From: Labilithrix sp.
Lineage (GTDB): Bacteria > Myxococcota_A > Polyangia > Polyangiales > Polyangiaceae
DNA length: 58,916 nt
Assembly (NCBI GenBank): GCA_019637105.1
Contig: JAHBWF010000031.1
Span: 1 to 58,916, forward strand
Direction: 5' to 3'
Shown: positions 1-58,916 of the stretch, piece by piece
Numbering within the stretch: position 1 is the first letter of the stretch
Layout of the letters: each line of letters opens with the position of its first letter
Program-made: the position numbers and the translations under genes
The notes under the pieces: generated by a model
The model's database searches: none
What the model was told of the DNA's origin: nothing
The model's input: the letters and a program-made list of their open reading frames with translations, nothing else

Positions 1-129
1 GGCGCAGGCGAAGGACCCTCGGACGCCTCGGCGCGCTCCCGCGTCTCGGCGGCTCCCGCGACTTCGGCGAAAAGAGCCCGCGTCCTCCGCGGCCCGAGGT
101 CGAGAGGGGCGCGGCGCGCGCGGTTGCGC

Positions 130-135
130 TACGCT
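130..135 (+). promoter_or_regulatory. Candidate -10 element (TACGCT) for the GGDEF gene
   Basis: The hexamer TACGCT ends 10 nt before the ATG at 146, which would put the transcript start within a few bases of the start codon. No Shine-Dalgarno sequence lies between. The same arrangement recurs at several other genes in the window. No clear -35 is seen. Confidence 0.35.
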
Positions 136-145
136 TGCACGATCC

Positions 146-1147
146 ATGGCCGGCGGCGGTGGCGACCAGGGCGGCGACGACGAGGAGGGGGAGCTTCGTC
201 GCCGCGTGGCCGCGCTGGAAGCGGAGCTCGAGCGCACGCGCGCGCTCCTCGAGACGATCTTCGCGCACATCCCCGCGGTCTTCTACGTGAAGGACCTCGA
301 GAGCCGGTACCAGTACGGGAGCCCGTGGGGCTTCCGCACGTTCGGCATCGATCCCGCGCGGGCGATCGGGCGCACCGACGCGGAGCTGTTCCCGCCGGCG
401 CTCGCCGAGCGGTTCGCGGCGAGCGACCGTCGCGTGCTCGAGGGCCGGGAGATGGCGAGCGTGTCGTACGCGCTGCCGGCGCAGGGACGCGCGCTCCACT
501 TCGCGGGCGTCCGCTTCCCGATCCCGGGGCCCGACGGCAGACCCGTCGGCGTCTGCGGGTTCGCCGTCGACGTCACGGAGCGCATCGAGCTCGCGAACAA
601 GCTCGAGCGCCTCGCGACGACCGACGCGCTGACCGGCCTCGCGAACCGCCGGCGCTTCGACGAGCACCTCGCCGCCGAGCTCGCCCGCGCCGCGCGGAGC
701 GGCGAGCCCCTGACGCTGGTGCTGTGCGACGTCGATCAGTTCAAGCGCTACAACGACCGCTACGGTCACCCGCGGGGGGACACGTGCCTCGTCGAGGTCG
801 CGCGCGCGCTCGACGGGATCGTCCGGCGGCCCGCCGACCTCGCGGCGCGCTACGGCGGCGAGGAGTTCGCGCTGGTGCTCCCGGAGACCGCCGAGGACGG
901 CGCCGCGAAGCTGGTCGAGCGACTGCGCGCGTCCGTGCGCGAGCTCGGGTTCGAGCACGAGGGCAACGACGGCCACGGCGTCGTCACGCTGAGCGCCGGC
1001 GTCGCCACGGTGGCCGGCGCGTGGACCGTCGAGGAGGTCGTCGAGCTCGCCGACCGCGCCCTCTACGAGGCGAAGGAGGCCGGCCGAGACCGCCACGTCG
1101 CGGTCTCCGAGGCGAAGCCGCCCGCCTCGCTCAACCGCGCGCGTTGA
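146..1147 (+). CDS. PAS-GGDEF diguanylate cyclase
   Basis: Predicted to make the second messenger cyclic di-GMP from two GTP. A short coiled coil (about residues 13-35) leads into a PAS-type sensory domain (about 33-147) and then a GGDEF domain (about 153-325). The GGDEF domain is intact: [10 protein letters not shown] at 160-169, the metal-binding CDVDQFK at 194-200 and the active-site GGEEF at 237-241. An RPAD I-site lies five residues upstream of GGEEF, so product inhibition is expected. There is no signal peptide or membrane segment, so the protein should be cytosolic and sense a soluble ligand or partner. The ATG at 146 fits the nearby -10-like sequence. The frame is open further upstream, so a longer N-terminus cannot be excluded. 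Confidence 0.93.
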
Positions 1148-1223
1148 CGTGCGGCCGCGCCGAGCGCCGGGGCCGGCACGCCGCGCGCGTGCGGCGCCGC
1201 GGACGTGGTAGCGTACCGGCGCC

Positions 1224-2531
1224 GTGTCGACGCTGGCCCGGACGCTCGCTCTCCTCGCTCTCCCGATCGCCGCGCTCGCCGGCTGCGACAGCACCTCCGC
1301 GTTCGAGGACTGCACCGTCGACGCCGAGCTCGCGCCGGGGAGCCGCCGCGACCGGTGCCCCGCCTCGGTCTTCCCCGCGGAGCACGCGCGCGCGCGGGAG
1401 CTGTTCGGCGTCGTTCGCCGGGGCGAGGACGTCGTCGGCGGCGCGATGGTGCGGGCGGAGCCGTCGCCGGAGTTCGCCTCCGGCAGGGCCGCGGCGCCGG
1501 CGACCACGGTGACGAACGCCGCCGGCGTGTTCAACGGCCTGCTCACGGTGTCCCTCCGCTACGACCTGCTCGTGAAGCTCGATCGCCCGGGGACGCCCGA
1601 CGCCGACGTGCTGGTCTTCCGCGGGCTCGCCGGGCGCTACGTCGAGCCCTCCCTCGAGGGACCGCTCGCGGCCGCGCGCGCCTTCACCGCGCGCGTCGAC
1701 GTCGCGCTCGATCGCGCCGTGCCCGAGGGCCGCTCGCTCGCGTTCTTCGCGAGCGGCGTCGGGATCCAGGGCGTGACCGGGGACCTCGCGACGGGGCTCA
1801 CCGTGCTCAGCGGCTCGTACGCCGCGCCGACGACGCTCCACGTCGTCGAGTACGAGACCGCCGGCGGGCTCGCGAAGGCGACGGCGTACGGCACCGTCTC
1901 GGTGCGGGCCGACGCCGGGGTCGCGCGCTTCGCGACGATCCCGCTCCAGCCGATCCCGTTCTTCGTCGAGCCGACGCTCACCGCGAAGGCGCCGGCGGGG
2001 GCCTCGCCGGTCACGATCGACGTGGGCTTCAGCTTCTCGCGCACGAGCGGCGGCGCGCTCGCGTCGATCCCGGCCGGAGGCTCGGCGAGCCTGCCGATCA
2101 TCCCCAACGCAGGATACACGTATCGCGGCCGCGCGACGAAGGACGGGGCCTCGCTCGACACAGGCGAGATCGCGTTCGACGTGCTGCTCCCGACGACCGA
2201 GATCGAGCTCCCGTCGCCGCCCGCGGTCCTGTCTCCGCGGGGCGGCGAGGCCCGCGGCGTCGGGGAGTCGCTGCTGGTCGACGGCGACGGCGTCTTCGAG
2301 CACGTCCTCGCGCCGGCGGCGGGCGGGCCGACGATCCGGATCGTCGCGGGGCAGCGCGAGGCGGCGCTGCCCGACGTCACGACGCTCGGGCTGGCCGCTC
2401 CGATCGGGGAGCACGTCTGGACCGTGCGGAGCTACCCGACGGCGCGCTTCGCCGAGCAGCTCGCGGGCCTGGACGCCCGGCGCAACCGGCCGATGACCGT
2501 GTCGCCGCCGCGCACGATCGTCCTCCGCTGA
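1224..2531 (+). CDS. Secreted lipoprotein of unknown function
   Basis: The 435-residue protein has a type II signal peptide with a lipobox ending at Cys21 (ALAGC, followed by Asp), so it should be a membrane-anchored lipoprotein. The mature part looks beta-rich with repeated Thr/Val/Gly strands and resembles a carboxypeptidase-regulatory or Ig-like fold, but I recognise no family. It starts with GTG, 9 nt after a TAGCGT hexamer at 1209-1214 and without a ribosome-binding site, so it may be leaderless. It converges on the udgX gene, 13 nt away. Confidence 0.8.
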   Translation: MSTLARTLALLALPIAALAGCDSTSAFEDCTVDAELAPGSRRDRCPASVFPAEHARARELFGVVRRGEDVVGGAMVRAEPSPEFASGRAAAPATTVTNAAGVFNGLLTVSLRYDLLVKLDRPGTPDADVLVFRGLAGRYVEPSLEGPLAAARAFTARVDVALDRAVPEGRSLAFFASGVGIQGVTGDLATGLTVLSGSYAAPTTLHVVEYETAGGLAKATAYGTVSVRADAGVARFATIPLQPIPFFVEPTLTAKAPAGASPVTIDVGFSFSRTSGGALASIPAGGSASLPIIPNAGYTYRGRATKDGASLDTGEIAFDVLLPTTEIELPSPPAVLSPRGGEARGVGESLLVDGDGVFEHVLAPAAGGPTIRIVAGQREAALPDVTTLGLAAPIGEHVWTVRSYPTARFAEQLAGLDARRNRPMTVSPPRTIVLR

Positions 2532-2544
2532 GCCCGCGTCGTCG

Positions 2545-3231
2545 TCACGCCGAGACGGACGGCCGCGCTCCCCGGTAGCGCACGCGCGTGGAGCGGAAGC
2601 TCACCGCGGACGCCGCCTCCGCGAGGTCGAGCGTGAAGGCGCGACGGACGCGCGTGTACTCGCCCTCGTCGTTGCCCTTCATCCGCAAGAGCGCCGACGG
2701 GTGGAACGTGGCGAGGATGCGCGTCGCCCACGGGGCGCCGTCCTCGAGCACGCCTCGGCTCCGCGTGAGCCGGAAGGCTCGACCGAAGAAGACCTGAGCC
2801 GCCGTCGCGCCGAGGCAGACGATGACCTCGGGCCGCACGGCGGCGATCTCGGCCTCGAGCCACCTGCGGCACGCGTTGACCTCGGACGTGGTCGGCTTCA
2901 TGTGCAGGCGGCGCTTCCCTCGCGGCTCCCACTTGAAGTGCTTGACGGCGTTGGTCACGTAGACCTGCTCGCGCGGGATCTCAGCCGCGTCGAGCGCGTC
3001 GTCGAGGAGCTCTCCCGCGGGGCCGACGAAAGGCCGACCGTTGAGGTCCTCCCGATCGCCGGGCTGCTCTCCGATGAGCATCATCGGCGCGGGTGTGGGG
3101 CCTTCGCCGAAGACGACCTGTGTGGCGCGCCGGTACAGGTCACAGGCCTGACATCGCCGGGCCGCCGCCGCGAGCTCAGCGAGGTCGTCGGTTCCTGTCG
3201 GGACGTGGGGGAGGGAAGGCTTGTCGTCCAT
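2545..3231 (-). CDS. udgX: UdgX-type uracil-DNA glycosylase
   Basis: This is an iron-sulfur uracil-DNA glycosylase of the family 4/5 fold, with hallmarks of UdgX. It has GEQPGD at residues 54-59 and the insertion loop KRRLH at 106-110. In characterised UdgX the His of the equivalent KRRIH loop attacks the sugar and leaves the enzyme covalently bound to the abasic site. Cys27, Cys30, Cys121 and Cys139 are placed to hold a 4Fe-4S cluster, and FHPSALLR near 176-183 is the second active-site motif. The length of 228 residues fits. It acts in repair of deaminated cytosine. It stands alone between two convergent or divergent lipoprotein genes. UdgX rather than ordinary UDG4 is inferred from the loop. 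Confidence 0.9.
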   Translation of the reverse strand: MDDKPSLPHVPTGTDDLAELAAAARRCQACDLYRRATQVVFGEGPTPAPMMLIGEQPGDREDLNGRPFVGPAGELLDDALDAAEIPREQVYVTNAVKHFKWEPRGKRRLHMKPTTSEVNACRRWLEAEIAAVRPEVIVCLGATAAQVFFGRAFRLTRSRGVLEDGAPWATRILATFHPSALLRMKGNDEGEYTRVRRAFTLDLAEAASAVSFRSTRVRYRGARPSVSA

Positions 3232-3289
3232 GAGCCGACCCTCGCCGCAAGGTTCATGCGCGTCTACGGCCCGGCTCGGCGGCTCGGGC

Positions 3290-4564
3290 TCAGGGGAAGC
3301 CCTTGACCGGGACCGCGGTGAGCGCGGTCTCCGTCGTCCCGTTGCCGAGCTGTCCGAGCAGGTTCGTGCCCCAGCAGTACGCGCGGCCGTCGTCCGAGAT
3401 CGAGCACGAGCGGTTGCCGCCGGTCCACACGCCGATCGCGGTGGGCGCGCCCAGGACGGTGACCGGCGTCGCGACGGCTTCGTCGGGAGAGACCGCGCCT
3501 TTGCCGAGCTGCCCTTGATCGGCCGAGCCCCAGCAGGCGATCTTGCCGTTCGCGCGGACGGCGCACGCGTGGTCGATGCCCGTCCAGATGAAGGTCGCGT
3601 CTCCGACGGAAGGCACGAGGATCGGCGACGGGTTCGGCGCCGCGGTCGGGCTGCCGTTGCCGAGCTGGCCGTACTCGTTCTTCCCCCAGCAATAGACGCG
3701 ACCCGATCGCTGTCGCGCGCACGAGAAGCGCGCGGCCGCGGCGACCTGCGCGATGTCCGAGAGCGCCGTGAGCTTGGCGGGGGTGAGGCTCTCGGTGGTC
3801 GACCCGATCCCGAGCTGGCCCTCGCTGTTGCCGCCCCAGCACGTCACCTCTCCCGTCTCGAGCACCGCGCACGCGTGATCGGTCGCTGCGGCGACGGAGA
3901 CGGCGCCGGTGAGGCCCTGGACCGGCGCGGCGGTCGTCCGGTCGTCCTTGAGCCCGTCGCCGAGCTGCCCGGAGTAGTTCGCGCCCCAGCAGGCGACGGT
4001 CTTGTCCCTGCGCACCGCGCACGTGAAGCTCGTTCCGCCGGCGAGCTGCGTCGCGTCCTGGAGCCCGAGGACCTTCACCGGCTTGGAGGAGCGCTGCTCG
4101 GTGCCGTCGCCGAGCTGGCCGAAGAGGTTGCTCCCCCAGCACGACACGGTGCCCGGCCGGTGCACGACGCAGGTGTGCGAGACGCCCGAGGCGATCGCGA
4201 CCGCGTCGTCGATGCCCGGGACGCGCTGCGGGGTGAGCACGTTGGGCCGGCTGCCGTCGAACGGGACGCCGTCGCCGACCTGACCTGCGCCGTTGTCGCC
4301 CCAGCAGCGGACGGTCCCGTCGGGGAGGCGCCCGCACGCGTGGTTGAACCCCAGCGCGAGCTCGCCTCGGTCCTCCGCGGGCGCCTCGACGTCCGGCGGA
4401 TCGTCGTCCGGCTCGGGGTCCTCCTCGACGTCCCTCGGCGTCCTGCCCGCGTCGCGCGTGCGCAGCGTCACGTCCTCCACGCCGACGATGGCGTTGCACG
4501 CCAGGAGCGCGGCCGACGCAGCGCCGAGGACGAGCATGAGACGAAGCCGCGCCGTGCCCCTCAC
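3290..4564 (-). CDS. RCC1-repeat beta-propeller lipoprotein
   Basis: A signal peptide with lipobox LLAC (Cys23) is followed by an Asp/Pro-rich linker and seven RCC1-type repeats. Each repeat carries a CWGxNxxGQLGxG core, as in CWGSNLFGQLGDG and CWGKNEYGQLGNG. Seven repeats match a closed seven-bladed propeller, so the protein is probably a surface-exposed binding module. Bacterial RCC1 lipoproteins are common in Myxococcota and their ligands are unknown. The chosen start is the GTG at 4564, which gives an Arg-rich n-region; an in-frame ATG at 4537 would leave little n-region. An AT-rich GCTAAAAAATG stretch just upstream (4571-4581) may be its -10. Confidence 0.88.
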   Translation of the reverse strand: MRGTARLRLMLVLGAASAALLACNAIVGVEDVTLRTRDAGRTPRDVEEDPEPDDDPPDVEAPAEDRGELALGFNHACGRLPDGTVRCWGDNGAGQVGDGVPFDGSRPNVLTPQRVPGIDDAVAIASGVSHTCVVHRPGTVSCWGSNLFGQLGDGTEQRSSKPVKVLGLQDATQLAGGTSFTCAVRRDKTVACWGANYSGQLGDGLKDDRTTAAPVQGLTGAVSVAAATDHACAVLETGEVTCWGGNSEGQLGIGSTTESLTPAKLTALSDIAQVAAAARFSCARQRSGRVYCWGKNEYGQLGNGSPTAAPNPSPILVPSVGDATFIWTGIDHACAVRANGKIACWGSADQGQLGKGAVSPDEAVATPVTVLGAPTAIGVWTGGNRSCSISDDGRAYCWGTNLLGQLGNGTTETALTAVPVKGFP

Positions 4565-4715
4565 GGCTCATTTTTTAGCACCGTTGACGCGGTCCCGCCC
4601 GGTCCGGTGGTGAAGGCGCGAGCGGGGCTCGGGGGCGCCCGGCCGTCCTTTTGCGCTCGACGCGGCCACGAGGCCCCTTCCGGTGACGCGCAAGGACCAC
4701 TATAAGCGGGGAGGG

Positions 4716-5480
4716 ATGACGGTTGGGCGTCAAGCGACTCGAGCAGGTGAGCAATCCCCCGTCATCGTGATGCTCCACGGGTTCGCGCTCGACGCGCGGA
4801 TGTGGCGGCGTCAGGTCGAGGCGTTCGGCGCCGATCACCGCGTCTTGCTCGTCGATCTCCCGGGGTTCGGCCCGCAGGCGCGCGAGGTCGGCGAGGTCGA
4901 GCCGGCCAAGGAGATCGGGCGGGCGATGGACGTCGCGAAGGTGACTCGCGCTCACCTCGTCGCGAGCTCCTACGGCGCTGCGGTCGCCGTGGACTACGCG
5001 TTCCAGCACCCCGAGCGCGTCGCGTCGCTCGTCCTCGCCGCGCCGATGCTCCTCGGGCGCCGCATGGGCATCGACTCCTGGCAGCGGTGCGTCTCGCTCG
5101 CGAACGAGGGCGACCGCACGACCGCAGCGGAGGTCTGGCTCGACGACGCGCTCTTCGAGACGCTTCGCCACGACGAGGATCTCTTCGAGGAGGTCCGCCA
5201 GATCGTCCTCGACTACGGCGGCGGGCACTGGACGGGCAAGGTCAGCTCCACCTGGAGCGAGCCGGACCCCATCCCTCGCTTGAAGGAGCTCACGGCGCCC
5301 ACGCTGATCGTCTCGGGCGAGCAGGACCTCCCGAGCTTCATGCTCATGGCGGAGGCCTACGCCAAGGCGATGCCGAAGGCGCGGCGCGAGATCATCCAGG
5401 GGGTCGGGCATCACGTGAGCCTCGAGGCGGCGCCGGTCTTCAACGAGCTGGTCCGCCGCTTCATCGCCGCGGCGCGCTGA
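4716..5480 (+). CDS. Alpha/beta-hydrolase fold protein
   Basis: This is a 254-residue cytosolic alpha/beta hydrolase. The oxyanion HGF is at 21-23 and the nucleophile elbow reads ASSYGA with Ser85, where GxSxG is the usual form. The acid is in SGEQD near residue 207 and the catalytic His is in GVGHHVS near 235. A cap region lies around 110-190. The substrate is unknown; esterase or C-C hydrolase activity is possible. The ATG at 4716 is preceded by GGGGAGGG, an unusually close but strong purine block. A GTG at 4683 would add 11 residues and has no site of its own. The gene ends 348 nt before rplV and is not obviously part of that operon. Confidence 0.82.
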   Translation: MTVGRQATRAGEQSPVIVMLHGFALDARMWRRQVEAFGADHRVLLVDLPGFGPQAREVGEVEPAKEIGRAMDVAKVTRAHLVASSYGAAVAVDYAFQHPERVASLVLAAPMLLGRRMGIDSWQRCVSLANEGDRTTAAEVWLDDALFETLRHDEDLFEEVRQIVLDYGGGHWTGKVSSTWSEPDPIPRLKELTAPTLIVSGEQDLPSFMLMAEAYAKAMPKARREIIQGVGHHVSLEAAPVFNELVRRFIAAAR

Positions 5481-5601
5481 CGGATCGCCCTCCGACCGCA
5501 ACCTGCCGGAAAGAGATGAGCTTTGGGCTCACCCGCCGGCGGTCCGAGGCGAGGGCGAGGACGAGGCGCACAGGGTGCGCGTCGATTCCACCTCTCGGCG
5601 C

Positions 5602-5629
5602 TTGCTAAAGGCCCGCTTTTCGGTAGAGT
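5602..5629 (+). promoter_or_regulatory. Candidate sigma-70 promoter of the rplV ribosomal operon
   Basis: TTGCTA (5602-5607) and TAGAGT (5624-5629) are 16 nt apart; each matches four of six consensus bases. The start point would be near 5636, exactly where the structured leader begins. No other good promoter is seen in the 348-nt gap. Confidence 0.5.
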
Positions 5630-5635
5630 GCGCGT

Positions 5636-5828
5636 CCTTCCTCCCCCAGCCGGGGTGGGAAGGTTCGAGGAAACTCGAGCATTCTCCAGCCTCTAGACGG
5701 CCGTAACGGCCCTCGGGAACCGCGCAGAGACCCTCGCGAAAGCGAGGAATCCGCGCCCCGACGGTACGACGGCGGCTCGAGGCGGGACTAGCGAGTCCGG
5801 CGTCGTCGCCGGCGGAAGGTCTGGGATC
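5636..5828 (+). promoter_or_regulatory. Structured 5' leader of the rplV operon, possible autoregulatory element
   Basis: This non-coding stretch contains a run of stem-loops. Their positions are 5636-5663 (11-base arms, one bulge); 5665-5678 (TCGAG, GAAA tetraloop, CTCGA); 5699-5711 (GGCCG, TAA, CGGCC); and 5732-5747 (CCTCGC, GAAA, GCGAGG). They are followed by 5785-5798 (GGACT, AGCG, AGTCC) and 5797-5812 (CCGGCG, TCGT, CGCCGG). The last two share bases 5797-5798, so they are mutually exclusive. The final stem abuts the GGAAGG ribosome-binding site at 5814-5819. Such leaders commonly mediate feedback by a ribosomal protein; the ligand here is unknown. Confidence 0.5.
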
Positions 5829-6170
5829 ATGGTTTCGAAGGCGATCGCCCGCTTCGCGCGGCTGAGCCCCCGTAAGGCTCGTGTCATGGTCGATCTCGTG
5901 CGCGGCCGTCAGGCCGGCGAGGCGCTGCAGCTCCTCGAGTTCACGAAGAAGGCTGGCGCGCCGGTGCTGAAGAAGCTCATCGAGAGCGCCGTCGCGAACG
6001 CCCGGACGACGAGCCCCGGCGTCGATCTCGACGCGCTCTTCGTCGAGACGGCCTTCGTCGACAAGGCTCCCAACAAGCACATGCGCCGCTGGCGCCCGCG
6101 CGCCATGGGCCGCGCGACGCGGATCCAGAAGGGCATGAGCCACATCACGATCCACCTCGGCCAGCGCTGA
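5829..6170 (+). CDS. rplV: 50S ribosomal protein L22
   Basis: L22 (113 residues) binds 23S rRNA and its beta-hairpin lines the peptide exit tunnel. The sequence carries the core RxSPRKARxxxDLVRG near residues 9-25 and the tunnel hairpin NKHMRRWRPRAMGRATR near 80-96. The length is normal. It is the first gene of this operon. In most bacteria rpsS directly precedes it, but here the upstream gene is an unrelated hydrolase. A GGAAGG box lies 9 nt before the ATG. Confidence 0.97.
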   Translation: MVSKAIARFARLSPRKARVMVDLVRGRQAGEALQLLEFTKKAGAPVLKKLIESAVANARTTSPGVDLDALFVETAFVDKAPNKHMRRWRPRAMGRATRIQKGMSHITIHLGQR

Positions 6171-6203
6171 GGCGCGGTAGCCCCCTCAAGGACCAGAGAA
6201 ACG

Positions 6204-6902
6204 ATGGGACAGAAAGTTCATCCGTACGGCTTCCGCCTCGGCGTCATCAAGACGTGGAACAGCAAGTGGTTCGAGGACAAGAACTACGCGAAGTGGCTCC
6301 ACGAGGACATGCGCATCAAGCGCGCCGTCAAGGAGTACCTCATGAACGCGAACATCGCGTCCGTCGAGGTCGAGCGCGCCGCGAACAAGGCCAAGGTCAT
6401 CGTCTACACGGCGCGCCCGGGCATGGTCATCGGCAAGGGCGGCAAGGGGATCGAGATCCTCAAGATCGGCAACCTGAAGACCGCCGCCAAGGGTGAGACC
6501 AAGTTCCCCGGCGTCCAGTCGTTCACGGAGAACGAGGTCTTCATCGACGTGCAGGAGATCCGCAAGGCGGAGACCTCCGCGCAGCTCGTCGCCGAGAACG
6601 TCGGCATGCAGCTCGAGCGCCGCGTCGCCTTCCGCCGCGCGATGAAGAAGGCCCTCTCGACGGCGATGAAGTTCGGCGCCAAGGGCATCCGCATCCGCTG
6701 CTCCGGCCGCCTCGGCGGGAGCGAGATGAGCCGCGTCGAGACCTACCGCGAGGGTCGGGTCCCGCTCCACACCCTCCGCGCCGACATCGAGTTCGGCCAG
6801 CACGAGGCCCGTACCAAGTACGGCATCATCGGCATCAAGTGCTGGGTCTTCAAGGGCGAGGTCCTCGCTCGCCGCCAGCGCCGCCCGCAGATCGCAGGCT
6901 GA
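6204..6902 (+). CDS. rpsC: 30S ribosomal protein S3
   Basis: S3 (232 residues) sits at the mRNA entry channel of the small subunit. It begins with the invariant [13 protein letters not shown] and has the KH-domain loop [10 protein letters not shown] near 76-85 and the C-terminal domain with [10 protein letters not shown] near 170-179. It lies 33 nt after rplV with an AGGA box before the start. Confidence 0.98.
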
Positions 6903-6927
6903 GGCCTCAGGTTAAGAGAGAACGATC

Positions 6928-7344
6928 ATGCTTTCTCCGAAGCGAACCAAGTTCCGCAAGATGCAGAAGGGCAACAACAGGGGCACGGCCTACCGTGGCT
7001 CCGACGTTTCCTTCGGCGACTTCGCCATGCAGGCCGTCGAGCCGGGCCGCCTCACGGCGCGCCAGATCGAGGCCGCGCGTATGGCGATCACGCGCCACGT
7101 GAAGCGCGTCGGCAAGCTCTGGATCCGGATCTTCCCGCACCGCCCCGTCACGAAGAAGCCGCTCGAGGTCCGCATGGGCGGCGGCAAGGGCGGCGTGGAA
7201 GAGTGGGCGGCCGACATCCTGCCGGGCCGCGTGATGTACGAGATCTCGGGCGTCGACGAGAAGACGGCGCGTGAAGCGTTCCGTCTCGCGGGTCACAAGC
7301 TGCCCCTCGGTTACAAGTTCCTCATCCGCGGGAGCATTCAGTGA
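6928..7344 (+). CDS. rplP: 50S ribosomal protein L16
   Basis: L16 (138 residues) contacts the A-site tRNA elbow. It has the usual N-terminus ([15 protein letters not shown]) and the [11 protein letters not shown] loop near 83-93; in E. coli the equivalent region contains the hydroxylated Arg. It overlaps rpmC by one base (TGATG), which suggests translational coupling. Confidence 0.97.
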
Positions 7345-7562
7345 TGAAAGCGAAGGACTTGCGTGAGCGCAGCGTGGAAGACCTCCGCGAGCTCGAGAAG
7401 AGCCTGACGAGGGACACGTTCCAGAACCGGTTCAAGAACTTCACGAACCGCCTCGACGACACGAGCGTGATCGGCAAGACGAAGCGCGACCTCGCGCGCG
7501 TCAAGACGATCCTCGCTCAGCGCGCAGCCGGCGACTCCACCAAGAAGGACGAGGCGAAGTAG
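7344..7562 (+). CDS. rpmC: 50S ribosomal protein L29
   Basis: L29 (72 residues) is the two-helix protein near the tunnel exit that helps dock signal recognition particle and trigger factor. The helices are seen as [21 protein letters not shown] and [11 protein letters not shown], with a short Lys-rich tail. The ATG at 7344 overlaps the rplP stop by one base. A GTG immediately before it (7341) is in frame but less likely. Confidence 0.95.
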
Positions 7563-7567
7563 AAGCC

Positions 7568-7900
7568 ATGGCGAAAGAGAAAGCAGCCGCTGCGGTCCCC
7601 GCAGCCGAGAAGAGCACGAGGACGCTCGCGGTCGAGAAGGCCGCGCACGGCTTCCGCCGCAAGATGGTCGGCAAGGTCATCAAGGCGAAGATGGCGAAGA
7701 CCGTCGTCGTCGAGTGCGTCACGTCTTCGCGCGACCGGCTCTACGGCAAGTACGTCCGCAGCCGCACCCGCTACAAGGCGCACGACGAGACCAACCAGTA
7801 CAAGGTCGGCGACCAGGTCGAGATCCAGGAGCACCGCCCGATCTCGCGCGACAAGCGCTTCATCGTGGTGCGCCTCGTGAAGAAGTTCGTGGAGGAGTAG
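7568..7900 (+). CDS. rpsQ: 30S ribosomal protein S17, N-terminally extended
   Basis: S17 binds helices 7 and 11 of 16S rRNA early in assembly. The OB-fold core is clear ([17 protein letters not shown] near 35-51, then the [10 protein letters not shown] loop), and the end [10 protein letters not shown] is typical. The protein has 110 residues, against about 84 in E. coli. The extra 28 or so residues are an Ala/Lys-rich N-terminal tail. The ATG at 7568 follows rpmC by 5 nt; there is no good internal start, so the tail is probably real. Confidence 0.95.
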
Positions 7901-7908
7901 AGGTCGCC

Positions 7909-8277
7909 ATGATCCAGATGCGTACAGTCCTGGAGGTCGCGGACAACTCCGGCGCGAAGCGTGTGCAGTGCGTGAAGGTCCTCGGCGGCTCGCGCCGCCG
8001 GTACGCGCGCCTCGGCGACATCATCGTCGTCTCCATCAAGGAGGCGATGCCGAACACCAAGGTGAAGAAGGGGGACACCGCGAAGGCGGTCGTCGTCCGC
8101 GTGAAGGACGACACGTCCCGCCCCGACGGCAGCTCGATCCGCTTCGACGAGAACAGCGCCGTCCTCATCAACCCGCAGCTCGAGCCGATCGGCACCCGCA
8201 TCTTCGGACCGGTCGCCCGCGAGCTCCGCGGCAAGAAGTTCATGAAGATCATCTCGCTCGCACCCGAGGTGCTGTGA
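7909..8277 (+). CDS. rplN: 50S ribosomal protein L14
   Basis: L14 (122 residues) lies at the subunit interface and is the docking site for the silencing factor RsfS. It has the normal length. Recognisable blocks are [18 protein letters not shown] at the start, the [13 protein letters not shown] loop, and [12 protein letters not shown] near 95-106. The ATG at 7909 is preceded by GGAGGAGTAGAGG, formed by the end of rpsQ. The stop overlaps the rplX start in a TGATG junction. Confidence 0.97.
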
Positions 8278-8627
8278 TGAGCCTGCAGCGACTCCAGAAG
8301 GGTGACGAGGTCATCGTCATCACGGGCAAGGACAAGGGCAAGAAGGGCAAGGTCATGCGTCTCTTCAAGGAGACCGACCGCGTCCTCGTCGAGGGTGTGA
8401 ACCTCGTGAAGCGCCACATGAAGCCGAACCCGCGCATGCAGCAGGGCGGCATCCTCGAGCGCGAGCAGCCGTTCGCGGCGTCGAACGTGATGCTCGTCGA
8501 CCCGAAGACGGGCAAGGGGACGCGTGTCCGCGTCAAGACCGACGACAAGGGCGTGAAGGTCCGCGTCGCCGTGAAGAGCGGCGAGGAGATCCCGTCACCG
8601 CGCAAGGCGAGCGCCGCGGCCACCTGA
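8277..8627 (+). CDS. rplX: 50S ribosomal protein L24
   Basis: L24 (116 residues) starts assembly of the large subunit. The KOW motif is visible as [19 protein letters not shown] near residues 8-26, followed by [13 protein letters not shown]. It is about 12 residues longer than the E. coli protein, the extra being a Ser/Ala-rich C-terminus. The ATG at 8277 overlaps the rplN stop, so the two are probably translationally coupled. Confidence 0.96.
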
Positions 8628-8668
8628 GCCGCCCGGACGCCACAAGAGTCTATCGAGCCGAGGAAGCC

Positions 8669-9319
8669 ATGGCTGACGAGAAGAAAGAGAAGAAGCAGAA
8701 GAAGGGCAAGGGCGACGGAGGCGGCGGGAGCCGCGCTGCGATCGCGCCGAGCGGTACCTCCAACACCCAGGCCGTCCCGGCTCGGTTCGCGGAGAAGTAC
8801 ACGAAGGAGGCGGTGCCCGCCCTTCAGAAGCAGTTCTCGTACAAGAACCCGATGCAGGTTCCGAAGCTCGAGAAGATCGTCGTCAACATGGGCCTCGGGC
8901 AGGCCGTGACGAACCCGAAGATCATCGACTCCGCGGTCGACGAGCTCCAGGCGTTCACGGGGCAGAAGCCGGTGGTGACGCGCGCCAAGAAGGCGATCGC
9001 GAGCTTCAAGCTCCGCGAGGGCATCCCGATCGGCGCGATGGTCACGCTCCGCCGCGAGAAGATGTGGGAGTTCCTCGACCGTCTGGTCTCCGTCGCGCTC
9101 CCGCGTACGCGTGACTTCCGCGGCGTCTCCCGTCGCGCGTTCGACGGCAAGGGCAACTACACGCTCGGGTTGAAGGAGCAGATCATCTTCCCCGAGATCG
9201 ACTACGACCGCATCGACGTCATCAAGGGGCTCAACATCTCCTTCGTGACCTCGGCGCAGACCGACGAAGAGGGGCGCGCGCTCCTCCAGGCCATGGGAAT
9301 GCCGTTCCGAGCGGCCTGA
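8669..9319 (+). CDS. rplE: 50S ribosomal protein L5 with Lys/Gly-rich N-terminal extension
   Basis: L5 is part of the central protuberance, binds 5S rRNA and contacts P-site tRNA. The conserved body begins around residue 40 ([18 protein letters not shown]) and includes VNMGLGQAV and the C-terminal [15 protein letters not shown]. The protein has 216 residues, against about 179 in E. coli. The extra N-terminal 37 residues are a highly charged [10 protein letters not shown] segment followed by Gly and Ala. The start at 8669 has an upstream GAGGAAG box 5 nt away, which supports the extended form. Confidence 0.95.
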
Positions 9320-9341
9320 GCGACTAAGAAGGAAGACGAAG

Positions 9342-9527
9342 ATGGCGCGTGCGTGTCAGTTTGCGAAGCTCAATCGCCCCCCGAAGTTCGAGGTGCGTCA
9401 CCGTAACCGCTGCAAGGTCTGCGGTCGTGGTCGTGCCTACTACCGCAAGTTCGAGCTGTGCCGCGTTTGCCTGCGGCTGTTCGCGCTTCGCGGTGAAATC
9501 CCCGGTGTGATCAAGGCGAGCTGGTGA
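9342..9527 (+). CDS. rpsN: 30S ribosomal protein S14, zinc-binding type
   Basis: S14 (61 residues) is in the head of the small subunit. This is the short C+ form: CKVC and CRVC supply the four zinc ligands (about Cys24, 27, 40, 43). Zinc-free paralogues are about 100 residues long and lack these. The position between rplE and rpsH is the canonical one. Confidence 0.97.
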
Positions 9528-9558
9528 AAGAGCCCTCTGCGCTCGGGAAGCTACCAAC

Positions 9559-9954
9559 ATGATGACCGATCCCGTTTCCGACATGCTCGCCCGCATCCGT
9601 AACGGCGCTCTCGCCCGTCACGATCGCGTGGAGATGCCGCACTCGAACCTCAAGAAGCACATCGCCGACGTCCTCAAGTCCGAGGGCTACGTCGACGACG
9701 TCCGCGAGAGCGACGGCGAGGGCAAGAAGACCCTCACCCTCGTGCTCCGCTACGGGCGCGGCAAGGACAGCGCGATCGACGGCGTTCGTCGCGTGTCCGC
9801 CCCCGGCCGTCGTGTCTACGTCCGCCACGACCGCATCCCGCGCGTCCGCAGCGGCATGGGCATCTCGATCCTGTCGACCTCCCGCGGCGTCATGACGGAC
9901 CGTCAGGCGCGCGAGCAGAAGGTCGGCGGCGAGCTCCTCTGCGAGGTCTGGTGA
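9559..9954 (+). CDS. rpsH: 30S ribosomal protein S8
   Basis: S8 (131 residues) binds helix 21 of 16S rRNA and in E. coli also represses the spc operon. It shows TDPVSDMLARIRNG at the N-terminus and the C-terminal ISILSTSRGVMTDRQAR block with the rRNA-binding STSRG. Two tandem ATG codons open the frame. It ends 4 nt before rplF. Confidence 0.97.
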   Translation: MMTDPVSDMLARIRNGALARHDRVEMPHSNLKKHIADVLKSEGYVDDVRESDGEGKKTLTLVLRYGRGKDSAIDGVRRVSAPGRRVYVRHDRIPRVRSGMGISILSTSRGVMTDRQAREQKVGGELLCEVW

Positions 9955-9958
9955 TCCG

Positions 9959-10555
9959 ATGAGCAACACCGCACAAACCGGAGCCGCCCCGAGCCGTCAG
10001 TCGCGCGTCGGCAAGCGTCCGATCTCGCTCCCCAAGGGCGTCACGGTCAGCGCCGCGAACGGCAAGTTCGAGGTCAAGGGGCCGAAGGGGCAGCTCTCGC
10101 GCCCGATGACCCCGAACGTCCAGGTGAAGACCGAGGGCAACGACGTCTTCGTCGTCCCGACCGTCGACGGCCGCGACGGCGCCCGCTTCCAGGGCCTCGC
10201 GCGCTCGATCCTCAACGGGATGGTCGACGGGGCGGCCAACGGCTACACCCGCACGCTCAAGCTGGTCGGCACGGGCTACCGCGCCGAGGTCAAGGGCAAG
10301 ATCCTGAACCTCGCGCTCGGCTTCTCTCACCCGATCAACTTCCCGATCCCCGACGGGATCACCGTCACCGTCCCCGCCGACTCCAAGGGCACCGTCGTGA
10401 TCCTCACGGGCGCCGACAAGGAGAAGATGGGCCAGACGGCGGCGAAGATCCGCGGCTTCCGGCCCCCGGAGCCGTACGGCGGGAAGGGCGTTCGTTACGA
10501 CGGCGAGAAGGTCCGCGAGAAGGCCGGCAAGGCCGCCTCGAAGGGCGGAAAGTAA
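9959..10555 (+). CDS. rplF: 50S ribosomal protein L6
   Basis: L6 (198 residues) sits near the factor-binding site and the sarcin-ricin loop. The body starts at [14 protein letters not shown] (about 14-27), and the signature near the C-terminus reads [16 protein letters not shown] (about 165-180). It has an N-terminal Gln/Ser-rich lead of about 12 residues and a Lys-rich tail, making it some 20 residues longer than E. coli L6. Confidence 0.97.
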
Positions 10556-10563
10556 GGCACGTC

Positions 10564-10923
10564 ATGTCGATGCAGATTCAGGGTCGCGAGCGCCGCAAGC
10601 TTCGCATCCGCCGCAAGATCAGCGGCACCGAGGAGCGCCCGCGCCTCTCCGTGTTCCGCAGCCTCAAGCACATCTACGCGCAGGTCGTCGACGACGTCGC
10701 GGGCAAGACGATCGCGCACTCCTCGACGCTCGCCAAGGACGTGAAGCCGCAGGCGGGCGACTCGAAGAAGACCGACGCGGCCACGCTCGTCGGCAAGACC
10801 ATCGCCGCCCAGCTCAAGGCCAAGGGCATCACGAAGATCGTCTTCGATCGCAACGGCTACCTCTACCACGGCCGCATCAAGGCCCTCGCCGAGGGCGCGC
10901 GCGAGGGTGGCCTCGAGTTCTGA
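10564..10923 (+). CDS. rplR: 50S ribosomal protein L18
   Basis: L18 (119 residues) carries 5S rRNA into the central protuberance with L5. Typical blocks are [35 protein letters not shown] and the end [24 protein letters not shown]. The following 76-nt gap to rpsE is the longest within this part of the operon. It contains two GATTCAG repeats (10964-10970 and 10979-10985) but no convincing promoter. Confidence 0.97.
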
Positions 10924-10999
10924 GAGGGCGCACCGCGCCGTCTCCGGGCTGACACTGGCAGATTGATTCAGCAGATAGATTCAGAGAATCGAGCAAACG

Positions 11000-11554
11000 A
11001 TGGCCATCGAGCAGATTGACGAAGAGAAGCTCAAGGAGCGCATCATCCACATCAACCGCGTCGCCAAGGTCGTCAAGGGCGGCCGGCGCTTCTCGTTCGC
11101 GGCGCTCGTCGTCGTCGGCGACGAGAGCGGTCACGTGGGTGTCGGCCTCGGCAAGGCGAACGAGGTCCCGGAGGCCATCCGCAAGGGCAACGACCAGGCT
11201 CGCAAGAACCTGTTCAAGGTCCCGCTCGAGGGCGTGACGATCCCGCACGAGGCCCACGGACACTTCGGCGCCGGCCGCGTGTTCCTCCGCCCGGCGTCGC
11301 AGGGGACGGGCGTCATCGCCGGCGGTGCGGTCCGCGCCGTCGTCGAGTCGGCCGGCATCCACGACATCCTCACGAAGTGCATCGGCAGCGCGAACCCGCA
11401 CAACGTCGTGCGCGCCACGCTCCAGGCGCTCCGCCAGCTCAAGAGCCTCGACCAGGTCGCGAGCAAGCGCAGGAAGCAAACCGCCGACCTGATTGCTCCA
11501 AGCACCAAGAAGAAGTCGGCCGCCGGCGCGGCGAAGGCTGAGGCAGCGTCATGA
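11000..11554 (+). CDS. rpsE: 30S ribosomal protein S5
   Basis: S5 (184 residues) lies at the mRNA entrance and is important for decoding fidelity. It has the RNA-binding [20 protein letters not shown] segment near 17-36 and the [21 protein letters not shown] loop near 90-110. The C-terminus is slightly extended with Lys and Ala. The stop overlaps the rpmD start as ATGA. Confidence 0.97.
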
Positions 11555-11733
11555 AGCAGAAGCTCCGTATCAAGCAGATCAAGAGCTGCATCGGCGTCGA
11601 CTGGCGCTTTCGCCTGAACCTCAAGGGCCTCGGCCTCGGCCGCATCGGCAAGACGGTCGAAGTGGCGAACACGCCCTCGTTCCGCGGCGCGATCAAGAAG
11701 GTCCTCCACCTCGTCACCGTCGAGGAGATCTGA
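11551..11733 (+). CDS. rpmD: 50S ribosomal protein L30
   Basis: L30 (60 residues) is a small 23S-binding protein, present in only some bacterial lineages. It has the typical opening ([20 protein letters not shown]), the [21 protein letters not shown] block and the final hydrophobic strand VLHLVTVEE. It overlaps rpsE by four bases (ATGA) and ends 3 nt before rplO. Confidence 0.95.
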
Positions 11734-11736
11734 GTC

Positions 11737-12210
11737 ATGGCCGACACCCTCAGCAAGCTCGCGAAGCCGGAAGGCGCGACCGAGAAGAAGCTCCGGAAGG
11801 GCCGCGGCGTCGGCTCCGGCCTGGGCAAGACGGCCGGCCGCGGTCAGAAGGGCCAGTACGCCCGCCGCGCCACCTTCAAGCCCTCGTTCGAAGGCGGCCA
11901 GACCCCGCTCGCGCGCCGCCTCCCGAAGCGCGGCTTCACGAAGCACGACAAGGCGGTCGTCGCCGAGATCAACGTCGGTCAGCTCGAGTCGTTCGACGCC
12001 GGCGCGAACGTCGACGAGCGCGCGCTGCGCGACCGCGGCCTCGTGAAGGGCCAGATCGACCGCATCAAGATCCTCGGCAACGGCGAGCTCACCAAGAAGA
12101 TCACCATCACGGCGCACTCCTTCTCCAAGTCCGCGCAGGAGAAGATCGCCAAGGCCGGCGGAAAGGCCGTCCTGGTCGCGACGGCGCAGGCCGCGGCGGC
12201 CTCCGAGTGA
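11737..12210 (+). CDS. rplO: 50S ribosomal protein L15
   Basis: L15 (157 residues) is a late-assembly large-subunit protein with a long flexible N-terminus. The Gly/Lys/Arg-rich part KGRGVGSGLGKTAGRGQKGQ (about 21-40) and the FEGGQTPLARRLPKRGF block (about 50-66) identify it. It ends with an Ala-rich tail. The next gene, secY, follows after 28 nt. Confidence 0.97.
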   Translation: MADTLSKLAKPEGATEKKLRKGRGVGSGLGKTAGRGQKGQYARRATFKPSFEGGQTPLARRLPKRGFTKHDKAVVAEINVGQLESFDAGANVDERALRDRGLVKGQIDRIKILGNGELTKKITITAHSFSKSAQEKIAKAGGKAVLVATAQAAAASE

Positions 12211-12238
12211 CCGGCGCTTCGCCAAGGACCCCCCCACG

Positions 12239-13579
12239 ATGAGCGTCCTCGCCGGCTTCGCGAACATCAACAAGGTGCCGGAGCTCCGGCGCCGAGTGCT
12301 GTTCACGCTCGCGATGCTCGCCGTCTACCGCATCGGAGCGTTCGTCACGATCCCCGGCGTCGACCGGAACGTGATGAAGGCCGTCGTGAACAAGCAGGGA
12401 GGAGGCCTCCTCGGCTTCTTCAACATGTTCTCGGGCGGCGCGCTCTCGAACCTCTCGATCTTCGCGATCGGCATCATGCCGTACGTCAGCGCGAGCATCG
12501 TGCTCCAGCTCTTGACGATGGTCTTCAAGCCGCTCGACGAGCTCCGCAAGGAGGGCGAGCAGGGCCAGCGGAAGATCAACCAGTACACGCGCTACGGCAC
12601 GATCGTGCTGGCGCTGTTCCAGAGCTTCGGCATCGCGATGAGCCTCGAAGCTTTGAACAACCAGGACACCGTCGGCGCCACGGGCGACGTCGTCACCCAC
12701 GCGGGCTGGGGCTTCCGCCTCATGACGATGCTGACGCTCACGACGGGCACCTGCTTCATCATGTGGATCGGTGAGCAGATCACCGAGCGCGGGATCGGCA
12801 ACGGCATCTCGCTCCTCATCTTCGCCGGCATCGTGACGGACATCCCCGGCGGCGTCATCGGCTACTTCCAGACCCACAAGGGCTCGATCCAGCCGCTGAA
12901 CCTGTTCGCGGTGGGCGCGATCGTCCTCCTCACGGTCGCCACGATCGTCTTCTTCGAGCGCGGGCAGAGGCGCATCCCGATCTACTACGCGCGCAGGACC
13001 GTCGGGCGGCGCGTCTACGGCGGGCAGACGGCGCACCTCCCGCTCAAGGTGAACACGGCCGGCACGATCCCCCCGATCTTCGCGAGCTCGCTCCTGATGT
13101 TCCCGGCGACCCTGGCGAACTTCAAGATCCCGGGGATGGCGCAGCTCCAGCAGAGCCTCGAGCGCGGCGACTGGCTCTTCAACGTCATCTACGTCGCGCT
13201 GATCATCTTCTTCTGCTTCTTCTACACCGCCGTCACGTTCCAGGCGGTCGACGTCGCGGACAACCTGAAGAAGCAGCAGGCGTTCATCCCGTCGATCCGC
13301 CAGGGCAAGCAGACCGCGGAGTACATCGACAAGGTGTTGACGCGGATCACCCTCGGCGGCGCGCTCTACGTCGCCGCGGTGTGCGTCGTCCCGACGGTCA
13401 TCAGCGAGTACTTCAAGGTCCCGTTCCGCTGGGGCGGCACCTCCGTCATGATCGTCGTCGGCGTCGCGCTCGACACGGTGGCGCAGATCGAGGCTCACCT
13501 CATCACGCGCAACTACGAGGGCCTCTCGGGCGGCGGCGGGCGGGCGACGCGCATTCGTGGTCGAAGGGACCTGGCGTGA
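12239..13579 (+). CDS. secY: Preprotein translocase subunit SecY
   Basis: SecY (446 residues) is the channel subunit of the inner-membrane protein translocon. Ten hydrophobic segments can be picked out. Landmarks are RVLFTLAMLAVYRIGAFVTIPG in the first, the plug-region sequence GGLLGFFNMFSGGALSNLSI and the ISASIVLQLL-type segment after it. Also present are GERGIGNG-like ITERGIGNGISLLIFAGI and the cytosolic loop with RRIPIYYARR. The length is usual. The ATG at 12239 has an AAGGA box 11 nt upstream. Confidence 0.98.
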   Translation: MSVLAGFANINKVPELRRRVLFTLAMLAVYRIGAFVTIPGVDRNVMKAVVNKQGGGLLGFFNMFSGGALSNLSIFAIGIMPYVSASIVLQLLTMVFKPLDELRKEGEQGQRKINQYTRYGTIVLALFQSFGIAMSLEALNNQDTVGATGDVVTHAGWGFRLMTMLTLTTGTCFIMWIGEQITERGIGNGISLLIFAGIVTDIPGGVIGYFQTHKGSIQPLNLFAVGAIVLLTVATIVFFERGQRRIPIYYARRTVGRRVYGGQTAHLPLKVNTAGTIPPIFASSLLMFPATLANFKIPGMAQLQQSLERGDWLFNVIYVALIIFFCFFYTAVTFQAVDVADNLKKQQAFIPSIRQGKQTAEYIDKVLTRITLGGALYVAAVCVVPTVISEYFKVPFRWGGTSVMIVVGVALDTVAQIEAHLITRNYEGLSGGGGRATRIRGRRDLA

Positions 13580-13616
13580 TGATCCGTCAGGCTTCGACGA
13601 TCTCGGGGAGGGGACG

Positions 13617-14243
13617 ATGAGGCTCATCTTCGTGGGCCCGCCTGGCGCCGGTAAGGGCACCCAGGCGAAGGTCATCTGCGACAAGTACGGGATCCCGCAG
13701 GTCTCGACGGGCGACATGCTCCGCGCCGCCAAGAAGGAAGGGCGGCTGCCGGCGGAGCTGATCCAGAAGATGGACGCCGGCGGGCTCGTCCCCGACGAGG
13801 TCGTCATCGACCTGATCCGGCGGCGCATCGAGGAGCCGGACGCCGTGAGCGGCTTCCTCCTCGACGGCTTCCCGCGGACGGTCCCTCAGGCCGAGGCGCT
13901 CGGCGAGCTGCTCGCGAGCAAGGGACAGCGGCTGAACGGCGTCATCGCCCTCACGGTCGACAAGAACCTGCTCATGGAACGAGCGGTGCTCCGTCGGACG
14001 GACAAACGCACTGGACAGATTTACCACTTGAAGTATAAACCGCCCCCCCCGGACGCGGATCTGGAGCACCGGGCGGACGACCACGAAGACAAGGTTCGAA
14101 ACCGAATCGACGTGTACGAGCGGATGACGGCCGACCTCCTGCCCTTCTACGAGAAGGCCGGGATGCTCGAGAGGGTGGACGGAGTCGGCGAGGTGGCAGA
14201 GGTGACGCAGCGGGTCCTCGCTGCGATCGAGAAGCGGAAGTAA
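13617..14243 (+). CDS. adk: Adenylate kinase
   Basis: Interconverts ATP plus AMP with two ADP. The protein has 208 residues. It has the P-loop [10 protein letters not shown] (about 7-16), the AMP-binding STGDMLR (about 30-36), the DGFPRT motif (about 84-89) and a LID region (about 122-160) without zinc cysteines. The ATG at 13617 has a GGGGAGGGG box directly upstream. Longer forms starting inside secY would duplicate coding sequence. The gene for methionine aminopeptidase, which often lies between adk and infA, is not here. Confidence 0.96.
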
Positions 14244-14292
14244 CATCGGGTTCGAAGAACCCAAGATTCAAGGAGAGGCGAAGGGATCGTTG

Positions 14293-14535
14293 ATGAGTGA
14301 GCGTCGTGAGCGGAAAGAGCCGAAGGGCGACAAGCTCGAGTTCGATGGTGTCGTTCAGGAGGCGCTGCCGAACGCGATGTTCCGCGTGAAGTGCGACAAC
14401 GGACTGGTCGTCCTCGCGACGATCAGCGGGCGTATGCGGCAGTTCTACATCCGCATCCTCCCTGGCGACCGGGTCACCGTCGAGGTGAGCCCGTACGACC
14501 CGAGCCGCGGCCGCATCACCTACCGTCACAAGTAG
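14293..14535 (+). CDS. infA: Translation initiation factor IF-1
   Basis: IF-1 occupies the A site during initiation. The OB fold is plain: [20 protein letters not shown], then [21 protein letters not shown] and [15 protein letters not shown] at the end. The N-terminus has about eight extra charged residues ([13 protein letters not shown]), so the protein is 80 rather than 72 long. The ATG at 14293 is preferred to the adjoining TTG at 14290. Confidence 0.96.
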
Positions 14536-14600
14536 CCGACGGAATCGCACGTTCACTCGACAGACCAGCCGACCCCTTACTTCCCCATCGGAGCCAAGCA

Positions 14601-14714
14601 ATGAAGGTCCGTCCGTCCGTCAAGAAGGTTTGCGACAAGTGCAAGGTCGTGCGGCGCAAGAACGTCGTGCGCATCATCTGTGAGAACCCGCGCCACAAGC
14701 AGCGCCAGGGCTAA
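14601..14714 (+). CDS. rpmJ: 50S ribosomal protein L36, zinc-binding type
   Basis: L36 (37 residues) is the smallest large-subunit protein. It reads [17 protein letters not shown] at the start and contains Cys11, Cys14, Cys27 and His32, the C+ zinc-ribbon ligands. It sits between infA and rpsM, as in most spc/alpha operons. Confidence 0.96.
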
Positions 14715-14728
14715 GGAAGAGAATCGTC

Positions 14729-15112
14729 ATGGCTCGTATCGCAGGCGTCGACCTCCCCCGTCACAAGCAAGTCGCTTACGCGCTCCCGTACCTCTACGGC
14801 GTGGGTCGCACGCTCGCGAAAGAGATCTGCAAGCGCGCGAACATCCCCCCGGAGAAGAAGACCGAGGAGCTGACCGAGGGTGAGATCAAGCGCATCCGCG
14901 AGCTGCTCGAGACCGAGTACCGCGTCGAGGGTGACCTCCGCCGCGAAGTGCAGATGAACATCAAGCGCCTGATGGACCTCGGCTGCTACCGCGGCCTCCG
15001 TCACCGCCGCGGCCTCCCCGTCAACGGGCAGCGTACGCACACGAACGCGCGTACCCGCAAGGGGCCGCGTAAGGGCATCCTCTCGCGCGGCGGTCCGCGC
15101 AAGCCTGGGTGA
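14729..15112 (+). CDS. rpsM: 30S ribosomal protein S13
   Basis: S13 (127 residues) is in the head of the small subunit and bridges to L5. It has [21 protein letters not shown] at its start, the helix-hairpin-helix [16 protein letters not shown] and the basic tail with [20 protein letters not shown]. The preceding GAAGAGAA supplies a ribosome-binding site. Confidence 0.97.
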
Positions 15113-15147
15113 GCGCAGGTCTAGAGCTCTCGGAGTAACGGAAGATC

Positions 15148-15564
15148 ATGGCAAGCACGAAGACCCAGACGAGCGGCGGAGCCAAGGGCAAGCCCGGCAA
15201 GAAGAAGGTCAAGAAGAACATCTCGACCGGGATCGCCTGCATCCAGTCGACGTTCAACAACACCGTCGTCACGATCACGGACGTCAACGGCAACACCGTG
15301 GCGTGGTCGAGCGCCGGCGCGCGCGGCTTCAAGGGCTCGCGCAAGTCGACCCCGTTCGCCGCGCAGCTCGCGGCCGAAGAGGCCTGCCGCAAGGCGATGG
15401 AGCACGGCATGCGTTCGGTCGCCGTCTTCGTGAAGGGCCCCGGCGCCGGTCGTGAGAGCGCCCTCCGCGCGCTCCAGACGGCGGGCTTCAAGGTGACGCT
15501 CATCCGCGACGTCACGCCGGTCCCGCACAACGGCTGCCGCCCGCCGAAGCGCCGTCGCGTCTGA
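15148..15564 (+). CDS. rpsK: 30S ribosomal protein S11
   Basis: S11 (138 residues) lies on the platform near the mRNA exit. Recognised by [34 protein letters not shown] and the C-terminal [19 protein letters not shown]. In most bacteria rpsD follows directly. Here a strong terminator follows and rpsD is about 7.8 kb away. Confidence 0.97.
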
Positions 15565-15607
15565 CGTTCGGTGCGACGAGGCGAGCCCCGGACGGGGCCG
15601 CCGTCGC

Positions 15608-15650
15608 GCGAGCGCCGTCGATCTTCGGATCGCGGCGCTCGCCTCATTTT
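15608..15650 (+). terminator. Intrinsic terminator after rpsK
   Basis: GCGAGCGCCG (15608-15617) pairs perfectly with CGGCGCTCGC (15633-15642). Inside it CGATC pairs with GATCG around a TTCG tetraloop, giving a 15-bp stem with one bulged T. CTCATTTT follows. This is the strongest terminator in the translation cluster and marks the 3' end of the operon that begins at rplV. Confidence 0.85.
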
Positions 15651-15726
15651 GTCGGGCCTTCGGGCGCGCGAGCCGGACGGAGCTCGCGCGTCGATGGCGG
15701 TCGTTGGGGGATCCTGGCGCTCGGGT

Positions 15727-15732
15727 TAGAAT
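15727..15732 (+). promoter_or_regulatory. Candidate -10 element (TAGAAT) of the lectin-like lipoprotein gene
   Basis: TAGAAT matches five of six consensus -10 bases and ends 7 nt before the ATG at 15740, so the message would be leaderless or nearly so. Confidence 0.4.
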
Positions 15733-15739
15733 CGCCGAG

Positions 15740-16375
15740 ATGTCCCTGCGCGCGGCCCTGGGGTTCACCTGCGCGGTGGTGGGGCTCGGCGGCTGCACGC
15801 TTCTGGTCTCGACGTCCGGGTTGTCCGGTCCGGACGACGTGGACGCAGGCGACGCGGCGGGCGCCCCGAGCGCGGACGGGGCGTTCGCCGAGGACGGCGC
15901 GCGCGACGCGGGGAGCGGGGACGCCGGGGACGACGTCGGAGCCGACGCCGGCGTCGAGGGGGTCGTCTGGTCGCAGAACGGCCACCGCTACCTCGTGCGC
16001 GTCTACCTGCGCGACGTGTCGTGGGAGGCGGCGAAGGACGACGCCGTGAAGGCCGGCGGTCACCTCGCGACGATCACCTCGGCGGGCGAAGACGCGTTCG
16101 TCTCGGCCTTGCTCGGCGACGTCCCGACCGCGTTCAATGACCACTACGGTCCGTGGATCGGCGCGTATCAGCCGGCTGGCGACGGAGGGCTGGAGCCCGC
16201 GGGCGGCTGGGCGTGGGTCACCGGCGAGCCCTGGGCGTACACGCGCTGGCAGGACGGGGAGCCGAACGACGGCAACGGCCAGGAGCACTACGGGCACTAC
16301 CTCGGCGGGGGATGGAACGACATCGAGCTCTACGGCGACGGGCACGTTCGCTCCGCCGTCGTCGAGTTCGAGTAG
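15740..16375 (+). CDS. C-type-lectin-like lipoprotein
   Basis: This 211-residue lipoprotein (lipobox GLGGC, Cys19) has an Asp/Ala-rich linker of about 50 residues and then a C-type lectin-like domain (about 76-210). The domain carries WIGAY at 139-143, a calcium/sugar-binding EPN at 174-176 and WND at 192-194. In animal lectins EPN favours mannose-type sugars. The usual disulfide cysteines are absent. It probably displays a carbohydrate-binding module on the cell surface. It is the first of five non-ribosomal genes between rpsK and rpsD. A start at 15704 would give 12 extra residues ahead of the signal peptide and is unlikely. Confidence 0.82.
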   Translation: MSLRAALGFTCAVVGLGGCTLLVSTSGLSGPDDVDAGDAAGAPSADGAFAEDGARDAGSGDAGDDVGADAGVEGVVWSQNGHRYLVRVYLRDVSWEAAKDDAVKAGGHLATITSAGEDAFVSALLGDVPTAFNDHYGPWIGAYQPAGDGGLEPAGGWAWVTGEPWAYTRWQDGEPNDGNGQEHYGHYLGGGWNDIELYGDGHVRSAVVEFE

Positions 16376-16429
16376 CGCGAGCGCCGCGCTCCTCGGCCCG
16401 TTCCAGGAACGGAGGGGCTCGGTCGCGCC

Positions 16430-17617
16430 TCAACGTTCGATCGTCGAGTTTTCGATCTGGGGCGCGGTCTTCGCGAGGACGAAGAGGCCGGGGAGGTTCT
16501 CGGTCTCGAACGTGCCGCGCGGGTTTCGGCGGAGCGTCGAGTCCTTGATGAAGAGCATCCCGCTCCGGTCGTTGCTCACGTAGAAGATGGCGCTGCCGCC
16601 CTCGTTCGCCTTGTTGTCCTCGATGACGCTGCCGCAGACCTCGAGGTCGAACGTGTTGCCGTCGTTGTAGATGGCGCCGCCGTTGCCGCCCTCGCCGTCG
16701 TTCGCGCCGTGGCCGATCGCCTTGTTGTCGGACAGGTGGCTGTTGAGGATGGTGTACGAGACCCCGATGCTGCTGACGGCGCCGCCGTTCGCGCACGTGT
16801 TCCCGAAGCCGGCCTTTCCGCCGAACGTGCTGTTCACGATGTACGTCGGTCGCGAGACGCTCCCGCCGGCGACGTGCTGGAGCACGCGGACCGCGCCGCC
16901 GCCGACGTCCGAGCCGAGGTCGTCGCAGACGTTGCCGAAGAAGCGCGAGTTGATGATCTTGAGGCGCCCGCCGCGCACGTAGACCGCGCCGCCGCCGCCG
17001 TCGTTGTCGCCCGTCTCGAGCCCCTTGGCGTTGCCTCCGACGAAGGTGAGGTTCTGGAGCGAGAGCACCGGGTCCGGCTGGTTGTTGCAGTCGGCCGAGG
17101 TCCAGACCTGCGCCTGATCGCAGACGTTCTGATAGAGGATCCGGACCTTCCCGCCGCCGTCGAGCGTGATCTTTCCGCCGCCGTCGATCACGATCTTCGG
17201 CCCCTTGTCGTTGAAGACCTTGGCCGTCTTCGTCAACGTGATCGTCGCCGGCGCGGGCCCGCAATCGAACGTGATCACGCCGCCGGCCGCGACGGCCGCG
17301 ACGAACGCGTCGCCCGTGCAGCTCTCCGGCGTGCCCGCGCCGACGACGGTGCGCGGGTTCGAGACGTCCTCGGCTTGCGCCTCCGCCGGCACGGCGCACT
17401 TCCCGTCGGGGTTGCCCGCCGGCGGCCCGTCCTCCGGGCTCGTCGGCAGCGGCGGCGCGCCTCCGCCGGAGGAGCCGTCGACGGAGGAGCCGCCGCTGCT
17501 CGCGCCGCCGCCGTTGCCGTCGGGGCCGCCGTCCCCGCCTCCGGACGACGCGTCGCCGCACGCGCCGATCGCGAGCGCGCCCGACACGAGAACCACCCAC
17601 GCCCTCGCGGTGCCCAT
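16430..17617 (-). CDS. Right-handed beta-helix lipoprotein
   Basis: The 395-residue protein has a lipoprotein signal (AIGAC, Cys20) and a long Gly/Ser linker to about residue 60. The rest is a parallel beta-helix with repeated N-S-x-F/L and G-G-A-I/V turns, such as GGGAVYVRGGRLKIINSRFF and GGAIYNDGNTFDLEVCGSVI. This matches the polymorphic outer membrane protein-like or pectate-lyase-like repeats seen in many secreted myxobacterial proteins. No catalytic motif is evident. It converges with the lectin gene (54 nt apart). The chosen ATG gives a proper signal peptide; the frame is open upstream but lacks codon bias. Confidence 0.8.
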   Translation of the reverse strand: MGTARAWVVLVSGALAIGACGDASSGGGDGGPDGNGGGASSGGSSVDGSSGGGAPPLPTSPEDGPPAGNPDGKCAVPAEAQAEDVSNPRTVVGAGTPESCTGDAFVAAVAAGGVITFDCGPAPATITLTKTAKVFNDKGPKIVIDGGGKITLDGGGKVRILYQNVCDQAQVWTSADCNNQPDPVLSLQNLTFVGGNAKGLETGDNDGGGGAVYVRGGRLKIINSRFFGNVCDDLGSDVGGGAVRVLQHVAGGSVSRPTYIVNSTFGGKAGFGNTCANGGAVSSIGVSYTILNSHLSDNKAIGHGANDGEGGNGGAIYNDGNTFDLEVCGSVIEDNKANEGGSAIFYVSNDRSGMLFIKDSTLRRNPRGTFETENLPGLFVLAKTAPQIENSTIER

Positions 17618-17936
17618 CGTCCGAGGATAGCGTCGCCGCCTGCGTTCGGCGCCGCGCGAGACCGGCTGTCGCGCGAATGGCTCGCACCTCTTCGCAGCCT
17701 TCCGCCGGTCGGCGCCTCCCACCCGGCCCGGGCGTCCGGGCCGCGCCTCGCGGGCGTCGCGCCGTCGCGCGATCCGGCCTCCCGCGCACGCGCCTCGCGG
17801 GCGTCGCGCGATCCGGCGCGCGGCGCGGCGCGTCGCGAATTCTGAAAACGCGCCGGCCGACGGGGGCGCGCGCGTCTCGCGCATGACATCGCGGCGCGGC
17901 TTCTCGTAGCGTGAACGACCGATGGGAGAGGGAGCC
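17618..17936. other. Divergent intergenic region with a 19-bp direct repeat
   Basis: This gap holds the start regions of two divergent lipoprotein genes. The 19-mer GCGCCTCGCGGGCGTCGCG occurs at 17743-17761 and 17790-17808, each followed by a CGCGATCCGG block. A TAGCGT hexamer at 17907-17912 may be the -10 of the rightward gene. No gene is seen. Confidence 0.5.
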
Positions 17937-18749
17937 ATGAGCGCATTCGGCGTGTTCGGCCGGCGGATCGGCGTCGTCGTGGTCGCCGCGGGGTGTGGAG
18001 CGTCACCCGAGGCCGGGCGCGTCGACACGACGGACACGACGGTCCCGGCGGACGACGCCGGCGGCGGCGCGGTGACGGCGCGCGACGACGGCGAACGCGA
18101 CACGACCGCGAGCGCGCCCGCGCCCCGGGCGCCGTCGGAGTACGAGACGGAGAAGGCGTGGGCCGCGGCGCGCGGCGTGGCGATCGAGCCCGGGAAGACG
18201 ACCGTCGTCGCGAAGCGTCGCGGGAGCGTCGCCCGATCGACCACGTACGAGGACAGCCTTGTGGTCCTCCGTCCCGACGAGACGATCGTGCGGTTCGTCG
18301 GCACGACGAAGCCCGCGCAGATGCCGAACCCGGCGAGCTCGGTCGTGCCCGACGTCGACGGTGACGGCCGCAAGGACCTCGGCATCGTCCGGCCCGGCGT
18401 GTACCGCGCGGTCGGCGACGTGACGTTCGGCATCCCCGGGCACGAGCGCGCCGCGTTCAAGATCGTCACCGAGGACGGCGCCGGCGGGCTCCCCGCGTGG
18501 CGCGACCTGAGCGGCGACGGGGACTTCTCGGCCTCGGAGCGCGCGCTCTCGGAGGAGCGGGGCTACCGGATCAGCGGGATCTACATCCACTACGGCTTCT
18601 CGCCCGCGGGCACGAAGGTCGGCGGCTCCACCTACGTCGGTCCCTGGTCCGTCGGCTGCCAGAACGTGCTCTACGACGAGCTCGACAGCTTCATCGAAGC
18701 CGTCGGCGGCGCGTCGGCCAGCTTCCGCTTCGCGATCGTCGACGACTAG
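17937..18749 (+). CDS. Lipoprotein with L,D-transpeptidase-like HxnSxGCQN motif
   Basis: This 270-residue lipoprotein (lipobox VAAGC, Cys20) has an acidic Thr/Ala linker to about residue 65. A calcium-loop-like DVDGDGRKDLG lies at 139-149. Near the C-terminus is IHYG (His218) followed 20 residues later by SVGCQN (Cys241). That spacing and sequence resemble the His and Cys of the YkuD L,D-transpeptidase active site (HX14-17[S/T]HGCxN), although one His is replaced by Val. It may act on peptidoglycan, but that is inference. The ATG at 17937 has a GGGAGAGGGAG box; an ATG at 17922 is also in frame and suits a leaderless message. Confidence 0.65.
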   Translation: MSAFGVFGRRIGVVVVAAGCGASPEAGRVDTTDTTVPADDAGGGAVTARDDGERDTTASAPAPRAPSEYETEKAWAAARGVAIEPGKTTVVAKRRGSVARSTTYEDSLVVLRPDETIVRFVGTTKPAQMPNPASSVVPDVDGDGRKDLGIVRPGVYRAVGDVTFGIPGHERAAFKIVTEDGAGGLPAWRDLSGDGDFSASERALSEERGYRISGIYIHYGFSPAGTKVGGSTYVGPWSVGCQNVLYDELDSFIEAVGGASASFRFAIVDD

Positions 18750-18838
18750 AACGCATCTCACCACCCGCGGCAGGCCGAATCGGGCTCGCCCCGTGAGCGC
18801 CCCGCGCCGCGCGAGCCCGCGTCCGCGCCAAAAGGAAA

Positions 18839-18867
18839 CGAGCCAGGAGGCGGCACCTCCTGGCTCG
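18839..18867 (-). terminator. Intrinsic terminator for the leftward repeat lipoprotein gene
   Basis: CGAGCCAGGAGG and CCTCCTGGCTCG form a perfect 12-bp stem around a five-base loop. Read on the minus strand it is followed by TTTCCTTTT. It lies 58 nt past the stop of the gene ending at 18925. Confidence 0.75.
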
Positions 18868-18881
18868 TCGGGATCGAAGCG

Positions 18882-18911
18882 CGAGGCGCCTGCCGGAGAG
18901 CAGGCGCCTCG
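18882..18911. terminator. Second perfect 12-bp hairpin between convergent genes
   Basis: CGAGGCGCCTGC and GCAGGCGCCTCG pair perfectly around CGGAGA. There is no T-tract on either side, so it may act as a bidirectional mRNA end or as a partner to the terminator at 18839-18867. Confidence 0.5.
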
Positions 18912-18924
18912 GCTCGCGTTCGCG

Positions 18925-21900
18925 TCAGGGCTTGATGTGCCCCGGCACGTTCGGGTTCTCGTACGTGTTGAACGGCGTCTCGAGCCAGTTGCCCCAGAGG
19001 TTCGGTCCGGGGAAGCTGACGACGTTCGCGCCGCCGGCGTTGTAGCCGCCGACGAGGACGAGGTCGGTCGGGCTGTAGAGCCCGCCGCCGCCGCCGTTCG
19101 GCGCGGTGAACCAGCTACGCGAGATGCTGAGCTCGACGTAGCTGGTCTCTCCGACGCCTCCGGACGCCGCGTTGATCGCGGCGCCGCTCACCGCCCAGGC
19201 CGCGCCGTTCCAGAAGCGGATGCCGGTGTGACCGTTGTCGGTGCGCCAGAAGACGTGGTGCGTGATGTCGGTGGGGAGCGCCGTGTTGCCGAACTCGCCC
19301 ATCCCGAGGTTGTCCGGCGTCGTTCCGAGGACCGCGGGGGTCGCGGAGACGCCGGGCCGGCCTCGCACGTAGAAGTGCACGTAGTTCGCCGCGTTGAACG
19401 TCCCGACGCCGACGCCCTGGAGGCCGACGTAGATGTTGCCCGGGTTCGCCTGCGTGCCCAGGCCGTCGTACGACACCCACGCGCGGTAGTTCGCGGGATC
19501 GCTCGTGCTGATCAGGTTCTCCGCGTCGACGAAGTCGACGACGCCGTCGATGGTGATCGTGCGCGCGTAGGCGTTGATGCTGTACGTATGGTCGCCGGCG
19601 CCCGTGATGTTGAGACCCGGCTTGCAGCCGCGGTAGCGGAGGCGCGTGGTCTCGGCGAACGAGAACGGGACGGAGTCCGCGCGGACGCAGGTCCGCCCAG
19701 CCGCCGCGCTCGACGCGCACGTGGGGTTGTTCGCCGTCACCGCGCTGCCGTCGGTGGAGTAGCAGATGTACGCGTCGGCCGTCTTCGGACCCCACGCCGG
19801 GTTCGGCGGCGGATCCTGCTGGCGCAGCGTGACCGCGACCGGAGCCTGCGCCGGCGTGAACGTGCCGCCGGCGACGGAGACCTCGAGCGGGCTCACGTTG
19901 AGCGTGTACGTGTGGCTGATCGCGCTCGACGGGTTGTACCCCGACGCGCACGTGATGGCGCGGAGGTTCGTCCCCGTCGCCGTGACGTTGACGTCGACGC
20001 CCGTGGCGGGCCCGACCTGAACCGCCGAGCCGGCGGGGACGTTGCAGACGTTGTTGCCCGCGGCGCACGTCGGGGTCGCGTCGGTCGAGTAGCAGATGAC
20101 GGCGCCGGCGACGGAGCCGCTGGCCGACGTCAGACGAACGACGCGCGTGTCGTAGTAGGTGCCGCCGCCGACGCTCGCGACGGGCGGCGCGATCTCGCCG
20201 GTCGTGTACGTCCACGTGCTGATGCTCGACGGCTGGTAGCCGTTCTTGCACCCGATGACGCGGACCTCGGTCGAGCTGCCGGTCGCGCCGGTCACGGTGA
20301 ACGAGCCGCTGGTGTTGCCGCTCGAGCAGTTCGGCGTCGGCGCCGGGTTGCCCGTCGTGTAGCGGAGCTCTTCGCCGTCGGTGGTCGACGCGAAGGTGAT
20401 CACCGTCCCGGGCGGGTAGGTGCCGGTGCCCTGGCTGGCGGTCGGCGTCGCGACCTGGAGCTCGTACTCGCCCTGCGAAAGCGCCGACTGCTGGGCGAGG
20501 CCGACCTTGCACGCGCGCGCCTTCAGCCAGGTGCCGTTGGCCGTGATCGGGATCGGACCGTTGTAGGTCGTGCCCGTCGTGCACGTCCCGGTCGCCACGT
20601 CGCAGACCGGATCCGGCAGGACCTGAGCGCCTGCCTGGTAGCAGATGGTCGCGTCCGCCGGCTGCGCGCCGAGCGTGACGGAGACGTCGTTGTTGAAGAG
20701 GCCCGCCGGAGGCGCGACGTTGAGGACGACGCTGGAGGCGGCGTCCGCGAAGGTCACGTCACGGCTGATGCTGTTCTGGTAGCGCGGCTTGCATCCGACG
20801 GCCTTGACGTTGAACGGCGTGGTGACGTTGAACGCCGCCGAGTAGGTCGAGCTGCCGGCTCCGCAGAGGACGTTGGTCGTCGGGTTGGCAGGATCCGCGG
20901 CGCACGTCGGCGCGACGCCGTCCGTGCGGTAGCAGATCTTCGCGCCCGTCGTGCTCGGCGTGGCGAGCGTCACCGGCGTGCTCACGCCGTGCGTCGACTG
21001 GATGAAGTTGTCGGCGGTGTTCCCGTTGACCGAGACCGTGCCGACCTGGAAGTTGTAGGCGGCGTCGACCGACGGCGCCGAGCTGATGTGCTTGGCTCCG
21101 CAGTTGACGGCGCGGACGGTCGTCCCGTCGGTCGCCACGTTGAACGCGCCGGCGTATACCGTGCCGTTGCCGCAGGCCGCCGCGCCGGCCGCGCAGGTCG
21201 GCGCCGTGCCGTTGGTGGTGTAGCAGCCGAAGTCGGCGCCCGCGCCGAGCGCGATCGACACCGAGATGTCGTCGTTCTTCAGGCCGGCGGCGGGCGTGAT
21301 CGTCGGCGCTCCGGCGCGGACTTCGTACGCGAAGGTGCCCGGCTCCGAGGTCGCGTAGCCGTTCTTGCAGACCAGCGTACGGATCGTGGTGTTCTCGGTG
21401 ATCGGCGCCGTCAGGCCGCTCGGCGTGTCGAGGGTGAGACCGGTCAGGCAGGTCGGCGCGCTCCCGTCGACCGTGTAGTGGATGACCGCGCTCTGCGTGA
21501 CCGAGCTCAGCGCGATCGCGGTGCCCGTGGGGACGATCCCCGCGGGCGGATCCGCCTCCGCGTCGGCCGCCTTGAAGTTGTACGTCGCCGCCGACGCGCT
21601 CGAGTTCGTCTTGCCGACCTTGCACGCGAGCGCGCGGATCGTCGTGTTCGAGGCCGAGACCGTGACCGGGCTCGCCGCGTTGTACGTCGCCGTGGTGCCG
21701 CTGCAGGTGGCGGTCGTCGCGTCGCACGCGGGCGCCGAGCCGTCGACCGTGTAGCAGATCGTCGCGCCGGGCTCCGTCGAGGAGAGCCCGACCTGCACCG
21801 TGTTGGGGTGCGTGCCGGCGGCGGGGTTGAAGTCGACGCCCGCGGTCTGCGTCGGGCTGACGTTGATCACGTAGGTCGCCGACGCGACCGGCGAGTTCTG

Positions 21901-22353
21901 GAAGCCCGTCGCGACGGCCAGCGCGCGGATGGTCGTGTTCTGCGTGACGGCGATGGGGCTGGAGTACACGACGCTCGCGGGCGTCGGGTTCGTCCCGTCC
22001 GTCGTGAAGAAGATCGTGGCGTTGGGCGTCGCCGACGCGAGGACCACGCTCTGCGCCGACGTGTAGGTTCCGCCGGCCGGCGTGAACGTCGGCGCCGCGG
22101 CCTGCTCGGTCGGGCCGGTGTCCGGGGATCCGGTGTCGGGCGTTCCGCCGTCCGGGATCGTGCCGCTCGTGCCGCTCGTCCCGCTGGAGCCGCTCGATCC
22201 GCTGGAGCCGCTGGAGCCGCTCGTCCCGGTGGAGCCGCTGGAGCTCGTGTTGTCGTCGTCGTCGCCCCCACACGCGACGCCCGCGGCGGCACCAGCCACC
22301 AGCAGCGCCGAGAGCGCGAGCCCCTTCAAGCTCTCTCGCAATCGAATCCCCAT
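18925..22353 (-). CDS. Large lipoprotein with nine chitobiase-C-like repeats
   Basis: This is a 1142-residue surface lipoprotein (lipobox GVACG, Cys28). A linker of Ser/Gly triplets follows, then nine tandem domains of about 80-110 residues. Each has a P-A-G-G start, a central ICYTTDGxxPTC-like core and an end such as TTIRALACKVG. These match the Ig-like chitobiase/beta-hexosaminidase C-terminal repeat. From repeat two onward, most carry paired cysteines. The last 240 residues form a different beta domain (VDFVDAENL onward) resembling a carbohydrate-binding or DOMON-like module. The start at 22353 follows a GGGAGGA box; an earlier in-frame ATG (22380) would spoil the signal peptide. Confidence 0.85.
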   Translation of the reverse strand: MGIRLRESLKGLALSALLVAGAAAGVACGGDDDDNTSSSGSTGTSGSSGSSGSSGSSGTSGTSGTIPDGGTPDTGSPDTGPTEQAAAPTFTPAGGTYTSAQSVVLASATPNATIFFTTDGTNPTPASVVYSSPIAVTQNTTIRALAVATGFQNSPVASATYVINVSPTQTAGVDFNPAAGTHPNTVQVGLSSTEPGATICYTVDGSAPACDATTATCSGTTATYNAASPVTVSASNTTIRALACKVGKTNSSASAATYNFKAADAEADPPAGIVPTGTAIALSSVTQSAVIHYTVDGSAPTCLTGLTLDTPSGLTAPITENTTIRTLVCKNGYATSEPGTFAYEVRAGAPTITPAAGLKNDDISVSIALGAGADFGCYTTNGTAPTCAAGAAACGNGTVYAGAFNVATDGTTVRAVNCGAKHISSAPSVDAAYNFQVGTVSVNGNTADNFIQSTHGVSTPVTLATPSTTGAKICYRTDGVAPTCAADPANPTTNVLCGAGSSTYSAAFNVTTPFNVKAVGCKPRYQNSISRDVTFADAASSVVLNVAPPAGLFNNDVSVTLGAQPADATICYQAGAQVLPDPVCDVATGTCTTGTTYNGPIPITANGTWLKARACKVGLAQQSALSQGEYELQVATPTASQGTGTYPPGTVITFASTTDGEELRYTTGNPAPTPNCSSGNTSGSFTVTGATGSSTEVRVIGCKNGYQPSSISTWTYTTGEIAPPVASVGGGTYYDTRVVRLTSASGSVAGAVICYSTDATPTCAAGNNVCNVPAGSAVQVGPATGVDVNVTATGTNLRAITCASGYNPSSAISHTYTLNVSPLEVSVAGGTFTPAQAPVAVTLRQQDPPPNPAWGPKTADAYICYSTDGSAVTANNPTCASSAAAGRTCVRADSVPFSFAETTRLRYRGCKPGLNITGAGDHTYSINAYARTITIDGVVDFVDAENLISTSDPANYRAWVSYDGLGTQANPGNIYVGLQGVGVGTFNAANYVHFYVRGRPGVSATPAVLGTTPDNLGMGEFGNTALPTDITHHVFWRTDNGHTGIRFWNGAAWAVSGAAINAASGGVGETSYVELSISRSWFTAPNGGGGGLYSPTDLVLVGGYNAGGANVVSFPGPNLWGNWLETPFNTYENPNVPGHIKP

Positions 22354-22579
22354 ATCGTCCTCCCACTCCGCGCGCAGCACGGAGCATCAAAGCCCCATTG
22401 GAACAAGCGGGACATTGTCCTGCGGCAAGAAGCTCCGTCAATGGCAAAGTGCCCGCGCGTCCGTGACGCGCGGCGTTCGCCACGTCGCGGCGCGCGGCCC
22501 GAACCACGCGAACCAATGTGGACAATCCTGCGCGGCGCGGCGCGGCGCGCTCCGCGAAGTAGGACGCGATGCGCGCCCG

Positions 22580-23113
22580 TCAGGGCCTCGGAGGAGCGAG
22601 GGGGGAGGGGGCGCCCGACGACGGTCGCGGCGGCGGCTCTCCGCGCGACTGGAACGTGAACGGCGCGATGACGGTCGCCGGCATCCCGTCGAGGGGCCGG
22701 TCGAAGACCGCCTTCGTCACGCCCGCGGTCATGCACGCGACGCACTCGTCGTCGAGGCCGTCCCGCGCGCTCGGCGTGGCCGCGGTCACGTGCCCGTCGG
22801 GGCCGACCTCGAGCGTGAAGGTGATCGTGCCCCGCGGCGTCGGCCTTCGGCCGAGCTGCTGCGCGTAGCAGGCGCGGAGCGAGGGGCGTACGGCGTTCAC
22901 GGCGGCGGCCGCATCCGGGATGGACGGCGGGAGCTGGCCGGCGTCCTCCGGGAGGCCCGCGTCGGCCGTGGAGGACGGGACGCCGGCGTCGGCGTCGCCC
23001 GGCGCGCGGCGGCCACAGCCGCGCTCGCAGCCGCCCGCGGCGAGGACGAGCCCGGCAGACGCCGTCATTAATAAGAGGAGGGGACGAGGCGCCGCCCGAC
23101 GAAGCTCGACCAT
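22580..23113 (-). CDS. AgmX/PglI C-terminal domain lipoprotein
   Basis: This 177-residue protein has a lipoprotein signal (AAGGC, Cys29), an Ala/Asp-rich linker and a TonB-like C-terminal domain. The block VRPSLRACYAQQLG, then GTITFTLEVGPDGHVTAA and CVACMTAGV, is the pattern of the AgmX/PglI C-terminal domain frequent in Myxococcota gliding and envelope proteins. The paired cysteines in CVAC are typical. Function is unknown. The ATG at 23113 gives a clean signal peptide; longer frames are not needed. It is divergent from rpsD, with 210 nt between. Confidence 0.78.
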   Translation of the reverse strand: MVELRRAAPRPLLLLMTASAGLVLAAGGCERGCGRRAPGDADAGVPSSTADAGLPEDAGQLPPSIPDAAAAVNAVRPSLRACYAQQLGRRPTPRGTITFTLEVGPDGHVTAATPSARDGLDDECVACMTAGVTKAVFDRPLDGMPATVIAPFTFQSRGEPPPRPSSGAPSPLAPPRP

Positions 23114-23154
23114 GCGCCTCGCAGCATAGCCAAAGCCCTCTCCCACCGATCCTC

Positions 23155-23182
23155 TTGCCTTTTCGGCCCCTTCGACTAAAAG
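23155..23182 (+). promoter_or_regulatory. Candidate promoter of rpsD-rpoA-rplQ
   Basis: TTGCCT (23155-23160) and TAAAAG (23177-23182) are 16 nt apart, the same spacing as at the rplV promoter. A promoter is required here because the upstream neighbour is on the other strand and the rpsK transcript terminates 7.5 kb away. Confidence 0.5.
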
Positions 23183-23188
23183 CCAGCG

Positions 23189-23323
23189 GTTCTCCCGCCC
23201 GGCTCGCGATTTCGCGAGGACTCCGGGCACGCCGGGACGAAGCCTTGGACCTTAAACAGCAGGGTCCAGCGTGTAAACCGGTTCTCCGGCTCCCATTGAG
23301 GGGAGACCGCCTGAAGGAAAGAA
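23189..23323 (+). promoter_or_regulatory. rpsD: Structured rpsD leader, possible S4-binding site
   Basis: Three stems can be drawn: CTCGCG/CGCGAG around ATTT (23203-23218), TGGACC/GGTCCA around an 11-base loop (23246-23268) and CTCCC/GGGAG (23290-23305). The last one lies just before the GAAGGAAA ribosome-binding site (23313-23320). S4 represses its own synthesis by binding leader RNA in E. coli and Bacillus; a similar role here is inferred. Confidence 0.4.
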
Positions 23324-23953
23324 ATGGCTCGATACATCGGACCCGTCTGTAAGCTTTGCCGCCGCGAAGGCATCAAGCTCTTCCTCAAAGGGGAGCGCTG
23401 TTACACCGACAAGTGCTCGGTCACGCGCCGCCCCTATCCCCCGGGCCAGCACGGCCAGGGGCGCATCAAGCTGACGGAGTACGCCGTCCGCCTCCGCGAG
23501 AAGCAGAAGACCCGACGCATCTACGGCGTGCTCGAGCGCCAGTTCCGCGCCTACTACTTCGACGCGACGCGTCGCAAAGGCCGCACCGGCGAGCAGATGC
23601 TCGGCCTCATCGAGAGCCGCCTCGACAACGCGGTTCACCGCATGGGCTTCGCGTCCTCCCGCAACGAGGCGCGCCAGCTCGTCAAGCACGGCCACATCCT
23701 CGTCAACGGCAAGCGCGTCGACATCCCGTCGTTCCTGCTCCGCCCGGGCGACAAGGTCGAGGTCCGTGAGAAGAGCCGCGGCATCAAGTTCGTCGCCGCC
23801 GCGCTCGCGCAGGTGGAGCGCCGCGCGCAGCTCTCGTGGATCGAGCTCGACAAGAACAACTTCTCGGCCGTCTTCAAGGGCGTCCCCGTCCGCGACGAGC
23901 TGAACGAGCCGCCGATCCGCGAGCAGCTCGTCGTCGAGTACTACTCGCGCTGA
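23324..23953 (+). CDS. rpsD: 30S ribosomal protein S4, zinc-binding type
   Basis: S4 (209 residues) starts assembly of the 30S body. It opens with MARYIGPVCKLCRREG; Cys9, Cys12, Cys26 and Cys31 form the zinc-binding N-terminus of the C+ type. The S4 RNA-binding domain (about 97-160) shows SRLDNAVHRMGFASSRNEAR. It has its own promoter and leader here, separated from rpsK by unrelated genes. Confidence 0.98.
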   Translation: MARYIGPVCKLCRREGIKLFLKGERCYTDKCSVTRRPYPPGQHGQGRIKLTEYAVRLREKQKTRRIYGVLERQFRAYYFDATRRKGRTGEQMLGLIESRLDNAVHRMGFASSRNEARQLVKHGHILVNGKRVDIPSFLLRPGDKVEVREKSRGIKFVAAALAQVERRAQLSWIELDKNNFSAVFKGVPVRDELNEPPIREQLVVEYYSR

Positions 23954-23965
23954 CGCGCGCGCCCC

Positions 23966-23996
23966 GTCCGCTCGAGGAGGCTCTCCTCGAGCGGAC
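23966..23996 (+). promoter_or_regulatory. Perfect 14-bp hairpin between rpsD and rpoA
   Basis: GTCCGCTCGAGGAG pairs perfectly with CTCCTCGAGCGGAC around a GCT loop, starting 13 nt after the rpsD stop. No T-run follows, so it is more likely an RNA-processing, stability or partial-attenuation site than a full terminator. The rest of the 201-nt gap up to rpoA has only short repeats (GAACGGCC twice at 24119-24134). Confidence 0.55.
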
Positions 23997-24154
23997 CCGG
24001 GTATCGCCGAACGAAATCGAGACTGGAGACAACGGGAAACGACGAGCACACGGGCAGGCGACGGTAGCGACCGGAGAGCGGGTTCGAAGGCGCCGCGGGA
24101 TCGCCGCGTGAACAGGACGAACGGCCGAACGGCCGGGAAGAAGGAACGAAGAGC

Positions 24155-25177
24155 ATGAGCAACATCGTCACTCGCAACTGGCGCGATCTGATCCGTCCGC
24201 GCGGTATCCACATCGAGCAGGAGACGCTCACCGAGTTCTACGGCCGCTTCTCGTGCGAGCCCCTCGAGCGCGGCTACGGCATCACGCTCGGCAACTCGCT
24301 CCGGCGCGTCCTCCTCTCGTCGCTCCAGGGCGCGGCCATCACGGCCATCCGCATCGACGGCGCGCTCCACGAGTTCACGACCATCGGCGACGTCGTCGAG
24401 GACGTGACCGACATCATCCTCAACCTCAAGGAGGTCGTCCTCAAGGCGGCGACCGCGAAGACCTACACGGTCCGCATCGACAAGGAGGGCCCCGGCCCCG
24501 TCTACGCGCGCGACATCCAGCTCGTCGACGGCCTCCAGGTCCTGAACCCCGATCACCTCATCGCGACCCTCGACAAGAAGGGCCCGCTCTCGATGGAGCT
24601 GACGGTCAACGTCGGCCGCGGCTACGTCCCCGCCGAGAAGAACAAGACCCCGACGATGCCGATCGGCACGATCCCGATCGACGCGCTCTTCTCGCCCGTC
24701 CGCAAGGTGAACTACACGGTCACGAACGCGCGCGTCGGCCAGGTCACCGACTACGACAAGCTGACGCTCGAGGTCTGGACGAACGGCAGCGTGAAGCCCC
24801 AGGACGCCGTCGCCTACGCGGCGAAGATCCTGAAGGAGCAGCTCACGATCTTCATCAACTTCGAGGAGACCGAGGAGACGAGCTACGTCCAGGGCACGCC
24901 CGAGGACGAGCCCCTCAACGAGAACCTCTTCCGCTCCGTCGACGAGCTCGAGCTCTCCGTCCGCTCGGCCAACTGCCTCCAGAACGCGAACATCACCCTC
25001 ATCGGTGAGCTCGTCCAGCGCACGGAGCAGGACATGCTGAAGACGAAGAACTTCGGCCGCAAGAGCCTCAAGGAGATCAAGGAGATCCTCCAGAACATGG
25101 GGCTCTCGCTCGGCATGAAGATCGACAACTGGCCCCAGATGCTCGAGCGCTGGAAGGCGCAGCAGGCCCAGAACTGA
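24155..25177 (+). CDS. rpoA: DNA-directed RNA polymerase subunit alpha
   Basis: The alpha subunit (340 residues) dimerises to seed RNA polymerase assembly. Its C-terminal domain binds UP elements and activators. The N-terminal domain (about 1-235) contains [20 protein letters not shown] near 38-57. The C-terminal domain (about 255-330) contains the helix-hairpin-helix [17 protein letters not shown]. Length is typical. A GAAGAAGGAACGAAGAG purine run precedes the start. Confidence 0.98.
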
Positions 25178-25261
25178 ACTGCACGGAGTCCAGCTTGCTG
25201 GACGCAGTGCAGTGAAGTCCACGAGCGAAGCAAGTGAACTGAACTGCACGGAGTCCAGCTT
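25171..25261 (+). repeat. 26-bp direct repeat pair with internal palindrome in the rpoA-rplQ gap
   Basis: An identical 26-bp sequence occurs at 25171-25196 and 25236-25261. The first copy overlaps the last codon and the stop of rpoA. Downstream of its start, 25178-25213 folds into a long hairpin. ACTGCAC pairs with GTGCAGT and GTCCAGC with GCTGGAC, with one 3x3 internal region containing a central G-C pair. The second copy has only the left half. This looks like a small palindromic (REP-like) element or a duplicated regulatory hairpin. Confidence 0.7.
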
Positions 25262-25364
25262 TTGCCGGGCTCCGCGCGCTGAAACGCGACTCTCCACGAG
25301 GCCCGTCACCGACGGGCCTCGCCGATCGACAGCTCAAAGTCGTTAAAAGGGAAGCAAAGGAACC

Positions 25365-25892
25365 ATGCGACACCAGAATGCCGGTCGAAAGTTCGACCGA
25401 AACACCACCAGCCGCCGGGCCATGTTCCGGAACCTGACGGCGAACCTCATCCTCAACGAGCGCATCGAGACGACCGACGCGAAGGCCAAGGAGCTCCGCC
25501 GCGTCGCCGAGCGCCTCATCACCAAGGCGCGCCGCCTCGGTGAGGTCTCGTACACGCCGTTCGAGAAGCTCTCGGAGAAGGACAAGGCCAAGCGCCTCGC
25601 CACCAAGCGCCTCATCGCCTCGTTCCTCCCGCGCTGGGGCACGAAGACCGAGAAGGGCGGCGAGACGAAGAAGGTCGACCTGGTCGAGAAGGTCCTCATC
25701 GACCTCGCGAAGCGCTTCGAGGGCCGCCCGGGCGGCTACACGCGCATCATCAAGCTCGGCGAGCGCCGCGGCGACAACGCGCCGCTGGCGATCATCGAGC
25801 TCGTCGAAGGCGCGGGCGACGCGGGCGAGAAGAAGGCGAAGAAGTCGAAGAAGGCCGCGAAGCCCGAGGCCGAAGCCGCGTCCGCGGGCTGA
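25365..25892 (+). CDS. rplQ: 50S ribosomal protein L17, C-terminally extended
   Basis: L17 lies near the tunnel exit. It begins MRHQNAGRKFDRNTTSRRAM and has LILNERIETTDAKAKELR, as expected. At 175 residues it is about 50 longer than the E. coli protein. The extra part is an insertion around residues 85-105 and a Lys/Ala-rich tail (KKAKKSKKAAK). It ends the rpsD-rpoA-rplQ unit, directly followed by a terminator. Confidence 0.96.
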   Translation: MRHQNAGRKFDRNTTSRRAMFRNLTANLILNERIETTDAKAKELRRVAERLITKARRLGEVSYTPFEKLSEKDKAKRLATKRLIASFLPRWGTKTEKGGETKKVDLVEKVLIDLAKRFEGRPGGYTRIIKLGERRGDNAPLAIIELVEGAGDAGEKKAKKSKKAAKPEAEAASAG

Positions 25893-25933
25893 GCTTCGCG
25901 CGACGCGCGTCGGCCGTCCGGCCGCGACGACGA

Positions 25934-25964
25934 GGGCGACGAGCGGAGAGCTCGTCGCCCTTTT
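25934..25964 (+). terminator. Intrinsic terminator after rplQ
   Basis: GGGCGACGAGC (25934-25944) pairs perfectly with GCTCGTCGCCC (25950-25960) around GGAGA and is followed by TTTT. It lies 42 nt past the rplQ stop and also separates it from the convergent gene ending at 25984. Confidence 0.85.
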
Positions 25965-25983
25965 CGCGTCGGGGCCCGGCGCC

Positions 25984-27414
25984 TCAGGCGCGCGCGGCGC
26001 GACGGGCGCGGCGACGCCCGCCGCCGAAGAGGAGGATGCCGGAGAGCCCCAGGACGACGACGGCGCCCGCGGCCGCGAAGGCGCGGATGCGCTCCTCGGG
26101 CTCCTCGACGTTGGTCTCGAGGCGCGCGAGCTCGGCGCGCGCTTTCGCGTGCCCGGGCTCCAGGCGGAGCGCGCGCTGGAACGGCTCGACGTCCGCGATG
26201 CCGCGCGCGAGCAGCTCCTTGCCTTCGAGGTAAGCGATCTCCGCCTCGATGTGCGGGACGCGCGGGCTCTCGGGCCAGAGGCGCGCGGCCTTGCGGAAGA
26301 GCGCGAGCGCCCGCGTCGGATCCGACTCCTCGAGCTGCTCGGCGTAGGTGACGTACGCGGCGACCATCTCGCTGCGCCGCTCGATCATCGGCTGGCGGGC
26401 GAGCACCTTGTCGAAGGCGGCGATGGCCTCCTCGAGCTTGCCCTCCTTCTCCTTGGCGAGGCCCTCGTCGAGCAGGCCGTAGACCTCCTGGAGCCGGAGG
26501 CGATCGTACGCGGCGAACAGCTCCTTCGCGATCTGCGACGCGGGCCAGCCGTCCGGCGCCGCGTTGCCGGTGACGTTCGCGTAGGCCTCGCGCAGCTTCC
26601 ACACGGCGTCCTGGCCGAAGCGGCCGAGCGCCTCGCGCGCCGCCCCGCGGACCTGGATGCGATCCGAGTTCACGAACGAGAGGATCACCGGCAGGGCGTC
26701 CAGGTCGTGGACGTTCGCGAACGCGCGGAGCACGTCGGCGAGCACCTGGTTGTCCTTCGTCTGGACGGCGTCGCCGGCGATGCGCTTGCCCATCCCCTCG
26801 AGCTGGGACGCCGCCCAGTGCCGCAGCTCGGACGACGGCTCTTTGCGCGACTCGATCAGCGCCGGGACCGCCTTGTCGCCGAGCGCCTTCAGGTGCCGCG
26901 CCACCTCGGGCCGGAAGACGTTGCCGTGATCGCCCGCCACCTTGATGAGCTGACGTAGCCCAGCCGTGGTCCCGGCGTGCGCGAGCGCGCGGAGGAGCAC
27001 CGCGGTCGTGACGGCGGGGCGGTACCCCGGGCCGTCGACCTTGGTGGCGAGGAGCTGCGAGGCGAGGTCGCCGTCGGAGCCCTTGCCCGCGGCGTCGCGC
27101 GCGGCCTTGACGGCTCCCTGCACCGAGATCGTCGACGCCTTGCGCTGCGCGGCGAGCACCTTCGTGATCGCCGGGACGGCGTCCTGCCCGAGCGCCTCGA
27201 CCGACTTGGCCGCCGCGCGCCGGGCCTCGGCGTCGTCGTCCGCGAGCGGCGCGAGCATCCGCTCGAGATCGGCCTCGCTGACGGTCTCGATGTCGCGCGC
27301 GCCGCGCTTCTCCGCCGGGGCGGCCGACGCGCCCTCGCCCGTGTCCTCGGCGACGGCGGCGCCGCTCACGAGGAGCGTGGTCGAGAGGGCGACGAGCGAG
27401 GCGTAACGTCTCAT
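25984..27414 (-). CDS. HEAT/TPR-repeat secreted membrane-anchored protein
   Basis: The 476-residue protein has a Sec signal peptide (about 1-22). HEAT-like helical repeats follow (about 45-290; [32 protein letters not shown]), then TPR-like helices (about 310-435; [32 protein letters not shown]). A C-terminal hydrophobic segment ends in [16 protein letters not shown]. The layout suggests a scaffold anchored by its C-terminus and facing the periplasm. The C-terminus also resembles a MYXO-CTERM-like sorting tail, but without the Cys. Function and partners are unknown. Confidence 0.78.
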
Positions 27415-27456
27415 GGATCTCCGTGGAAACGGCGTCGGCGCGGACCTGCTTCCCGT

Positions 27457-27735
27457 CTATTCGACGATCGCGAACTCCGGGAACTCGCCGGTGTAGCCGC
27501 GCCAGCGGATGTCGACCGTGTCGACCCGCGCGGCGGACGGCCCGTGGTTCGCCCAGCTCGCGAGCTCCTTGATCGAGTCCTCGTCGCCCTCGGCGCAGAG
27601 CTCGACGCTCCCGTCTGGACGGTTGCGGACCCACCCGGTGATGCCGAGCCGGCGGGCTTCGCGCTGGGTCGCGGCTCGGAAGAAGACGCCCTGGACGCGC
27701 CCCCGGACGATGAGATGAATTCGCTTCTGGGCCAT
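27457..27735 (-). CDS. acyP: Acylphosphatase
   Basis: This 92-residue enzyme hydrolyses acyl phosphates. The signature VRGRVQGVFFR (residues 10-20) supplies the phosphate-binding Arg20, and Asn38 in GWVRNRPDGSVE is the second catalytic residue. Length and fold are typical of the cytosolic family. It starts at ATG 27735 with no strong ribosome-binding site and is divergent from the kinase gene. Confidence 0.93.
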   Translation of the reverse strand: MAQKRIHLIVRGRVQGVFFRAATQREARRLGITGWVRNRPDGSVELCAEGDEDSIKELASWANHGPSAARVDTVDIRWRGYTGEFPEFAIVE

Positions 27736-27791
27736 GATGAAACGCTTTACTTCTGCGGGCGTATTCTGATCGTCTAGCGAAGGACGACGAC

Positions 27792-27815
27792 GGGGGCAAC
27801 CTTGTAGCATCCCCC
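27792..27815 (+). promoter_or_regulatory. Possible operator around the -10 of the kinase gene
   Basis: GGGGG (27792-27796) and CCCCC (27811-27815) flank a TAGCAT hexamer (27805-27810) that ends 11 nt before the kinase ATG. The inverted G/C blocks could be an operator or simply chance in this GC-rich DNA. Confidence 0.25.
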
Positions 27816-27821
27816 TTCTCC

Positions 27822-28823
27822 ATGGCGAATCCTGAGGACCTCGGCCGATACCGCCTGAAGCGGCTGCTTGGACGCGGCGCCCTCGGTGAGGTCTGGGAGG
27901 CGAGCGATCGCGAGGAGCAGGGGGCGAAGGTCGCCGTCAAGATCATGCACGCGGCGGACGACGAGCTGGCGTTCGCGCGGATGGCCTTCGCGCGCGAGGC
28001 GCGGCTCGCGTCGCTCCTCCGGCACCCGCACGTCGTTGCCGTCCACGACGCGGGCGAAGCCGCGGGGACCAGCTTCATGGTGATGGACATGGTCGAGGGC
28101 AAGTCGCTGCGGTCCTCGATGCGCGATCCCGAGACGACGCTCGCCGAGAAGCTGCGCTGGCTGCGGCAAGTCGGCGACGGGCTCGCGGCGATGCACCGCG
28201 CCGGGATCGTCCACCGCGATCTCAAGCCGGAGAACGTCATCGTGCGGCCGGACCGCACGGCGTGCCTCGTCGACCTCGGGATCGCCAAGTGGGTGAAGGT
28301 CGATCGCGGCGGCGAGCGCGATCCGACGGACACCCTCGAGGAGCTCGACTCGCCGAGCGCGCGGTCCGACTACGCCCCGCCCGAGACGATCGCCGAGGGC
28401 CTCTACGACGAGCTCGGCGACCAGTACGCGTGGGGCGTGCTGGCCTACGAGGTGCTGACGGGCGCGGTCCCCGGCGAGAGCTCGCCTCCGCTCGCGGCGC
28501 GCGACGACGTCCCCGCGGCGATCGCCGCCGCGGTCGACCGCGCGCGCTCGAGCCTGCGCGACGAGCGCTGGGACGCGATGGAGCTCTTGCTCGACGAGCT
28601 CGTCGACCACGCCGCCTCGATCGCCCCGCCGGCCCCGCCGGGGGCGCGCGCCGAGAAGGCCGCGCGCGCGGCGTCCGATCCTGGCGCGAGGCCGCCGGAG
28701 GGGGCGGACGAGCCGGCGGATCGAGGTTTGGGCGCGTCGAAGCCCCGCTCGCCGCTCCGCCTCGTCGTCGCCGCGGGGCTCCTCCTCCTTCTGGCCGGGC
28801 TGATCGTGGCCGCCCTTCGCTGA
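27822..28823 (+). CDS. Ser/Thr protein kinase with C-terminal membrane anchor
   Basis: This 333-residue Hanks-type kinase has the Gly-rich loop GRGALGEV (17-24), catalytic Lys40 in VAVK and Glu59. The catalytic loop HRDLKPEN is at 131-138; DLG (151-153) stands in place of DFG and APPE at 185-188. An Ala/Pro-rich linker leads to one membrane segment (about 311-332) at the extreme C-terminus. No extracellular sensor domain follows, so it probably responds to cytosolic or membrane cues. It opens a run of four same-strand genes with the DUF2760 protein and two Hsp70s, so these may be substrates or partners; that is inference. Confidence 0.92.
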   Translation: MANPEDLGRYRLKRLLGRGALGEVWEASDREEQGAKVAVKIMHAADDELAFARMAFAREARLASLLRHPHVVAVHDAGEAAGTSFMVMDMVEGKSLRSSMRDPETTLAEKLRWLRQVGDGLAAMHRAGIVHRDLKPENVIVRPDRTACLVDLGIAKWVKVDRGGERDPTDTLEELDSPSARSDYAPPETIAEGLYDELGDQYAWGVLAYEVLTGAVPGESSPPLAARDDVPAAIAAAVDRARSSLRDERWDAMELLLDELVDHAASIAPPAPPGARAEKAARAASDPGARPPEGADEPADRGLGASKPRSPLRLVVAAGLLLLLAGLIVAALR

Positions 28824-28839
28824 ACGGCGAAGGTCGATT

Positions 28840-29444
28840 ATGGTGCCGGGCGTGGCACCGCTGCCCTTTTTCACACGCCTGTGGTTCGCCTGGGTCGTCT
28901 TCTTCAAGGTCCTGTTCGACGGCGTCTTCGCCGCGAAGGTCTTCGCGCCTCGGCTCGACGAGCCCAAGGACGGCGAGGCGCCCAAGCTCGTCGAGGCGGA
29001 CAAACCCGCGCCGGTCGTGGTCGAGAAGATCGTGGAGAGGATCGTCGAGAAGCCCGCGCCGGCGGGGCCGCCGCCCGAGGGCGCCGCGCTCCAGCTCCTC
29101 GCCCTCTTGCAGCGCGAGGGCCGCTTCGTCGACTTCCTCGAAGAGGACGTGGCGAGCTTCAGCGACGCCGACATCGGCGCCGCCGCGCGCGTCGTCCACG
29201 GCGGCTGCCGCAAGGCGCTGCGCGAGCACGTGAAGCTCGAGCCCGTCCGCGAAGAAGAAGAAGGCGCGAAGGTCACGCTGCCCGAGGCGAGCCCGAACGA
29301 GGTGAAGCTCACCGGGAACGTCCAGGGCAAGGGGCCGCACACCGGCGTCCTCCGGCACCGCGGTTGGCGCGCGGTCTCGGTGCACCTGCCGACCGCCGTC
29401 TCCGGGCACGACGCGCGCATCGTCGCGCAGGCCGAGGTGGAGCT

Positions 29445-29448
<4 letters not shown>
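28840..29448 (+). CDS. DUF2760 domain protein
   Basis: The 202-residue protein has one N-terminal hydrophobic segment (about 9-30; LWFAWVVFFKVLFDGVFAAK), a Lys/Pro/Glu linker and a C-terminal domain (about 85-202). The domain core reads ALQLLALLQREGRFVDFLEE and ASVVHGGC-like AARVVHGGCRKAL, recognised as DUF2760. In many proteobacteria this family sits directly before atypical Hsp70 genes, exactly as here. It overlaps the first Hsp70 gene by four bases (GTGA). Its role, perhaps as a membrane-linked co-factor of the Hsp70, is not established. Confidence 0.85.
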
Positions 29449-31315
<1,867 letters not shown>

Positions 31316-31316
<1 letters not shown>

Positions 31317-34156
31317 TGATGGAGCCTCGCTCGGAAGCCGCCGAGGCACGCTTCGTCGTCGGCATCGACCTCGGGACCACCCACACCGTCGTCGCGTACG
31401 CCCCGATCGACCCGCGCCGGACGAAGACGGCGCCCGAGCCGACCGTCTTCGCCGTCCCGCAGCGGACGACGCTCCGCGAGAGCGAGCCGCTCTTGCTCTT
31501 GCCGTCGTGCCTCTACGCGCCGGCCGCCGGAGAGATCGACGGCGATCCGGACTGGGTGGCCGGCGAGGTCGCGCGGCGGCGCGGCGCCGAGGTCACCGGC
31601 CGCTCGATCGCGTCCGCCAAGAGCTGGCTGTCGCACGCGGCGGTCGACCGGACCGCGCCGATCCTCCCGTGGGGCGTCGTCGACGAGCCCTCCGAGACGA
31701 GCGTGTCGAAGCTCTCGCCCGTCGAGGCGAGCACGCGGCTCTTGGCCCACATCGCGCGCGAGTGGGACCGCGAGCACCCGGACGCGCCGCTCGCGAAGCA
31801 GGACGTCGTCCTCACGCTGCCGGCCTCCTTCGACGACGTCGCGCGCGAGCTCACCGTCCGCGCCGCCAACGGCGCGGGCCTCGCGCCGACGCTGCTCGAG
31901 GAGCCGACCGCCGCGTTCTACGACGCGATGCGCGACGTCGACGCCATCCGCGAGCACGTCGTCCCGCGCTCGCCGGAGGAAGAGAAGACCGTGCTCGTCT
32001 GCGACGTCGGCGGCGGCACCACCGACCTGTCGCTGATGGCGATCGCCTACGCGCCGAAGGACAGGGGGGGCTTCACGGTACGCCGCGTCGCGGTGGGCCG
32101 GCACATCCTCCTCGGCGGCGACAACATGGACCTCGCCCTCGCGCACCTCGCCGAGGGCCGCATCACCGGCGGCGGCGCGCGCCTGGAGGCCGGCGAGCTC
32201 GCGCAGCTCGTCTCGGCGTGCCGTGAGGCGAAGGAGCGGATCTTGAGCTCCAAGGGGAGCAAGGTCTCCGAGGCGCGCGTCACGCTGCTCGGGCGCGGCG
32301 CGAAGCTCGTCGGCGGCGCGCGCGGCGCCACGCTGTCGCGCGAGGAGGTCGAGGACGTCGTCCTCCGCGGCTTCTTCCCCGCCGACGTCGAGGCCGAGAC
32401 CGCCGCGCGTCCGCGGGGCGGCATCGTCGCGTTCGGCCTCCCGTACGAGCGCGACCCGGCGGTCACGCGGCACATCCGTCAGTTCCTCGCGCGGCACGCG
32501 AGCGAGCTCCCGGCCGGCGCCCCCGACGTCGTCCTGCTCAACGGCGGCGTCTTCAACGCCGCGCCGATCGTCAAGGCGCTCAAGGGCGCGCTCAAGGCGT
32601 GGGCCGGCAAGGCGCCGGAGATGCTCCCGATCTCCGATCCCGATCTCGCGGTGGCGTGCGGAGCGGTCCGCTACGGCTTCGCGCGGAAGGGCGTCGGGGT
32701 CCGCGTCGAGAGCGGCGCGGCGCACGGCTACTACGTCCGCGTGGGCGACGCCGGCGTCCCGTCGGCCCGCGCGGAGGGGCGGGAGGGCGGCCGAGCGGTC
32801 TGCATCCTCCCGCGCGGCGCGAAGGAAGGGGCACGCCACGAGGCCGAAGGGCGCACGTTCGACCTCGTCGTCGGGCGCAGCGTGCGCTTCGATCTCTACG
32901 CGTCGGACGTCGCGCGCGACGCCGTCGGAGCGATCGTCACGCTGGACGACGACGCCTTCGAGCGGCTCCCGCCGGTCGTGACGCACCTGCCGGCGACGAG
33001 CAAGGAGGAGAGCGTGCGCGTGCGCCTCGGCGGCGAGCTCCTCACGACCGGGCAGCTCGAGCTCGCGTGCAGCGAGATCGCGCAGGGCGACAAGGTCGGG
33101 CGCCGCTTCCGCCTGGAGTTCGCGCTCCGCGAAGGGGCGCGCGGGGGGAGCGCGCCGCCCGCGTCGCTCGCGCCGCCGTCGCTCGCGCCGCCGGCGCCCC
33201 AGGTCCGCGCGCCGATCGCGCCCTCGCGCCTCGGGGAGGCCGAGAAGATCCTCGACAAGGTCTTCGGCAAGAAGGGCGAGGCCACGCCGCGCGAGGTCAA
33301 GGACGTGCTGCGCGATCTGGAGAAGACGCTCGGCGACCGCCTGACGTGGACGATGGAGACCTGCCGCCTCCTCGCCGATCGCCTCCTGTCGAACACGGGC
33401 TCGCGGCGCCGGAGCCCCAACCACGAGCGCGCCTACTGGCTCTTGCTCGGCTTCTGCATGCGGCCCGGCTTCGGCGATCCCGGCGACCCCAAGCGCATCG
33501 AGCGCGCGTGGCCGCTCTTCGAGGGGCGCCTCGGCTTCCCCAACGAGGCGCAAGGCTGGCAGCAGTTCTTCATCGCGTGGCGCCGCATGGCGGGCGGCTT
33601 GACCGAGGCGATGCAGGAGTCCGCCCGCGACGCGATGGACCCGATCGTCGCGCCGAAGGAAGCAGGCTTGAAGCCGCCGAAGCGCGTCCCGGAGGACGGC
33701 GGCGAGGCGCTCGTGATGCTCGCCGCGCTCGAGCGGGCGCCCGCGCCGCGCAGGGCGGCGCTCGGCGAGTGGATCGTCGAGAAGACGTGGACGAACGACG
33801 ACGCGCGCCTCTGGACGGCGGTGGGCCGCGTCGGCGCGCGCGTCCCGGTGTACGCGAGCGTCCACCACGTCGTCCCGGTGAGGAACGCCGAAGCGTGGAT
33901 CGAGCGCCTCCTCCGGTTGAAGTGGGACAACGTCGCCACGGCGCAGCACGCCGCCGTTCAGCTCGCGCGCGTCACCGGCGACCGCGCGCGCGACGTGAAC
34001 CCGCGCCTCCGCAAGGAGATCGAGAAGCGCCTCGTCGCGATGAACGCGAAGGAGGCCTGGATCCGCGCCGTCCGGGAGCTGGCCGAGGTCGGCGAGGAGG
34101 AGCGGGTCGCGATCATGGGGGAGGGATTGCCCATCGGGCTCAAGCTCGCGGACTGA
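31316..34156 (+). CDS. Atypical Hsp70-family protein with C-terminal DUF3731
   Basis: This 946-residue paralogue of the preceding gene has GIDLGTTHT (16-24), phosphate-2 VCDVGGGTTDLSL (about 226-238) and LLNGGVFN. After the Hsp70 core and a Ser/Ala/Pro linker (about 605-635) comes a helical domain of roughly 310 residues. It contains LTWTMETCRLLADRLL, NHERAYWLLLGFCMRPGFG and VATAQHAAVQLARVTGD, recognised as DUF3731. Tandem Hsp70 plus DUF3731 genes are conserved in several proteobacterial groups but uncharacterised. Two in-frame ATGs (31316, 31319) are possible starts. Confidence 0.9.
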
Positions 34157-34225
34157 GCCGCCGCGCGCGCCGCTGCGTCGCGCCTCCTTCGCGTGGCACC
34201 GAGCTTGCTCGAGCATCCGGCTCGA

Positions 34226-37200
34226 ATGCCTGCAGCACGCCGCGACCGGTGGGACGCCACCACGCTCGGACGATCCGAGGACGCGACACGGCGAGGAGAA
34301 GACGACGCGCTCGAGCCGACGGCGATCCCGACGACCGCCTCCGGAGCGGTCCGCGCGCTCTCGCTCGATCCGGATCGCTACGCCATCCGTGAGGTGCTCG
34401 GTGAAGGCGGGATGGGCGAGGTACGACGATGTCGGGATCGCTCCGCCGGGCGTGACGTCGCGCTGAAGGTCGTCCGGCCGGGCGCCGACGTCGACGACGT
34501 CGAGGGGCGGTTCCTCCGCGAGGCGCGCGTCCAGGCCCGCCTCGATCACCCGGCCGTGGTCCCCGTCTACGACGTCGGCCACGACGTCCACGGGCGCGCG
34601 TATTTCACGATGAAGCGGGTCGCGGGCGAGACGGTCGACGACGTCGTCCAGCGCCTCCGCGACGGCGATCCGGAGGCGCTCCGCGACTACCCCCGCCACC
34701 GCCTGCTCACGGCGTTCGCGCGCGCGTGCCTGGCGGTCGACTACGCGCACGCGCGCGGCGTGCTCCACCGCGACCTCAAGCCGGCGAACCTGATGCTCGG
34801 CGCCTTCGGCGAGGTCTACGTGCTCGACTGGGGCCTCGCGAAGCTCTCCACGGCGGAGGGCGGCGACGCGCCGGCCGCGTACGCGGCCGCGCCGGGCGAG
34901 CCCGGCGCCACCGAGCAGGGCGTCGCGATGGGGACTCCGGCGTACATGGCTCCGGAGCAGGCCGCGGCGCGCCCGCTCGACCCGCGCGCCGACGTCTTCT
35001 CGCTCGGCGCCATCCTCTTCGAGCTGCTCGCGCTCGAGCCGCTGCTCGGCGACGACGAGATCCTCGCGGCGCGCGCGCGCCGGGCGTTCACGCTCGACGC
35101 GCGGCCCTCGCGTCGCGCGCCCGCGCGCGAGATCCCGCCCGAGCTCGACGCGATCTGCATCCGCGCCACGGCGTCGGCTCCGGAGGATCGGTTCGCCTCC
35201 GCCCGCGAGCTCCACGAGGCCGTCGAGGCGTTCCTCGCCGCCGACGAGGAGCAGGGGCGCATCCAGAGGCTCGCCGCCGCCCACGTCGCGAAGGCGCGCG
35301 CTTGGAGCGGACCCGACGCCGGCGACGGCGCGCGTCCGCTCGCCCTCGAGGAGCTCGGCGCGGCGCTGGCGCTCGCGCCCGAGGACCCCGACGCGCGCGC
35401 GCACCTCGTCCACCTCCTCAGGTCGCCGCCGAAGACGACGCCGCCCGAAGTGCAGGCGCGACGCGCGCAGCAGGACGTCGCGCGCCTTCGTCGCATGCAG
35501 CGCGTCGTCGCGGTGATCTACTTCGTCGGGTGGCTGATCGGCTACCCGATGATCGCGCTCGCCGGCGGCGTCCGCGACGTCGGGCGCGCGCTCCTCGTCC
35601 CCGCTGCCTGGCTCGTCACCGGCGGCGTCATCGTCGCGCTCTACTGGCTGCGCAGGCACGACACGCGGGTGAGCTGGACGGCGCTGTCGGCATCGGCGGC
35701 GCTCGCGCTGACGTCGCTCGTGTGGGGGCCGCTCTTCATCGTCCCCAGCGTGACGGTCGCGGTCGTCTACGGGCAGCTCCTCGTCGCGCCGAGGGCGCAC
35801 CGGCCGCACATCGTCGTCCTGAAGTCGCTGGCGCTCGTGGTCCCGATCTACCTTTCGTTCCGCGGACTGCTCGACGTCTACACGCCGGACGACAGCGGGG
35901 GCGTCCTCGTCCGAGGCGCCGTGGGGACCTCGCGGAACGTCTTCTACGCGGGCCTCACGATGTGCCACCTCGCGACCATCGTCTTCGGCGCGCGCTTCGC
36001 GGCGCGCTACCGCGACGTGCTCGACGCGCGCGTGCTCGAGAACGCGTTGTTCTCCTGGCAGCTCGCGAACCTCGTCCCGCAAAGAGACAGGCCGGTCCGG
36101 GCGCGTCCGAACGTGGCCGTCGACGACGGAGAGGACGGACCCGCGGACGCGCGGGCGTCGCTGCCGCCGCCGCTGCCCGATCGCGACGGCGGGATCACCG
36201 GGGACGGGCGCTACACGCGGGTCGAGCGGTCGGCGTCGAGCGACGACGCCGAGGTGTGGCGATGCCACGATCTCCGCCTGGGGCGCGAGGTGGAGCTGCA
36301 CGTCGCGCGGAGCGACGCCGGCGACGACGTCGTCGGCGCGTGCGCCCGCGTCCGCGGACGGCTCGAGCACCCCGCCGTGGCGCCGCTCTACGACGTGGGG
36401 CTCACCGCGGAAGGCCGCGCGTACTTCACGGCGAAGCGGGGCCGGGGGACGCCGCTCGACGAGGCGCTCCGCGCGCTCACCGGCGCGCCGCCCGCGAAGC
36501 GCGAGCGCGCGCGGCGCCGCCTGCTCGCCGCGCTCGGTCAGGTGTGCCTGGCGGTGGCGTACGCGCACGAGCGGGGCGTCGCGCACGGCGACCTCTCGGC
36601 GCGCAGCGTCGTCCTCGGGAGCTTCGGCGAGGTCTACCTCGAGGGGTTTCGAGGCTCCGCCGGCGATGCGTGGAGCCGCGGCGAGGAGGGCCTCGCCCGC
36701 CTCCCGGAGCCTTCGGCCGCGCTCGACGTCTCGCGGCTCGGCGAGGTCCTTCGCGCGGTGCTCGACGCGCTCGCGGCGGCGTCGCCGGAGCTCGACGCCG
36801 TCTCGACCCGCGCCACGACGCCCGGGGCGCTCGCCCCGAGCGCGCGAGAGATGAACGAGGCCATCGAGGCGTTCCTCTCGGGCGATCGCGACGCCGCGGT
36901 CCGTCGAGACCTCGCGCGCGAGCACCTCGAGCTCGCGCGCGCCGCCGCGGCCCGCGCCTTCGCGAGCCGCGAGGCGTTCGAGGCCCAGGCCGAGGCGCGG
37001 GTCGTCGCGCTCCGCGAGGTCGGGCGCGCGGTCCGGCTCCGTCCGGAGGAGCCGGCCGCGACGCAGCTCCTCCTCCGCCTCATCACCGAGCCGCCTCCGC
37101 AGCCCCCGCCCGTCGTCCTCGCCGAGGTCGAGCGCCTCCGGCAGGAGCGCGGGCGCGGCTCGGCGTTCGCGGCGCTCCTCTTCGGCGGGCTCTGGCTCGT

Positions 37201-37759
37201 GCTCTTCCCCGTGGTCGCCCTGCTCATCGGGGTCAAGCACCTCGTCCCGGTCGTCGTGGTCTGGCTGGCCTGGGCGCTCGCCGAGGGCGCGATGCTCCAC
37301 TCGATCCTCGTGAGGCGGCCGGTCCGCGTACCGTGGCCGATGCTCGCGACGATGTTCGCCGCGGCGGCGACCGCCGCGCTCTCCGGCCCGTTCGTCGCGA
37401 CGCCGGTCATCGCGACGCTCGCGACGATGAGCTTCGTCCTCGTCGTGGTGCGCGGGTGGCGCTACGTGACGATCGCGCTCGGCGCGCTCGTCGTCCTCGT
37501 CCCGGCGGTCCTCGCCTGGCTCCGCGTCTTCCCGTCGACGGACATCGTGGACGACGTCATCGTCGCGGACGGCGCGCTCCGCTCGTCGTCGTTCGCGACC
37601 ACGCTCCTCGTCCTCACGGTCTTTCACCTCCTGGCGGTGCTCTTCGCGGCCGAGTACGCGGCGCGCTTCCGCGATCGCCTCGACGCGGTGGAGAGCGCCT
37701 TCCTCATGCGCACGTGGCAGCTCACGAAGCTCCTCCCGCAGCGCGGGATGCGCGGCTGA
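34226..37759 (+). CDS. Membrane protein with duplicated kinase-TM modules (active kinase plus pseudokinase)
   Basis: The protein has about 1177 residues. Counting from a GTG at 34193, the first kinase has the loop GEGGMGEV, Lys92 (VALK), HRDLKPAN (192-199) and DWG (212-214). A domain of about six membrane helices follows (about 436-600). The whole unit then repeats: a kinase-like domain (about 670-900) and another set of membrane helices (about 990-1155). In the second copy the Gly loop is gone, the Lys is lost (VELHVAR), HRD is HGDLSARS near 797 and DFG is missing, so it is a pseudokinase. The copies share long stretches such as FGEVYVL/FGEVYLE and WQLANLVPQR/WQLTKLLPQR. The start is uncertain: ATG 34226 or GTG 34193. 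Confidence 0.88.
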   Translation: MPAARRDRWDATTLGRSEDATRRGEDDALEPTAIPTTASGAVRALSLDPDRYAIREVLGEGGMGEVRRCRDRSAGRDVALKVVRPGADVDDVEGRFLREARVQARLDHPAVVPVYDVGHDVHGRAYFTMKRVAGETVDDVVQRLRDGDPEALRDYPRHRLLTAFARACLAVDYAHARGVLHRDLKPANLMLGAFGEVYVLDWGLAKLSTAEGGDAPAAYAAAPGEPGATEQGVAMGTPAYMAPEQAAARPLDPRADVFSLGAILFELLALEPLLGDDEILAARARRAFTLDARPSRRAPAREIPPELDAICIRATASAPEDRFASARELHEAVEAFLAADEEQGRIQRLAAAHVAKARAWSGPDAGDGARPLALEELGAALALAPEDPDARAHLVHLLRSPPKTTPPEVQARRAQQDVARLRRMQRVVAVIYFVGWLIGYPMIALAGGVRDVGRALLVPAAWLVTGGVIVALYWLRRHDTRVSWTALSASAALALTSLVWGPLFIVPSVTVAVVYGQLLVAPRAHRPHIVVLKSLALVVPIYLSFRGLLDVYTPDDSGGVLVRGAVGTSRNVFYAGLTMCHLATIVFGARFAARYRDVLDARVLENALFSWQLANLVPQRDRPVRARPNVAVDDGEDGPADARASLPPPLPDRDGGITGDGRYTRVERSASSDDAEVWRCHDLRLGREVELHVARSDAGDDVVGACARVRGRLEHPAVAPLYDVGLTAEGRAYFTAKRGRGTPLDEALRALTGAPPAKRERARRRLLAALGQVCLAVAYAHERGVAHGDLSARSVVLGSFGEVYLEGFRGSAGDAWSRGEEGLARLPEPSAALDVSRLGEVLRAVLDALAAASPELDAVSTRATTPGALAPSAREMNEAIEAFLSGDRDAAVRRDLAREHLELARAAAARAFASREAFEAQAEARVVALREVGRAVRLRPEEPAATQLLLRLITEPPPQPPPVVLAEVERLRQERGRGSAFAALLFGGLWLVLFPVVALLIGVKHLVPVVVVWLAWALAEGAMLHSILVRRPVRVPWPMLATMFAAAATAALSGPFVATPVIATLATMSFVLVVVRGWRYVTIALGALVVLVPAVLAWLRVFPSTDIVDDVIVADGALRSSSFATTLLVLTVFHLLAVLFAAEYAARFRDRLDAVESAFLMRTWQLTKLLPQRGMRG

Positions 37760-37816
37760 CCCCGCCTCCGCCGACGCCAGGCAGGGCGGCCCGGAACGTG
37801 CGATAACCGTCTCGCC

Positions 37817-38827
37817 ATGGCAGTCATCGGCACCGTCTGCGCGCTCTGCGCGCTCCCCGTTCAACACGACCACTATGTCCCCGAGTCGACGTGGATCTAC
37901 CGCGGCTCGAGCCCGCGCGAGGAGCTCACGTCGATCTTCACACCGGAGCACGCGTGGCTCGAAGACGCGGTGGGCCTACGCCGGGCGGGCTCCGGCCCGG
38001 CGCGGCTGCGCGGGCGCGTGGAGGACGGTCGCTTGACGGATCGCGACAGCGGGCACCGCGGCTCCGTCGTGGACTCGGACGAGTACGAGCCGTTCCACGA
38101 GGCGTGCTGGCGGGCGATGGGCGCTCCGGAGGCCTGGACCGACGCCGTGGTGGGCGCCGGCATCCACCAGAACGCTATCCTCGAGGCGTACTGCGGGCAG
38201 CTCTTCGAGCTGCCGCAGCTCGTCGCCGACGGCAAGGGCTGGATGCTCGTCGATCCCCACGGTGCGTCGCCGGAGGCGGCGCGAAGTCGAGCGCGCGTCG
38301 AGGACCTGCTCGCCGCCGCGCGCCGCGCCGTCCCGCTCGGGACGCGCGTGGCAGCCTCGGTCGAGGGAATGCTGCGCTCGGGCCGCGGCTGGACGACCGC
38401 GGTGAGCTTCGACGAGGACGATCGGCGGACCGGGCTCGTCCGTTACCGCAAGGTGCCGTGGCCGTTCACTCCGACGGGGGACCTCTGCTTCGATCTGAGC
38501 GCGTACCCCACGCTCGTGTGCTTCATCGAGGAGTACGACGCCGACGACGTCGGCGCGCCGCGGGCCGAGTGCCTCGACCGCCTGGAGCGCTTCGAGCGGC
38601 GGTTGAAGGAGGCGGTCGAAGAGGGTGAAGTGGCGGTGCTCGTCGCGACCAGCTTCCGTCGCGGTCAAGCGGAGTACTACGTCTACGCCCGCGACGAGGC
38701 GGCCACGATGGCTCGGATCGACGCGTTGCCCGAGCGCGTTGCGCCCGAGCGCGGCGAGTACGACAACGCGGCGGATCCCGAGTGGCGGATCTTCTTCGAG
38801 GACGTCGACCCGCGGCGCCGCCGGTGA
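37817..38827 (+). CDS. Hypothetical protein with zinc-knuckle-like N-terminus and DUF695-like C-terminus
   Basis: The 336-residue soluble protein begins with CALCALPVQHDHYVPE, a CxxC plus HxH pattern that could bind zinc. The middle has no family that I recognise. The last 100 residues or so (FEERL-like FERRLKEAVEEGEVAVLVATSF, then AEYYVYARDE and a terminal NAADPEWRIFFED) resemble DUF695, a domain found in stand-alone regulators and possible immunity proteins. It follows the kinase gene by 57 nt on the same strand and might be co-transcribed. Confidence 0.7.
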   Translation: MAVIGTVCALCALPVQHDHYVPESTWIYRGSSPREELTSIFTPEHAWLEDAVGLRRAGSGPARLRGRVEDGRLTDRDSGHRGSVVDSDEYEPFHEACWRAMGAPEAWTDAVVGAGIHQNAILEAYCGQLFELPQLVADGKGWMLVDPHGASPEAARSRARVEDLLAAARRAVPLGTRVAASVEGMLRSGRGWTTAVSFDEDDRRTGLVRYRKVPWPFTPTGDLCFDLSAYPTLVCFIEEYDADDVGAPRAECLDRLERFERRLKEAVEEGEVAVLVATSFRRGQAEYYVYARDEAATMARIDALPERVAPERGEYDNAADPEWRIFFEDVDPRRRR

Positions 38828-38887
38828 ATCCATCGCCGGCGCGAACGCGCCCGCCGTCGAGCTTCACGCTCGTTAACTTCGCTCCGG

Positions 38888-39180
38888 TCATGAGTACACG
38901 GTCGCGACCTCCGCCATCCGCTTGCGATGTCGCTTCTCGCCTTTTCGTGAGGCGCGTTCGAGGACGGCGGGGCGTCGCCTCGGCTGCCTTGCGGGTCTCG
39001 GGCCGCAGAGCTCGGCGGGCCATCGGGACGCCCTTGCCGTCGAAGCGGAGGACGAGCAGATCGCTCGTCGCTGCGACCTCGATCTCGCGCGCGCGCGACG
39101 TAGGCCGCGTCGAGGTCGTGGGCCGCGCGCCGGGCCAGCTCTTCCGCCTGCCGCCTCCCGATGGCCGCTCCCGTGCTCGA
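38888..39180 (-). pseudogene. Decayed ISKra4-family transposase fragment
   Basis: Three reading frames read one after another give a continuous ISKra4-like transposase segment. They are GRRQAEELARRAAHDLDAAY (frame A, about 39088-39180), LLVLRFDGKGVPM and RPETRKAAE (frame B, about 38948-39090), and GEKRHRKRMAEVATVYS then a stop (frame C, 38888-38947). At least two frameshifts and loss of both ends make it a dead remnant. It lies only 20 nt past the end of modC. Nothing else is recognised in the 372-nt gap between the flanking genes. Confidence 0.75.
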
Positions 39181-39199
39181 GCTCGCGCGCGGGCGGCGC

Positions 39200-39895
39200 T
39201 CAGCGGAACGGATCGTCGCTCATCGACGTCGTCTTCGTGACGCGGCCCTTCTCGAGGAAGACGACGCGGTCCCCGAGGAGCTCGGCGTCTTCGGGCTGAT
39301 GCGTCACGAGGACGGTCGGGACGCGCTCCTTCGCCAGCACCTCGCCGACCTCGCGGAGGAGCTCGGCCTTCAGCTCGGCGTCGAGCGCGCTGAACGGCTC
39401 GTCGAGGAGGATCGCGCGGGGCCTCATCGCGAGGGCGCGGGCGAGGGCGACGCGCTGCGCCTCGCCGCCGGAGAAGGTCCGCGGCGTCCGATCGGCGAGC
39501 TTGGCGACGTGCATCCTCGTGAGCATCGCGAGCGCGAGCGCGCGCCGCTCGTCGCGGGGGAGGTCGCGGGGGAGCCCGTAGGCGACGTTCGCGGCGGCGG
39601 TCATGTGGGGGAAGAGCGCCAGCGACTGGAAGACGTACGCGACGCGGCGCGCGTGGATGGGGAGATCGTCGCCGCGTTCGGCGTCGAACCACACGTCGTC
39701 CCCCAGCGCGACGCGCCCCCGCCGAGGCCGCACGAGCCCGGCGATGCTCGCCAGCGTCCGGCTCTTCCCGGCGCCCGACGGCCCGAAGAGGACGGTGACG
39801 CCGGGCGGCACCTCGAACGCGACGTCGATCCGCAGCCCCTTCGGATCGACCTCGGGCTCGAGCTCGATCCGGACGGAGAGGGACGCGTCGCTCAC
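39200..39895 (-). CDS. modC: Molybdate-type ABC transporter ATPase, short form
   Basis: The 231-residue ABC ATPase powers the ModB permease. It has Walker A GPSGAGKS, Q-loop VFQSLALFPH, signature SGGEAQR, Walker B ILLDEPFSALD and the switch His in LVTHQPED. Full-length ModC proteins have about 350 residues with a C-terminal TOBE molybdate-binding domain; here the protein stops right after the ATPase domain. An IS remnant begins 20 nt downstream, so truncation by insertion is possible. The GTG start overlaps the modB stop by four bases (GTGA). Confidence 0.85.
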   Translation of the reverse strand: MSDASLSVRIELEPEVDPKGLRIDVAFEVPPGVTVLFGPSGAGKSRTLASIAGLVRPRRGRVALGDDVWFDAERGDDLPIHARRVAYVFQSLALFPHMTAAANVAYGLPRDLPRDERRALALAMLTRMHVAKLADRTPRTFSGGEAQRVALARALAMRPRAILLDEPFSALDAELKAELLREVGEVLAKERVPTVLVTHQPEDAELLGDRVVFLEKGRVTKTTSMSDDPFR

Positions 39896-40554
39896 GGCGA
39901 TCGCTCGCGCGCGGTGAGCTTGCCGACGACGTAGAGCAGGACGATCACCACGCCGGTGAGCACCGCGATCATCAGCGCCGCGTCGCGCTCGCGGTGCGCC
40001 TGGATCGCGTCGTAGATCGCGAGCGCCGCCGTCTGCGTCTCGCCGGGGATGTCGCCGGCGACCATGAGGGTGACGCCGAAGTCCCCGAGCGACCGCGCGA
40101 AGGCGAGCATCAACGCGGCCGCGATGCCGCGGTAGGCGAGGGGGAGCTGGATCGTGAAGAACGCGCGGAGGGGCGTCGCCCCGAGCGTGCGCGCGGCGAG
40201 GACCAGCGTGGGATCGGTCTCCTCGAGCGCCGTTCGCGCGCTCTTCACGACGAGCGGCGTCGCGCCGATGACGGCGGCGACCACGGCGCCCACCTTGGTG
40301 AAGACGATCGACGAGCCGGTGAGCGACTCGAACGCGTGGCCGAGGAAGCTGCGGCGTCCGAGCAGCACCAGGACGTAGTAGCCGAGGACCGTCGGCGGCA
40401 TGACGAGCGGCGCGGTGAAGAAGACGTCGACCAGGTCCCGCCCCGGAAAGCGCAAGTTCGCGAGGATCGCCGCGACGGCGACGCCGATGAGCGCTGCGAG
40501 GACCGTCGCGACGGCGGCGACCTCGAACGACAGGAAGAGGGGTCCGAGCTCCAT
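39892..40554 (-). CDS. modB: Molybdate ABC transporter permease
   Basis: The 220-residue inner-membrane permease has five or six membrane helices. The EAA loop reads EETDPTLVLAARTLGATPLRAF near 113-134, where ModC docks; PLVMPPTVLGYYVL near 50-63 is a typical ModB block. Sulfate permeases are related, but the short length and the sequence favour molybdate. It is the first gene of the modB-modC pair. The matching binding protein gene is not adjacent but lies at 46.9-47.8 kb. Confidence 0.88.
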   Translation of the reverse strand: MELGPLFLSFEVAAVATVLAALIGVAVAAILANLRFPGRDLVDVFFTAPLVMPPTVLGYYVLVLLGRRSFLGHAFESLTGSSIVFTKVGAVVAAVIGATPLVVKSARTALEETDPTLVLAARTLGATPLRAFFTIQLPLAYRGIAAALMLAFARSLGDFGVTLMVAGDIPGETQTAALAIYDAIQAHRERDAALMIAVLTGVVIVLLYVVGKLTARERSP

Positions 40555-40889
40555 GCTCGCGCGCCGATTCTATCGAGGTGCGAGGACGATGGGCGAGAGA
40601 TGAGCGAGCGCGCGCGCCCCCGGACGAGGTCGACGACGCGCGACGGTCGCGATCGAGGGCGACCGACGGCACATCGCGTGATCCGCTGATGCACGCGCAC
40701 CGGAGGCCAGCCGCTCGTTCGGCTCACCTGGATCGCGCGCGCGCCCGCCGTTCGTGGCGGCGCTCGCGCACAACTACGTCCGGATCGGACGTCGCCGTCG
40801 CCGTGTAACAAGCGTGTTCGATCGCTGACTCGGCCGGTCCGGCAAGACGGATCGGCATGGTGGCTGCTTGAACGAAGCTCGGAGGTGAC
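40555..40889. other. Divergent promoter region between modB and the haem-protein gene
   Basis: No gene is recognised. Features seen are an AACA-AGCG-TGTT inverted repeat around 40806-40817 next to a GTGTAACA sequence, and a strong GGAGGTGAC ribosome-binding site (40881-40889) for the rightward gene. A molybdate-responsive ModE-type palindrome was looked for upstream of modB but not found. Confidence 0.4.
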
Positions 40890-41864
40890 ATGAACCGATC
40901 CTTCCGAGCGTTGCTCCCTGCCTTGCCGGTCGCTACGACCGTCGTGTTCGCGATGACGTCGACGCCGCGTCGCGCCGTCGCCGAGCCGGCGACCGTCGAC
41001 GCCGCAGAGAGAGCGGAGAAGTGCGCGACCCGCCTCTTCACGGCGATGGTCGGCGAAGGCGCGACGCCCGAGGCGCTCGCCGGCTCGAACCCGCAGGGCG
41101 CGTTCGACGCGCTCGTCGTGGACCCCCGATTCCAGGAGCGCTTCTCGCGCTTCATCAACGCGCAGTTCAACGGAACGCCGGGCGCGACCCCGGCCGAGGA
41201 CGCCTCGTACTACCTGACGCGGTTCGTCCTGACGGAGGACAAGCCCTGGACCGACATGTTCGTCGGACGCTATGACGTCGCCCCGTCGAGCGCGCAGCAG
41301 GCCAACTCCGAGGCGACCGTCACCAGCGATCCGAACGGGCTCGGCTACTTCCGCAGCCGTGCGTGGATGGTCCGCTACGCCGGGAACGAGGCCGCGGGCA
41401 TTCGCATCGTCGCGGCCTACCGCATGATGCAGAACACGATCGGGCTCACGCTGGCCGCGACCACGAACGCGCCGGAGGTCGATCTGAGCGCGAACGGCCG
41501 CAAGGCCGCCCAGTGCGCCGGCTGCCACTACAACCCTTGGTTCGCGCTCGACAAGGTCGCGGCGGTCCTCGGGACCAAGAGCGGGATGGGGGACGCCACC
41601 CGGTTCGACGCGCCCACCGGCGGGCCGCAGAGCATCCTCGGCGGCGTGACGATCTCGAACGACCGCGAGCTCGTCGAAGCGCTCGTCGCGAACGAGGCGT
41701 TCGACGTCAACGCGTGCCGCCTCGCGTACCGCTACCTCTACGGGCGGAACGAGAACGGCTGCGAAGGGCCGGTGTTCGACGCGTGCGTCGAGGCGTTCAA
41801 GAAGGACAAAAAGATCACCTCGGCCCTCGCCGTCGTCGCGAAGGACCCGACGTTCTGCGAGTGA
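40890..41864 (+). CDS. Secreted single-haem c-type protein
   Basis: The 324-residue protein has a Sec signal peptide (about 1-32, cut near AVAEP). The single CAGCH (about residue 210) would bind one haem c; it is embedded in KAAQCAGCHYNPWFALDK. The rest is helical, reminiscent of the DUF1549/DUF1588-type proteins found beside DUF1501 genes. The DUF1501 gene two positions downstream fits that association. It has the strongest Shine-Dalgarno in this part of the window. Role inferred as extracytoplasmic redox or binding; the substrate is unknown. Confidence 0.75.
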   Translation: MNRSFRALLPALPVATTVVFAMTSTPRRAVAEPATVDAAERAEKCATRLFTAMVGEGATPEALAGSNPQGAFDALVVDPRFQERFSRFINAQFNGTPGATPAEDASYYLTRFVLTEDKPWTDMFVGRYDVAPSSAQQANSEATVTSDPNGLGYFRSRAWMVRYAGNEAAGIRIVAAYRMMQNTIGLTLAATTNAPEVDLSANGRKAAQCAGCHYNPWFALDKVAAVLGTKSGMGDATRFDAPTGGPQSILGGVTISNDRELVEALVANEAFDVNACRLAYRYLYGRNENGCEGPVFDACVEAFKKDKKITSALAVVAKDPTFCE

Positions 41865-41874
41865 AGGAGCGAGC

Positions 41875-42540
41875 ATGAGAGCACTCATCTTCACGACCGT
41901 CGTCTCGCTGCTGGTCGCCGCCTGCGCGTTCGAGGACACCGACTCGCTCACCGGCCGGCGCGCGCGGGGAGGCGCGGGCGGCGAGGACGGCGACGAGGCG
42001 AGCGCGGGCGGCGCCACCCCCGGCGCCGACCCGACGCAGCCGGGGAGCTGCAAGGAGGGGCTCGCCCACCCGGGCTTCGCCAACGTCGACTTCGTCGGCG
42101 ATCGCAAGCCGGGGGCGATCGGCGCCGATCGGCGACGGGTCAAGCCGTACTCGGCGCTCCGCTCCGAGTTCCAGCGCGCGCTGGGCGCCGTCCCGGCGGG
42201 GCTCGCGACGAGCGTGGCGGCCTACGGCGACGTCCCGGCGCGCTGGTACCAGGAGCCGACGGCGGGCGCCGTGAGCCTCTACACGACGTACACGCTCGCG
42301 TTCACGGCCTGCTACGACACGATGACCGCCCCGGCCTTCGCCGAGGCGCCGACGGCCGCGAGCGCCTCGACCGAGTGCGCCAAGATGCAGCGGAAGCTCT
42401 GGCAGCGAAGCGCGACGCCGGACGAGACGAAGGCGTGCGCGGATTTCACCGTCGGCCTCGCCGACGAGCCTGCCCCGCGGCGCCGGTGGGCGCACGCGTG
42501 CGCGTCGATCATGACGGCGGCCGGATTCACCACCTACTGA
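41875..42540 (+). CDS. Lipoprotein of unknown function in the DUF1501 cassette
   Basis: The 221-residue lipoprotein (LVAAC, Cys17) has a Gly/Ala/Asp linker to about residue 58 followed by a helical domain with several cysteines (CYDTMTAP, TECAKMQ, KACADF, HACASIM). It lies 10 nt after the haem-protein gene and 11 nt before the DUF1501 gene, so it should be in one operon with both. No family recognised. Confidence 0.72.
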   Translation: MRALIFTTVVSLLVAACAFEDTDSLTGRRARGGAGGEDGDEASAGGATPGADPTQPGSCKEGLAHPGFANVDFVGDRKPGAIGADRRRVKPYSALRSEFQRALGAVPAGLATSVAAYGDVPARWYQEPTAGAVSLYTTYTLAFTACYDTMTAPAFAEAPTAASASTECAKMQRKLWQRSATPDETKACADFTVGLADEPAPRRRWAHACASIMTAAGFTTY

Positions 42541-42551
42541 GGAGTCAGACT

Positions 42552-43745
42552 ATGAAGTCGATTTCGCGTCGTGGATTCCTCAAGGCCGTGGGGGTCGGCG
42601 CCGGCGCCGTCGTCGGCGCTCGCATCCCCGGCTCTTCGCTCGTCGGCGTCGCCCGCGCGGCGACGCCGGAGCCGACGTCGGTCGTGTGCGTGTACCTCGA
42701 CGGAGGCATCAACGCGATCTTCACCGGCGCGGACGCGTTCACCAACACCGCGTTCGGCGTGACCGCGAACAACGTCACCAGCATGGGCGGGGTCGTCGTC
42801 GACAACGCGCTCGCGAACGCGATCCCGCAGGGGATCAGGAGCCGCGTGGCCTCCGTCGGCGTCCGTCACGGCATCAGCGACCACGGCAACGCGCAGCGCT
42901 CGCTCTTCGTGAGCGGCAACACGAGCGCTCCCTTGATGCTGGCCGACGCGATCGGCGGCAGCGGCGCGATCAAGGCGGCGGTCGTCGGCGGCAACAGCCT
43001 GCCGAACGGCGTACGCCCGGCGCCGGTGAACGGCGTGTCGCTCCAGCCGATCACCGACATGCGCGCGACGATCGAGGCGATCGCAGGCGCCGAGAGCGCT
43101 CCGAACCTCGCGGACCGCGGCGGCGCCGCGAAGGGGGTGGCCGCCGCGCAGGCGATGTCGATGGGCGTCGTGTCCAAGCACAAGACGTCGCTGGCGTCGG
43201 TCGAAGAAGGCCTCGCCGCGGCGATCGCGACGCTCGGCAAGCCGGTGCAGCCCTTCAACGTGGCCGAGTTCAATCAGGCGTACGGCCTCAACGGGACGAA
43301 CGTGAACAACTTCACGGCGCGGATGGCCGCGGCGGAGCTGATGGTCCGCTCGGGGACGAGCTTCGTCATCGCGCAGGACGGCGGCTGGGACACGCACGGC
43401 GACAGCAGCGGAAACACGGTGCGGAACATGGTGACCCAGCGTATCGCCCCCGGGCTCCGCACGTTCCTCACGCGGATGGTCGAAGGCGCCGCGACGGAGC
43501 GCAACGTGGTCGTCGCGATCTTCGGCGACTTCCATCGCAGCCTCCCCGGCTCCGACCACCAGGCGAACCTCGCCGCGCTCGTGATCGGGAAGTCGCTGAA
43601 GAACGCGACGACGGGCAAGACCGACGCGCGCGTCGGCGTCGCCCCGAACACGCCCGGCATCGCGGGCCTCTGGCAGCTCCTCGCCGCCGCCGCGCGCGTC
43701 GACCAGAGCCCGTTCGGCGCCAACCCTCACGACGTCCTGGCTTGA
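42552..43745 (+). CDS. Tat-exported DUF1501 (sulfatase-fold) protein
   Basis: The 397-residue protein carries a twin-Arg signal (SRRGFLKAVGVGAG, residues 4-17) and so is probably folded, or loaded with a cofactor, before export. The body shows the DUF1501 pattern: VVCVYLDGGINAIF near 41-54, GGWDTHGD near 277-284 and FGDFHRSLPGSDHQ near 323-336, like metal ligands of the alkaline phosphatase/sulfatase fold. The family is abundant in Planctomycetes and Myxococcota and its substrates are unknown. The ATG at 42552 has a GGAG box 8 nt upstream. Confidence 0.85.
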   Translation: MKSISRRGFLKAVGVGAGAVVGARIPGSSLVGVARAATPEPTSVVCVYLDGGINAIFTGADAFTNTAFGVTANNVTSMGGVVVDNALANAIPQGIRSRVASVGVRHGISDHGNAQRSLFVSGNTSAPLMLADAIGGSGAIKAAVVGGNSLPNGVRPAPVNGVSLQPITDMRATIEAIAGAESAPNLADRGGAAKGVAAAQAMSMGVVSKHKTSLASVEEGLAAAIATLGKPVQPFNVAEFNQAYGLNGTNVNNFTARMAAAELMVRSGTSFVIAQDGGWDTHGDSSGNTVRNMVTQRIAPGLRTFLTRMVEGAATERNVVVAIFGDFHRSLPGSDHQANLAALVIGKSLKNATTGKTDARVGVAPNTPGIAGLWQLLAAAARVDQSPFGANPHDVLA

Positions 43746-43756
43746 GGCCGCCGTCG

Positions 43757-44575
43757 ATGCGCCTCGGGGTCGCGATCTCGCTCGTGCTCGCGGCGTCGGC
43801 CGTCCCGCTCCCTGCCTCCGCCAACGGCGGCGGCGTCGCCGGCTACAGCGGCAAGCCGACCACGACGTCGCCGGAGGGGCAGAGCTGCAACCAGTGCCAC
43901 AGCGGCGGGGCGGCGCCTCAGGTGTCGCTCACCGGGCCCGCCACGCTCACCGCCGGTCAGTCCGCCGAGTACGCGCTCGTCGTCTCCACCGGCCAGGCGC
44001 GCGCCGCGGGGGCGGTCGCCGGGTCCGACGGAGCGCTGCTCGCGCCGTCCGTCGGCGGCGGCCTGCGCGACAGCTTCGGCGAGATGGTGCAGGACGGCTC
44101 GCGCGCCGTCGCGGGGGGCCAGGCGACCTTTCGCTTTCGCGTGACCGCGCCGACGTCCGGCACGACGCTGAAGCTCTGGGGCGTCGGGCTCGCGGCGAAC
44201 GGCTCCGGCGCCGGCGGAGATCGCGCCGCTCACGTGACGCGCGAGATCACGGTGACCGGAGGCTCGACGGAGCCGGACCCGGGCAGCAGCGGCGGCGCGC
44301 CGTCCGACGACGAGCCCGACGGAGGCGCGACCGGCGAGGCGTCGGCCGGCTCTCCGAGCTCGAGCGCGGACCCCGCGGACGACGACGTCGACGAGACGTC
44401 GGATGACGGCGAAGGCGAGAGCGCCGCCGCGCGGTCGAAGCGCCGGCGTAGGGTCTCTCCGGAGCCGTCCGCCGCGTGCGCGTCGTCACCGGCGCGCGGC
44501 GCGAGCTCGACGGTCCTCGGCGCGTCCTCGGCGGTCGCGCTCGGGTTCCTCGCCCGAAGGCGGCGGCGATCGTGA
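43757..44575 (+). CDS. Choice-of-anchor V / Reelin-like secreted protein with sorting tail
   Basis: The 272-residue protein has a signal peptide (about 1-23). A domain begins GYSGKPTTTSPEGQSCNQCH and continues VSLTGPATLTAGQSAEYALV, the pattern of choice-of-anchor V (Reelin-like) proteins. CNQCH could bind haem c. A long acidic Ser/Asp linker leads to a C-terminal hydrophobic stretch ending FLARRRRRS, which fits a MYXO-CTERM-type membrane sorting signal. It follows the DUF1501 gene by 11 nt and overlaps the next start as GTGA. Confidence 0.78.
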   Translation: MRLGVAISLVLAASAVPLPASANGGGVAGYSGKPTTTSPEGQSCNQCHSGGAAPQVSLTGPATLTAGQSAEYALVVSTGQARAAGAVAGSDGALLAPSVGGGLRDSFGEMVQDGSRAVAGGQATFRFRVTAPTSGTTLKLWGVGLAANGSGAGGDRAAHVTREITVTGGSTEPDPGSSGGAPSDDEPDGGATGEASAGSPSSSADPADDDVDETSDDGEGESAAARSKRRRRVSPEPSAACASSPARGASSTVLGASSAVALGFLARRRRRS

Positions 44576-45057
44576 CGCGGGCGCGAGGAGGCGCGCGTCT
44601 CGCCGCGGCGTGGGGGATCTCCGCGCTCGCGTCCGTCCTGATCGGGTGCGCGCCCGAGGGCAGCACGCCCGACGACGGCCGAGAGGGCCGCGCCAAGGTC
44701 GCCCAGGACGCGGGGCTCACCGAGGCCGGCGTCGACAGGAACGGCGGCCGCGACACGAGCGCGGCGTCCTGCTTCGCGGCGTGTCAGAACACGTCGTTCA
44801 GCTGCCAGGCGAAGGTCGGCGCGGCGACGACGCTGAGCGAGGCCGAGCTGACGCTCGACGCGACGGGATGCACGGGCTCCGTGACGCGCGGGACCTCGCC
44901 GGCCGTCGCTCTACGGCTCGACTGCGTCGAGGCGCAGGTGTGCGTCGGCGGAAGCCCCGGCACCACGCCCGCGGACTGCGTGGACGCGACGTTCAGCGCG
45001 TTCACCTACGCGTACACGTCCGAGGACGGCGCGTTCACGCTCTGCACGCGCAACTGA
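44572..45057 (+). CDS. Small Cys-rich lipoprotein
   Basis: The 161-residue lipoprotein (VLIGC, Cys26) has a short linker and a compact beta-rich domain with six cysteines (CFAACQ, CQAK, CTGS, CVEAQVCVGG, CVDAT, CTRN). It starts with GTG inside the stop of the previous gene. It is the last gene of the 40.9-45.1 kb cassette. Part of its coding sequence (44890-44938) has a 90% identical copy in the following intergenic region. Confidence 0.72.
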   Translation: MTRARGGARLAAAWGISALASVLIGCAPEGSTPDDGREGRAKVAQDAGLTEAGVDRNGGRDTSAASCFAACQNTSFSCQAKVGAATTLSEAELTLDATGCTGSVTRGTSPAVALRLDCVEAQVCVGGSPGTTPADCVDATFSAFTYAYTSEDGAFTLCTRN

Positions 45058-45388
45058 CGAGGTGCCGCCCGTCTCGACGAACGTGGTCGCAAACGTCGGG
45101 TGCACCGTCCGGGTCGACGTCGAAGGTTGGACGCGCACGGTGACCCGCCAGCGGCGCGGCAACCGTCGGAAGCGCAGGCGACGCCGAACAAGGTGCGACC
45201 CTCCCCCTCGCCTCCGGAAGGGAGGCGCTCGACCGAGTCGACGGCCTCCGGCTTCCGCCCGCGACGGAGCGGGACCTCGGCAGCCGTCGCTCGACGGCTC
45301 GACGGCGTCGAGGCGCGGGCACGGCGCTCGGAGGTCGCGCGGCGCGGTGTGCTAGGCTGCACGCTCCCGCGAGAGCTCGAAGCCCGAC
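45058..45388 (+). other. Intergenic region with a degenerate copy of the upstream lipoprotein gene
   Basis: 45271-45319 matches 44890-44938 in 44 of 49 positions, so this gap seems to contain a decayed partial duplication of the lipoprotein gene. A TAGGCT hexamer at 45353-45358 may be the -10 of the phosphoesterase gene. No intact gene is seen. Confidence 0.5.
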
Positions 45389-46906
45389 GTGAAGAGACAC
45401 ACCCTCGTCCTCTCCGACGTCCATCTCAGCCAGGCGCATCCGTTCGATCCGGCCGATCCCCTGTGGATGCGCTATCGGCGGAGGGAGCACCACCCCGACG
45501 CCGAGTTCGCGGCGCTGGTCGATCACCTCCTCGAGGCGTACGGCGACGACCGCATCGAGATCGTCTTCAACGGCGACGTCCTCGATTTCGACGCGCCCTG
45601 GGTGAAGGACGGCGAGAGCTCGTTCGACGAGCTGCCGCCGACGGACGAGGGCTGCGCGGAGCAGGCGCGCCTGATCCTCGCGGACCACCAGCCGTTCTTC
45701 CGCGCCGTGGCGAAGGCGCTCGCGGCCGGTCACGAGGTCACGTTCATGTCCGGCAACCACGACATCGAGCTCTACTGGCCCGGCGTCCGGAGCACGATCC
45801 GCGACGAGCTCGCGCGCCTCGTCGCGAGCCTGCCGGACGAAGACCGCCGCCTCGACGTCGTCGATCTCGAGCGAAACCTCCGCTTCCGCTCGTGGTTTCA
45901 CCTGACCGAGGACGGCATCTACTTCGAGCACGGCAGCCAGTACGACATCCACAACAGCGTGCGCCACGCGGCGGTCCCGCTGACGAAGGAGGGCGACCGG
46001 ATCCACCCGGTCCTCGGCAAGCTCGCCTTTCGCCGCGCCGGGGCCAGGATGGGCTACTTCAACCCGTACTACGAGGAGACCTTCTACATGGGGCTCTTCG
46101 GGTACCTCGGCCATTTCGCGCGCTTCTACGCGTTCAGCCGCCGCCACATCGCCCGAACGTGGCTCTTCGGCTCGCTCAGCACGGTCCGCGAGATCTGGGA
46201 GCACCGGCACAAGTACGAGCGTCTCGAGGAGGGCCGCGCGGCGCTCCGGAGCGAGCTCGGCGTCGACATCAGCGACGAGGCGATCGACGCGACCCACGCG
46301 CTTCGTACGCGGCTCGCCGAGGAGACGATGATCCCGGTCGTCCGTGAGCTCTGGGTCGATCGCGTCGCGCTCGCGGCCTTCGCGGTCGTCGCCGTCGCGC
46401 TCGCGGCGATCGTCTCCGGGCTCGTCGCCTGCGCGATCACGGCGGGCGTCGTCGTCGCGCTCTTCGTGGTCTACGAGCTCGTCACGCCGAAGCCCGACAT
46501 CCGCACCTACGACTCGGCGCCGCCCACCGTGCTCCGCTTGTTCGACATCCACGGCGTGCGCGCGATCTGCATGGGGCACACCCATCGCCCGTTCGCGCGC
46601 TTCTCCGAAGAGGGCCTCTACGCGAACAGCGGCTCGTGGTGCCCGGCCTTCGAGGATCAGCTCTGCACCAAGCCCGTCCTCGACGGCCGGCCGGTCCTCT
46701 GGCTCACGACGGAGCGCGTGGCGGCGACGGGCGAAGAGCACCTGTACGGCGGCCTCCACTGGTGGCGCCGGGCCGTGCTCGTCGCGGACCCCGAAGCGTC
46801 GCGCGCCGCGCCGGCCGAGGTCGAGCGGCGCGTCGAGGCGGTCCCGCTCGTCGTCGCGCCTTCCGCGGGCGCCGCGGCCGAGCCGCCGAGCGAGCGAGCC
46901 CTGTAG
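45389..46906 (+). CDS. Calcineurin-like metallophosphoesterase with membrane segments
   Basis: The 505-residue protein has all five metal-binding motifs of the calcineurin-like family: SDVHLS (9-14), GDVLDF near 66, GNHD near 126, EHGSQYD near 181 and GHTHRPF near 393. Two hydrophobic helices (about 328-372) sit between the fourth and fifth motifs and would tether it to the membrane. The substrate is unknown; the lipid-A enzyme LpxH has the same fold but is shorter and lacks internal membrane helices. GTG start. It converges with modA (28 nt gap). Confidence 0.82.
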   Translation: MKRHTLVLSDVHLSQAHPFDPADPLWMRYRRREHHPDAEFAALVDHLLEAYGDDRIEIVFNGDVLDFDAPWVKDGESSFDELPPTDEGCAEQARLILADHQPFFRAVAKALAAGHEVTFMSGNHDIELYWPGVRSTIRDELARLVASLPDEDRRLDVVDLERNLRFRSWFHLTEDGIYFEHGSQYDIHNSVRHAAVPLTKEGDRIHPVLGKLAFRRAGARMGYFNPYYEETFYMGLFGYLGHFARFYAFSRRHIARTWLFGSLSTVREIWEHRHKYERLEEGRAALRSELGVDISDEAIDATHALRTRLAEETMIPVVRELWVDRVALAAFAVVAVALAAIVSGLVACAITAGVVVALFVVYELVTPKPDIRTYDSAPPTVLRLFDIHGVRAICMGHTHRPFARFSEEGLYANSGSWCPAFEDQLCTKPVLDGRPVLWLTTERVAATGEEHLYGGLHWWRRAVLVADPEASRAAPAEVERRVEAVPLVVAPSAGAAAEPPSERAL

Positions 46907-46934
46907 ACCGCGCGACGAAGCGGCCCGGCGCGCC

Positions 46935-47801
46935 TTACGGGGCGCGCGTCTCCGTCGGCGCGGGCGGCGCCTCGCCGGGGAGCAGGAAGCCGAACCGCTT
47001 CATGATCGCGCGCCCGGCCTCCGAGCCGACGAGCGCGACGAACGCGTTCGCCTCGTTCGACTTCGCGCCCTTGCTGCCGCCCTTGCACACGACGAGCGCC
47101 TGATCGAGCGGCTCGTGGAGGGCGGGGTCGATCGGCGTGTAGTTCCCCGGCGACGTGACCGCGAGCGACAGCGCCACGATCGCGACGTCGGCGTTGCCCG
47201 AGCGCGCGAACATGAGCGTCTGCTGCACGTTCTCTCCGTAGACCACGCGAGGCCGCACGGTCTCCCACGCCCCGGATCTCGTCAGCGCCTCGCGCGCGGC
47301 GCGCCCGTACGGCGCGTGCTCCGGGTTGGCGAGGGCGACCTTCGCGTACTTGGGATCCGCGAGGTCTTCGATGCCCTTGGGCAGGAGCCACGGATCCTTC
47401 GACCACATCACGATGCGACCTCTGGCGTAGAGCGCCTTGGTCTCGCCGAGGCACGCCCCCTCGCGCACGACGTCGTCGACGAACGACACGTTCGCCGCGG
47501 CGAAGACGTCGAACGGCGCGCCCTCGGCGATCTGCTTGGCGAGCAGGCCGGTCGAGCCGAACGAGAAGTCGACGTGCTTGCCGGTCTGCTTCTCGAAGGC
47601 CGCGCCGATCTCCTTGAACGCGAGCGCCAGATCGGCCGCGGCCGCCACGCGGAGGGGATCGCCCTTGCGCGCGCCGTCGCCGCGCGCGTCTCCGCCGCCC
47701 GAGCCCGCGCGCTTGTCGCAGCCGAGCGCCAGGACGAGCGCGGCCACGAGGAGCGCGCGCGCGCGCCGACGCTCAATCGCGGCTGATGACCGTTCCGACA
47801 T
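46935..47801 (-). CDS. modA: Molybdate-binding lipoprotein
   Basis: ModA captures molybdate (or tungstate) outside the inner membrane for the ModBC channel. The 288-residue protein has a lipoprotein signal (LALGC, Cys28, then Asp), a Gly linker and the PBP-II fold. Blocks are VAAAADLALAFKEIG, FSFGSTGLLAKQI, GAPFDVFAAANVSFVDD, NPEHAPYGRAA and a C-terminal VALVGSEAGRAIMKRFGF. GSTG and NPEHAPYG are expected oxyanion contacts. Its start lies inside the mosB-like gene (29-nt overlap), which ties uptake to storage. Confidence 0.92.
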   Translation of the reverse strand: MSERSSAAIERRRARALLVAALVLALGCDKRAGSGGGDARGDGARKGDPLRVAAAADLALAFKEIGAAFEKQTGKHVDFSFGSTGLLAKQIAEGAPFDVFAAANVSFVDDVVREGACLGETKALYARGRIVMWSKDPWLLPKGIEDLADPKYAKVALANPEHAPYGRAAREALTRSGAWETVRPRVVYGENVQQTLMFARSGNADVAIVALSLAVTSPGNYTPIDPALHEPLDQALVVCKGGSKGAKSNEANAFVALVGSEAGRAIMKRFGFLLPGEAPPAPTETRAP

Positions 47802-48594
47802 CCTCTCCCTCCAGGGCGCGGGTGAGCTGCCCCTTCTCGAGCCCGTTGACGATCTGGATCTCCGTGCAGAAGCGCGAGCGCTGCATGTACTCGAGGACGA
47901 CGCGCTCCACGACCATGTCGGGGAGGTCCCGCTCGAGCAGCTCCTTCGCGGTGATCCGCGGGATGCGCTCGGCGCGCTCGTTCTTCTTGGGGTCGTCCGT
48001 GTAAAGGCCGTCCTCGTCCTTCACGAAGATCGCCCGCTTGCAGCCGAGCACCTCGGCCGTGAGGAACACGCCGGCGTCGGTCCGGTGCTCCGGGATGCGC
48101 CCGCCCGCCGTCGGCTTCTCCCAGTAGCCGAACGGCGGCATGCCCGTCATGATCGGGATGCAGCCGAGGCGGAAGTAGAGCGGCAGCTTCTCGAAGTCGT
48201 CGTGGAGGATGAAGAGCCCTCCGTGCTTCGCGAGGAGCATCTGGAGCATCCGGGCGTTCTGCCGCGGCACGTACCCGCCGAGCGCGGCGAGCACGCCGGT
48301 CGGGAGCTCGAGATCGCTCGCGACGGCGTAGATGTGGCGCGCGCGGGTGCCGCCGCCGCAGCAGAGGAGGAGCTTGTGCTCGTCCTTCGCCGCGATCACC
48401 TCGTCGAGGATCGGGTAGAGCGCGGCGCGGCCGCGATCCATCACCGATTGACCGCCGATCTTGAGGACGCGGACGTCGGGCATCATCGCGACCGGCGTGT
48501 AGTCGAGGCCCTCGGGCCACCCTCCCGTCGTGAGCGTGGCGTCGGCGAGCTTGCTCGAGATCCGGCGGCGCTCGTGGCGTTTCGCGCTGTGCAT
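47773..48594 (-). CDS. mosB: Molybdenum storage protein subunit, MosB-like
   Basis: The 273-residue protein has the amino-acid-kinase/UMP-kinase fold. It resembles the beta subunit of the Azotobacter molybdenum storage protein (MoSto): VLKIGGQSVMDRGRAALYP, GGGTRARHIYAVASDLELP, RTDAGVFLTAEVLGCK, FVKDEDGLYTDDPKK and QIVNGLEKGQLTRALEG. MoSto hetero-hexamers use ATP to pack polyoxomolybdate clusters. Assignment to the beta rather than the alpha subunit rests on the IGGQSVxDRGRAA and KDEDGLYT blocks, recalled from memory. Canonical UMP kinase lacks the C-terminal VNGL...GTI block. It overlaps modA and lies 27 nt after the other subunit gene. Confidence 0.85.
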   Translation of the reverse strand: MHSAKRHERRRISSKLADATLTTGGWPEGLDYTPVAMMPDVRVLKIGGQSVMDRGRAALYPILDEVIAAKDEHKLLLCCGGGTRARHIYAVASDLELPTGVLAALGGYVPRQNARMLQMLLAKHGGLFILHDDFEKLPLYFRLGCIPIMTGMPPFGYWEKPTAGGRIPEHRTDAGVFLTAEVLGCKRAIFVKDEDGLYTDDPKKNERAERIPRITAKELLERDLPDMVVERVVLEYMQRSRFCTEIQIVNGLEKGQLTRALEGEDVGTVISRD

Positions 48595-48621
48595 CTGGGT
48601 GTCTCCTCTCGTCCGCTCGCG

Positions 48622-49500
48622 TCAGTTCCGAGTGATGATCGTGCCGACGGGCTCGCCGGCGAGCGCCTTGGTGAGCTGCCCGGGGACGAGGCCGTTGACG
48701 ATCTGGATCTGTTCGACGTGCCGCGCGCGCTGCCAGCACACGAAGAGCTGACGATCGACGATGAGGTCGTCGGGCATCCGTTCCATGACGGCGTCGAGCG
48801 TCGTCCGTGGGATGAGCTTCGCGTCGGCGTGCTTCTTCGGATCCTTGTCGTGGAGGCCGTCCTCGTCCTTGACGAAGACGAGCTTCTTCATCCCGAGCAC
48901 CTCGGCGTGGATGAAGAGGCCGAAGTCGGAGCCGTGCGTCGGCAGCGGGCCGTCCTCCGGCGGCGGCTCCCAGAAGTGGTACGGAGGGATCGAGATCACG
49001 ATCGGGAGCATCCCGCTCTCGAGGTAGAGCGGGAGCTCCCAGAAGTGCTCCCGCTGCATGACGATCGAGCCGTGCTTCGCGAGGAGCGCGTTGAGGAACA
49101 CGGCGTTCGCCTCCTCCATCGCGCCGACCAGCTGCGCGACGCCGCCCGTGGGGATCCCGAGATCGAGCGCGACGCTCACGGTGTGGCGGACGCGCGTCCC
49201 GCCGCCCACGCCGAGCACCATCGGCGGCGGGGCCACGACCCTCCCTCCGGCCGGCGCGCGCTCGGTCGCGGCCCTGCGAGCCTCGCGCAGCGTCTTGAGC
49301 TCCTCGACGAGCGGCATGACGGCGGCCTTGCCGCGATCGAAGATCGACTGCCCTCCGAGGCCCACCAGCACGACGTCCGGCAGGATCGCGAACTCGCCGT
49401 CGGAGTCGGTCGTCGCGACCACGCGGCGGTCGACCAGCGACTCGCGCATCAACGACGACTCGATGTGCGTCCGGCCGTCGCCGGTCACGAGCTTGCTCAT
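48622..49500 (-). CDS. mosA: Molybdenum storage protein subunit, MosA-like
   Basis: This 292-residue paralogue of the preceding protein should be the partner MoSto subunit. It has VGLGGQSIFDRGKAAVMP, an insertion of about 20 residues (about 83-100), GGGTRVRHTVSVALDLGIP and the IPPYHFWEPP loop. In the Azotobacter alpha subunit the equivalent loop is His-rich and binds the molybdenum cluster. The end reads RHVEQIQIVNGLVPGQLTKA. Two different subunits side by side fit the alpha3beta3 cage. The ATG overlaps the stop of the upstream ECF-like gene (ATGA). Confidence 0.85.
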   Translation of the reverse strand: MSKLVTGDGRTHIESSLMRESLVDRRVVATTDSDGEFAILPDVVLVGLGGQSIFDRGKAAVMPLVEELKTLREARRAATERAPAGGRVVAPPPMVLGVGGGTRVRHTVSVALDLGIPTGGVAQLVGAMEEANAVFLNALLAKHGSIVMQREHFWELPLYLESGMLPIVISIPPYHFWEPPPEDGPLPTHGSDFGLFIHAEVLGMKKLVFVKDEDGLHDKDPKKHADAKLIPRTTLDAVMERMPDDLIVDRQLFVCWQRARHVEQIQIVNGLVPGQLTKALAGEPVGTIITRN

Positions 49501-50798
49501 GGGGTCTCCGTCTCCAGATCGTTCTTCGCCGGAGCCACGACGGCTCCGGTCTTCGGTTCGTGACGAGGGGCGCTCGTCGCCGCGACGGCGCGGATCAACG
49601 GGGAGCTGACGAGCCCGGAGAGTACCCCGAACGTCGTGTGGATCACGAGGCCCGGGACGAGGAACGCCCACGCGACGGCGGGGGCCTGCACGGTGAGCGT
49701 CACCGTGAAGATCGTCGCGAACCGCGCGACGCCCATGACGCCGCCGACGATCGACCAGGCGATCGCGCCGGGCCTGCGGCCGCCCGCGACGACGAGCGGC
49801 ACGACGAGGTCGCACAGGATCCCGGGGGCGACGTGCTTCAGGATCTCGAAGACGCCGTAGCGCCCGTCGCCGAGGAGGAACGCGACGCTGCCCATGACGA
49901 TCCCGGTGAGCGTCGCGCCGAGGCGCGTGCGCGTCTTCAGCGACGCCACGACGTAGAGGGGCGTGAGCAGCACGAGCTTGTGCCCGGGCGCGAACGGGAC
50001 GTTCGGCAAGAGCTTGAGCGCCTTGATCCCGAGCATCGTGAGCGAGATCCCGACGATGATCGCCACGTCGCGCGACGCCGCGCGACGATCGGCGCCCGGC
50101 CGGCGCTCGGAGCGCTCGAGGTAGCTCTCCGCGCGACCGATGTGGCGCTCGATGCGGTCGACCATCGGCCCGACGTCGCCGCGCGCGACGCGGCGGAGGC
50201 TCGCGAGGAAGCCCTCGCGCGCTCCGGGCGTCTCCTCGCGCCCGCGCCCGCCGCCGCCACGCCCGGCCCCGCCGCCGCGCCCGCCGCCTCCTCCGCCCCC
50301 ACCGCCGCCGAGGAGCGCGAGGACCGCGTCGATCGACGTCGCGACGACGTCCGGCGCCCGGAGCTTGCGGAGCCCCAGCGCGATCGCGCGCTCGTCCCCC
50401 GCGCGCGCGACGCTCGACGCGAGCACTACCACGAGGACGCGGAGCACCATCAGCCCGCCGACCGCGGCGCCGCCGACGTTCAGCGGGACGCGCGCGAAGC
50501 CGAGATCGAGCTCGAGCCAGCGATCGACGCTCGGGTCCTCGGCCGTCAGCGCGTAGGACGCCGTCACGAACGCCGCGAAGCCCCACAGCTTCAGCACCCG
50601 CCGCGCCAGCGCGCGCGCGCCGAGGCGGAGCGCGAGCCAGGCGATCACGTGGAGGCCGAGGAGGGCGCCGGCGAGCCGGGCGTCCCTCACGAGGAACGCG
50701 CCGACGGCGACGGCGGCGAGGTACAGCACGCGGAGCCGCGGATCGACGCGCGCGGCGCCGGAGCTGGGCTCTTCGATGGGCCGTCGGCCGCCGCTCAT
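49497..50798 (-). CDS. Fused EcfT-like / S-component-like membrane protein
   Basis: This is a 433-residue membrane protein. Residues 20-163 resemble the EcfT/CbiQ transmembrane subunit of energy-coupling-factor transporters (DPRLRVLYLAAVAVGAFL; GLRKLRAPDVV). A run of Gly and Arg follows (164-187), then a helical stretch with RRVARGDVGP like an EcfT coupling helix (about 198-235). The C-terminal part (243-405) has about six membrane helices, with GHKLVLLTPLYVVASLKTRT resembling an S (substrate-capture) component. No EcfA ATPase gene is adjacent. Its coupling to the MoSto genes suggests molybdate, tungstate or another metal, but this is inference. Confidence 0.6.
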   Translation of the reverse strand: MSGGRRPIEEPSSGAARVDPRLRVLYLAAVAVGAFLVRDARLAGALLGLHVIAWLALRLGARALARRVLKLWGFAAFVTASYALTAEDPSVDRWLELDLGFARVPLNVGGAAVGGLMVLRVLVVVLASSVARAGDERAIALGLRKLRAPDVVATSIDAVLALLGGGGGGGGGGRGGGAGRGGGGRGREETPGAREGFLASLRRVARGDVGPMVDRIERHIGRAESYLERSERRPGADRRAASRDVAIIVGISLTMLGIKALKLLPNVPFAPGHKLVLLTPLYVVASLKTRTRLGATLTGIVMGSVAFLLGDGRYGVFEILKHVAPGILCDLVVPLVVAGGRRPGAIAWSIVGGVMGVARFATIFTVTLTVQAPAVAWAFLVPGLVIHTTFGVLSGLVSSPLIRAVAATSAPRHEPKTGAVVAPAKNDLETETP

Positions 50799-50853
50799 CT
50801 TCGAATCCTAGCTCCTCCGCGAGGCGCGGTCTGCTCGCCGTCGGCGCGCGCCG

Positions 50854-51378
50854 CTACCGCGTGGAGCCTTGCTGCTCCTTCGTCTTCGTCGGCGGGCAGA
50901 CGCTCCGCGGCACGTTCTTCCTCACCTTCGGGATGTCCCGGAGGTACTTGACGATCGAGTACACCTCGAAGTCGCTCATCTGCGAGTAGTGCGTCATCTG
51001 GGGGCAGAGCGCCTGGCTCTCTTCGTCGATCCCGGAGCGGATCGCCACCGCGAGCGCCTCGTCGCTCCACGTCCCTATGCCCGTCTCGTCGTTCGTCAGG
51101 TTGGGCGGATAGAGCTCGACCGGCTCGCCCTGGATCGTGTCGGCGACGCCGGGGAGCTTCGTGAGGCTCCCGCTCAGGTCTCGACCGTGGCAGTCGACGC
51201 ACCGGCGCTTGACGACGGCCTGCGCGCCCGCCTCGACGGTCGCGATCTCCTTGCACTCCGGGTTGCTCCGCGGGCACTCGGCGTCCCCGGCGTCCCCGGC
51301 GTCTTCACCGCAAGCCCAGGCGCTCGCCGCGGCGGCGGCGAAGGCGGCGGCGCACAGGGCGCGTCGCCAGGCGATCAT
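50854..51378 (-). CDS. Cytochrome c-type lipoprotein
   Basis: The 174-residue lipoprotein (SAWAC, Cys23) has one class-I cytochrome c domain. Haem attachment is CVDCHG near 58-63 and the likely axial Met is in LCPQMTHYSQMSD near 125-137, followed by YSIVKYLRDIP. It is the last gene of a minus-strand group running from 55.9 kb. Probably an electron carrier in the periplasm or on the outer face. Confidence 0.82.
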   Translation of the reverse strand: MIAWRRALCAAAFAAAAASAWACGEDAGDAGDAECPRSNPECKEIATVEAGAQAVVKRRCVDCHGRDLSGSLTKLPGVADTIQGEPVELYPPNLTNDETGIGTWSDEALAVAIRSGIDEESQALCPQMTHYSQMSDFEVYSIVKYLRDIPKVRKNVPRSVCPPTKTKEQQGSTR

Positions 51379-51499
51379 GGTCGGGCCCCCGGGGACACCC
51401 CCGAGGTCGAGCAGGAGGCGCGCCGCCCGGCGAGGCGGGCGACGCGCTCGTTGTTCGCCGCGCGAGCTCGAGCGTCGCGACGCTTCGCCGTCGGGAGCG

Positions 51500-52468
51500 T
51501 CACTTTCCGCAGAGACCGGCGTTGTACTTGTCGATGACGTCGTTCACGAACGCGTCGAGCGCCGCGGACTGGTTGGGCGTCAAGGTGAACATCGGGTGCG
51601 AGTACGCCTTGTCCTTCCGCGTCGCCTCGGCCTTCTTGCGGAGCGAGTCGGAGGCGATCGGCTTGCCCTCTGGGCTCACGCCGAAGTACTTGGTGATGTA
51701 CGCGGGGGTCGTGAGCTTCGTCTCCTCGAAGGTGTTGTCGGCGGGGAGGATGGGGTTGCCGACGGCGTTCTTGTAGTTCGTCGCCGCGTCGGCCGAGTGA
51801 CACGTCGTGCACGGGGCGTTGTCGCAGCCCGTGCAGGTGTCGGCGTTCTCGTTCCAGGGCGTCACGTTGTTCGTGTTGTTGTTGTTCGTGCGCCGCGTCG
51901 TCCGCCACTGGCCGAGGTTCATCGCGTCGAACTTCTGACGGTCGAAGCAGTCGCCGAGCTTCTCGAGGACGTTCGGCGGCGCCTCCTGCCCGCCGTCCGC
52001 GAGCTCCATCGCGACCCACTCGTTGTACTTCTGGATCTCGGCGGTCGAGAGCACGTTCGTCGTCGAGCCGCCGTGCGCGGGCTTCACGATGACGCGCGAC
52101 TGCTCGACGACGTAGCCGACCTGGAAGAGCTGCGCGTACGACTTCTCCGCGTCCGCGGCGGTGAGCCAGGCCGGGCCGGGCCCGGCGGCGCCGTGGCACG
52201 CGGCGCACTTCTGCGCCATGAACGGGTGCACGTTCGTCGTGTAGAACTCCTTGCCGGCGGGGCTGTTCGTCGGAACGGGGCCCGAGGGCGTCGAGTCGTC
52301 CGGGGTGGTGTCGCCGCCGGGGGAGGACGTGTCGCCGTCGCCGCCGGACGACGTCTTGCCGCCGGCCCGCTTGGTGCCGCCGTAGCTGAGCGAATCGGCT
52401 TCGCCTCCGCACGCCGCCGCGACAGTCGCGGCGGCGAGCGCGAGACCGAGCAGAGTACGAGCGTTCAT
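51500..52468 (-). CDS. Secreted c-type haem lipoprotein with degenerate third site
   Basis: The 322-residue lipoprotein (VAAAC, Cys20) has a Ser/Gly/Asp linker. CAACHG (near 89-94) is a complete haem site. A second region reads DTCTGCDNAPCTTCHSADA: CTTCH is complete, while CTGCD has lost the His. An Asn-rich patch (RTNNNNTNN) lies between. It starts 1 nt after the stop of the upstream gene and is therefore probably co-translated with it. Likely an electron-transfer or peroxidase-like protein; no family assigned. Confidence 0.75.
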   Translation of the reverse strand: MNARTLLGLALAAATVAAACGGEADSLSYGGTKRAGGKTSSGGDGDTSSPGGDTTPDDSTPSGPVPTNSPAGKEFYTTNVHPFMAQKCAACHGAAGPGPAWLTAADAEKSYAQLFQVGYVVEQSRVIVKPAHGGSTTNVLSTAEIQKYNEWVAMELADGGQEAPPNVLEKLGDCFDRQKFDAMNLGQWRTTRRTNNNNTNNVTPWNENADTCTGCDNAPCTTCHSADAATNYKNAVGNPILPADNTFEETKLTTPAYITKYFGVSPEGKPIASDSLRKKAEATRKDKAYSHPMFTLTPNQSAALDAFVNDVIDKYNAGLCGK

Positions 52469-52469
52469 C

Positions 52470-54695
52470 TCAGGCCTCCCCACGCTTGCGGCGGAGCGCG
52501 ACGACGACGCCGACGAGGGCGAGGCCGAGGAGGGCGTCGGGCGAGCTCGAGCCGCCCGGCGCCGCGGAGCAACCCGCGCTGTCCGTCGCTCCGGCGCCGG
52601 AGCGCGTGGGCCGCGTGGCGTCGTCTTCGCCGTCGGGGACGACGTCCGTGTTTCCGGACGAGCCGCTCTCGCCGCTCGGGTCGGTGCCCGGCCCGTTGGA
52701 GCGCGGCGCGGGGCCGGTGCCGTCCTCGTTCTCGCCGGGCTTGTCGGTCGGCTTGCCGGGGACGGTCGTGATGCCCTCCTGCCAGGCGGCCGGCACGAGG
52801 GAGAGCCAGATCGAGTTCTTCAGGCCGCGGGCCATCCCGTCCGCGTCCGAGTATCCGGTGACGGTCGAGAAGGAGAACTGCTTCACCTCGGGCATGAAGT
52901 TGGTCGCCGCCTTCGCCGGATCCGTGGTGAAGCCCGGGTTCGGGACGTTGCCGAGGCCGTTGATGAAGCCGCGCGCCTGGTTGTTCGGGTTGCGCTTCCC
53001 GCGCGCCTGGACGTTCGCGACGTCCGAGAAGGGCGAGACCTGGTAGACCTTCGCCGCGTCCTTGACGCCGAGCGTACCGTCCGCCTTCAGCGGGTACATC
53101 TGGATGAAGCCGCCGCCGGTGCCGGTCGACGAGCCGCTGATCACCGCGAGCGCGGGCTCGGCGTTCGGGCCGTAGCCGGTGACGAACGAGCTGCCGTGGC
53201 GGCCGTACTGGCCGACGCCGAGGATCGGCGCGCCGACGATCGAGAGATCCGCCTTGTCGACGAGGACGGCGGCCTCGACCTTCTTGCCGCCCGCGTGGCC
53301 GTTCCCGTTGTTCGCGTTCTGTCGGACCTGGGCCGCGAGGCCGTAGGTGATCGCGAGCTTGTCGCCGAGGATCCCGAGGACCGGCTCGGAGACGTACTTG
53401 TTCTGGTTCGGCTGCGAGCGAACGACGATCTTGCTCTGGAGGGGCGCGCCGGTCGCGACGTTGAACTCCGTCACGCGGAAGCCGATCTCCGCCGGCTGGT
53501 TGTTCGCCTCCACCGCGGCGATGAAGCCGGTGGTCGCGCCGGGCGCGATGGCGACCTGCGGGCGGCAGTGCTGCGAGGTGTTCGAGTACCGGCGGAGCCA
53601 GTTCACCCGCACGGTCGCGTCGTCCGCGACCGTGACGCTGAAGGCCTCCTGCGCCTGGTTGTTGTACTGCATGCCGACGACGAACGTGTTGTCGTCGACC
53701 CGCTGGATCGTGTGCGGTCCGCGCTGGTTGTTCGGGTTCTGGACCTGAACGCCGTTCCGGAGCGCCTGCTGGATGAGGTTCGTCGGCTTGTTGAGGTTGC
53801 CGGCGCCGCGGGTCGTGTTGGGGATCTGGACGAGCTGCCCGGTCGCCTTGTCGGCGACGAACATGACCGGCTGCGGGTTGTTGTTGATCCCGTTGTCCTC
53901 GCTCGCGGCGATGATGATGACGTGGTTCTTCGTGAAGCCGAGCGTCGGCCGCATGAAGGTCCGCTCGCCGTTGAGGCGCGGCAGCGCGACCTCGGGGCCC
54001 GGGACGACGCCCTTCTCGGTGAGCGTCGCGAGGGCGAAGCCCCCCTGCATGTAGCTGTTGTTGCCGTTCGGCTGGTTGTCGGACCGCGTGTACGCGGTGG
54101 CGAGGGTCACCTTCGTCTTGTCGGTCGCGAAGCCGACCGAGTCCCACGCGAACGCGGCGTCCATCGTACCCGCGCCGGTGTTCTTCCCGATCCGGTTCGG
54201 CCCCTTGTCGTCGCCCGAGACCCACACCTTCGAGTAGGTGTTGAGCACCACCGTCGTGCCCGTGCCCGACCCGGCGCCGCCGCCGTTGCCGCCGCCGGTT
54301 CCGTTGCCGTTGCCGCCGCCGGTTCCGTTGCCTCCGCCGGTTCCGCCGCCATTGCCTCCGCCGGTTCCGTCGCCGTTGCCGCCGCCGGTTCCGTTGCCTC
54401 CGCCGGTTCCGTCGCCGTTGCCGCCGCCGGTTCCGTTGCCGTTGCCGGTGCCGTCTCCGGCGCCCGCGCCGGTCTCGTCGGTCCCCGGCGCCGACGGGCT
54501 GCCGGGGGCGGCGCCGTTCGACCCGCCCGTCGTGTCGGGATCGTTCGCGACGGAGTCGTCCGTGGCGCCGCGCTGCGGGAAGCGCTCGCCGTCGTCGCCG
54601 GCGAGGCGGTCCGGGCTCCCTGCGTCACCGCATCCCGCCGCGGCGAACATGGCGAGCATCGCAACGGTGACCGCAGACATCGCAGACGTTTTCAT
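52470..54695 (-). CDS. Large lipoprotein with Gly/Asn/Thr repeat linker and C-terminal sorting tail
   Basis: The 741-residue protein has a lipobox (AAAGC, Cys22) and then a linker of repeated TGGGNG units (about 85-150), encoded by a tandem DNA repeat. The main domain (about 155-660) is beta-rich with many Asn (NNNPQPVMFVADKATGQLV, for example) and looks like a beta-propeller. The C-terminus has an Asp/Gly/Ser stretch, then SSPDALLGLALVGVVVALRRKRGE, matching a MYXO-CTERM-like tail apart from its Cys-poor start. Both ends thus carry an anchoring signal. Function unknown. Confidence 0.75.
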   Translation of the reverse strand: MKTSAMSAVTVAMLAMFAAAGCGDAGSPDRLAGDDGERFPQRGATDDSVANDPDTTGGSNGAAPGSPSAPGTDETGAGAGDGTGNGNGTGGGNGDGTGGGNGTGGGNGDGTGGGNGGGTGGGNGTGGGNGNGTGGGNGGGAGSGTGTTVVLNTYSKVWVSGDDKGPNRIGKNTGAGTMDAAFAWDSVGFATDKTKVTLATAYTRSDNQPNGNNSYMQGGFALATLTEKGVVPGPEVALPRLNGERTFMRPTLGFTKNHVIIIAASEDNGINNNPQPVMFVADKATGQLVQIPNTTRGAGNLNKPTNLIQQALRNGVQVQNPNNQRGPHTIQRVDDNTFVVGMQYNNQAQEAFSVTVADDATVRVNWLRRYSNTSQHCRPQVAIAPGATTGFIAAVEANNQPAEIGFRVTEFNVATGAPLQSKIVVRSQPNQNKYVSEPVLGILGDKLAITYGLAAQVRQNANNGNGHAGGKKVEAAVLVDKADLSIVGAPILGVGQYGRHGSSFVTGYGPNAEPALAVISGSSTGTGGGFIQMYPLKADGTLGVKDAAKVYQVSPFSDVANVQARGKRNPNNQARGFINGLGNVPNPGFTTDPAKAATNFMPEVKQFSFSTVTGYSDADGMARGLKNSIWLSLVPAAWQEGITTVPGKPTDKPGENEDGTGPAPRSNGPGTDPSGESGSSGNTDVVPDGEDDATRPTRSGAGATDSAGCSAAPGGSSSPDALLGLALVGVVVALRRKRGEA
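54273..54458. repeat. GC-rich tandem repeat array encoding the Gly/Asn linker
   Basis: About 186 bp made of imperfect 18- and 24-bp units based on GTTGCCGCCGCCGGTTCC. They encode seven TGGGN-containing units, which alternate as TGGGNGDG and TGGGNG in a 42-bp higher-order pattern. It is an in-frame minisatellite and likely length-variable. Confidence 0.75.
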
Positions 54696-54741
54696 GTCGC
54701 ATCCTCCAACACGATCGGGTCCAGACGAGCGCCGAGCTCGC

Positions 54742-55878
54742 CTACTGCTGCTCACCACGGCCGAGCCTCCCGCGCGCGTCGTCGATGGCGGCGAGCTGCA
54801 CGCTGAGGTCCGTGTCTTCCGAGATCGTCACGAGATCGCGCTTCGTCGCCGGCGAGGTGGCCTTGTAGAAGAGCACCGCGCTGACGAGCGCGTCGCGGTC
54901 CGCGACGCCGGTTCCCTGAGCCTGAATTCGAGCGGGGACGTGGAGCTTGAGCTTGCCGTGGCCGTGCTTCGGCAGCGTGAACGTCGTACGCGGGGCGAGC
55001 GCCGCGAGCTCTTCGCCGGTCGCCCGCGCGATGACGTCGTCGCCGGCCATGATCTCGACGGTGTCGAAGGCCGCGATCTCCACGCCCATGCCGGCGACGA
55101 GCTTGGCGAGGGAGTACCTGGTCTCGCTCGGATCTCCGGCGGCCGCGCCGGCGATCATCTCGTCGCCGACGTTGCGGCGCTTGACGAAGCCGACCATCTT
55201 TCCGTCGACGTACACGCGCGTTCCCTTCGCGGTCACGCCGTCCGAGTACGGGATCTCGTCGGTGCAGTCGCCGTCCGCGCCGACGTGGCACTGGCGCTGC
55301 GGGTGAATCGCCGGCGAGGGCTTGCTCACGTAGATCGTCACGCGACGGATCTCGTGGATGACGAACTCGTTCTTGAGGTCGTCGGTGTCCCACTTCTGCA
55401 GCGGGGTGCCGGTGTTGCCGGAGATGAACGAGAAGAGGAAGCGGTCCTTCTCCTTGCGGAGCTCGCTGCCCTCGAGGCTCGCGATGCGATCGTTGTTGCC
55501 GTGGAAGTGAACCGACTTGATCGACTCCGGCGCGACGCCGATGCCCTTCACGTAGTCGTAGATCTTGTAGCGCCGGCCGCCGCCTTCGAGCTCGATCGGC
55601 GTGAGCGCGGGGATCTCGCCGGCGCGGAGCACCGCCACCTGCTTGCCGTCGACGTAGACCGGCGCGTCGAGGCCCATCAGCCTGCGCGTGCCGTGCTTCG
55701 GATCGTTCGGATCGAGCTTGCCGTCGCCGCCGATGGCCGCGGCCGCCGCGGCCGCCGCCGGAGGCACGGCGCGCGGCGCGGACTTCGCTCCGGCGGTCGG
55801 CTCGGGCGTCTTCTTCGAGCACGCGAGCGCGCTCGTGAGGACTCCGGCGATCATCAGCGGGCGAAGCAGGCCGACCAT
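54742..55878 (-). CDS. Lipoprotein of unknown function with conserved beta domain
   Basis: This is a 378-residue lipoprotein (TSALAC, Cys20) with an Ala/Pro linker. Two similar beta modules follow: LDAPVYVDGKQVAVLRAGEIP and KGTRVYVDGKMVGFVKRRNVG. This internal repeat suggests a duplicated domain, and two Cys in RQCHVGADGDCTD may form a disulfide. It lies 46 nt upstream of the big lipoprotein gene on the same strand. The ATG at 55878 gives the best signal peptide; 55905 is an alternative. Confidence 0.72.
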   Translation of the reverse strand: MVGLLRPLMIAGVLTSALACSKKTPEPTAGAKSAPRAVPPAAAAAAAAIGGDGKLDPNDPKHGTRRLMGLDAPVYVDGKQVAVLRAGEIPALTPIELEGGGRRYKIYDYVKGIGVAPESIKSVHFHGNNDRIASLEGSELRKEKDRFLFSFISGNTGTPLQKWDTDDLKNEFVIHEIRRVTIYVSKPSPAIHPQRQCHVGADGDCTDEIPYSDGVTAKGTRVYVDGKMVGFVKRRNVGDEMIAGAAAGDPSETRYSLAKLVAGMGVEIAAFDTVEIMAGDDVIARATGEELAALAPRTTFTLPKHGHGKLKLHVPARIQAQGTGVADRDALVSAVLFYKATSPATKRDLVTISEDTDLSVQLAAIDDARGRLGRGEQQ

Positions 55879-55980
55879 GCGTGCTTCGCCGTCAGTGCAC
55901 GGCATATGCCCGATGAGGGCGCGGAGGTCGTACATCGGAGTCCGCCACGGAATCGCGGACGATCTCGTCTCGGTCCCCCG

Positions 55981-56008
55981 CGTAATTTCCCTGTAACTGG
56001 GATGTAAC
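55981..56008. promoter_or_regulatory. Phased direct repeats (CGTAAT, TGTAAC, TGTAAC) resembling a Pho box
   Basis: CGTAAT (55981), TGTAAC (55992) and TGTAAC (56003) are spaced exactly 11 bp apart. The layout CTGTAAC-N4-ATGTAAC is like the 7+4 spacing of OmpR/PhoB-family binding sites. It lies in the divergent gap upstream of the leftward lipoprotein operon (55878) and the rightward operon (56214). The rest of the gap (55879-56213) has no gene. Confidence 0.35.
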
Positions 56009-56178
56009 CGAGATCCAGGGCAGACTTGCTGCTAGCTCAGCGGAAATGTAGGCGCGCGCGCGCCCACGCGTCGACCGCTGGATCGAGCCCGCTTCGAGTG
56101 AGCCTGGGAGGCCGCAAGCGGTCGGAGCCGGCCGTCGTCCGGCCACCACGAGGCGGCCGTTCGTTCGGCGCACCCATC

Positions 56179-56206
56179 TTGACAGGTGATTCTCGTCACC
56201 TACGGT
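56179..56206 (+). promoter_or_regulatory. Promoter with overlapping inverted repeat ahead of the 56214 gene
   Basis: A perfect -35 TTGACA (56179-56184) is followed after 16 nt by TACGGT (56201-56206). The spacer contains the perfect inverted repeat AGGTGA-N6-TCACCT (56184-56201), an arrangement expected for a repressor operator. The GTG start lies 7 nt past the -10, so the mRNA should be leaderless. Confidence 0.6.
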
Positions 56207-56213
56207 CGCGTGG

Positions 56214-57020
56214 GTGCGTCGTCTGCTCGTGTGTGTGCTCATCGCCGTCATGGCCGCGATCCTCGGTCCGCGCGTCGTCGGACCTCGCAGCCACGCCGCC
56301 AACGCCGAGTTCGTCTACGAGCCCCCCGAGGGGTTCGTCCCCGTGAAGGGCGCGAAGGTCGGCGAGGCGGAGGACGCCCAGGTCTGGGTCCACGAGGCCG
56401 CGGACAAGAGGAACTTCGACGGCTCCCTGGCCGACCGCAAGGCGCTCTCCACGCGCATCATCCTCAGCCACTCGACCAAGGAGATGAGCGTCGAGGAGCG
56501 GGACCTCGCCAAGCTGGTCGAGGAGATGCCGAAGGCGTTCGAGGGGGTGTGCACGTGGATCCACCGCCGGCACGAGATGCGGACGCGGGCGGACGGAGCG
56601 CGGGTCGGCGTGATCGAGGGCGACTGCGACCGCGAGGTCGACCTCAGCGCCATCGGCTTGCCGTCGCAGCCGGTGAAGACGCGGAAGCTCCAGCTCATGT
56701 TCCCCGACGATCGGGGGACGTCGATCGTGACCGCGTCGTACCCGACCGACCAGGCGGCCCGCTGGGAACCGCTCGTGGAGGCGACCGTCGGCACGGCGCG
56801 CGGGGTAGCGACGCGCGCTCCGGCTCCGGCGCCGTGGACCCACGGAGCCTGGGCGGCGGCGGGCGCGGTGCTCGGCTGGCTCGGGACGGCGATCCTCGGG
56901 AAGGGGAGCGCCCCGCCGGCGCGCGACGCGGAGCGCCGGACGTCCCGCGAGCGCGAGAAGGAGCGCGCCGCGCGCGACGACGAGGACGAGCGCGACGACG
57001 AGGAGGACGAGGAGACGTGA
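56214..57020 (+). CDS. Membrane-associated protein of unknown function, coupled to LpxC
   Basis: The 268-residue protein has an N-terminal hydrophobic signal or anchor (about 1-22), an alpha/beta domain (about 32-190) and a second hydrophobic segment near 205-225. The C-terminal tail is highly charged (Arg/Glu/Asp). No family is recognised. The GTG start is likely leaderless. The stop overlaps the lpxC start by four bases (GTGA), so the two are co-translated and may both serve outer-membrane synthesis. Confidence 0.72.
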   Translation: MRRLLVCVLIAVMAAILGPRVVGPRSHAANAEFVYEPPEGFVPVKGAKVGEAEDAQVWVHEAADKRNFDGSLADRKALSTRIILSHSTKEMSVEERDLAKLVEEMPKAFEGVCTWIHRRHEMRTRADGARVGVIEGDCDREVDLSAIGLPSQPVKTRKLQLMFPDDRGTSIVTASYPTDQAARWEPLVEATVGTARGVATRAPAPAPWTHGAWAAAGAVLGWLGTAILGKGSAPPARDAERRTSREREKERAARDDEDERDDEEDEET

Positions 57021-57832
57021 CGACGCTCACCGGGCGCGGGCTGCACCGCGGCGCGCCGGCGAGCGTGCGCTTCACGCGGGCGCCGGGCGCCGTGCGGCTG
57101 CGCCGGCGCGGGGTCGAGGCGCGCCTCGCCGAGCTCGTCATGGACGGCTCGTCGCGCTCGACGAGCGCGACCACGCGCGACGGACGGATCGCGATCGGTA
57201 CGGTCGAGCACCTCTTCGCCGCGCTCGGGGCCATGTCGATCCGCGACGGCGTCGTCGTCGAGATCGACGGGCCCGAGGTGCCGCTCCTCGACGGCGGCGC
57301 GGCGGCGTTCCTCGACGCGCTCGCCCCGCTCGAGCTCGGTCCGTCGCCCCCGTCGCTCGCGGTCGTGCGCGCCGGCACGATCGACGTCGGCGCCAGCCGC
57401 TACGAGGTCCGGCCGCCGGAGCGCCCCGGCGAGGTCCGCGTCGAGGTCGAGGTCGACTTCGACGACCTCCGCCTCGAGCGTCACGCGCGCTGGGGCGGAG
57501 ACGCCGCCGACTTCCGCGCGCGCGTCGCGCCCGCGCGCACCTTCGGCTTCGAGCACGAGGTCGAGGAGCTCTTGGCGCGCGGCCTCGCCAGCCACGTCGC
57601 GCGGGAGAGCGTGGTCGTGATCGCGCGGGACGCGATCCTGAGCGCGGGGCGGCCGTTCCGTTCGGACGAGCCCGCGCGGCACAAGCTGCTCGATCTCGTC
57701 GGCGATCTCTACGCTCACGGCGGCCCGCCGTCGGGCTCGGTGCGCGCGACGCGGCCGGGCCACGCGGCGACGCACGAGGCGATGCGACGCGGGCTCGCGG
57801 AGGGGCTGCTGATGCTCACCCGCACGCGGTGA
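57017..57832 (+). CDS. lpxC: UDP-3-O-acyl-N-acetylglucosamine deacetylase (LpxC) homologue
   Basis: LpxC catalyses the committed step of lipid A synthesis. All key residues can be placed: Glu64-His65 in VEHLFAAL; His222 and Asp226 in ARHKLLDLVGD (zinc ligands with His65); and His249 in RPGHAATHEAM. EIDGPEVPLLDGGAAAF (82-98) is also typical. At 271 residues it is shorter than the roughly 305 of E. coli, and sequence near the acyl-chain tunnel is divergent. It could be the main enzyme or a paralogue. GTG start inside the preceding stop. Confidence 0.83.
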   Translation: MTTLTGRGLHRGAPASVRFTRAPGAVRLRRRGVEARLAELVMDGSSRSTSATTRDGRIAIGTVEHLFAALGAMSIRDGVVVEIDGPEVPLLDGGAAAFLDALAPLELGPSPPSLAVVRAGTIDVGASRYEVRPPERPGEVRVEVEVDFDDLRLERHARWGGDAADFRARVAPARTFGFEHEVEELLARGLASHVARESVVVIARDAILSAGRPFRSDEPARHKLLDLVGDLYAHGGPPSGSVRATRPGHAATHEAMRRGLAEGLLMLTRTR

Positions 57833-57859
57833 TCGCCCGATCCACCCGCGATCCTGCGG

Positions 57860-57875
57860 GTTACACGCGTGTAAC
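57860..57875. promoter_or_regulatory. Perfect 16-bp palindrome GTTACACGCGTGTAAC
   Basis: An uninterrupted palindrome lies 27 nt after the lpxC stop and 82 nt before the next start. With no loop it is unlikely to be a terminator; a dimeric repressor site is more plausible. It contains the TGTAAC hexamer also seen at 55992 and 56003. Confidence 0.4.
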
Positions 57876-57957
57876 AATTCCTGACACGGAGACGCGCACT
57901 TCCCCGGGCCGCGCGCGGTCGCCGGCGACGGAACGGTTCGTGCGAAGATCGAGCGCG

Positions 57958-58299
57958 ATGTCTTGGACGCGTCTGGGGTCGTCGCTCGTGGTCCTGGTCC
58001 TGGGAGGCTCGTGGGTCGGGTGCGGCGGCGACGTCGGCGAGCCCGGGCAGGGGACGAACGCGTCGCGATCGTCGGGAGCCGAGGGCGACGACGAGGCGGA
58101 GCCCGCGCCCGCCTCCGGCAAGATGAAGCTGGGCGAGAACGGCTGCGCCGCGGACGACGAGTGCGAGAGCGGCGTCTGCTTCAAGGGCAACTCGCAGAGC
58201 TTCTGCACGGTGCGCTGCACGACCGACGACGCGACGACGACGTGCGTCCCCCCGCTCACCGGCACCTGCAACAAACAGGGGTTCTGCAAGCGCAACTGA
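57958..58299 (+). CDS. Small Cys-rich lipoprotein
   Basis: The 113-residue lipoprotein (SWVGC, Cys22) has an acidic linker and a compact domain of about 50 residues with eight cysteines, spaced like small disulfide-rich animal modules (NGCAADDECESGVC, FCTVRC, TCNKQGFC). Such modules are frequent in myxobacterial surface proteins. The frame is open upstream, but the ATG at 57958 gives the correct signal peptide. Confidence 0.75.
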   Translation: MSWTRLGSSLVVLVLGGSWVGCGGDVGEPGQGTNASRSSGAEGDDEAEPAPASGKMKLGENGCAADDECESGVCFKGNSQSFCTVRCTTDDATTTCVPPLTGTCNKQGFCKRN

Positions 58300-58349
58300 C
58301 GTCGCGCGCTCGTCGCGGGCGCCCCTCACCGCGGGAACGCAACCTCCGC

Positions 58350-58355
58350 TACGCT
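58350..58355 (+). promoter_or_regulatory. Candidate -10 element (TACGCT) of the 58363 gene
   Basis: TACGCT ends 7 nt before the ATG, the same hexamer and a similar spacing as at the first gene of the window. No -35 is evident. This suggests a leaderless transcript. Confidence 0.35.
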
Positions 58356-58362
58356 GCCTCCG

Positions 58363-58818
58363 ATGCGCGGTCCTGTCCCCCTCGTCGCGGTCGCGCTCGC
58401 GCTCGCCGCGCGGGCGACGGCGGGGTGCGGGGAGGACTTCGCCGATTGTTACGCCGGCGATTTCGTCGCGTGCTCCTGCGCGGACGGCGGCGCCGGCTAC
58501 GCCGCGTGCTCGGCCCGAGGCGACTACGCCTCGAGCGCGTGCGTCTGCGATGGTACGCCGGGGATCGACGCCGCCGCGGGAGAGGGAGCGCTCGACGCCG
58601 GCGGCTCGCCCGACGCCCGCGCCTGCGCCGAGGACGCCGGCGACGGCGGGAGGGCGCGGCTCTTCGAGCCGTGCTCCACGGACGGCGACTGCGAGGGCTG
58701 CGCGTGCGCGTCGTTCGGCGACCGCGGCCAGCTCTGCACCCGATCCTGCGCGACGCCCGACGAGTGTCCGGCGTCGAGCGCCTGCACGAACCGCGGCGTC
58801 TGCCGTCCGCCGCAATGA
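58363..58818 (+). CDS. Small Cys-rich lipoprotein
   Basis: The 151-residue lipoprotein (ATAGC, Cys22) has Cys-rich blocks at both ends of an Asp/Ala/Gly linker. The second (PCSTDGDCEGCACA, then CTRSCATPDECPASSAC) resembles the module of the preceding gene. The stop overlaps the next start as ATGA, so the downstream gene should be in the same operon. Confidence 0.75.
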   Translation: MRGPVPLVAVALALAARATAGCGEDFADCYAGDFVACSCADGGAGYAACSARGDYASSACVCDGTPGIDAAAGEGALDAGGSPDARACAEDAGDGGRARLFEPCSTDGDCEGCACASFGDRGQLCTRSCATPDECPASSACTNRGVCRPPQ

Positions 58819-58916
58819 GGCCCGCGCTCGCCCCGCTCCTCGCGGCGATCGCGCTCGTCGCGCCTCCGCTCCGCGCCGAGGAGCCGCCTCGCGCGCCGCC
58901 TCCGGAGGCCCCCGCC
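58815..58916 (+). CDS. Secreted protein, truncated by the window end
   Basis: Only the first 34 codons are present. They encode a Sec signal peptide (MRPALAPLLAAIALVAPP, cut near LRAEE) followed by a Pro/Ala-rich stretch. The ATG overlaps the previous stop by four bases. Product unknown. Confidence 0.6.
   Translation, partial: MRPALAPLLAAIALVAPPLRAEEPPRAPPPEAPA

Follow-up and report, generated by a model that had tools for sequence, protein, structure and literature searches.

An EcfT-like membrane protein gene linked to MoSto-like subunit genes and modABC in Labilithrix sp. and several bacterial phyla

On contig JAHBWF010000031.1 of Labilithrix sp. (the window, all 58,916 nucleotides of the stretch analysed), a gene for an EcfT-like membrane protein stands beside a tandem pair of MoSto-like subunit genes (the mos pair, A and B) and modA. 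This membrane protein is previously undescribed, and it travels with the presumed cage gene pair in several phyla. We consider it likely, although by no means certain, that the locus is a cassette for the acquisition and storage of molybdate or tungstate, in which the EcfT-like/S-like protein would act as the membrane partner of the cage and the client would not be nitrogenase. The known protein that stores metal as polyoxo clusters is MoSto, which is tied to nitrogenase in the accounts cited here (PMC4504029, PMC6448029). A soil myxobacterium without detected nitrogenase carries genes to import Mo and, probably, to pack it in a protein cage, and the findings suggest that such metal storage is a general micronutrient buffer, not merely a nitrogen-fixation device.

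The central genes occupy 46935-50798 of the minus strand, in the order EcfT-like gene, A, B, modA. Together with modB, modC and the upstream neighbours they are:

39200..39895, minus strand: ModC ATPase, 231 aa (TIGR02142 195 bits, cut-off 285)
39892..40554, minus strand: ModB permease, 220 aa (TIGR02141 203.5 bits, cut-off 182.6)
46935..47801, minus strand: ModA, molybdate-binding protein, 288 aa (TIGR01256; lipobox-like signal, ALGC)
47773..48594, minus strand: MoSto-like subunit B, 273 aa (MoSto homology; P-loop lysine kept, His156 position without His)
48622..49500, minus strand: MoSto-like subunit A, 292 aa (MoSto homology; His156-aligned residue kept, PPYH; P-loop lysine absent)
49497..50798, minus strand: EcfT-like/S-like two-domain membrane protein, 433 aa (EcfT models, conserved residues, weak S-component similarity)
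50854..51378, minus strand: cytochrome c-like lipoprotein, 55 bases upstream of the EcfT-like gene
51500..52483, minus strand: cytochrome c-like lipoprotein with two CxxCH motifs, with relatives upstream of the mos pair elsewhere
52470..54758, minus strand: large secreted protein with a MYXO-CTERM-like tail, overlapping the preceding gene by 14 bases

The four central open reading frames and their junctions are all present as the first-pass annotation of this DNA had described them: the EcfT-like gene and A overlap by 4 bases (ATGA), A and B are 27 bases apart, and B and modA overlap by 29 bases. The same gene order was found again in other genomes. The extent given to the operon in that annotation missed modB and modC, which overlap each other by 4 bases and lie 6.4 kb downstream of modA on the same strand.

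Both subunits belong to the MoSto family. Compared with Azotobacter MoSto, A gave E values of 4.3e-61 to beta and 1.1e-39 to alpha, and B of 1e-74 and 8.3e-46, respectively, both thus being closer to beta than to alpha. UMP kinase (PyrH) shares the fold superfamily (Pfam AA_kinase), but its models gave A and B 18.5-66.9 bits, well under the cut-offs of 158 and 244, and a separate true PyrH (311 bits) is encoded elsewhere in the genome. With MoSto far ahead in this profile comparison, an identity as UMP kinase or another amino-acid kinase is ruled out, as the first-pass annotation had anticipated. Its finer assignment of one subunit as MosA-like and the other as MosB-like goes into more detail than the data bear out, since both are nearer to beta and all 78 subunits of the window kind are separated from the Azotobacter and Azospirillum alpha and beta subunits (support 96/93) in a tree of 84 of the 165 rows, which is unrooted and carries a long-branch warning. 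The pair represents a MoSto-like lineage, whose duplication may have been separate from that of MoSto alpha and beta.

Like A. vinelandii MoSto, the window pair consists of tandem, paralogous subunits of the amino-acid-kinase fold that are unequal and encoded side by side. A conserved lysine, which we take to be the P-loop lysine, is kept in 80 of the 81 B subunits, that of the window included, and in none of 78 A subunits. Inspection of the cluster-binding residues, suggested by the first-pass annotation, gave a divided picture. Window A has His at the position of His156, named as a Mo8 ligand for A. vinelandii MoSto (PMC4504029), and so do 74 of the 78 A subunits, compared with 4 of 81 B subunits. 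The position of Glu129, given in the same account as a covalent Mo8 ligand (PMC4504029), is Q in window A and is E in none of the 78 A or the 81 B subunits, although a one-residue gap nearby in the local alignment makes a shifted acidic residue possible. The window-type pair thus differs from the A. vinelandii protein in having neither Glu129 nor the A-subunit lysine, in the nearness of both subunits to beta, and in being linked to an EcfT-like gene and modABC in carriers with no nifD over cut-off.

Storage of molybdenum or tungsten by the A/B pair is strongly suggested. All 78 A subunits lack both the lysine and Glu129, and the tree places these pairs apart; these two points would also fit a MoSto-related enzyme or regulator of the amino-acid-kinase fold that has lost metal storage, for example a Mo-responsive ATPase regulating ModABC. 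However, the His at the cluster-ligand position in 74 of 78 A subunits, the consistent pairing of two unequal subunits, and the molybdate import genes adjoining the pair across phyla all argue against such a protein, and we regard it as quite unlikely.

The importer of the locus is evidently ModABC, and not the EcfT-like gene. ModA, the only ModA match in the genome, reaches 187.4 bits with TIGR01256, three times the cut-off of 62.5, which bears out its original annotation. Window ModC is the genome's best ModC match among 67 ATPase stretches, though under the cut-off. All three subunits of a ModABC importer are thus present at the window locus, which differs from it in the distance between modBC and modA and in the shortness of ModC, covering only positions 12-216 of the 353-position model. 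The earlier label of the EcfT-like gene as an ECF-like permease was right in that it encodes an ECF-related membrane protein, but the gene is better seen as an additional component than as the evident importer; likewise, the proposed coupled unit that captures, imports and stores molybdenum is retained with ModABC as its likely import part.

One could also ask whether the system handles tungsten rather than molybdenum, supplying tungstoenzymes. ModA proteins commonly bind both Mo and W oxyanions, which counts in favour of this. MoSto, too, is described as taking up W (PMC6448029). Against it, the best model for window ModA is ModA, not WtpA or TupA, and molybdopterin-enzyme families are present; we therefore hold a tungsten system to be unlikely.

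The membrane protein itself comprises an EcfT-like core (approximately residues 18-152), a Gly-rich linker (approximately 164-186) and a C-terminal membrane domain, and its gene is the sole match to CbiQ/EcfT models in its genome. For the window protein alone the EcfT-like assignment is weak, with an E value of 3.9e-6 and 26.8 bits for TIGR02454 against a cut-off of 111.8, and no CbiQ match in a Pfam search, whereas for its family it is firm: 36 of 38 homologues match TIGR02454 at E <= 0.1, and the family profile matches solved EcfT chains at E 2e-10. The match stops at residue 148 of 266 of the solved chain, where the Gly-rich linker comes next, so that the ATPase-coupling part was not detected. 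In EcfT, the C-terminal half consists of coupling helices and couples to the ATPases. The C-terminal domain of the window family weakly resembles MptD/Trep_Strep S components (13 of 38 members match Trep_Strep at E <= 1, the best at 1.4e-3, under the cut-off), and a comparison with solved structures gave none at E 10. In the alignment (A3, n=38, the window protein plus 37 loci picked for completeness from the 56 with an EcfT-like domain), K274, D330 and R359 of this domain are invariant, and positions 259 and 313 are basic in 38 of 38; K274 and R359 together with these basic positions would be compatible with an anion. The protein is therefore like ECF transporters in an N-terminal domain homologous to the first half of EcfT and in a faintly S-like C-terminal one, and unlike them in carrying both parts in a single chain with a Gly-rich linker, in the undetected remainder of EcfT, and in the want of a dedicated EcfA beside the gene, where only ModC recurs as ATPase.

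Related A/B pairs were found in seven phyla among the best 80 of at least 509 loci, and the cassette in these phyla shows that the context, which the first-pass annotation had put forward as new in a Myxococcota-like genome, is not a single occurrence there. Since it comprises the best 80 of at least 509, this locus set leans to close relatives, and many of its genomes are shared with a 377-genome survey of the window's phylum. Of the 70 loci in the set that extend 600 bases or more upstream, 54 have the EcfT-like gene near the pair, 38 of 53 in Myxococcota and 16 of 17 in others. L140 was counted in Myxococcota, its contig being that of a genome of the window's phylum (G241), L142 and L109 carry no phylum name, and L151, from the same MAG as L146, was excluded from the neighbourhood and ATPase counts. 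These counts include the survey of the pair's neighbours in other Myxococcota that the first-pass annotation had proposed. The remaining 16 of 70 loci carry the pair without this gene, and most of them also lack mod genes in the stretch read, so that the cage can do without that neighbour. In the same best 80 of at least 509, 26 of 37 loci that carry the EcfT-like gene have mod genes within 5-8 kb, vs 1 of 9 that lack it.

In the 377 genomes of the window's phylum, the mos pair is present in 24 and the EcfT-like gene in 19, of which 18 are mos-bearing (hypergeometric 1e-24, kinship ignored); in the exception, G218, the EcfT-like gene, present without the pair, runs to within 22 bases of its contig's end. 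Elsewhere, Alcanivorax sp. 1008 (L156), a strain not labelled as a MAG in its record, has the EcfT-like gene, the pair and modABC, and within the Alcanivorax order the pair occurs in 4 of 390 genomes, one of which (G583) has neither an EcfT-like nor a mod gene in the 14 kb covered. A search of plasmids for the EcfT-like gene (P0001, E 1e-5) gave no match. Among 392 genomes of Planctomycetota, the C-terminal domain of the EcfT-like protein is found in two, once beside the pair and once at a contig-end break. A mirror correlation of 0.91 between the identities of the EcfT-like protein and those of the subunits was discarded as evidence of contact, as shared inheritance alone yields the same.

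An ABC ATPase lies within 5 kb in 32 of the 56 EcfT-like loci, and every match but one (L136) adjoins modB, making ModC the sole ABC ATPase that recurs beside the EcfT-like gene within this distance, which leaves room for an ATPase encoded elsewhere in the genome. No ABC ATPase was found within 5 kb at 14 EcfT-like loci with 5 kb on both sides, modC lying further off in L080 and L081. In one relative (one MAG), ModC and the EcfT-like protein share a single open frame with a Gly-rich stretch between them, and in L047 modC and the EcfT-like gene overlap by one base. Such a fusion, the N-terminal EcfT homology, the weak S-component likeness and the invariant charged residues could all be reconciled with a second importer or an exporter of Mo/W species (e.g. 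chelated or condensed ones), energised by ModC or another ATPase and working beside ModABC without docking to the cage. This is an explanation to which we give a minor share of belief, as the EcfT match ends before the ATPase-coupling part, ModC is the only ABC ATPase found repeatedly beside the gene, and the gene stays with the mos pair also at loci that show no mod genes in the vicinity (11 of 37, from the best 80 of at least 509).

We favour instead a storage cassette with a membrane partner. ModABC would capture the oxyanion and then import it, and A and B would probably build an alternating hexameric cage that spends ATP to pack it into polyoxo clusters. From its P-loop lysine we infer that B would be the ATPase subunit, and from its His156-aligned residue that A would be the cluster-binding one. 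The EcfT-like/S-like protein, tied to the pair and not to any ECF module, would most likely partner the cage at the membrane, as a dock or conduit passing molybdate or tungstate between the ModABC importer and the cage, and ModC would be its probable ATPase, if one is used. The protein is a concrete candidate for what connects import at the membrane with the loading of the cage. One could speculate further, and with considerable reserve, that an EcfT-S fusion without an ATPase of its own serves the storage cage by borrowing ModC and passing molybdate or tungstate from the membrane into the cage, making import and ATP-driven mineral storage one coupled process; if so, such cages, present in bacteria of many phyla that lack nitrogenase, would be the general form of Mo/W storage and the Azotobacter type a stripped-down special case.

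The clients of the store would be molybdopterin enzymes, not nitrogenase. The first-pass annotation had seen no sign of nitrogen fixation, and nifD was found in 0 of the 24 genomes from the window's phylum that bear the pair and over the cut-off in 0 of 47 carriers (47 of the 80 loci, partly overlapping the first set), three of which gave weak matches; in the control, 3 of 14 genomes matched, one of them over the cut-off. As far as nifD goes, a nitrogenase link is thus ruled out. An ordinary diazotroph MoSto locus from whose genome nitrogenase has been lost would accord with the description of MoSto from a nitrogen fixer (PMC6448029) and with the MoSto genes on Azospirillum plasmids. However, EcfT-like and mod genes were absent from the three Azospirillum plasmid loci read, and neither the nifD results nor the spread of carriers over seven phyla (best 80 of at least 509 loci) agrees with such a remnant, which we consider very improbable. 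Within the phylum, MoCoBD_1 enzymes occur in 19 of 20 mos-bearing genomes vs 11 of 20 others (p 0.008, confounded by kinship and genome size). The former were 20 of the 24, all except G003, G208, G241 and G256, which are incomplete or fragmentary, and the latter 20 of the 353 others. PF00384 molybdopterin oxidoreductases are present in 40 of 40 genomes and do not separate carriers from others. Should Mo or W be stored by these pairs, protein cages would serve as buffers for the two metals in bacteria from many phyla that have no detected nitrogenase, and the purpose of such stores becomes a testable question.

A Mo-cofactor riboswitch or other known RNA was also considered and set aside, a comparison of the window and four loci with Rfam having given 0 matches at gathering scores. 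Upstream of the EcfT-like gene, the cytochrome c-like lipoprotein gene at 50854..51378 and the secreted-protein gene at 52470..54758 are possible members of the operon; the product of the latter, whose tail we take to be MYXO-CTERM-like, had no match in a Pfam search at E <= 0.01. Relatives of the lipoprotein encoded between them, at 51500..52483, lie upstream of the mos pair at many Myxococcota loci.

The four minus-strand open reading frames proposed in the first-pass annotation lie in the window sequence where it placed them, with the junctions it described. Its assignment of both subunits to the MoSto family also agrees well with the search scores against the molybdenum storage protein of Azotobacter vinelandii:

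48622-49500, minus strand: MoSto-like subunit A (MoSto beta, E 4.3e-61; alpha, 1.1e-39)
47773-48594, minus strand: MoSto-like subunit B (MoSto beta, E 1e-74; alpha, 8.3e-46)

The top UMP kinase matches in the same searches were much weaker (E 3.2e-5 for A, 1.8e-10 for B). A UMP kinase identity was rejected, both proteins scoring far under the UMP kinase model cut-offs; a separate true PyrH (311 bits) is encoded elsewhere in the genome. In public annotation, the MoSto beta genes on Azospirillum plasmid sequences H1-H8 are called uridine kinase or uridine monophosphate kinase.

In PMC4504029, the A. vinelandii octamolybdate is described as covalently attached to His156 and Glu129. Of these two residues, the A subunits of our pairs differ from A. 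vinelandii MoSto in keeping only the first: His occupies the His156-aligned position in 74/78 A and 4/81 B subunits, whereas Glu at the Glu129-aligned position occurs in 0/78 A and 0/81 B subunits, with Gln there in 44 of the 78 A subunits. The position that we take to be the P-loop lysine is K in 80/81 B subunits and 0/78 A subunits. In an unrooted tree of 84 rows, A subunits cluster with A and B with B, except for the two rows of locus L139, and six Azotobacter/Azospirillum sequences lie across a 96/93 branch from the MoSto-like pairs, a split that carries a long-branch warning. Because of the residue counts and the tree placement, we class these two genes as belonging to a MoSto-like lineage that putatively works like MoSto, rather than naming them mosA and mosB; the earlier wording, "MosA-like and MosB-like", holds for the family but is too specific as to the subunits. 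A third subunit gene (two A-type, one B-type) is seen in L136 (Gemmatimonadales) and L148 (Glassbacteria), and in L042/L112 (genome G163) the A-subunit gene matches over its last 82 residues alone, inside an unusually long frame that points to truncation or misassembly.

Taken alone, the window's EcfT-like protein, the sole CbiQ/EcfT match in its genome, matches weakly (E 3.9e-6). The claim of an ECF-related membrane protein is carried by its homologues, 36/38 of which match TIGR02454 and 24/38 Pfam CbiQ at E <= 0.1, and by the family profile, which matches solved EcfT chains at E 2e-10; the detected likeness to the EcfT of ECF systems spans chain residues 17-148 of 266. This core is followed by a Gly-rich linker of variable length and a domain of about 200 residues, in which K274, D330 and R359 are invariant (38/38) and the alignment has a basic residue at positions 259 and 313 in 38/38 and at 292 in 37/38. 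The closest family likeness of this domain is to the MptD/Trep_Strep S-component, weakly and under cut-off (13/38 at E <= 1, best 1.4e-3); searched against solved structures, it gave no match even at E 10.

ModA is as claimed: its 187.4 bits exceed the cut-off of 62.5, and nothing else in the genome matches ModA. The operon delimited at 46935-50798 stands as to its four genes; two more, 6.4 kb downstream of modA, had been overlooked:

39892-40554, minus strand (as modA): modB
39200-39895, minus strand (as modA): modC

ModC ranks first among 67 genome stretches matching the ModC model (192.9 bits, under the curated cut-off of 285), and its alignment covers only positions 12-216 of 353, so its C-terminal part seems to be missing. 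Elsewhere (L083, L085, L086, L110 and others) modA, modB and modC lie directly after the pair or within about 1 kb, and the Labilithrix MAGs L080 and L081 share the split arrangement of the window. Given these identities and the recurrent arrangement beside the pair, ModABC is evidently the importer. The intervening 40890-46906 is a mostly plus-strand gene block that includes a metallophosphoesterase (45389-46906); L080 and L081 have a similar modA-modB gap.

Among 377 Myxococcota genomes, the pair profile matches 24 (G003 by a single fragment) and the EcfT-like protein occurs in 19, 18 of them mos-bearing (hypergeometric 1e-24, kinship ignored). In the remaining one, G218, the matches reach within 52 bases of the contig end in one search and 22 in another, and a downstream pair would therefore be invisible. 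Six mos-bearing genomes are without the protein (G163, G366, G369, G003, G044, G256); the G256 sequence starts inside the A gene.

In a scan of GTDB species genomes, related stretches numbered at least 509. The analysis went on with the best 80, mostly from Myxococcota and deltaproteobacterial MAGs, with Nitrospirae, Gemmatimonadales, Planctomycetota, Gammaproteobacteria (Alcanivoracaceae), Emcibacter, Crocinitomix and Glassbacteria among the others; neighbourhoods were counted in 79, L151 being from the same MAG as L146. Where at least 600 bases upstream were present, the EcfT-like gene lies near the pair in 54/70 of these best loci, directly upstream in 51. The survey of neighbours suggested for other Myxococcota finds it in 38/53 Myxococcota/delta loci (L140 included), against 16/17 of the others. 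With 3 kb on both sides, mod genes on either strand (modA up to 5 kb away, modB or modC up to 8 kb) are near the pair in 27/46 of the best loci: 26/37 with the EcfT-like gene, 1/9 without. Among the 16 best loci without it (L105-L108, L112, L117, L119, L121, L122, L124, L126, L128, L132, L133, L146, L159), only L112 has mod genes within the stretch; L122 and L159 have weak ATPase matches.

Beyond the gene identities and the linkage, we infer, as the simplest reading, that ModA would capture the oxyanion, ModBC would import it, subunit B would hydrolyse ATP to load, subunits A and B would hold clusters, and the EcfT-like protein would connect membrane and cage. The leading alternative is an EcfT-like protein that acts as an independent transporter. 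An ABC ATPase lies within 5 kb in 32/56 of the best loci with the EcfT-like gene, every such hit but one (in L136) adjoining modB; none lies within 5 kb in 14 such loci whose sequence covers 5 kb to either side, including L080 and L081, where modC is farther away. In L047 modC and the EcfT-like gene overlap by 1 base, and in MAG L155 (the same as L051) a single open frame encodes both ModC and the EcfT-like protein, with a Gly-rich stretch between them. There, ModA-ModB form one frame and ModC-EcfT-like another (L155:1272-2804 and 2600-4876); this single case may be an assembly artefact. Among the open-access titles and abstract openings listed, with subscription literature mostly outside, none dealt with MoSto in Myxococcota or connected an ECF protein to MoSto.

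The remark that nothing points to nitrogen fixation agrees with the searches for nifD (TIGR01282), which was found in none of the 24 mos-bearing Myxococcota genomes and exceeded the cut-off in 0/47 of a wider set (47 of the 80 loci, partly overlapping the 24; three weak matches); in a control set, 3/14 genomes matched, one above cut-off. MoSto genes occur on 10 Azospirillum plasmids, and at three loci examined there they are adjacent to each other; unlike in the window, a profile search finds nothing EcfT-like at these loci, and tblastn finds no mod gene. MoCoBD_1 enzymes are present in 19/20 mos-bearing genomes (G003, G208, G241 and G256 left out of the 24) and 11/20 drawn from the 353 others (Fisher p 0.008, the groups differing in kinship and size), and PF00384 in 40/40.

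Upstream of the EcfT-like gene, and running into it, lie further genes:

50854-54758, minus strand: two lipoproteins resembling cytochrome c, plus a large secreted protein whose tail is presumably MYXO-CTERM-like

Where 3 kb upstream were present, relatives of the cytochrome c-like protein at 51500-52483 occur on the same strand, no more than 5 kb ahead of the pair on its upstream side, in 24/37 Myxococcota/delta loci and 0/16 others among the best 80 of at least 509. Five loci with no mod genes within the stretch covered (L105, L107, L119, L132, L133) carry the cytochrome-like gene immediately upstream of the pair, in the place that the EcfT-like gene takes in other genomes.
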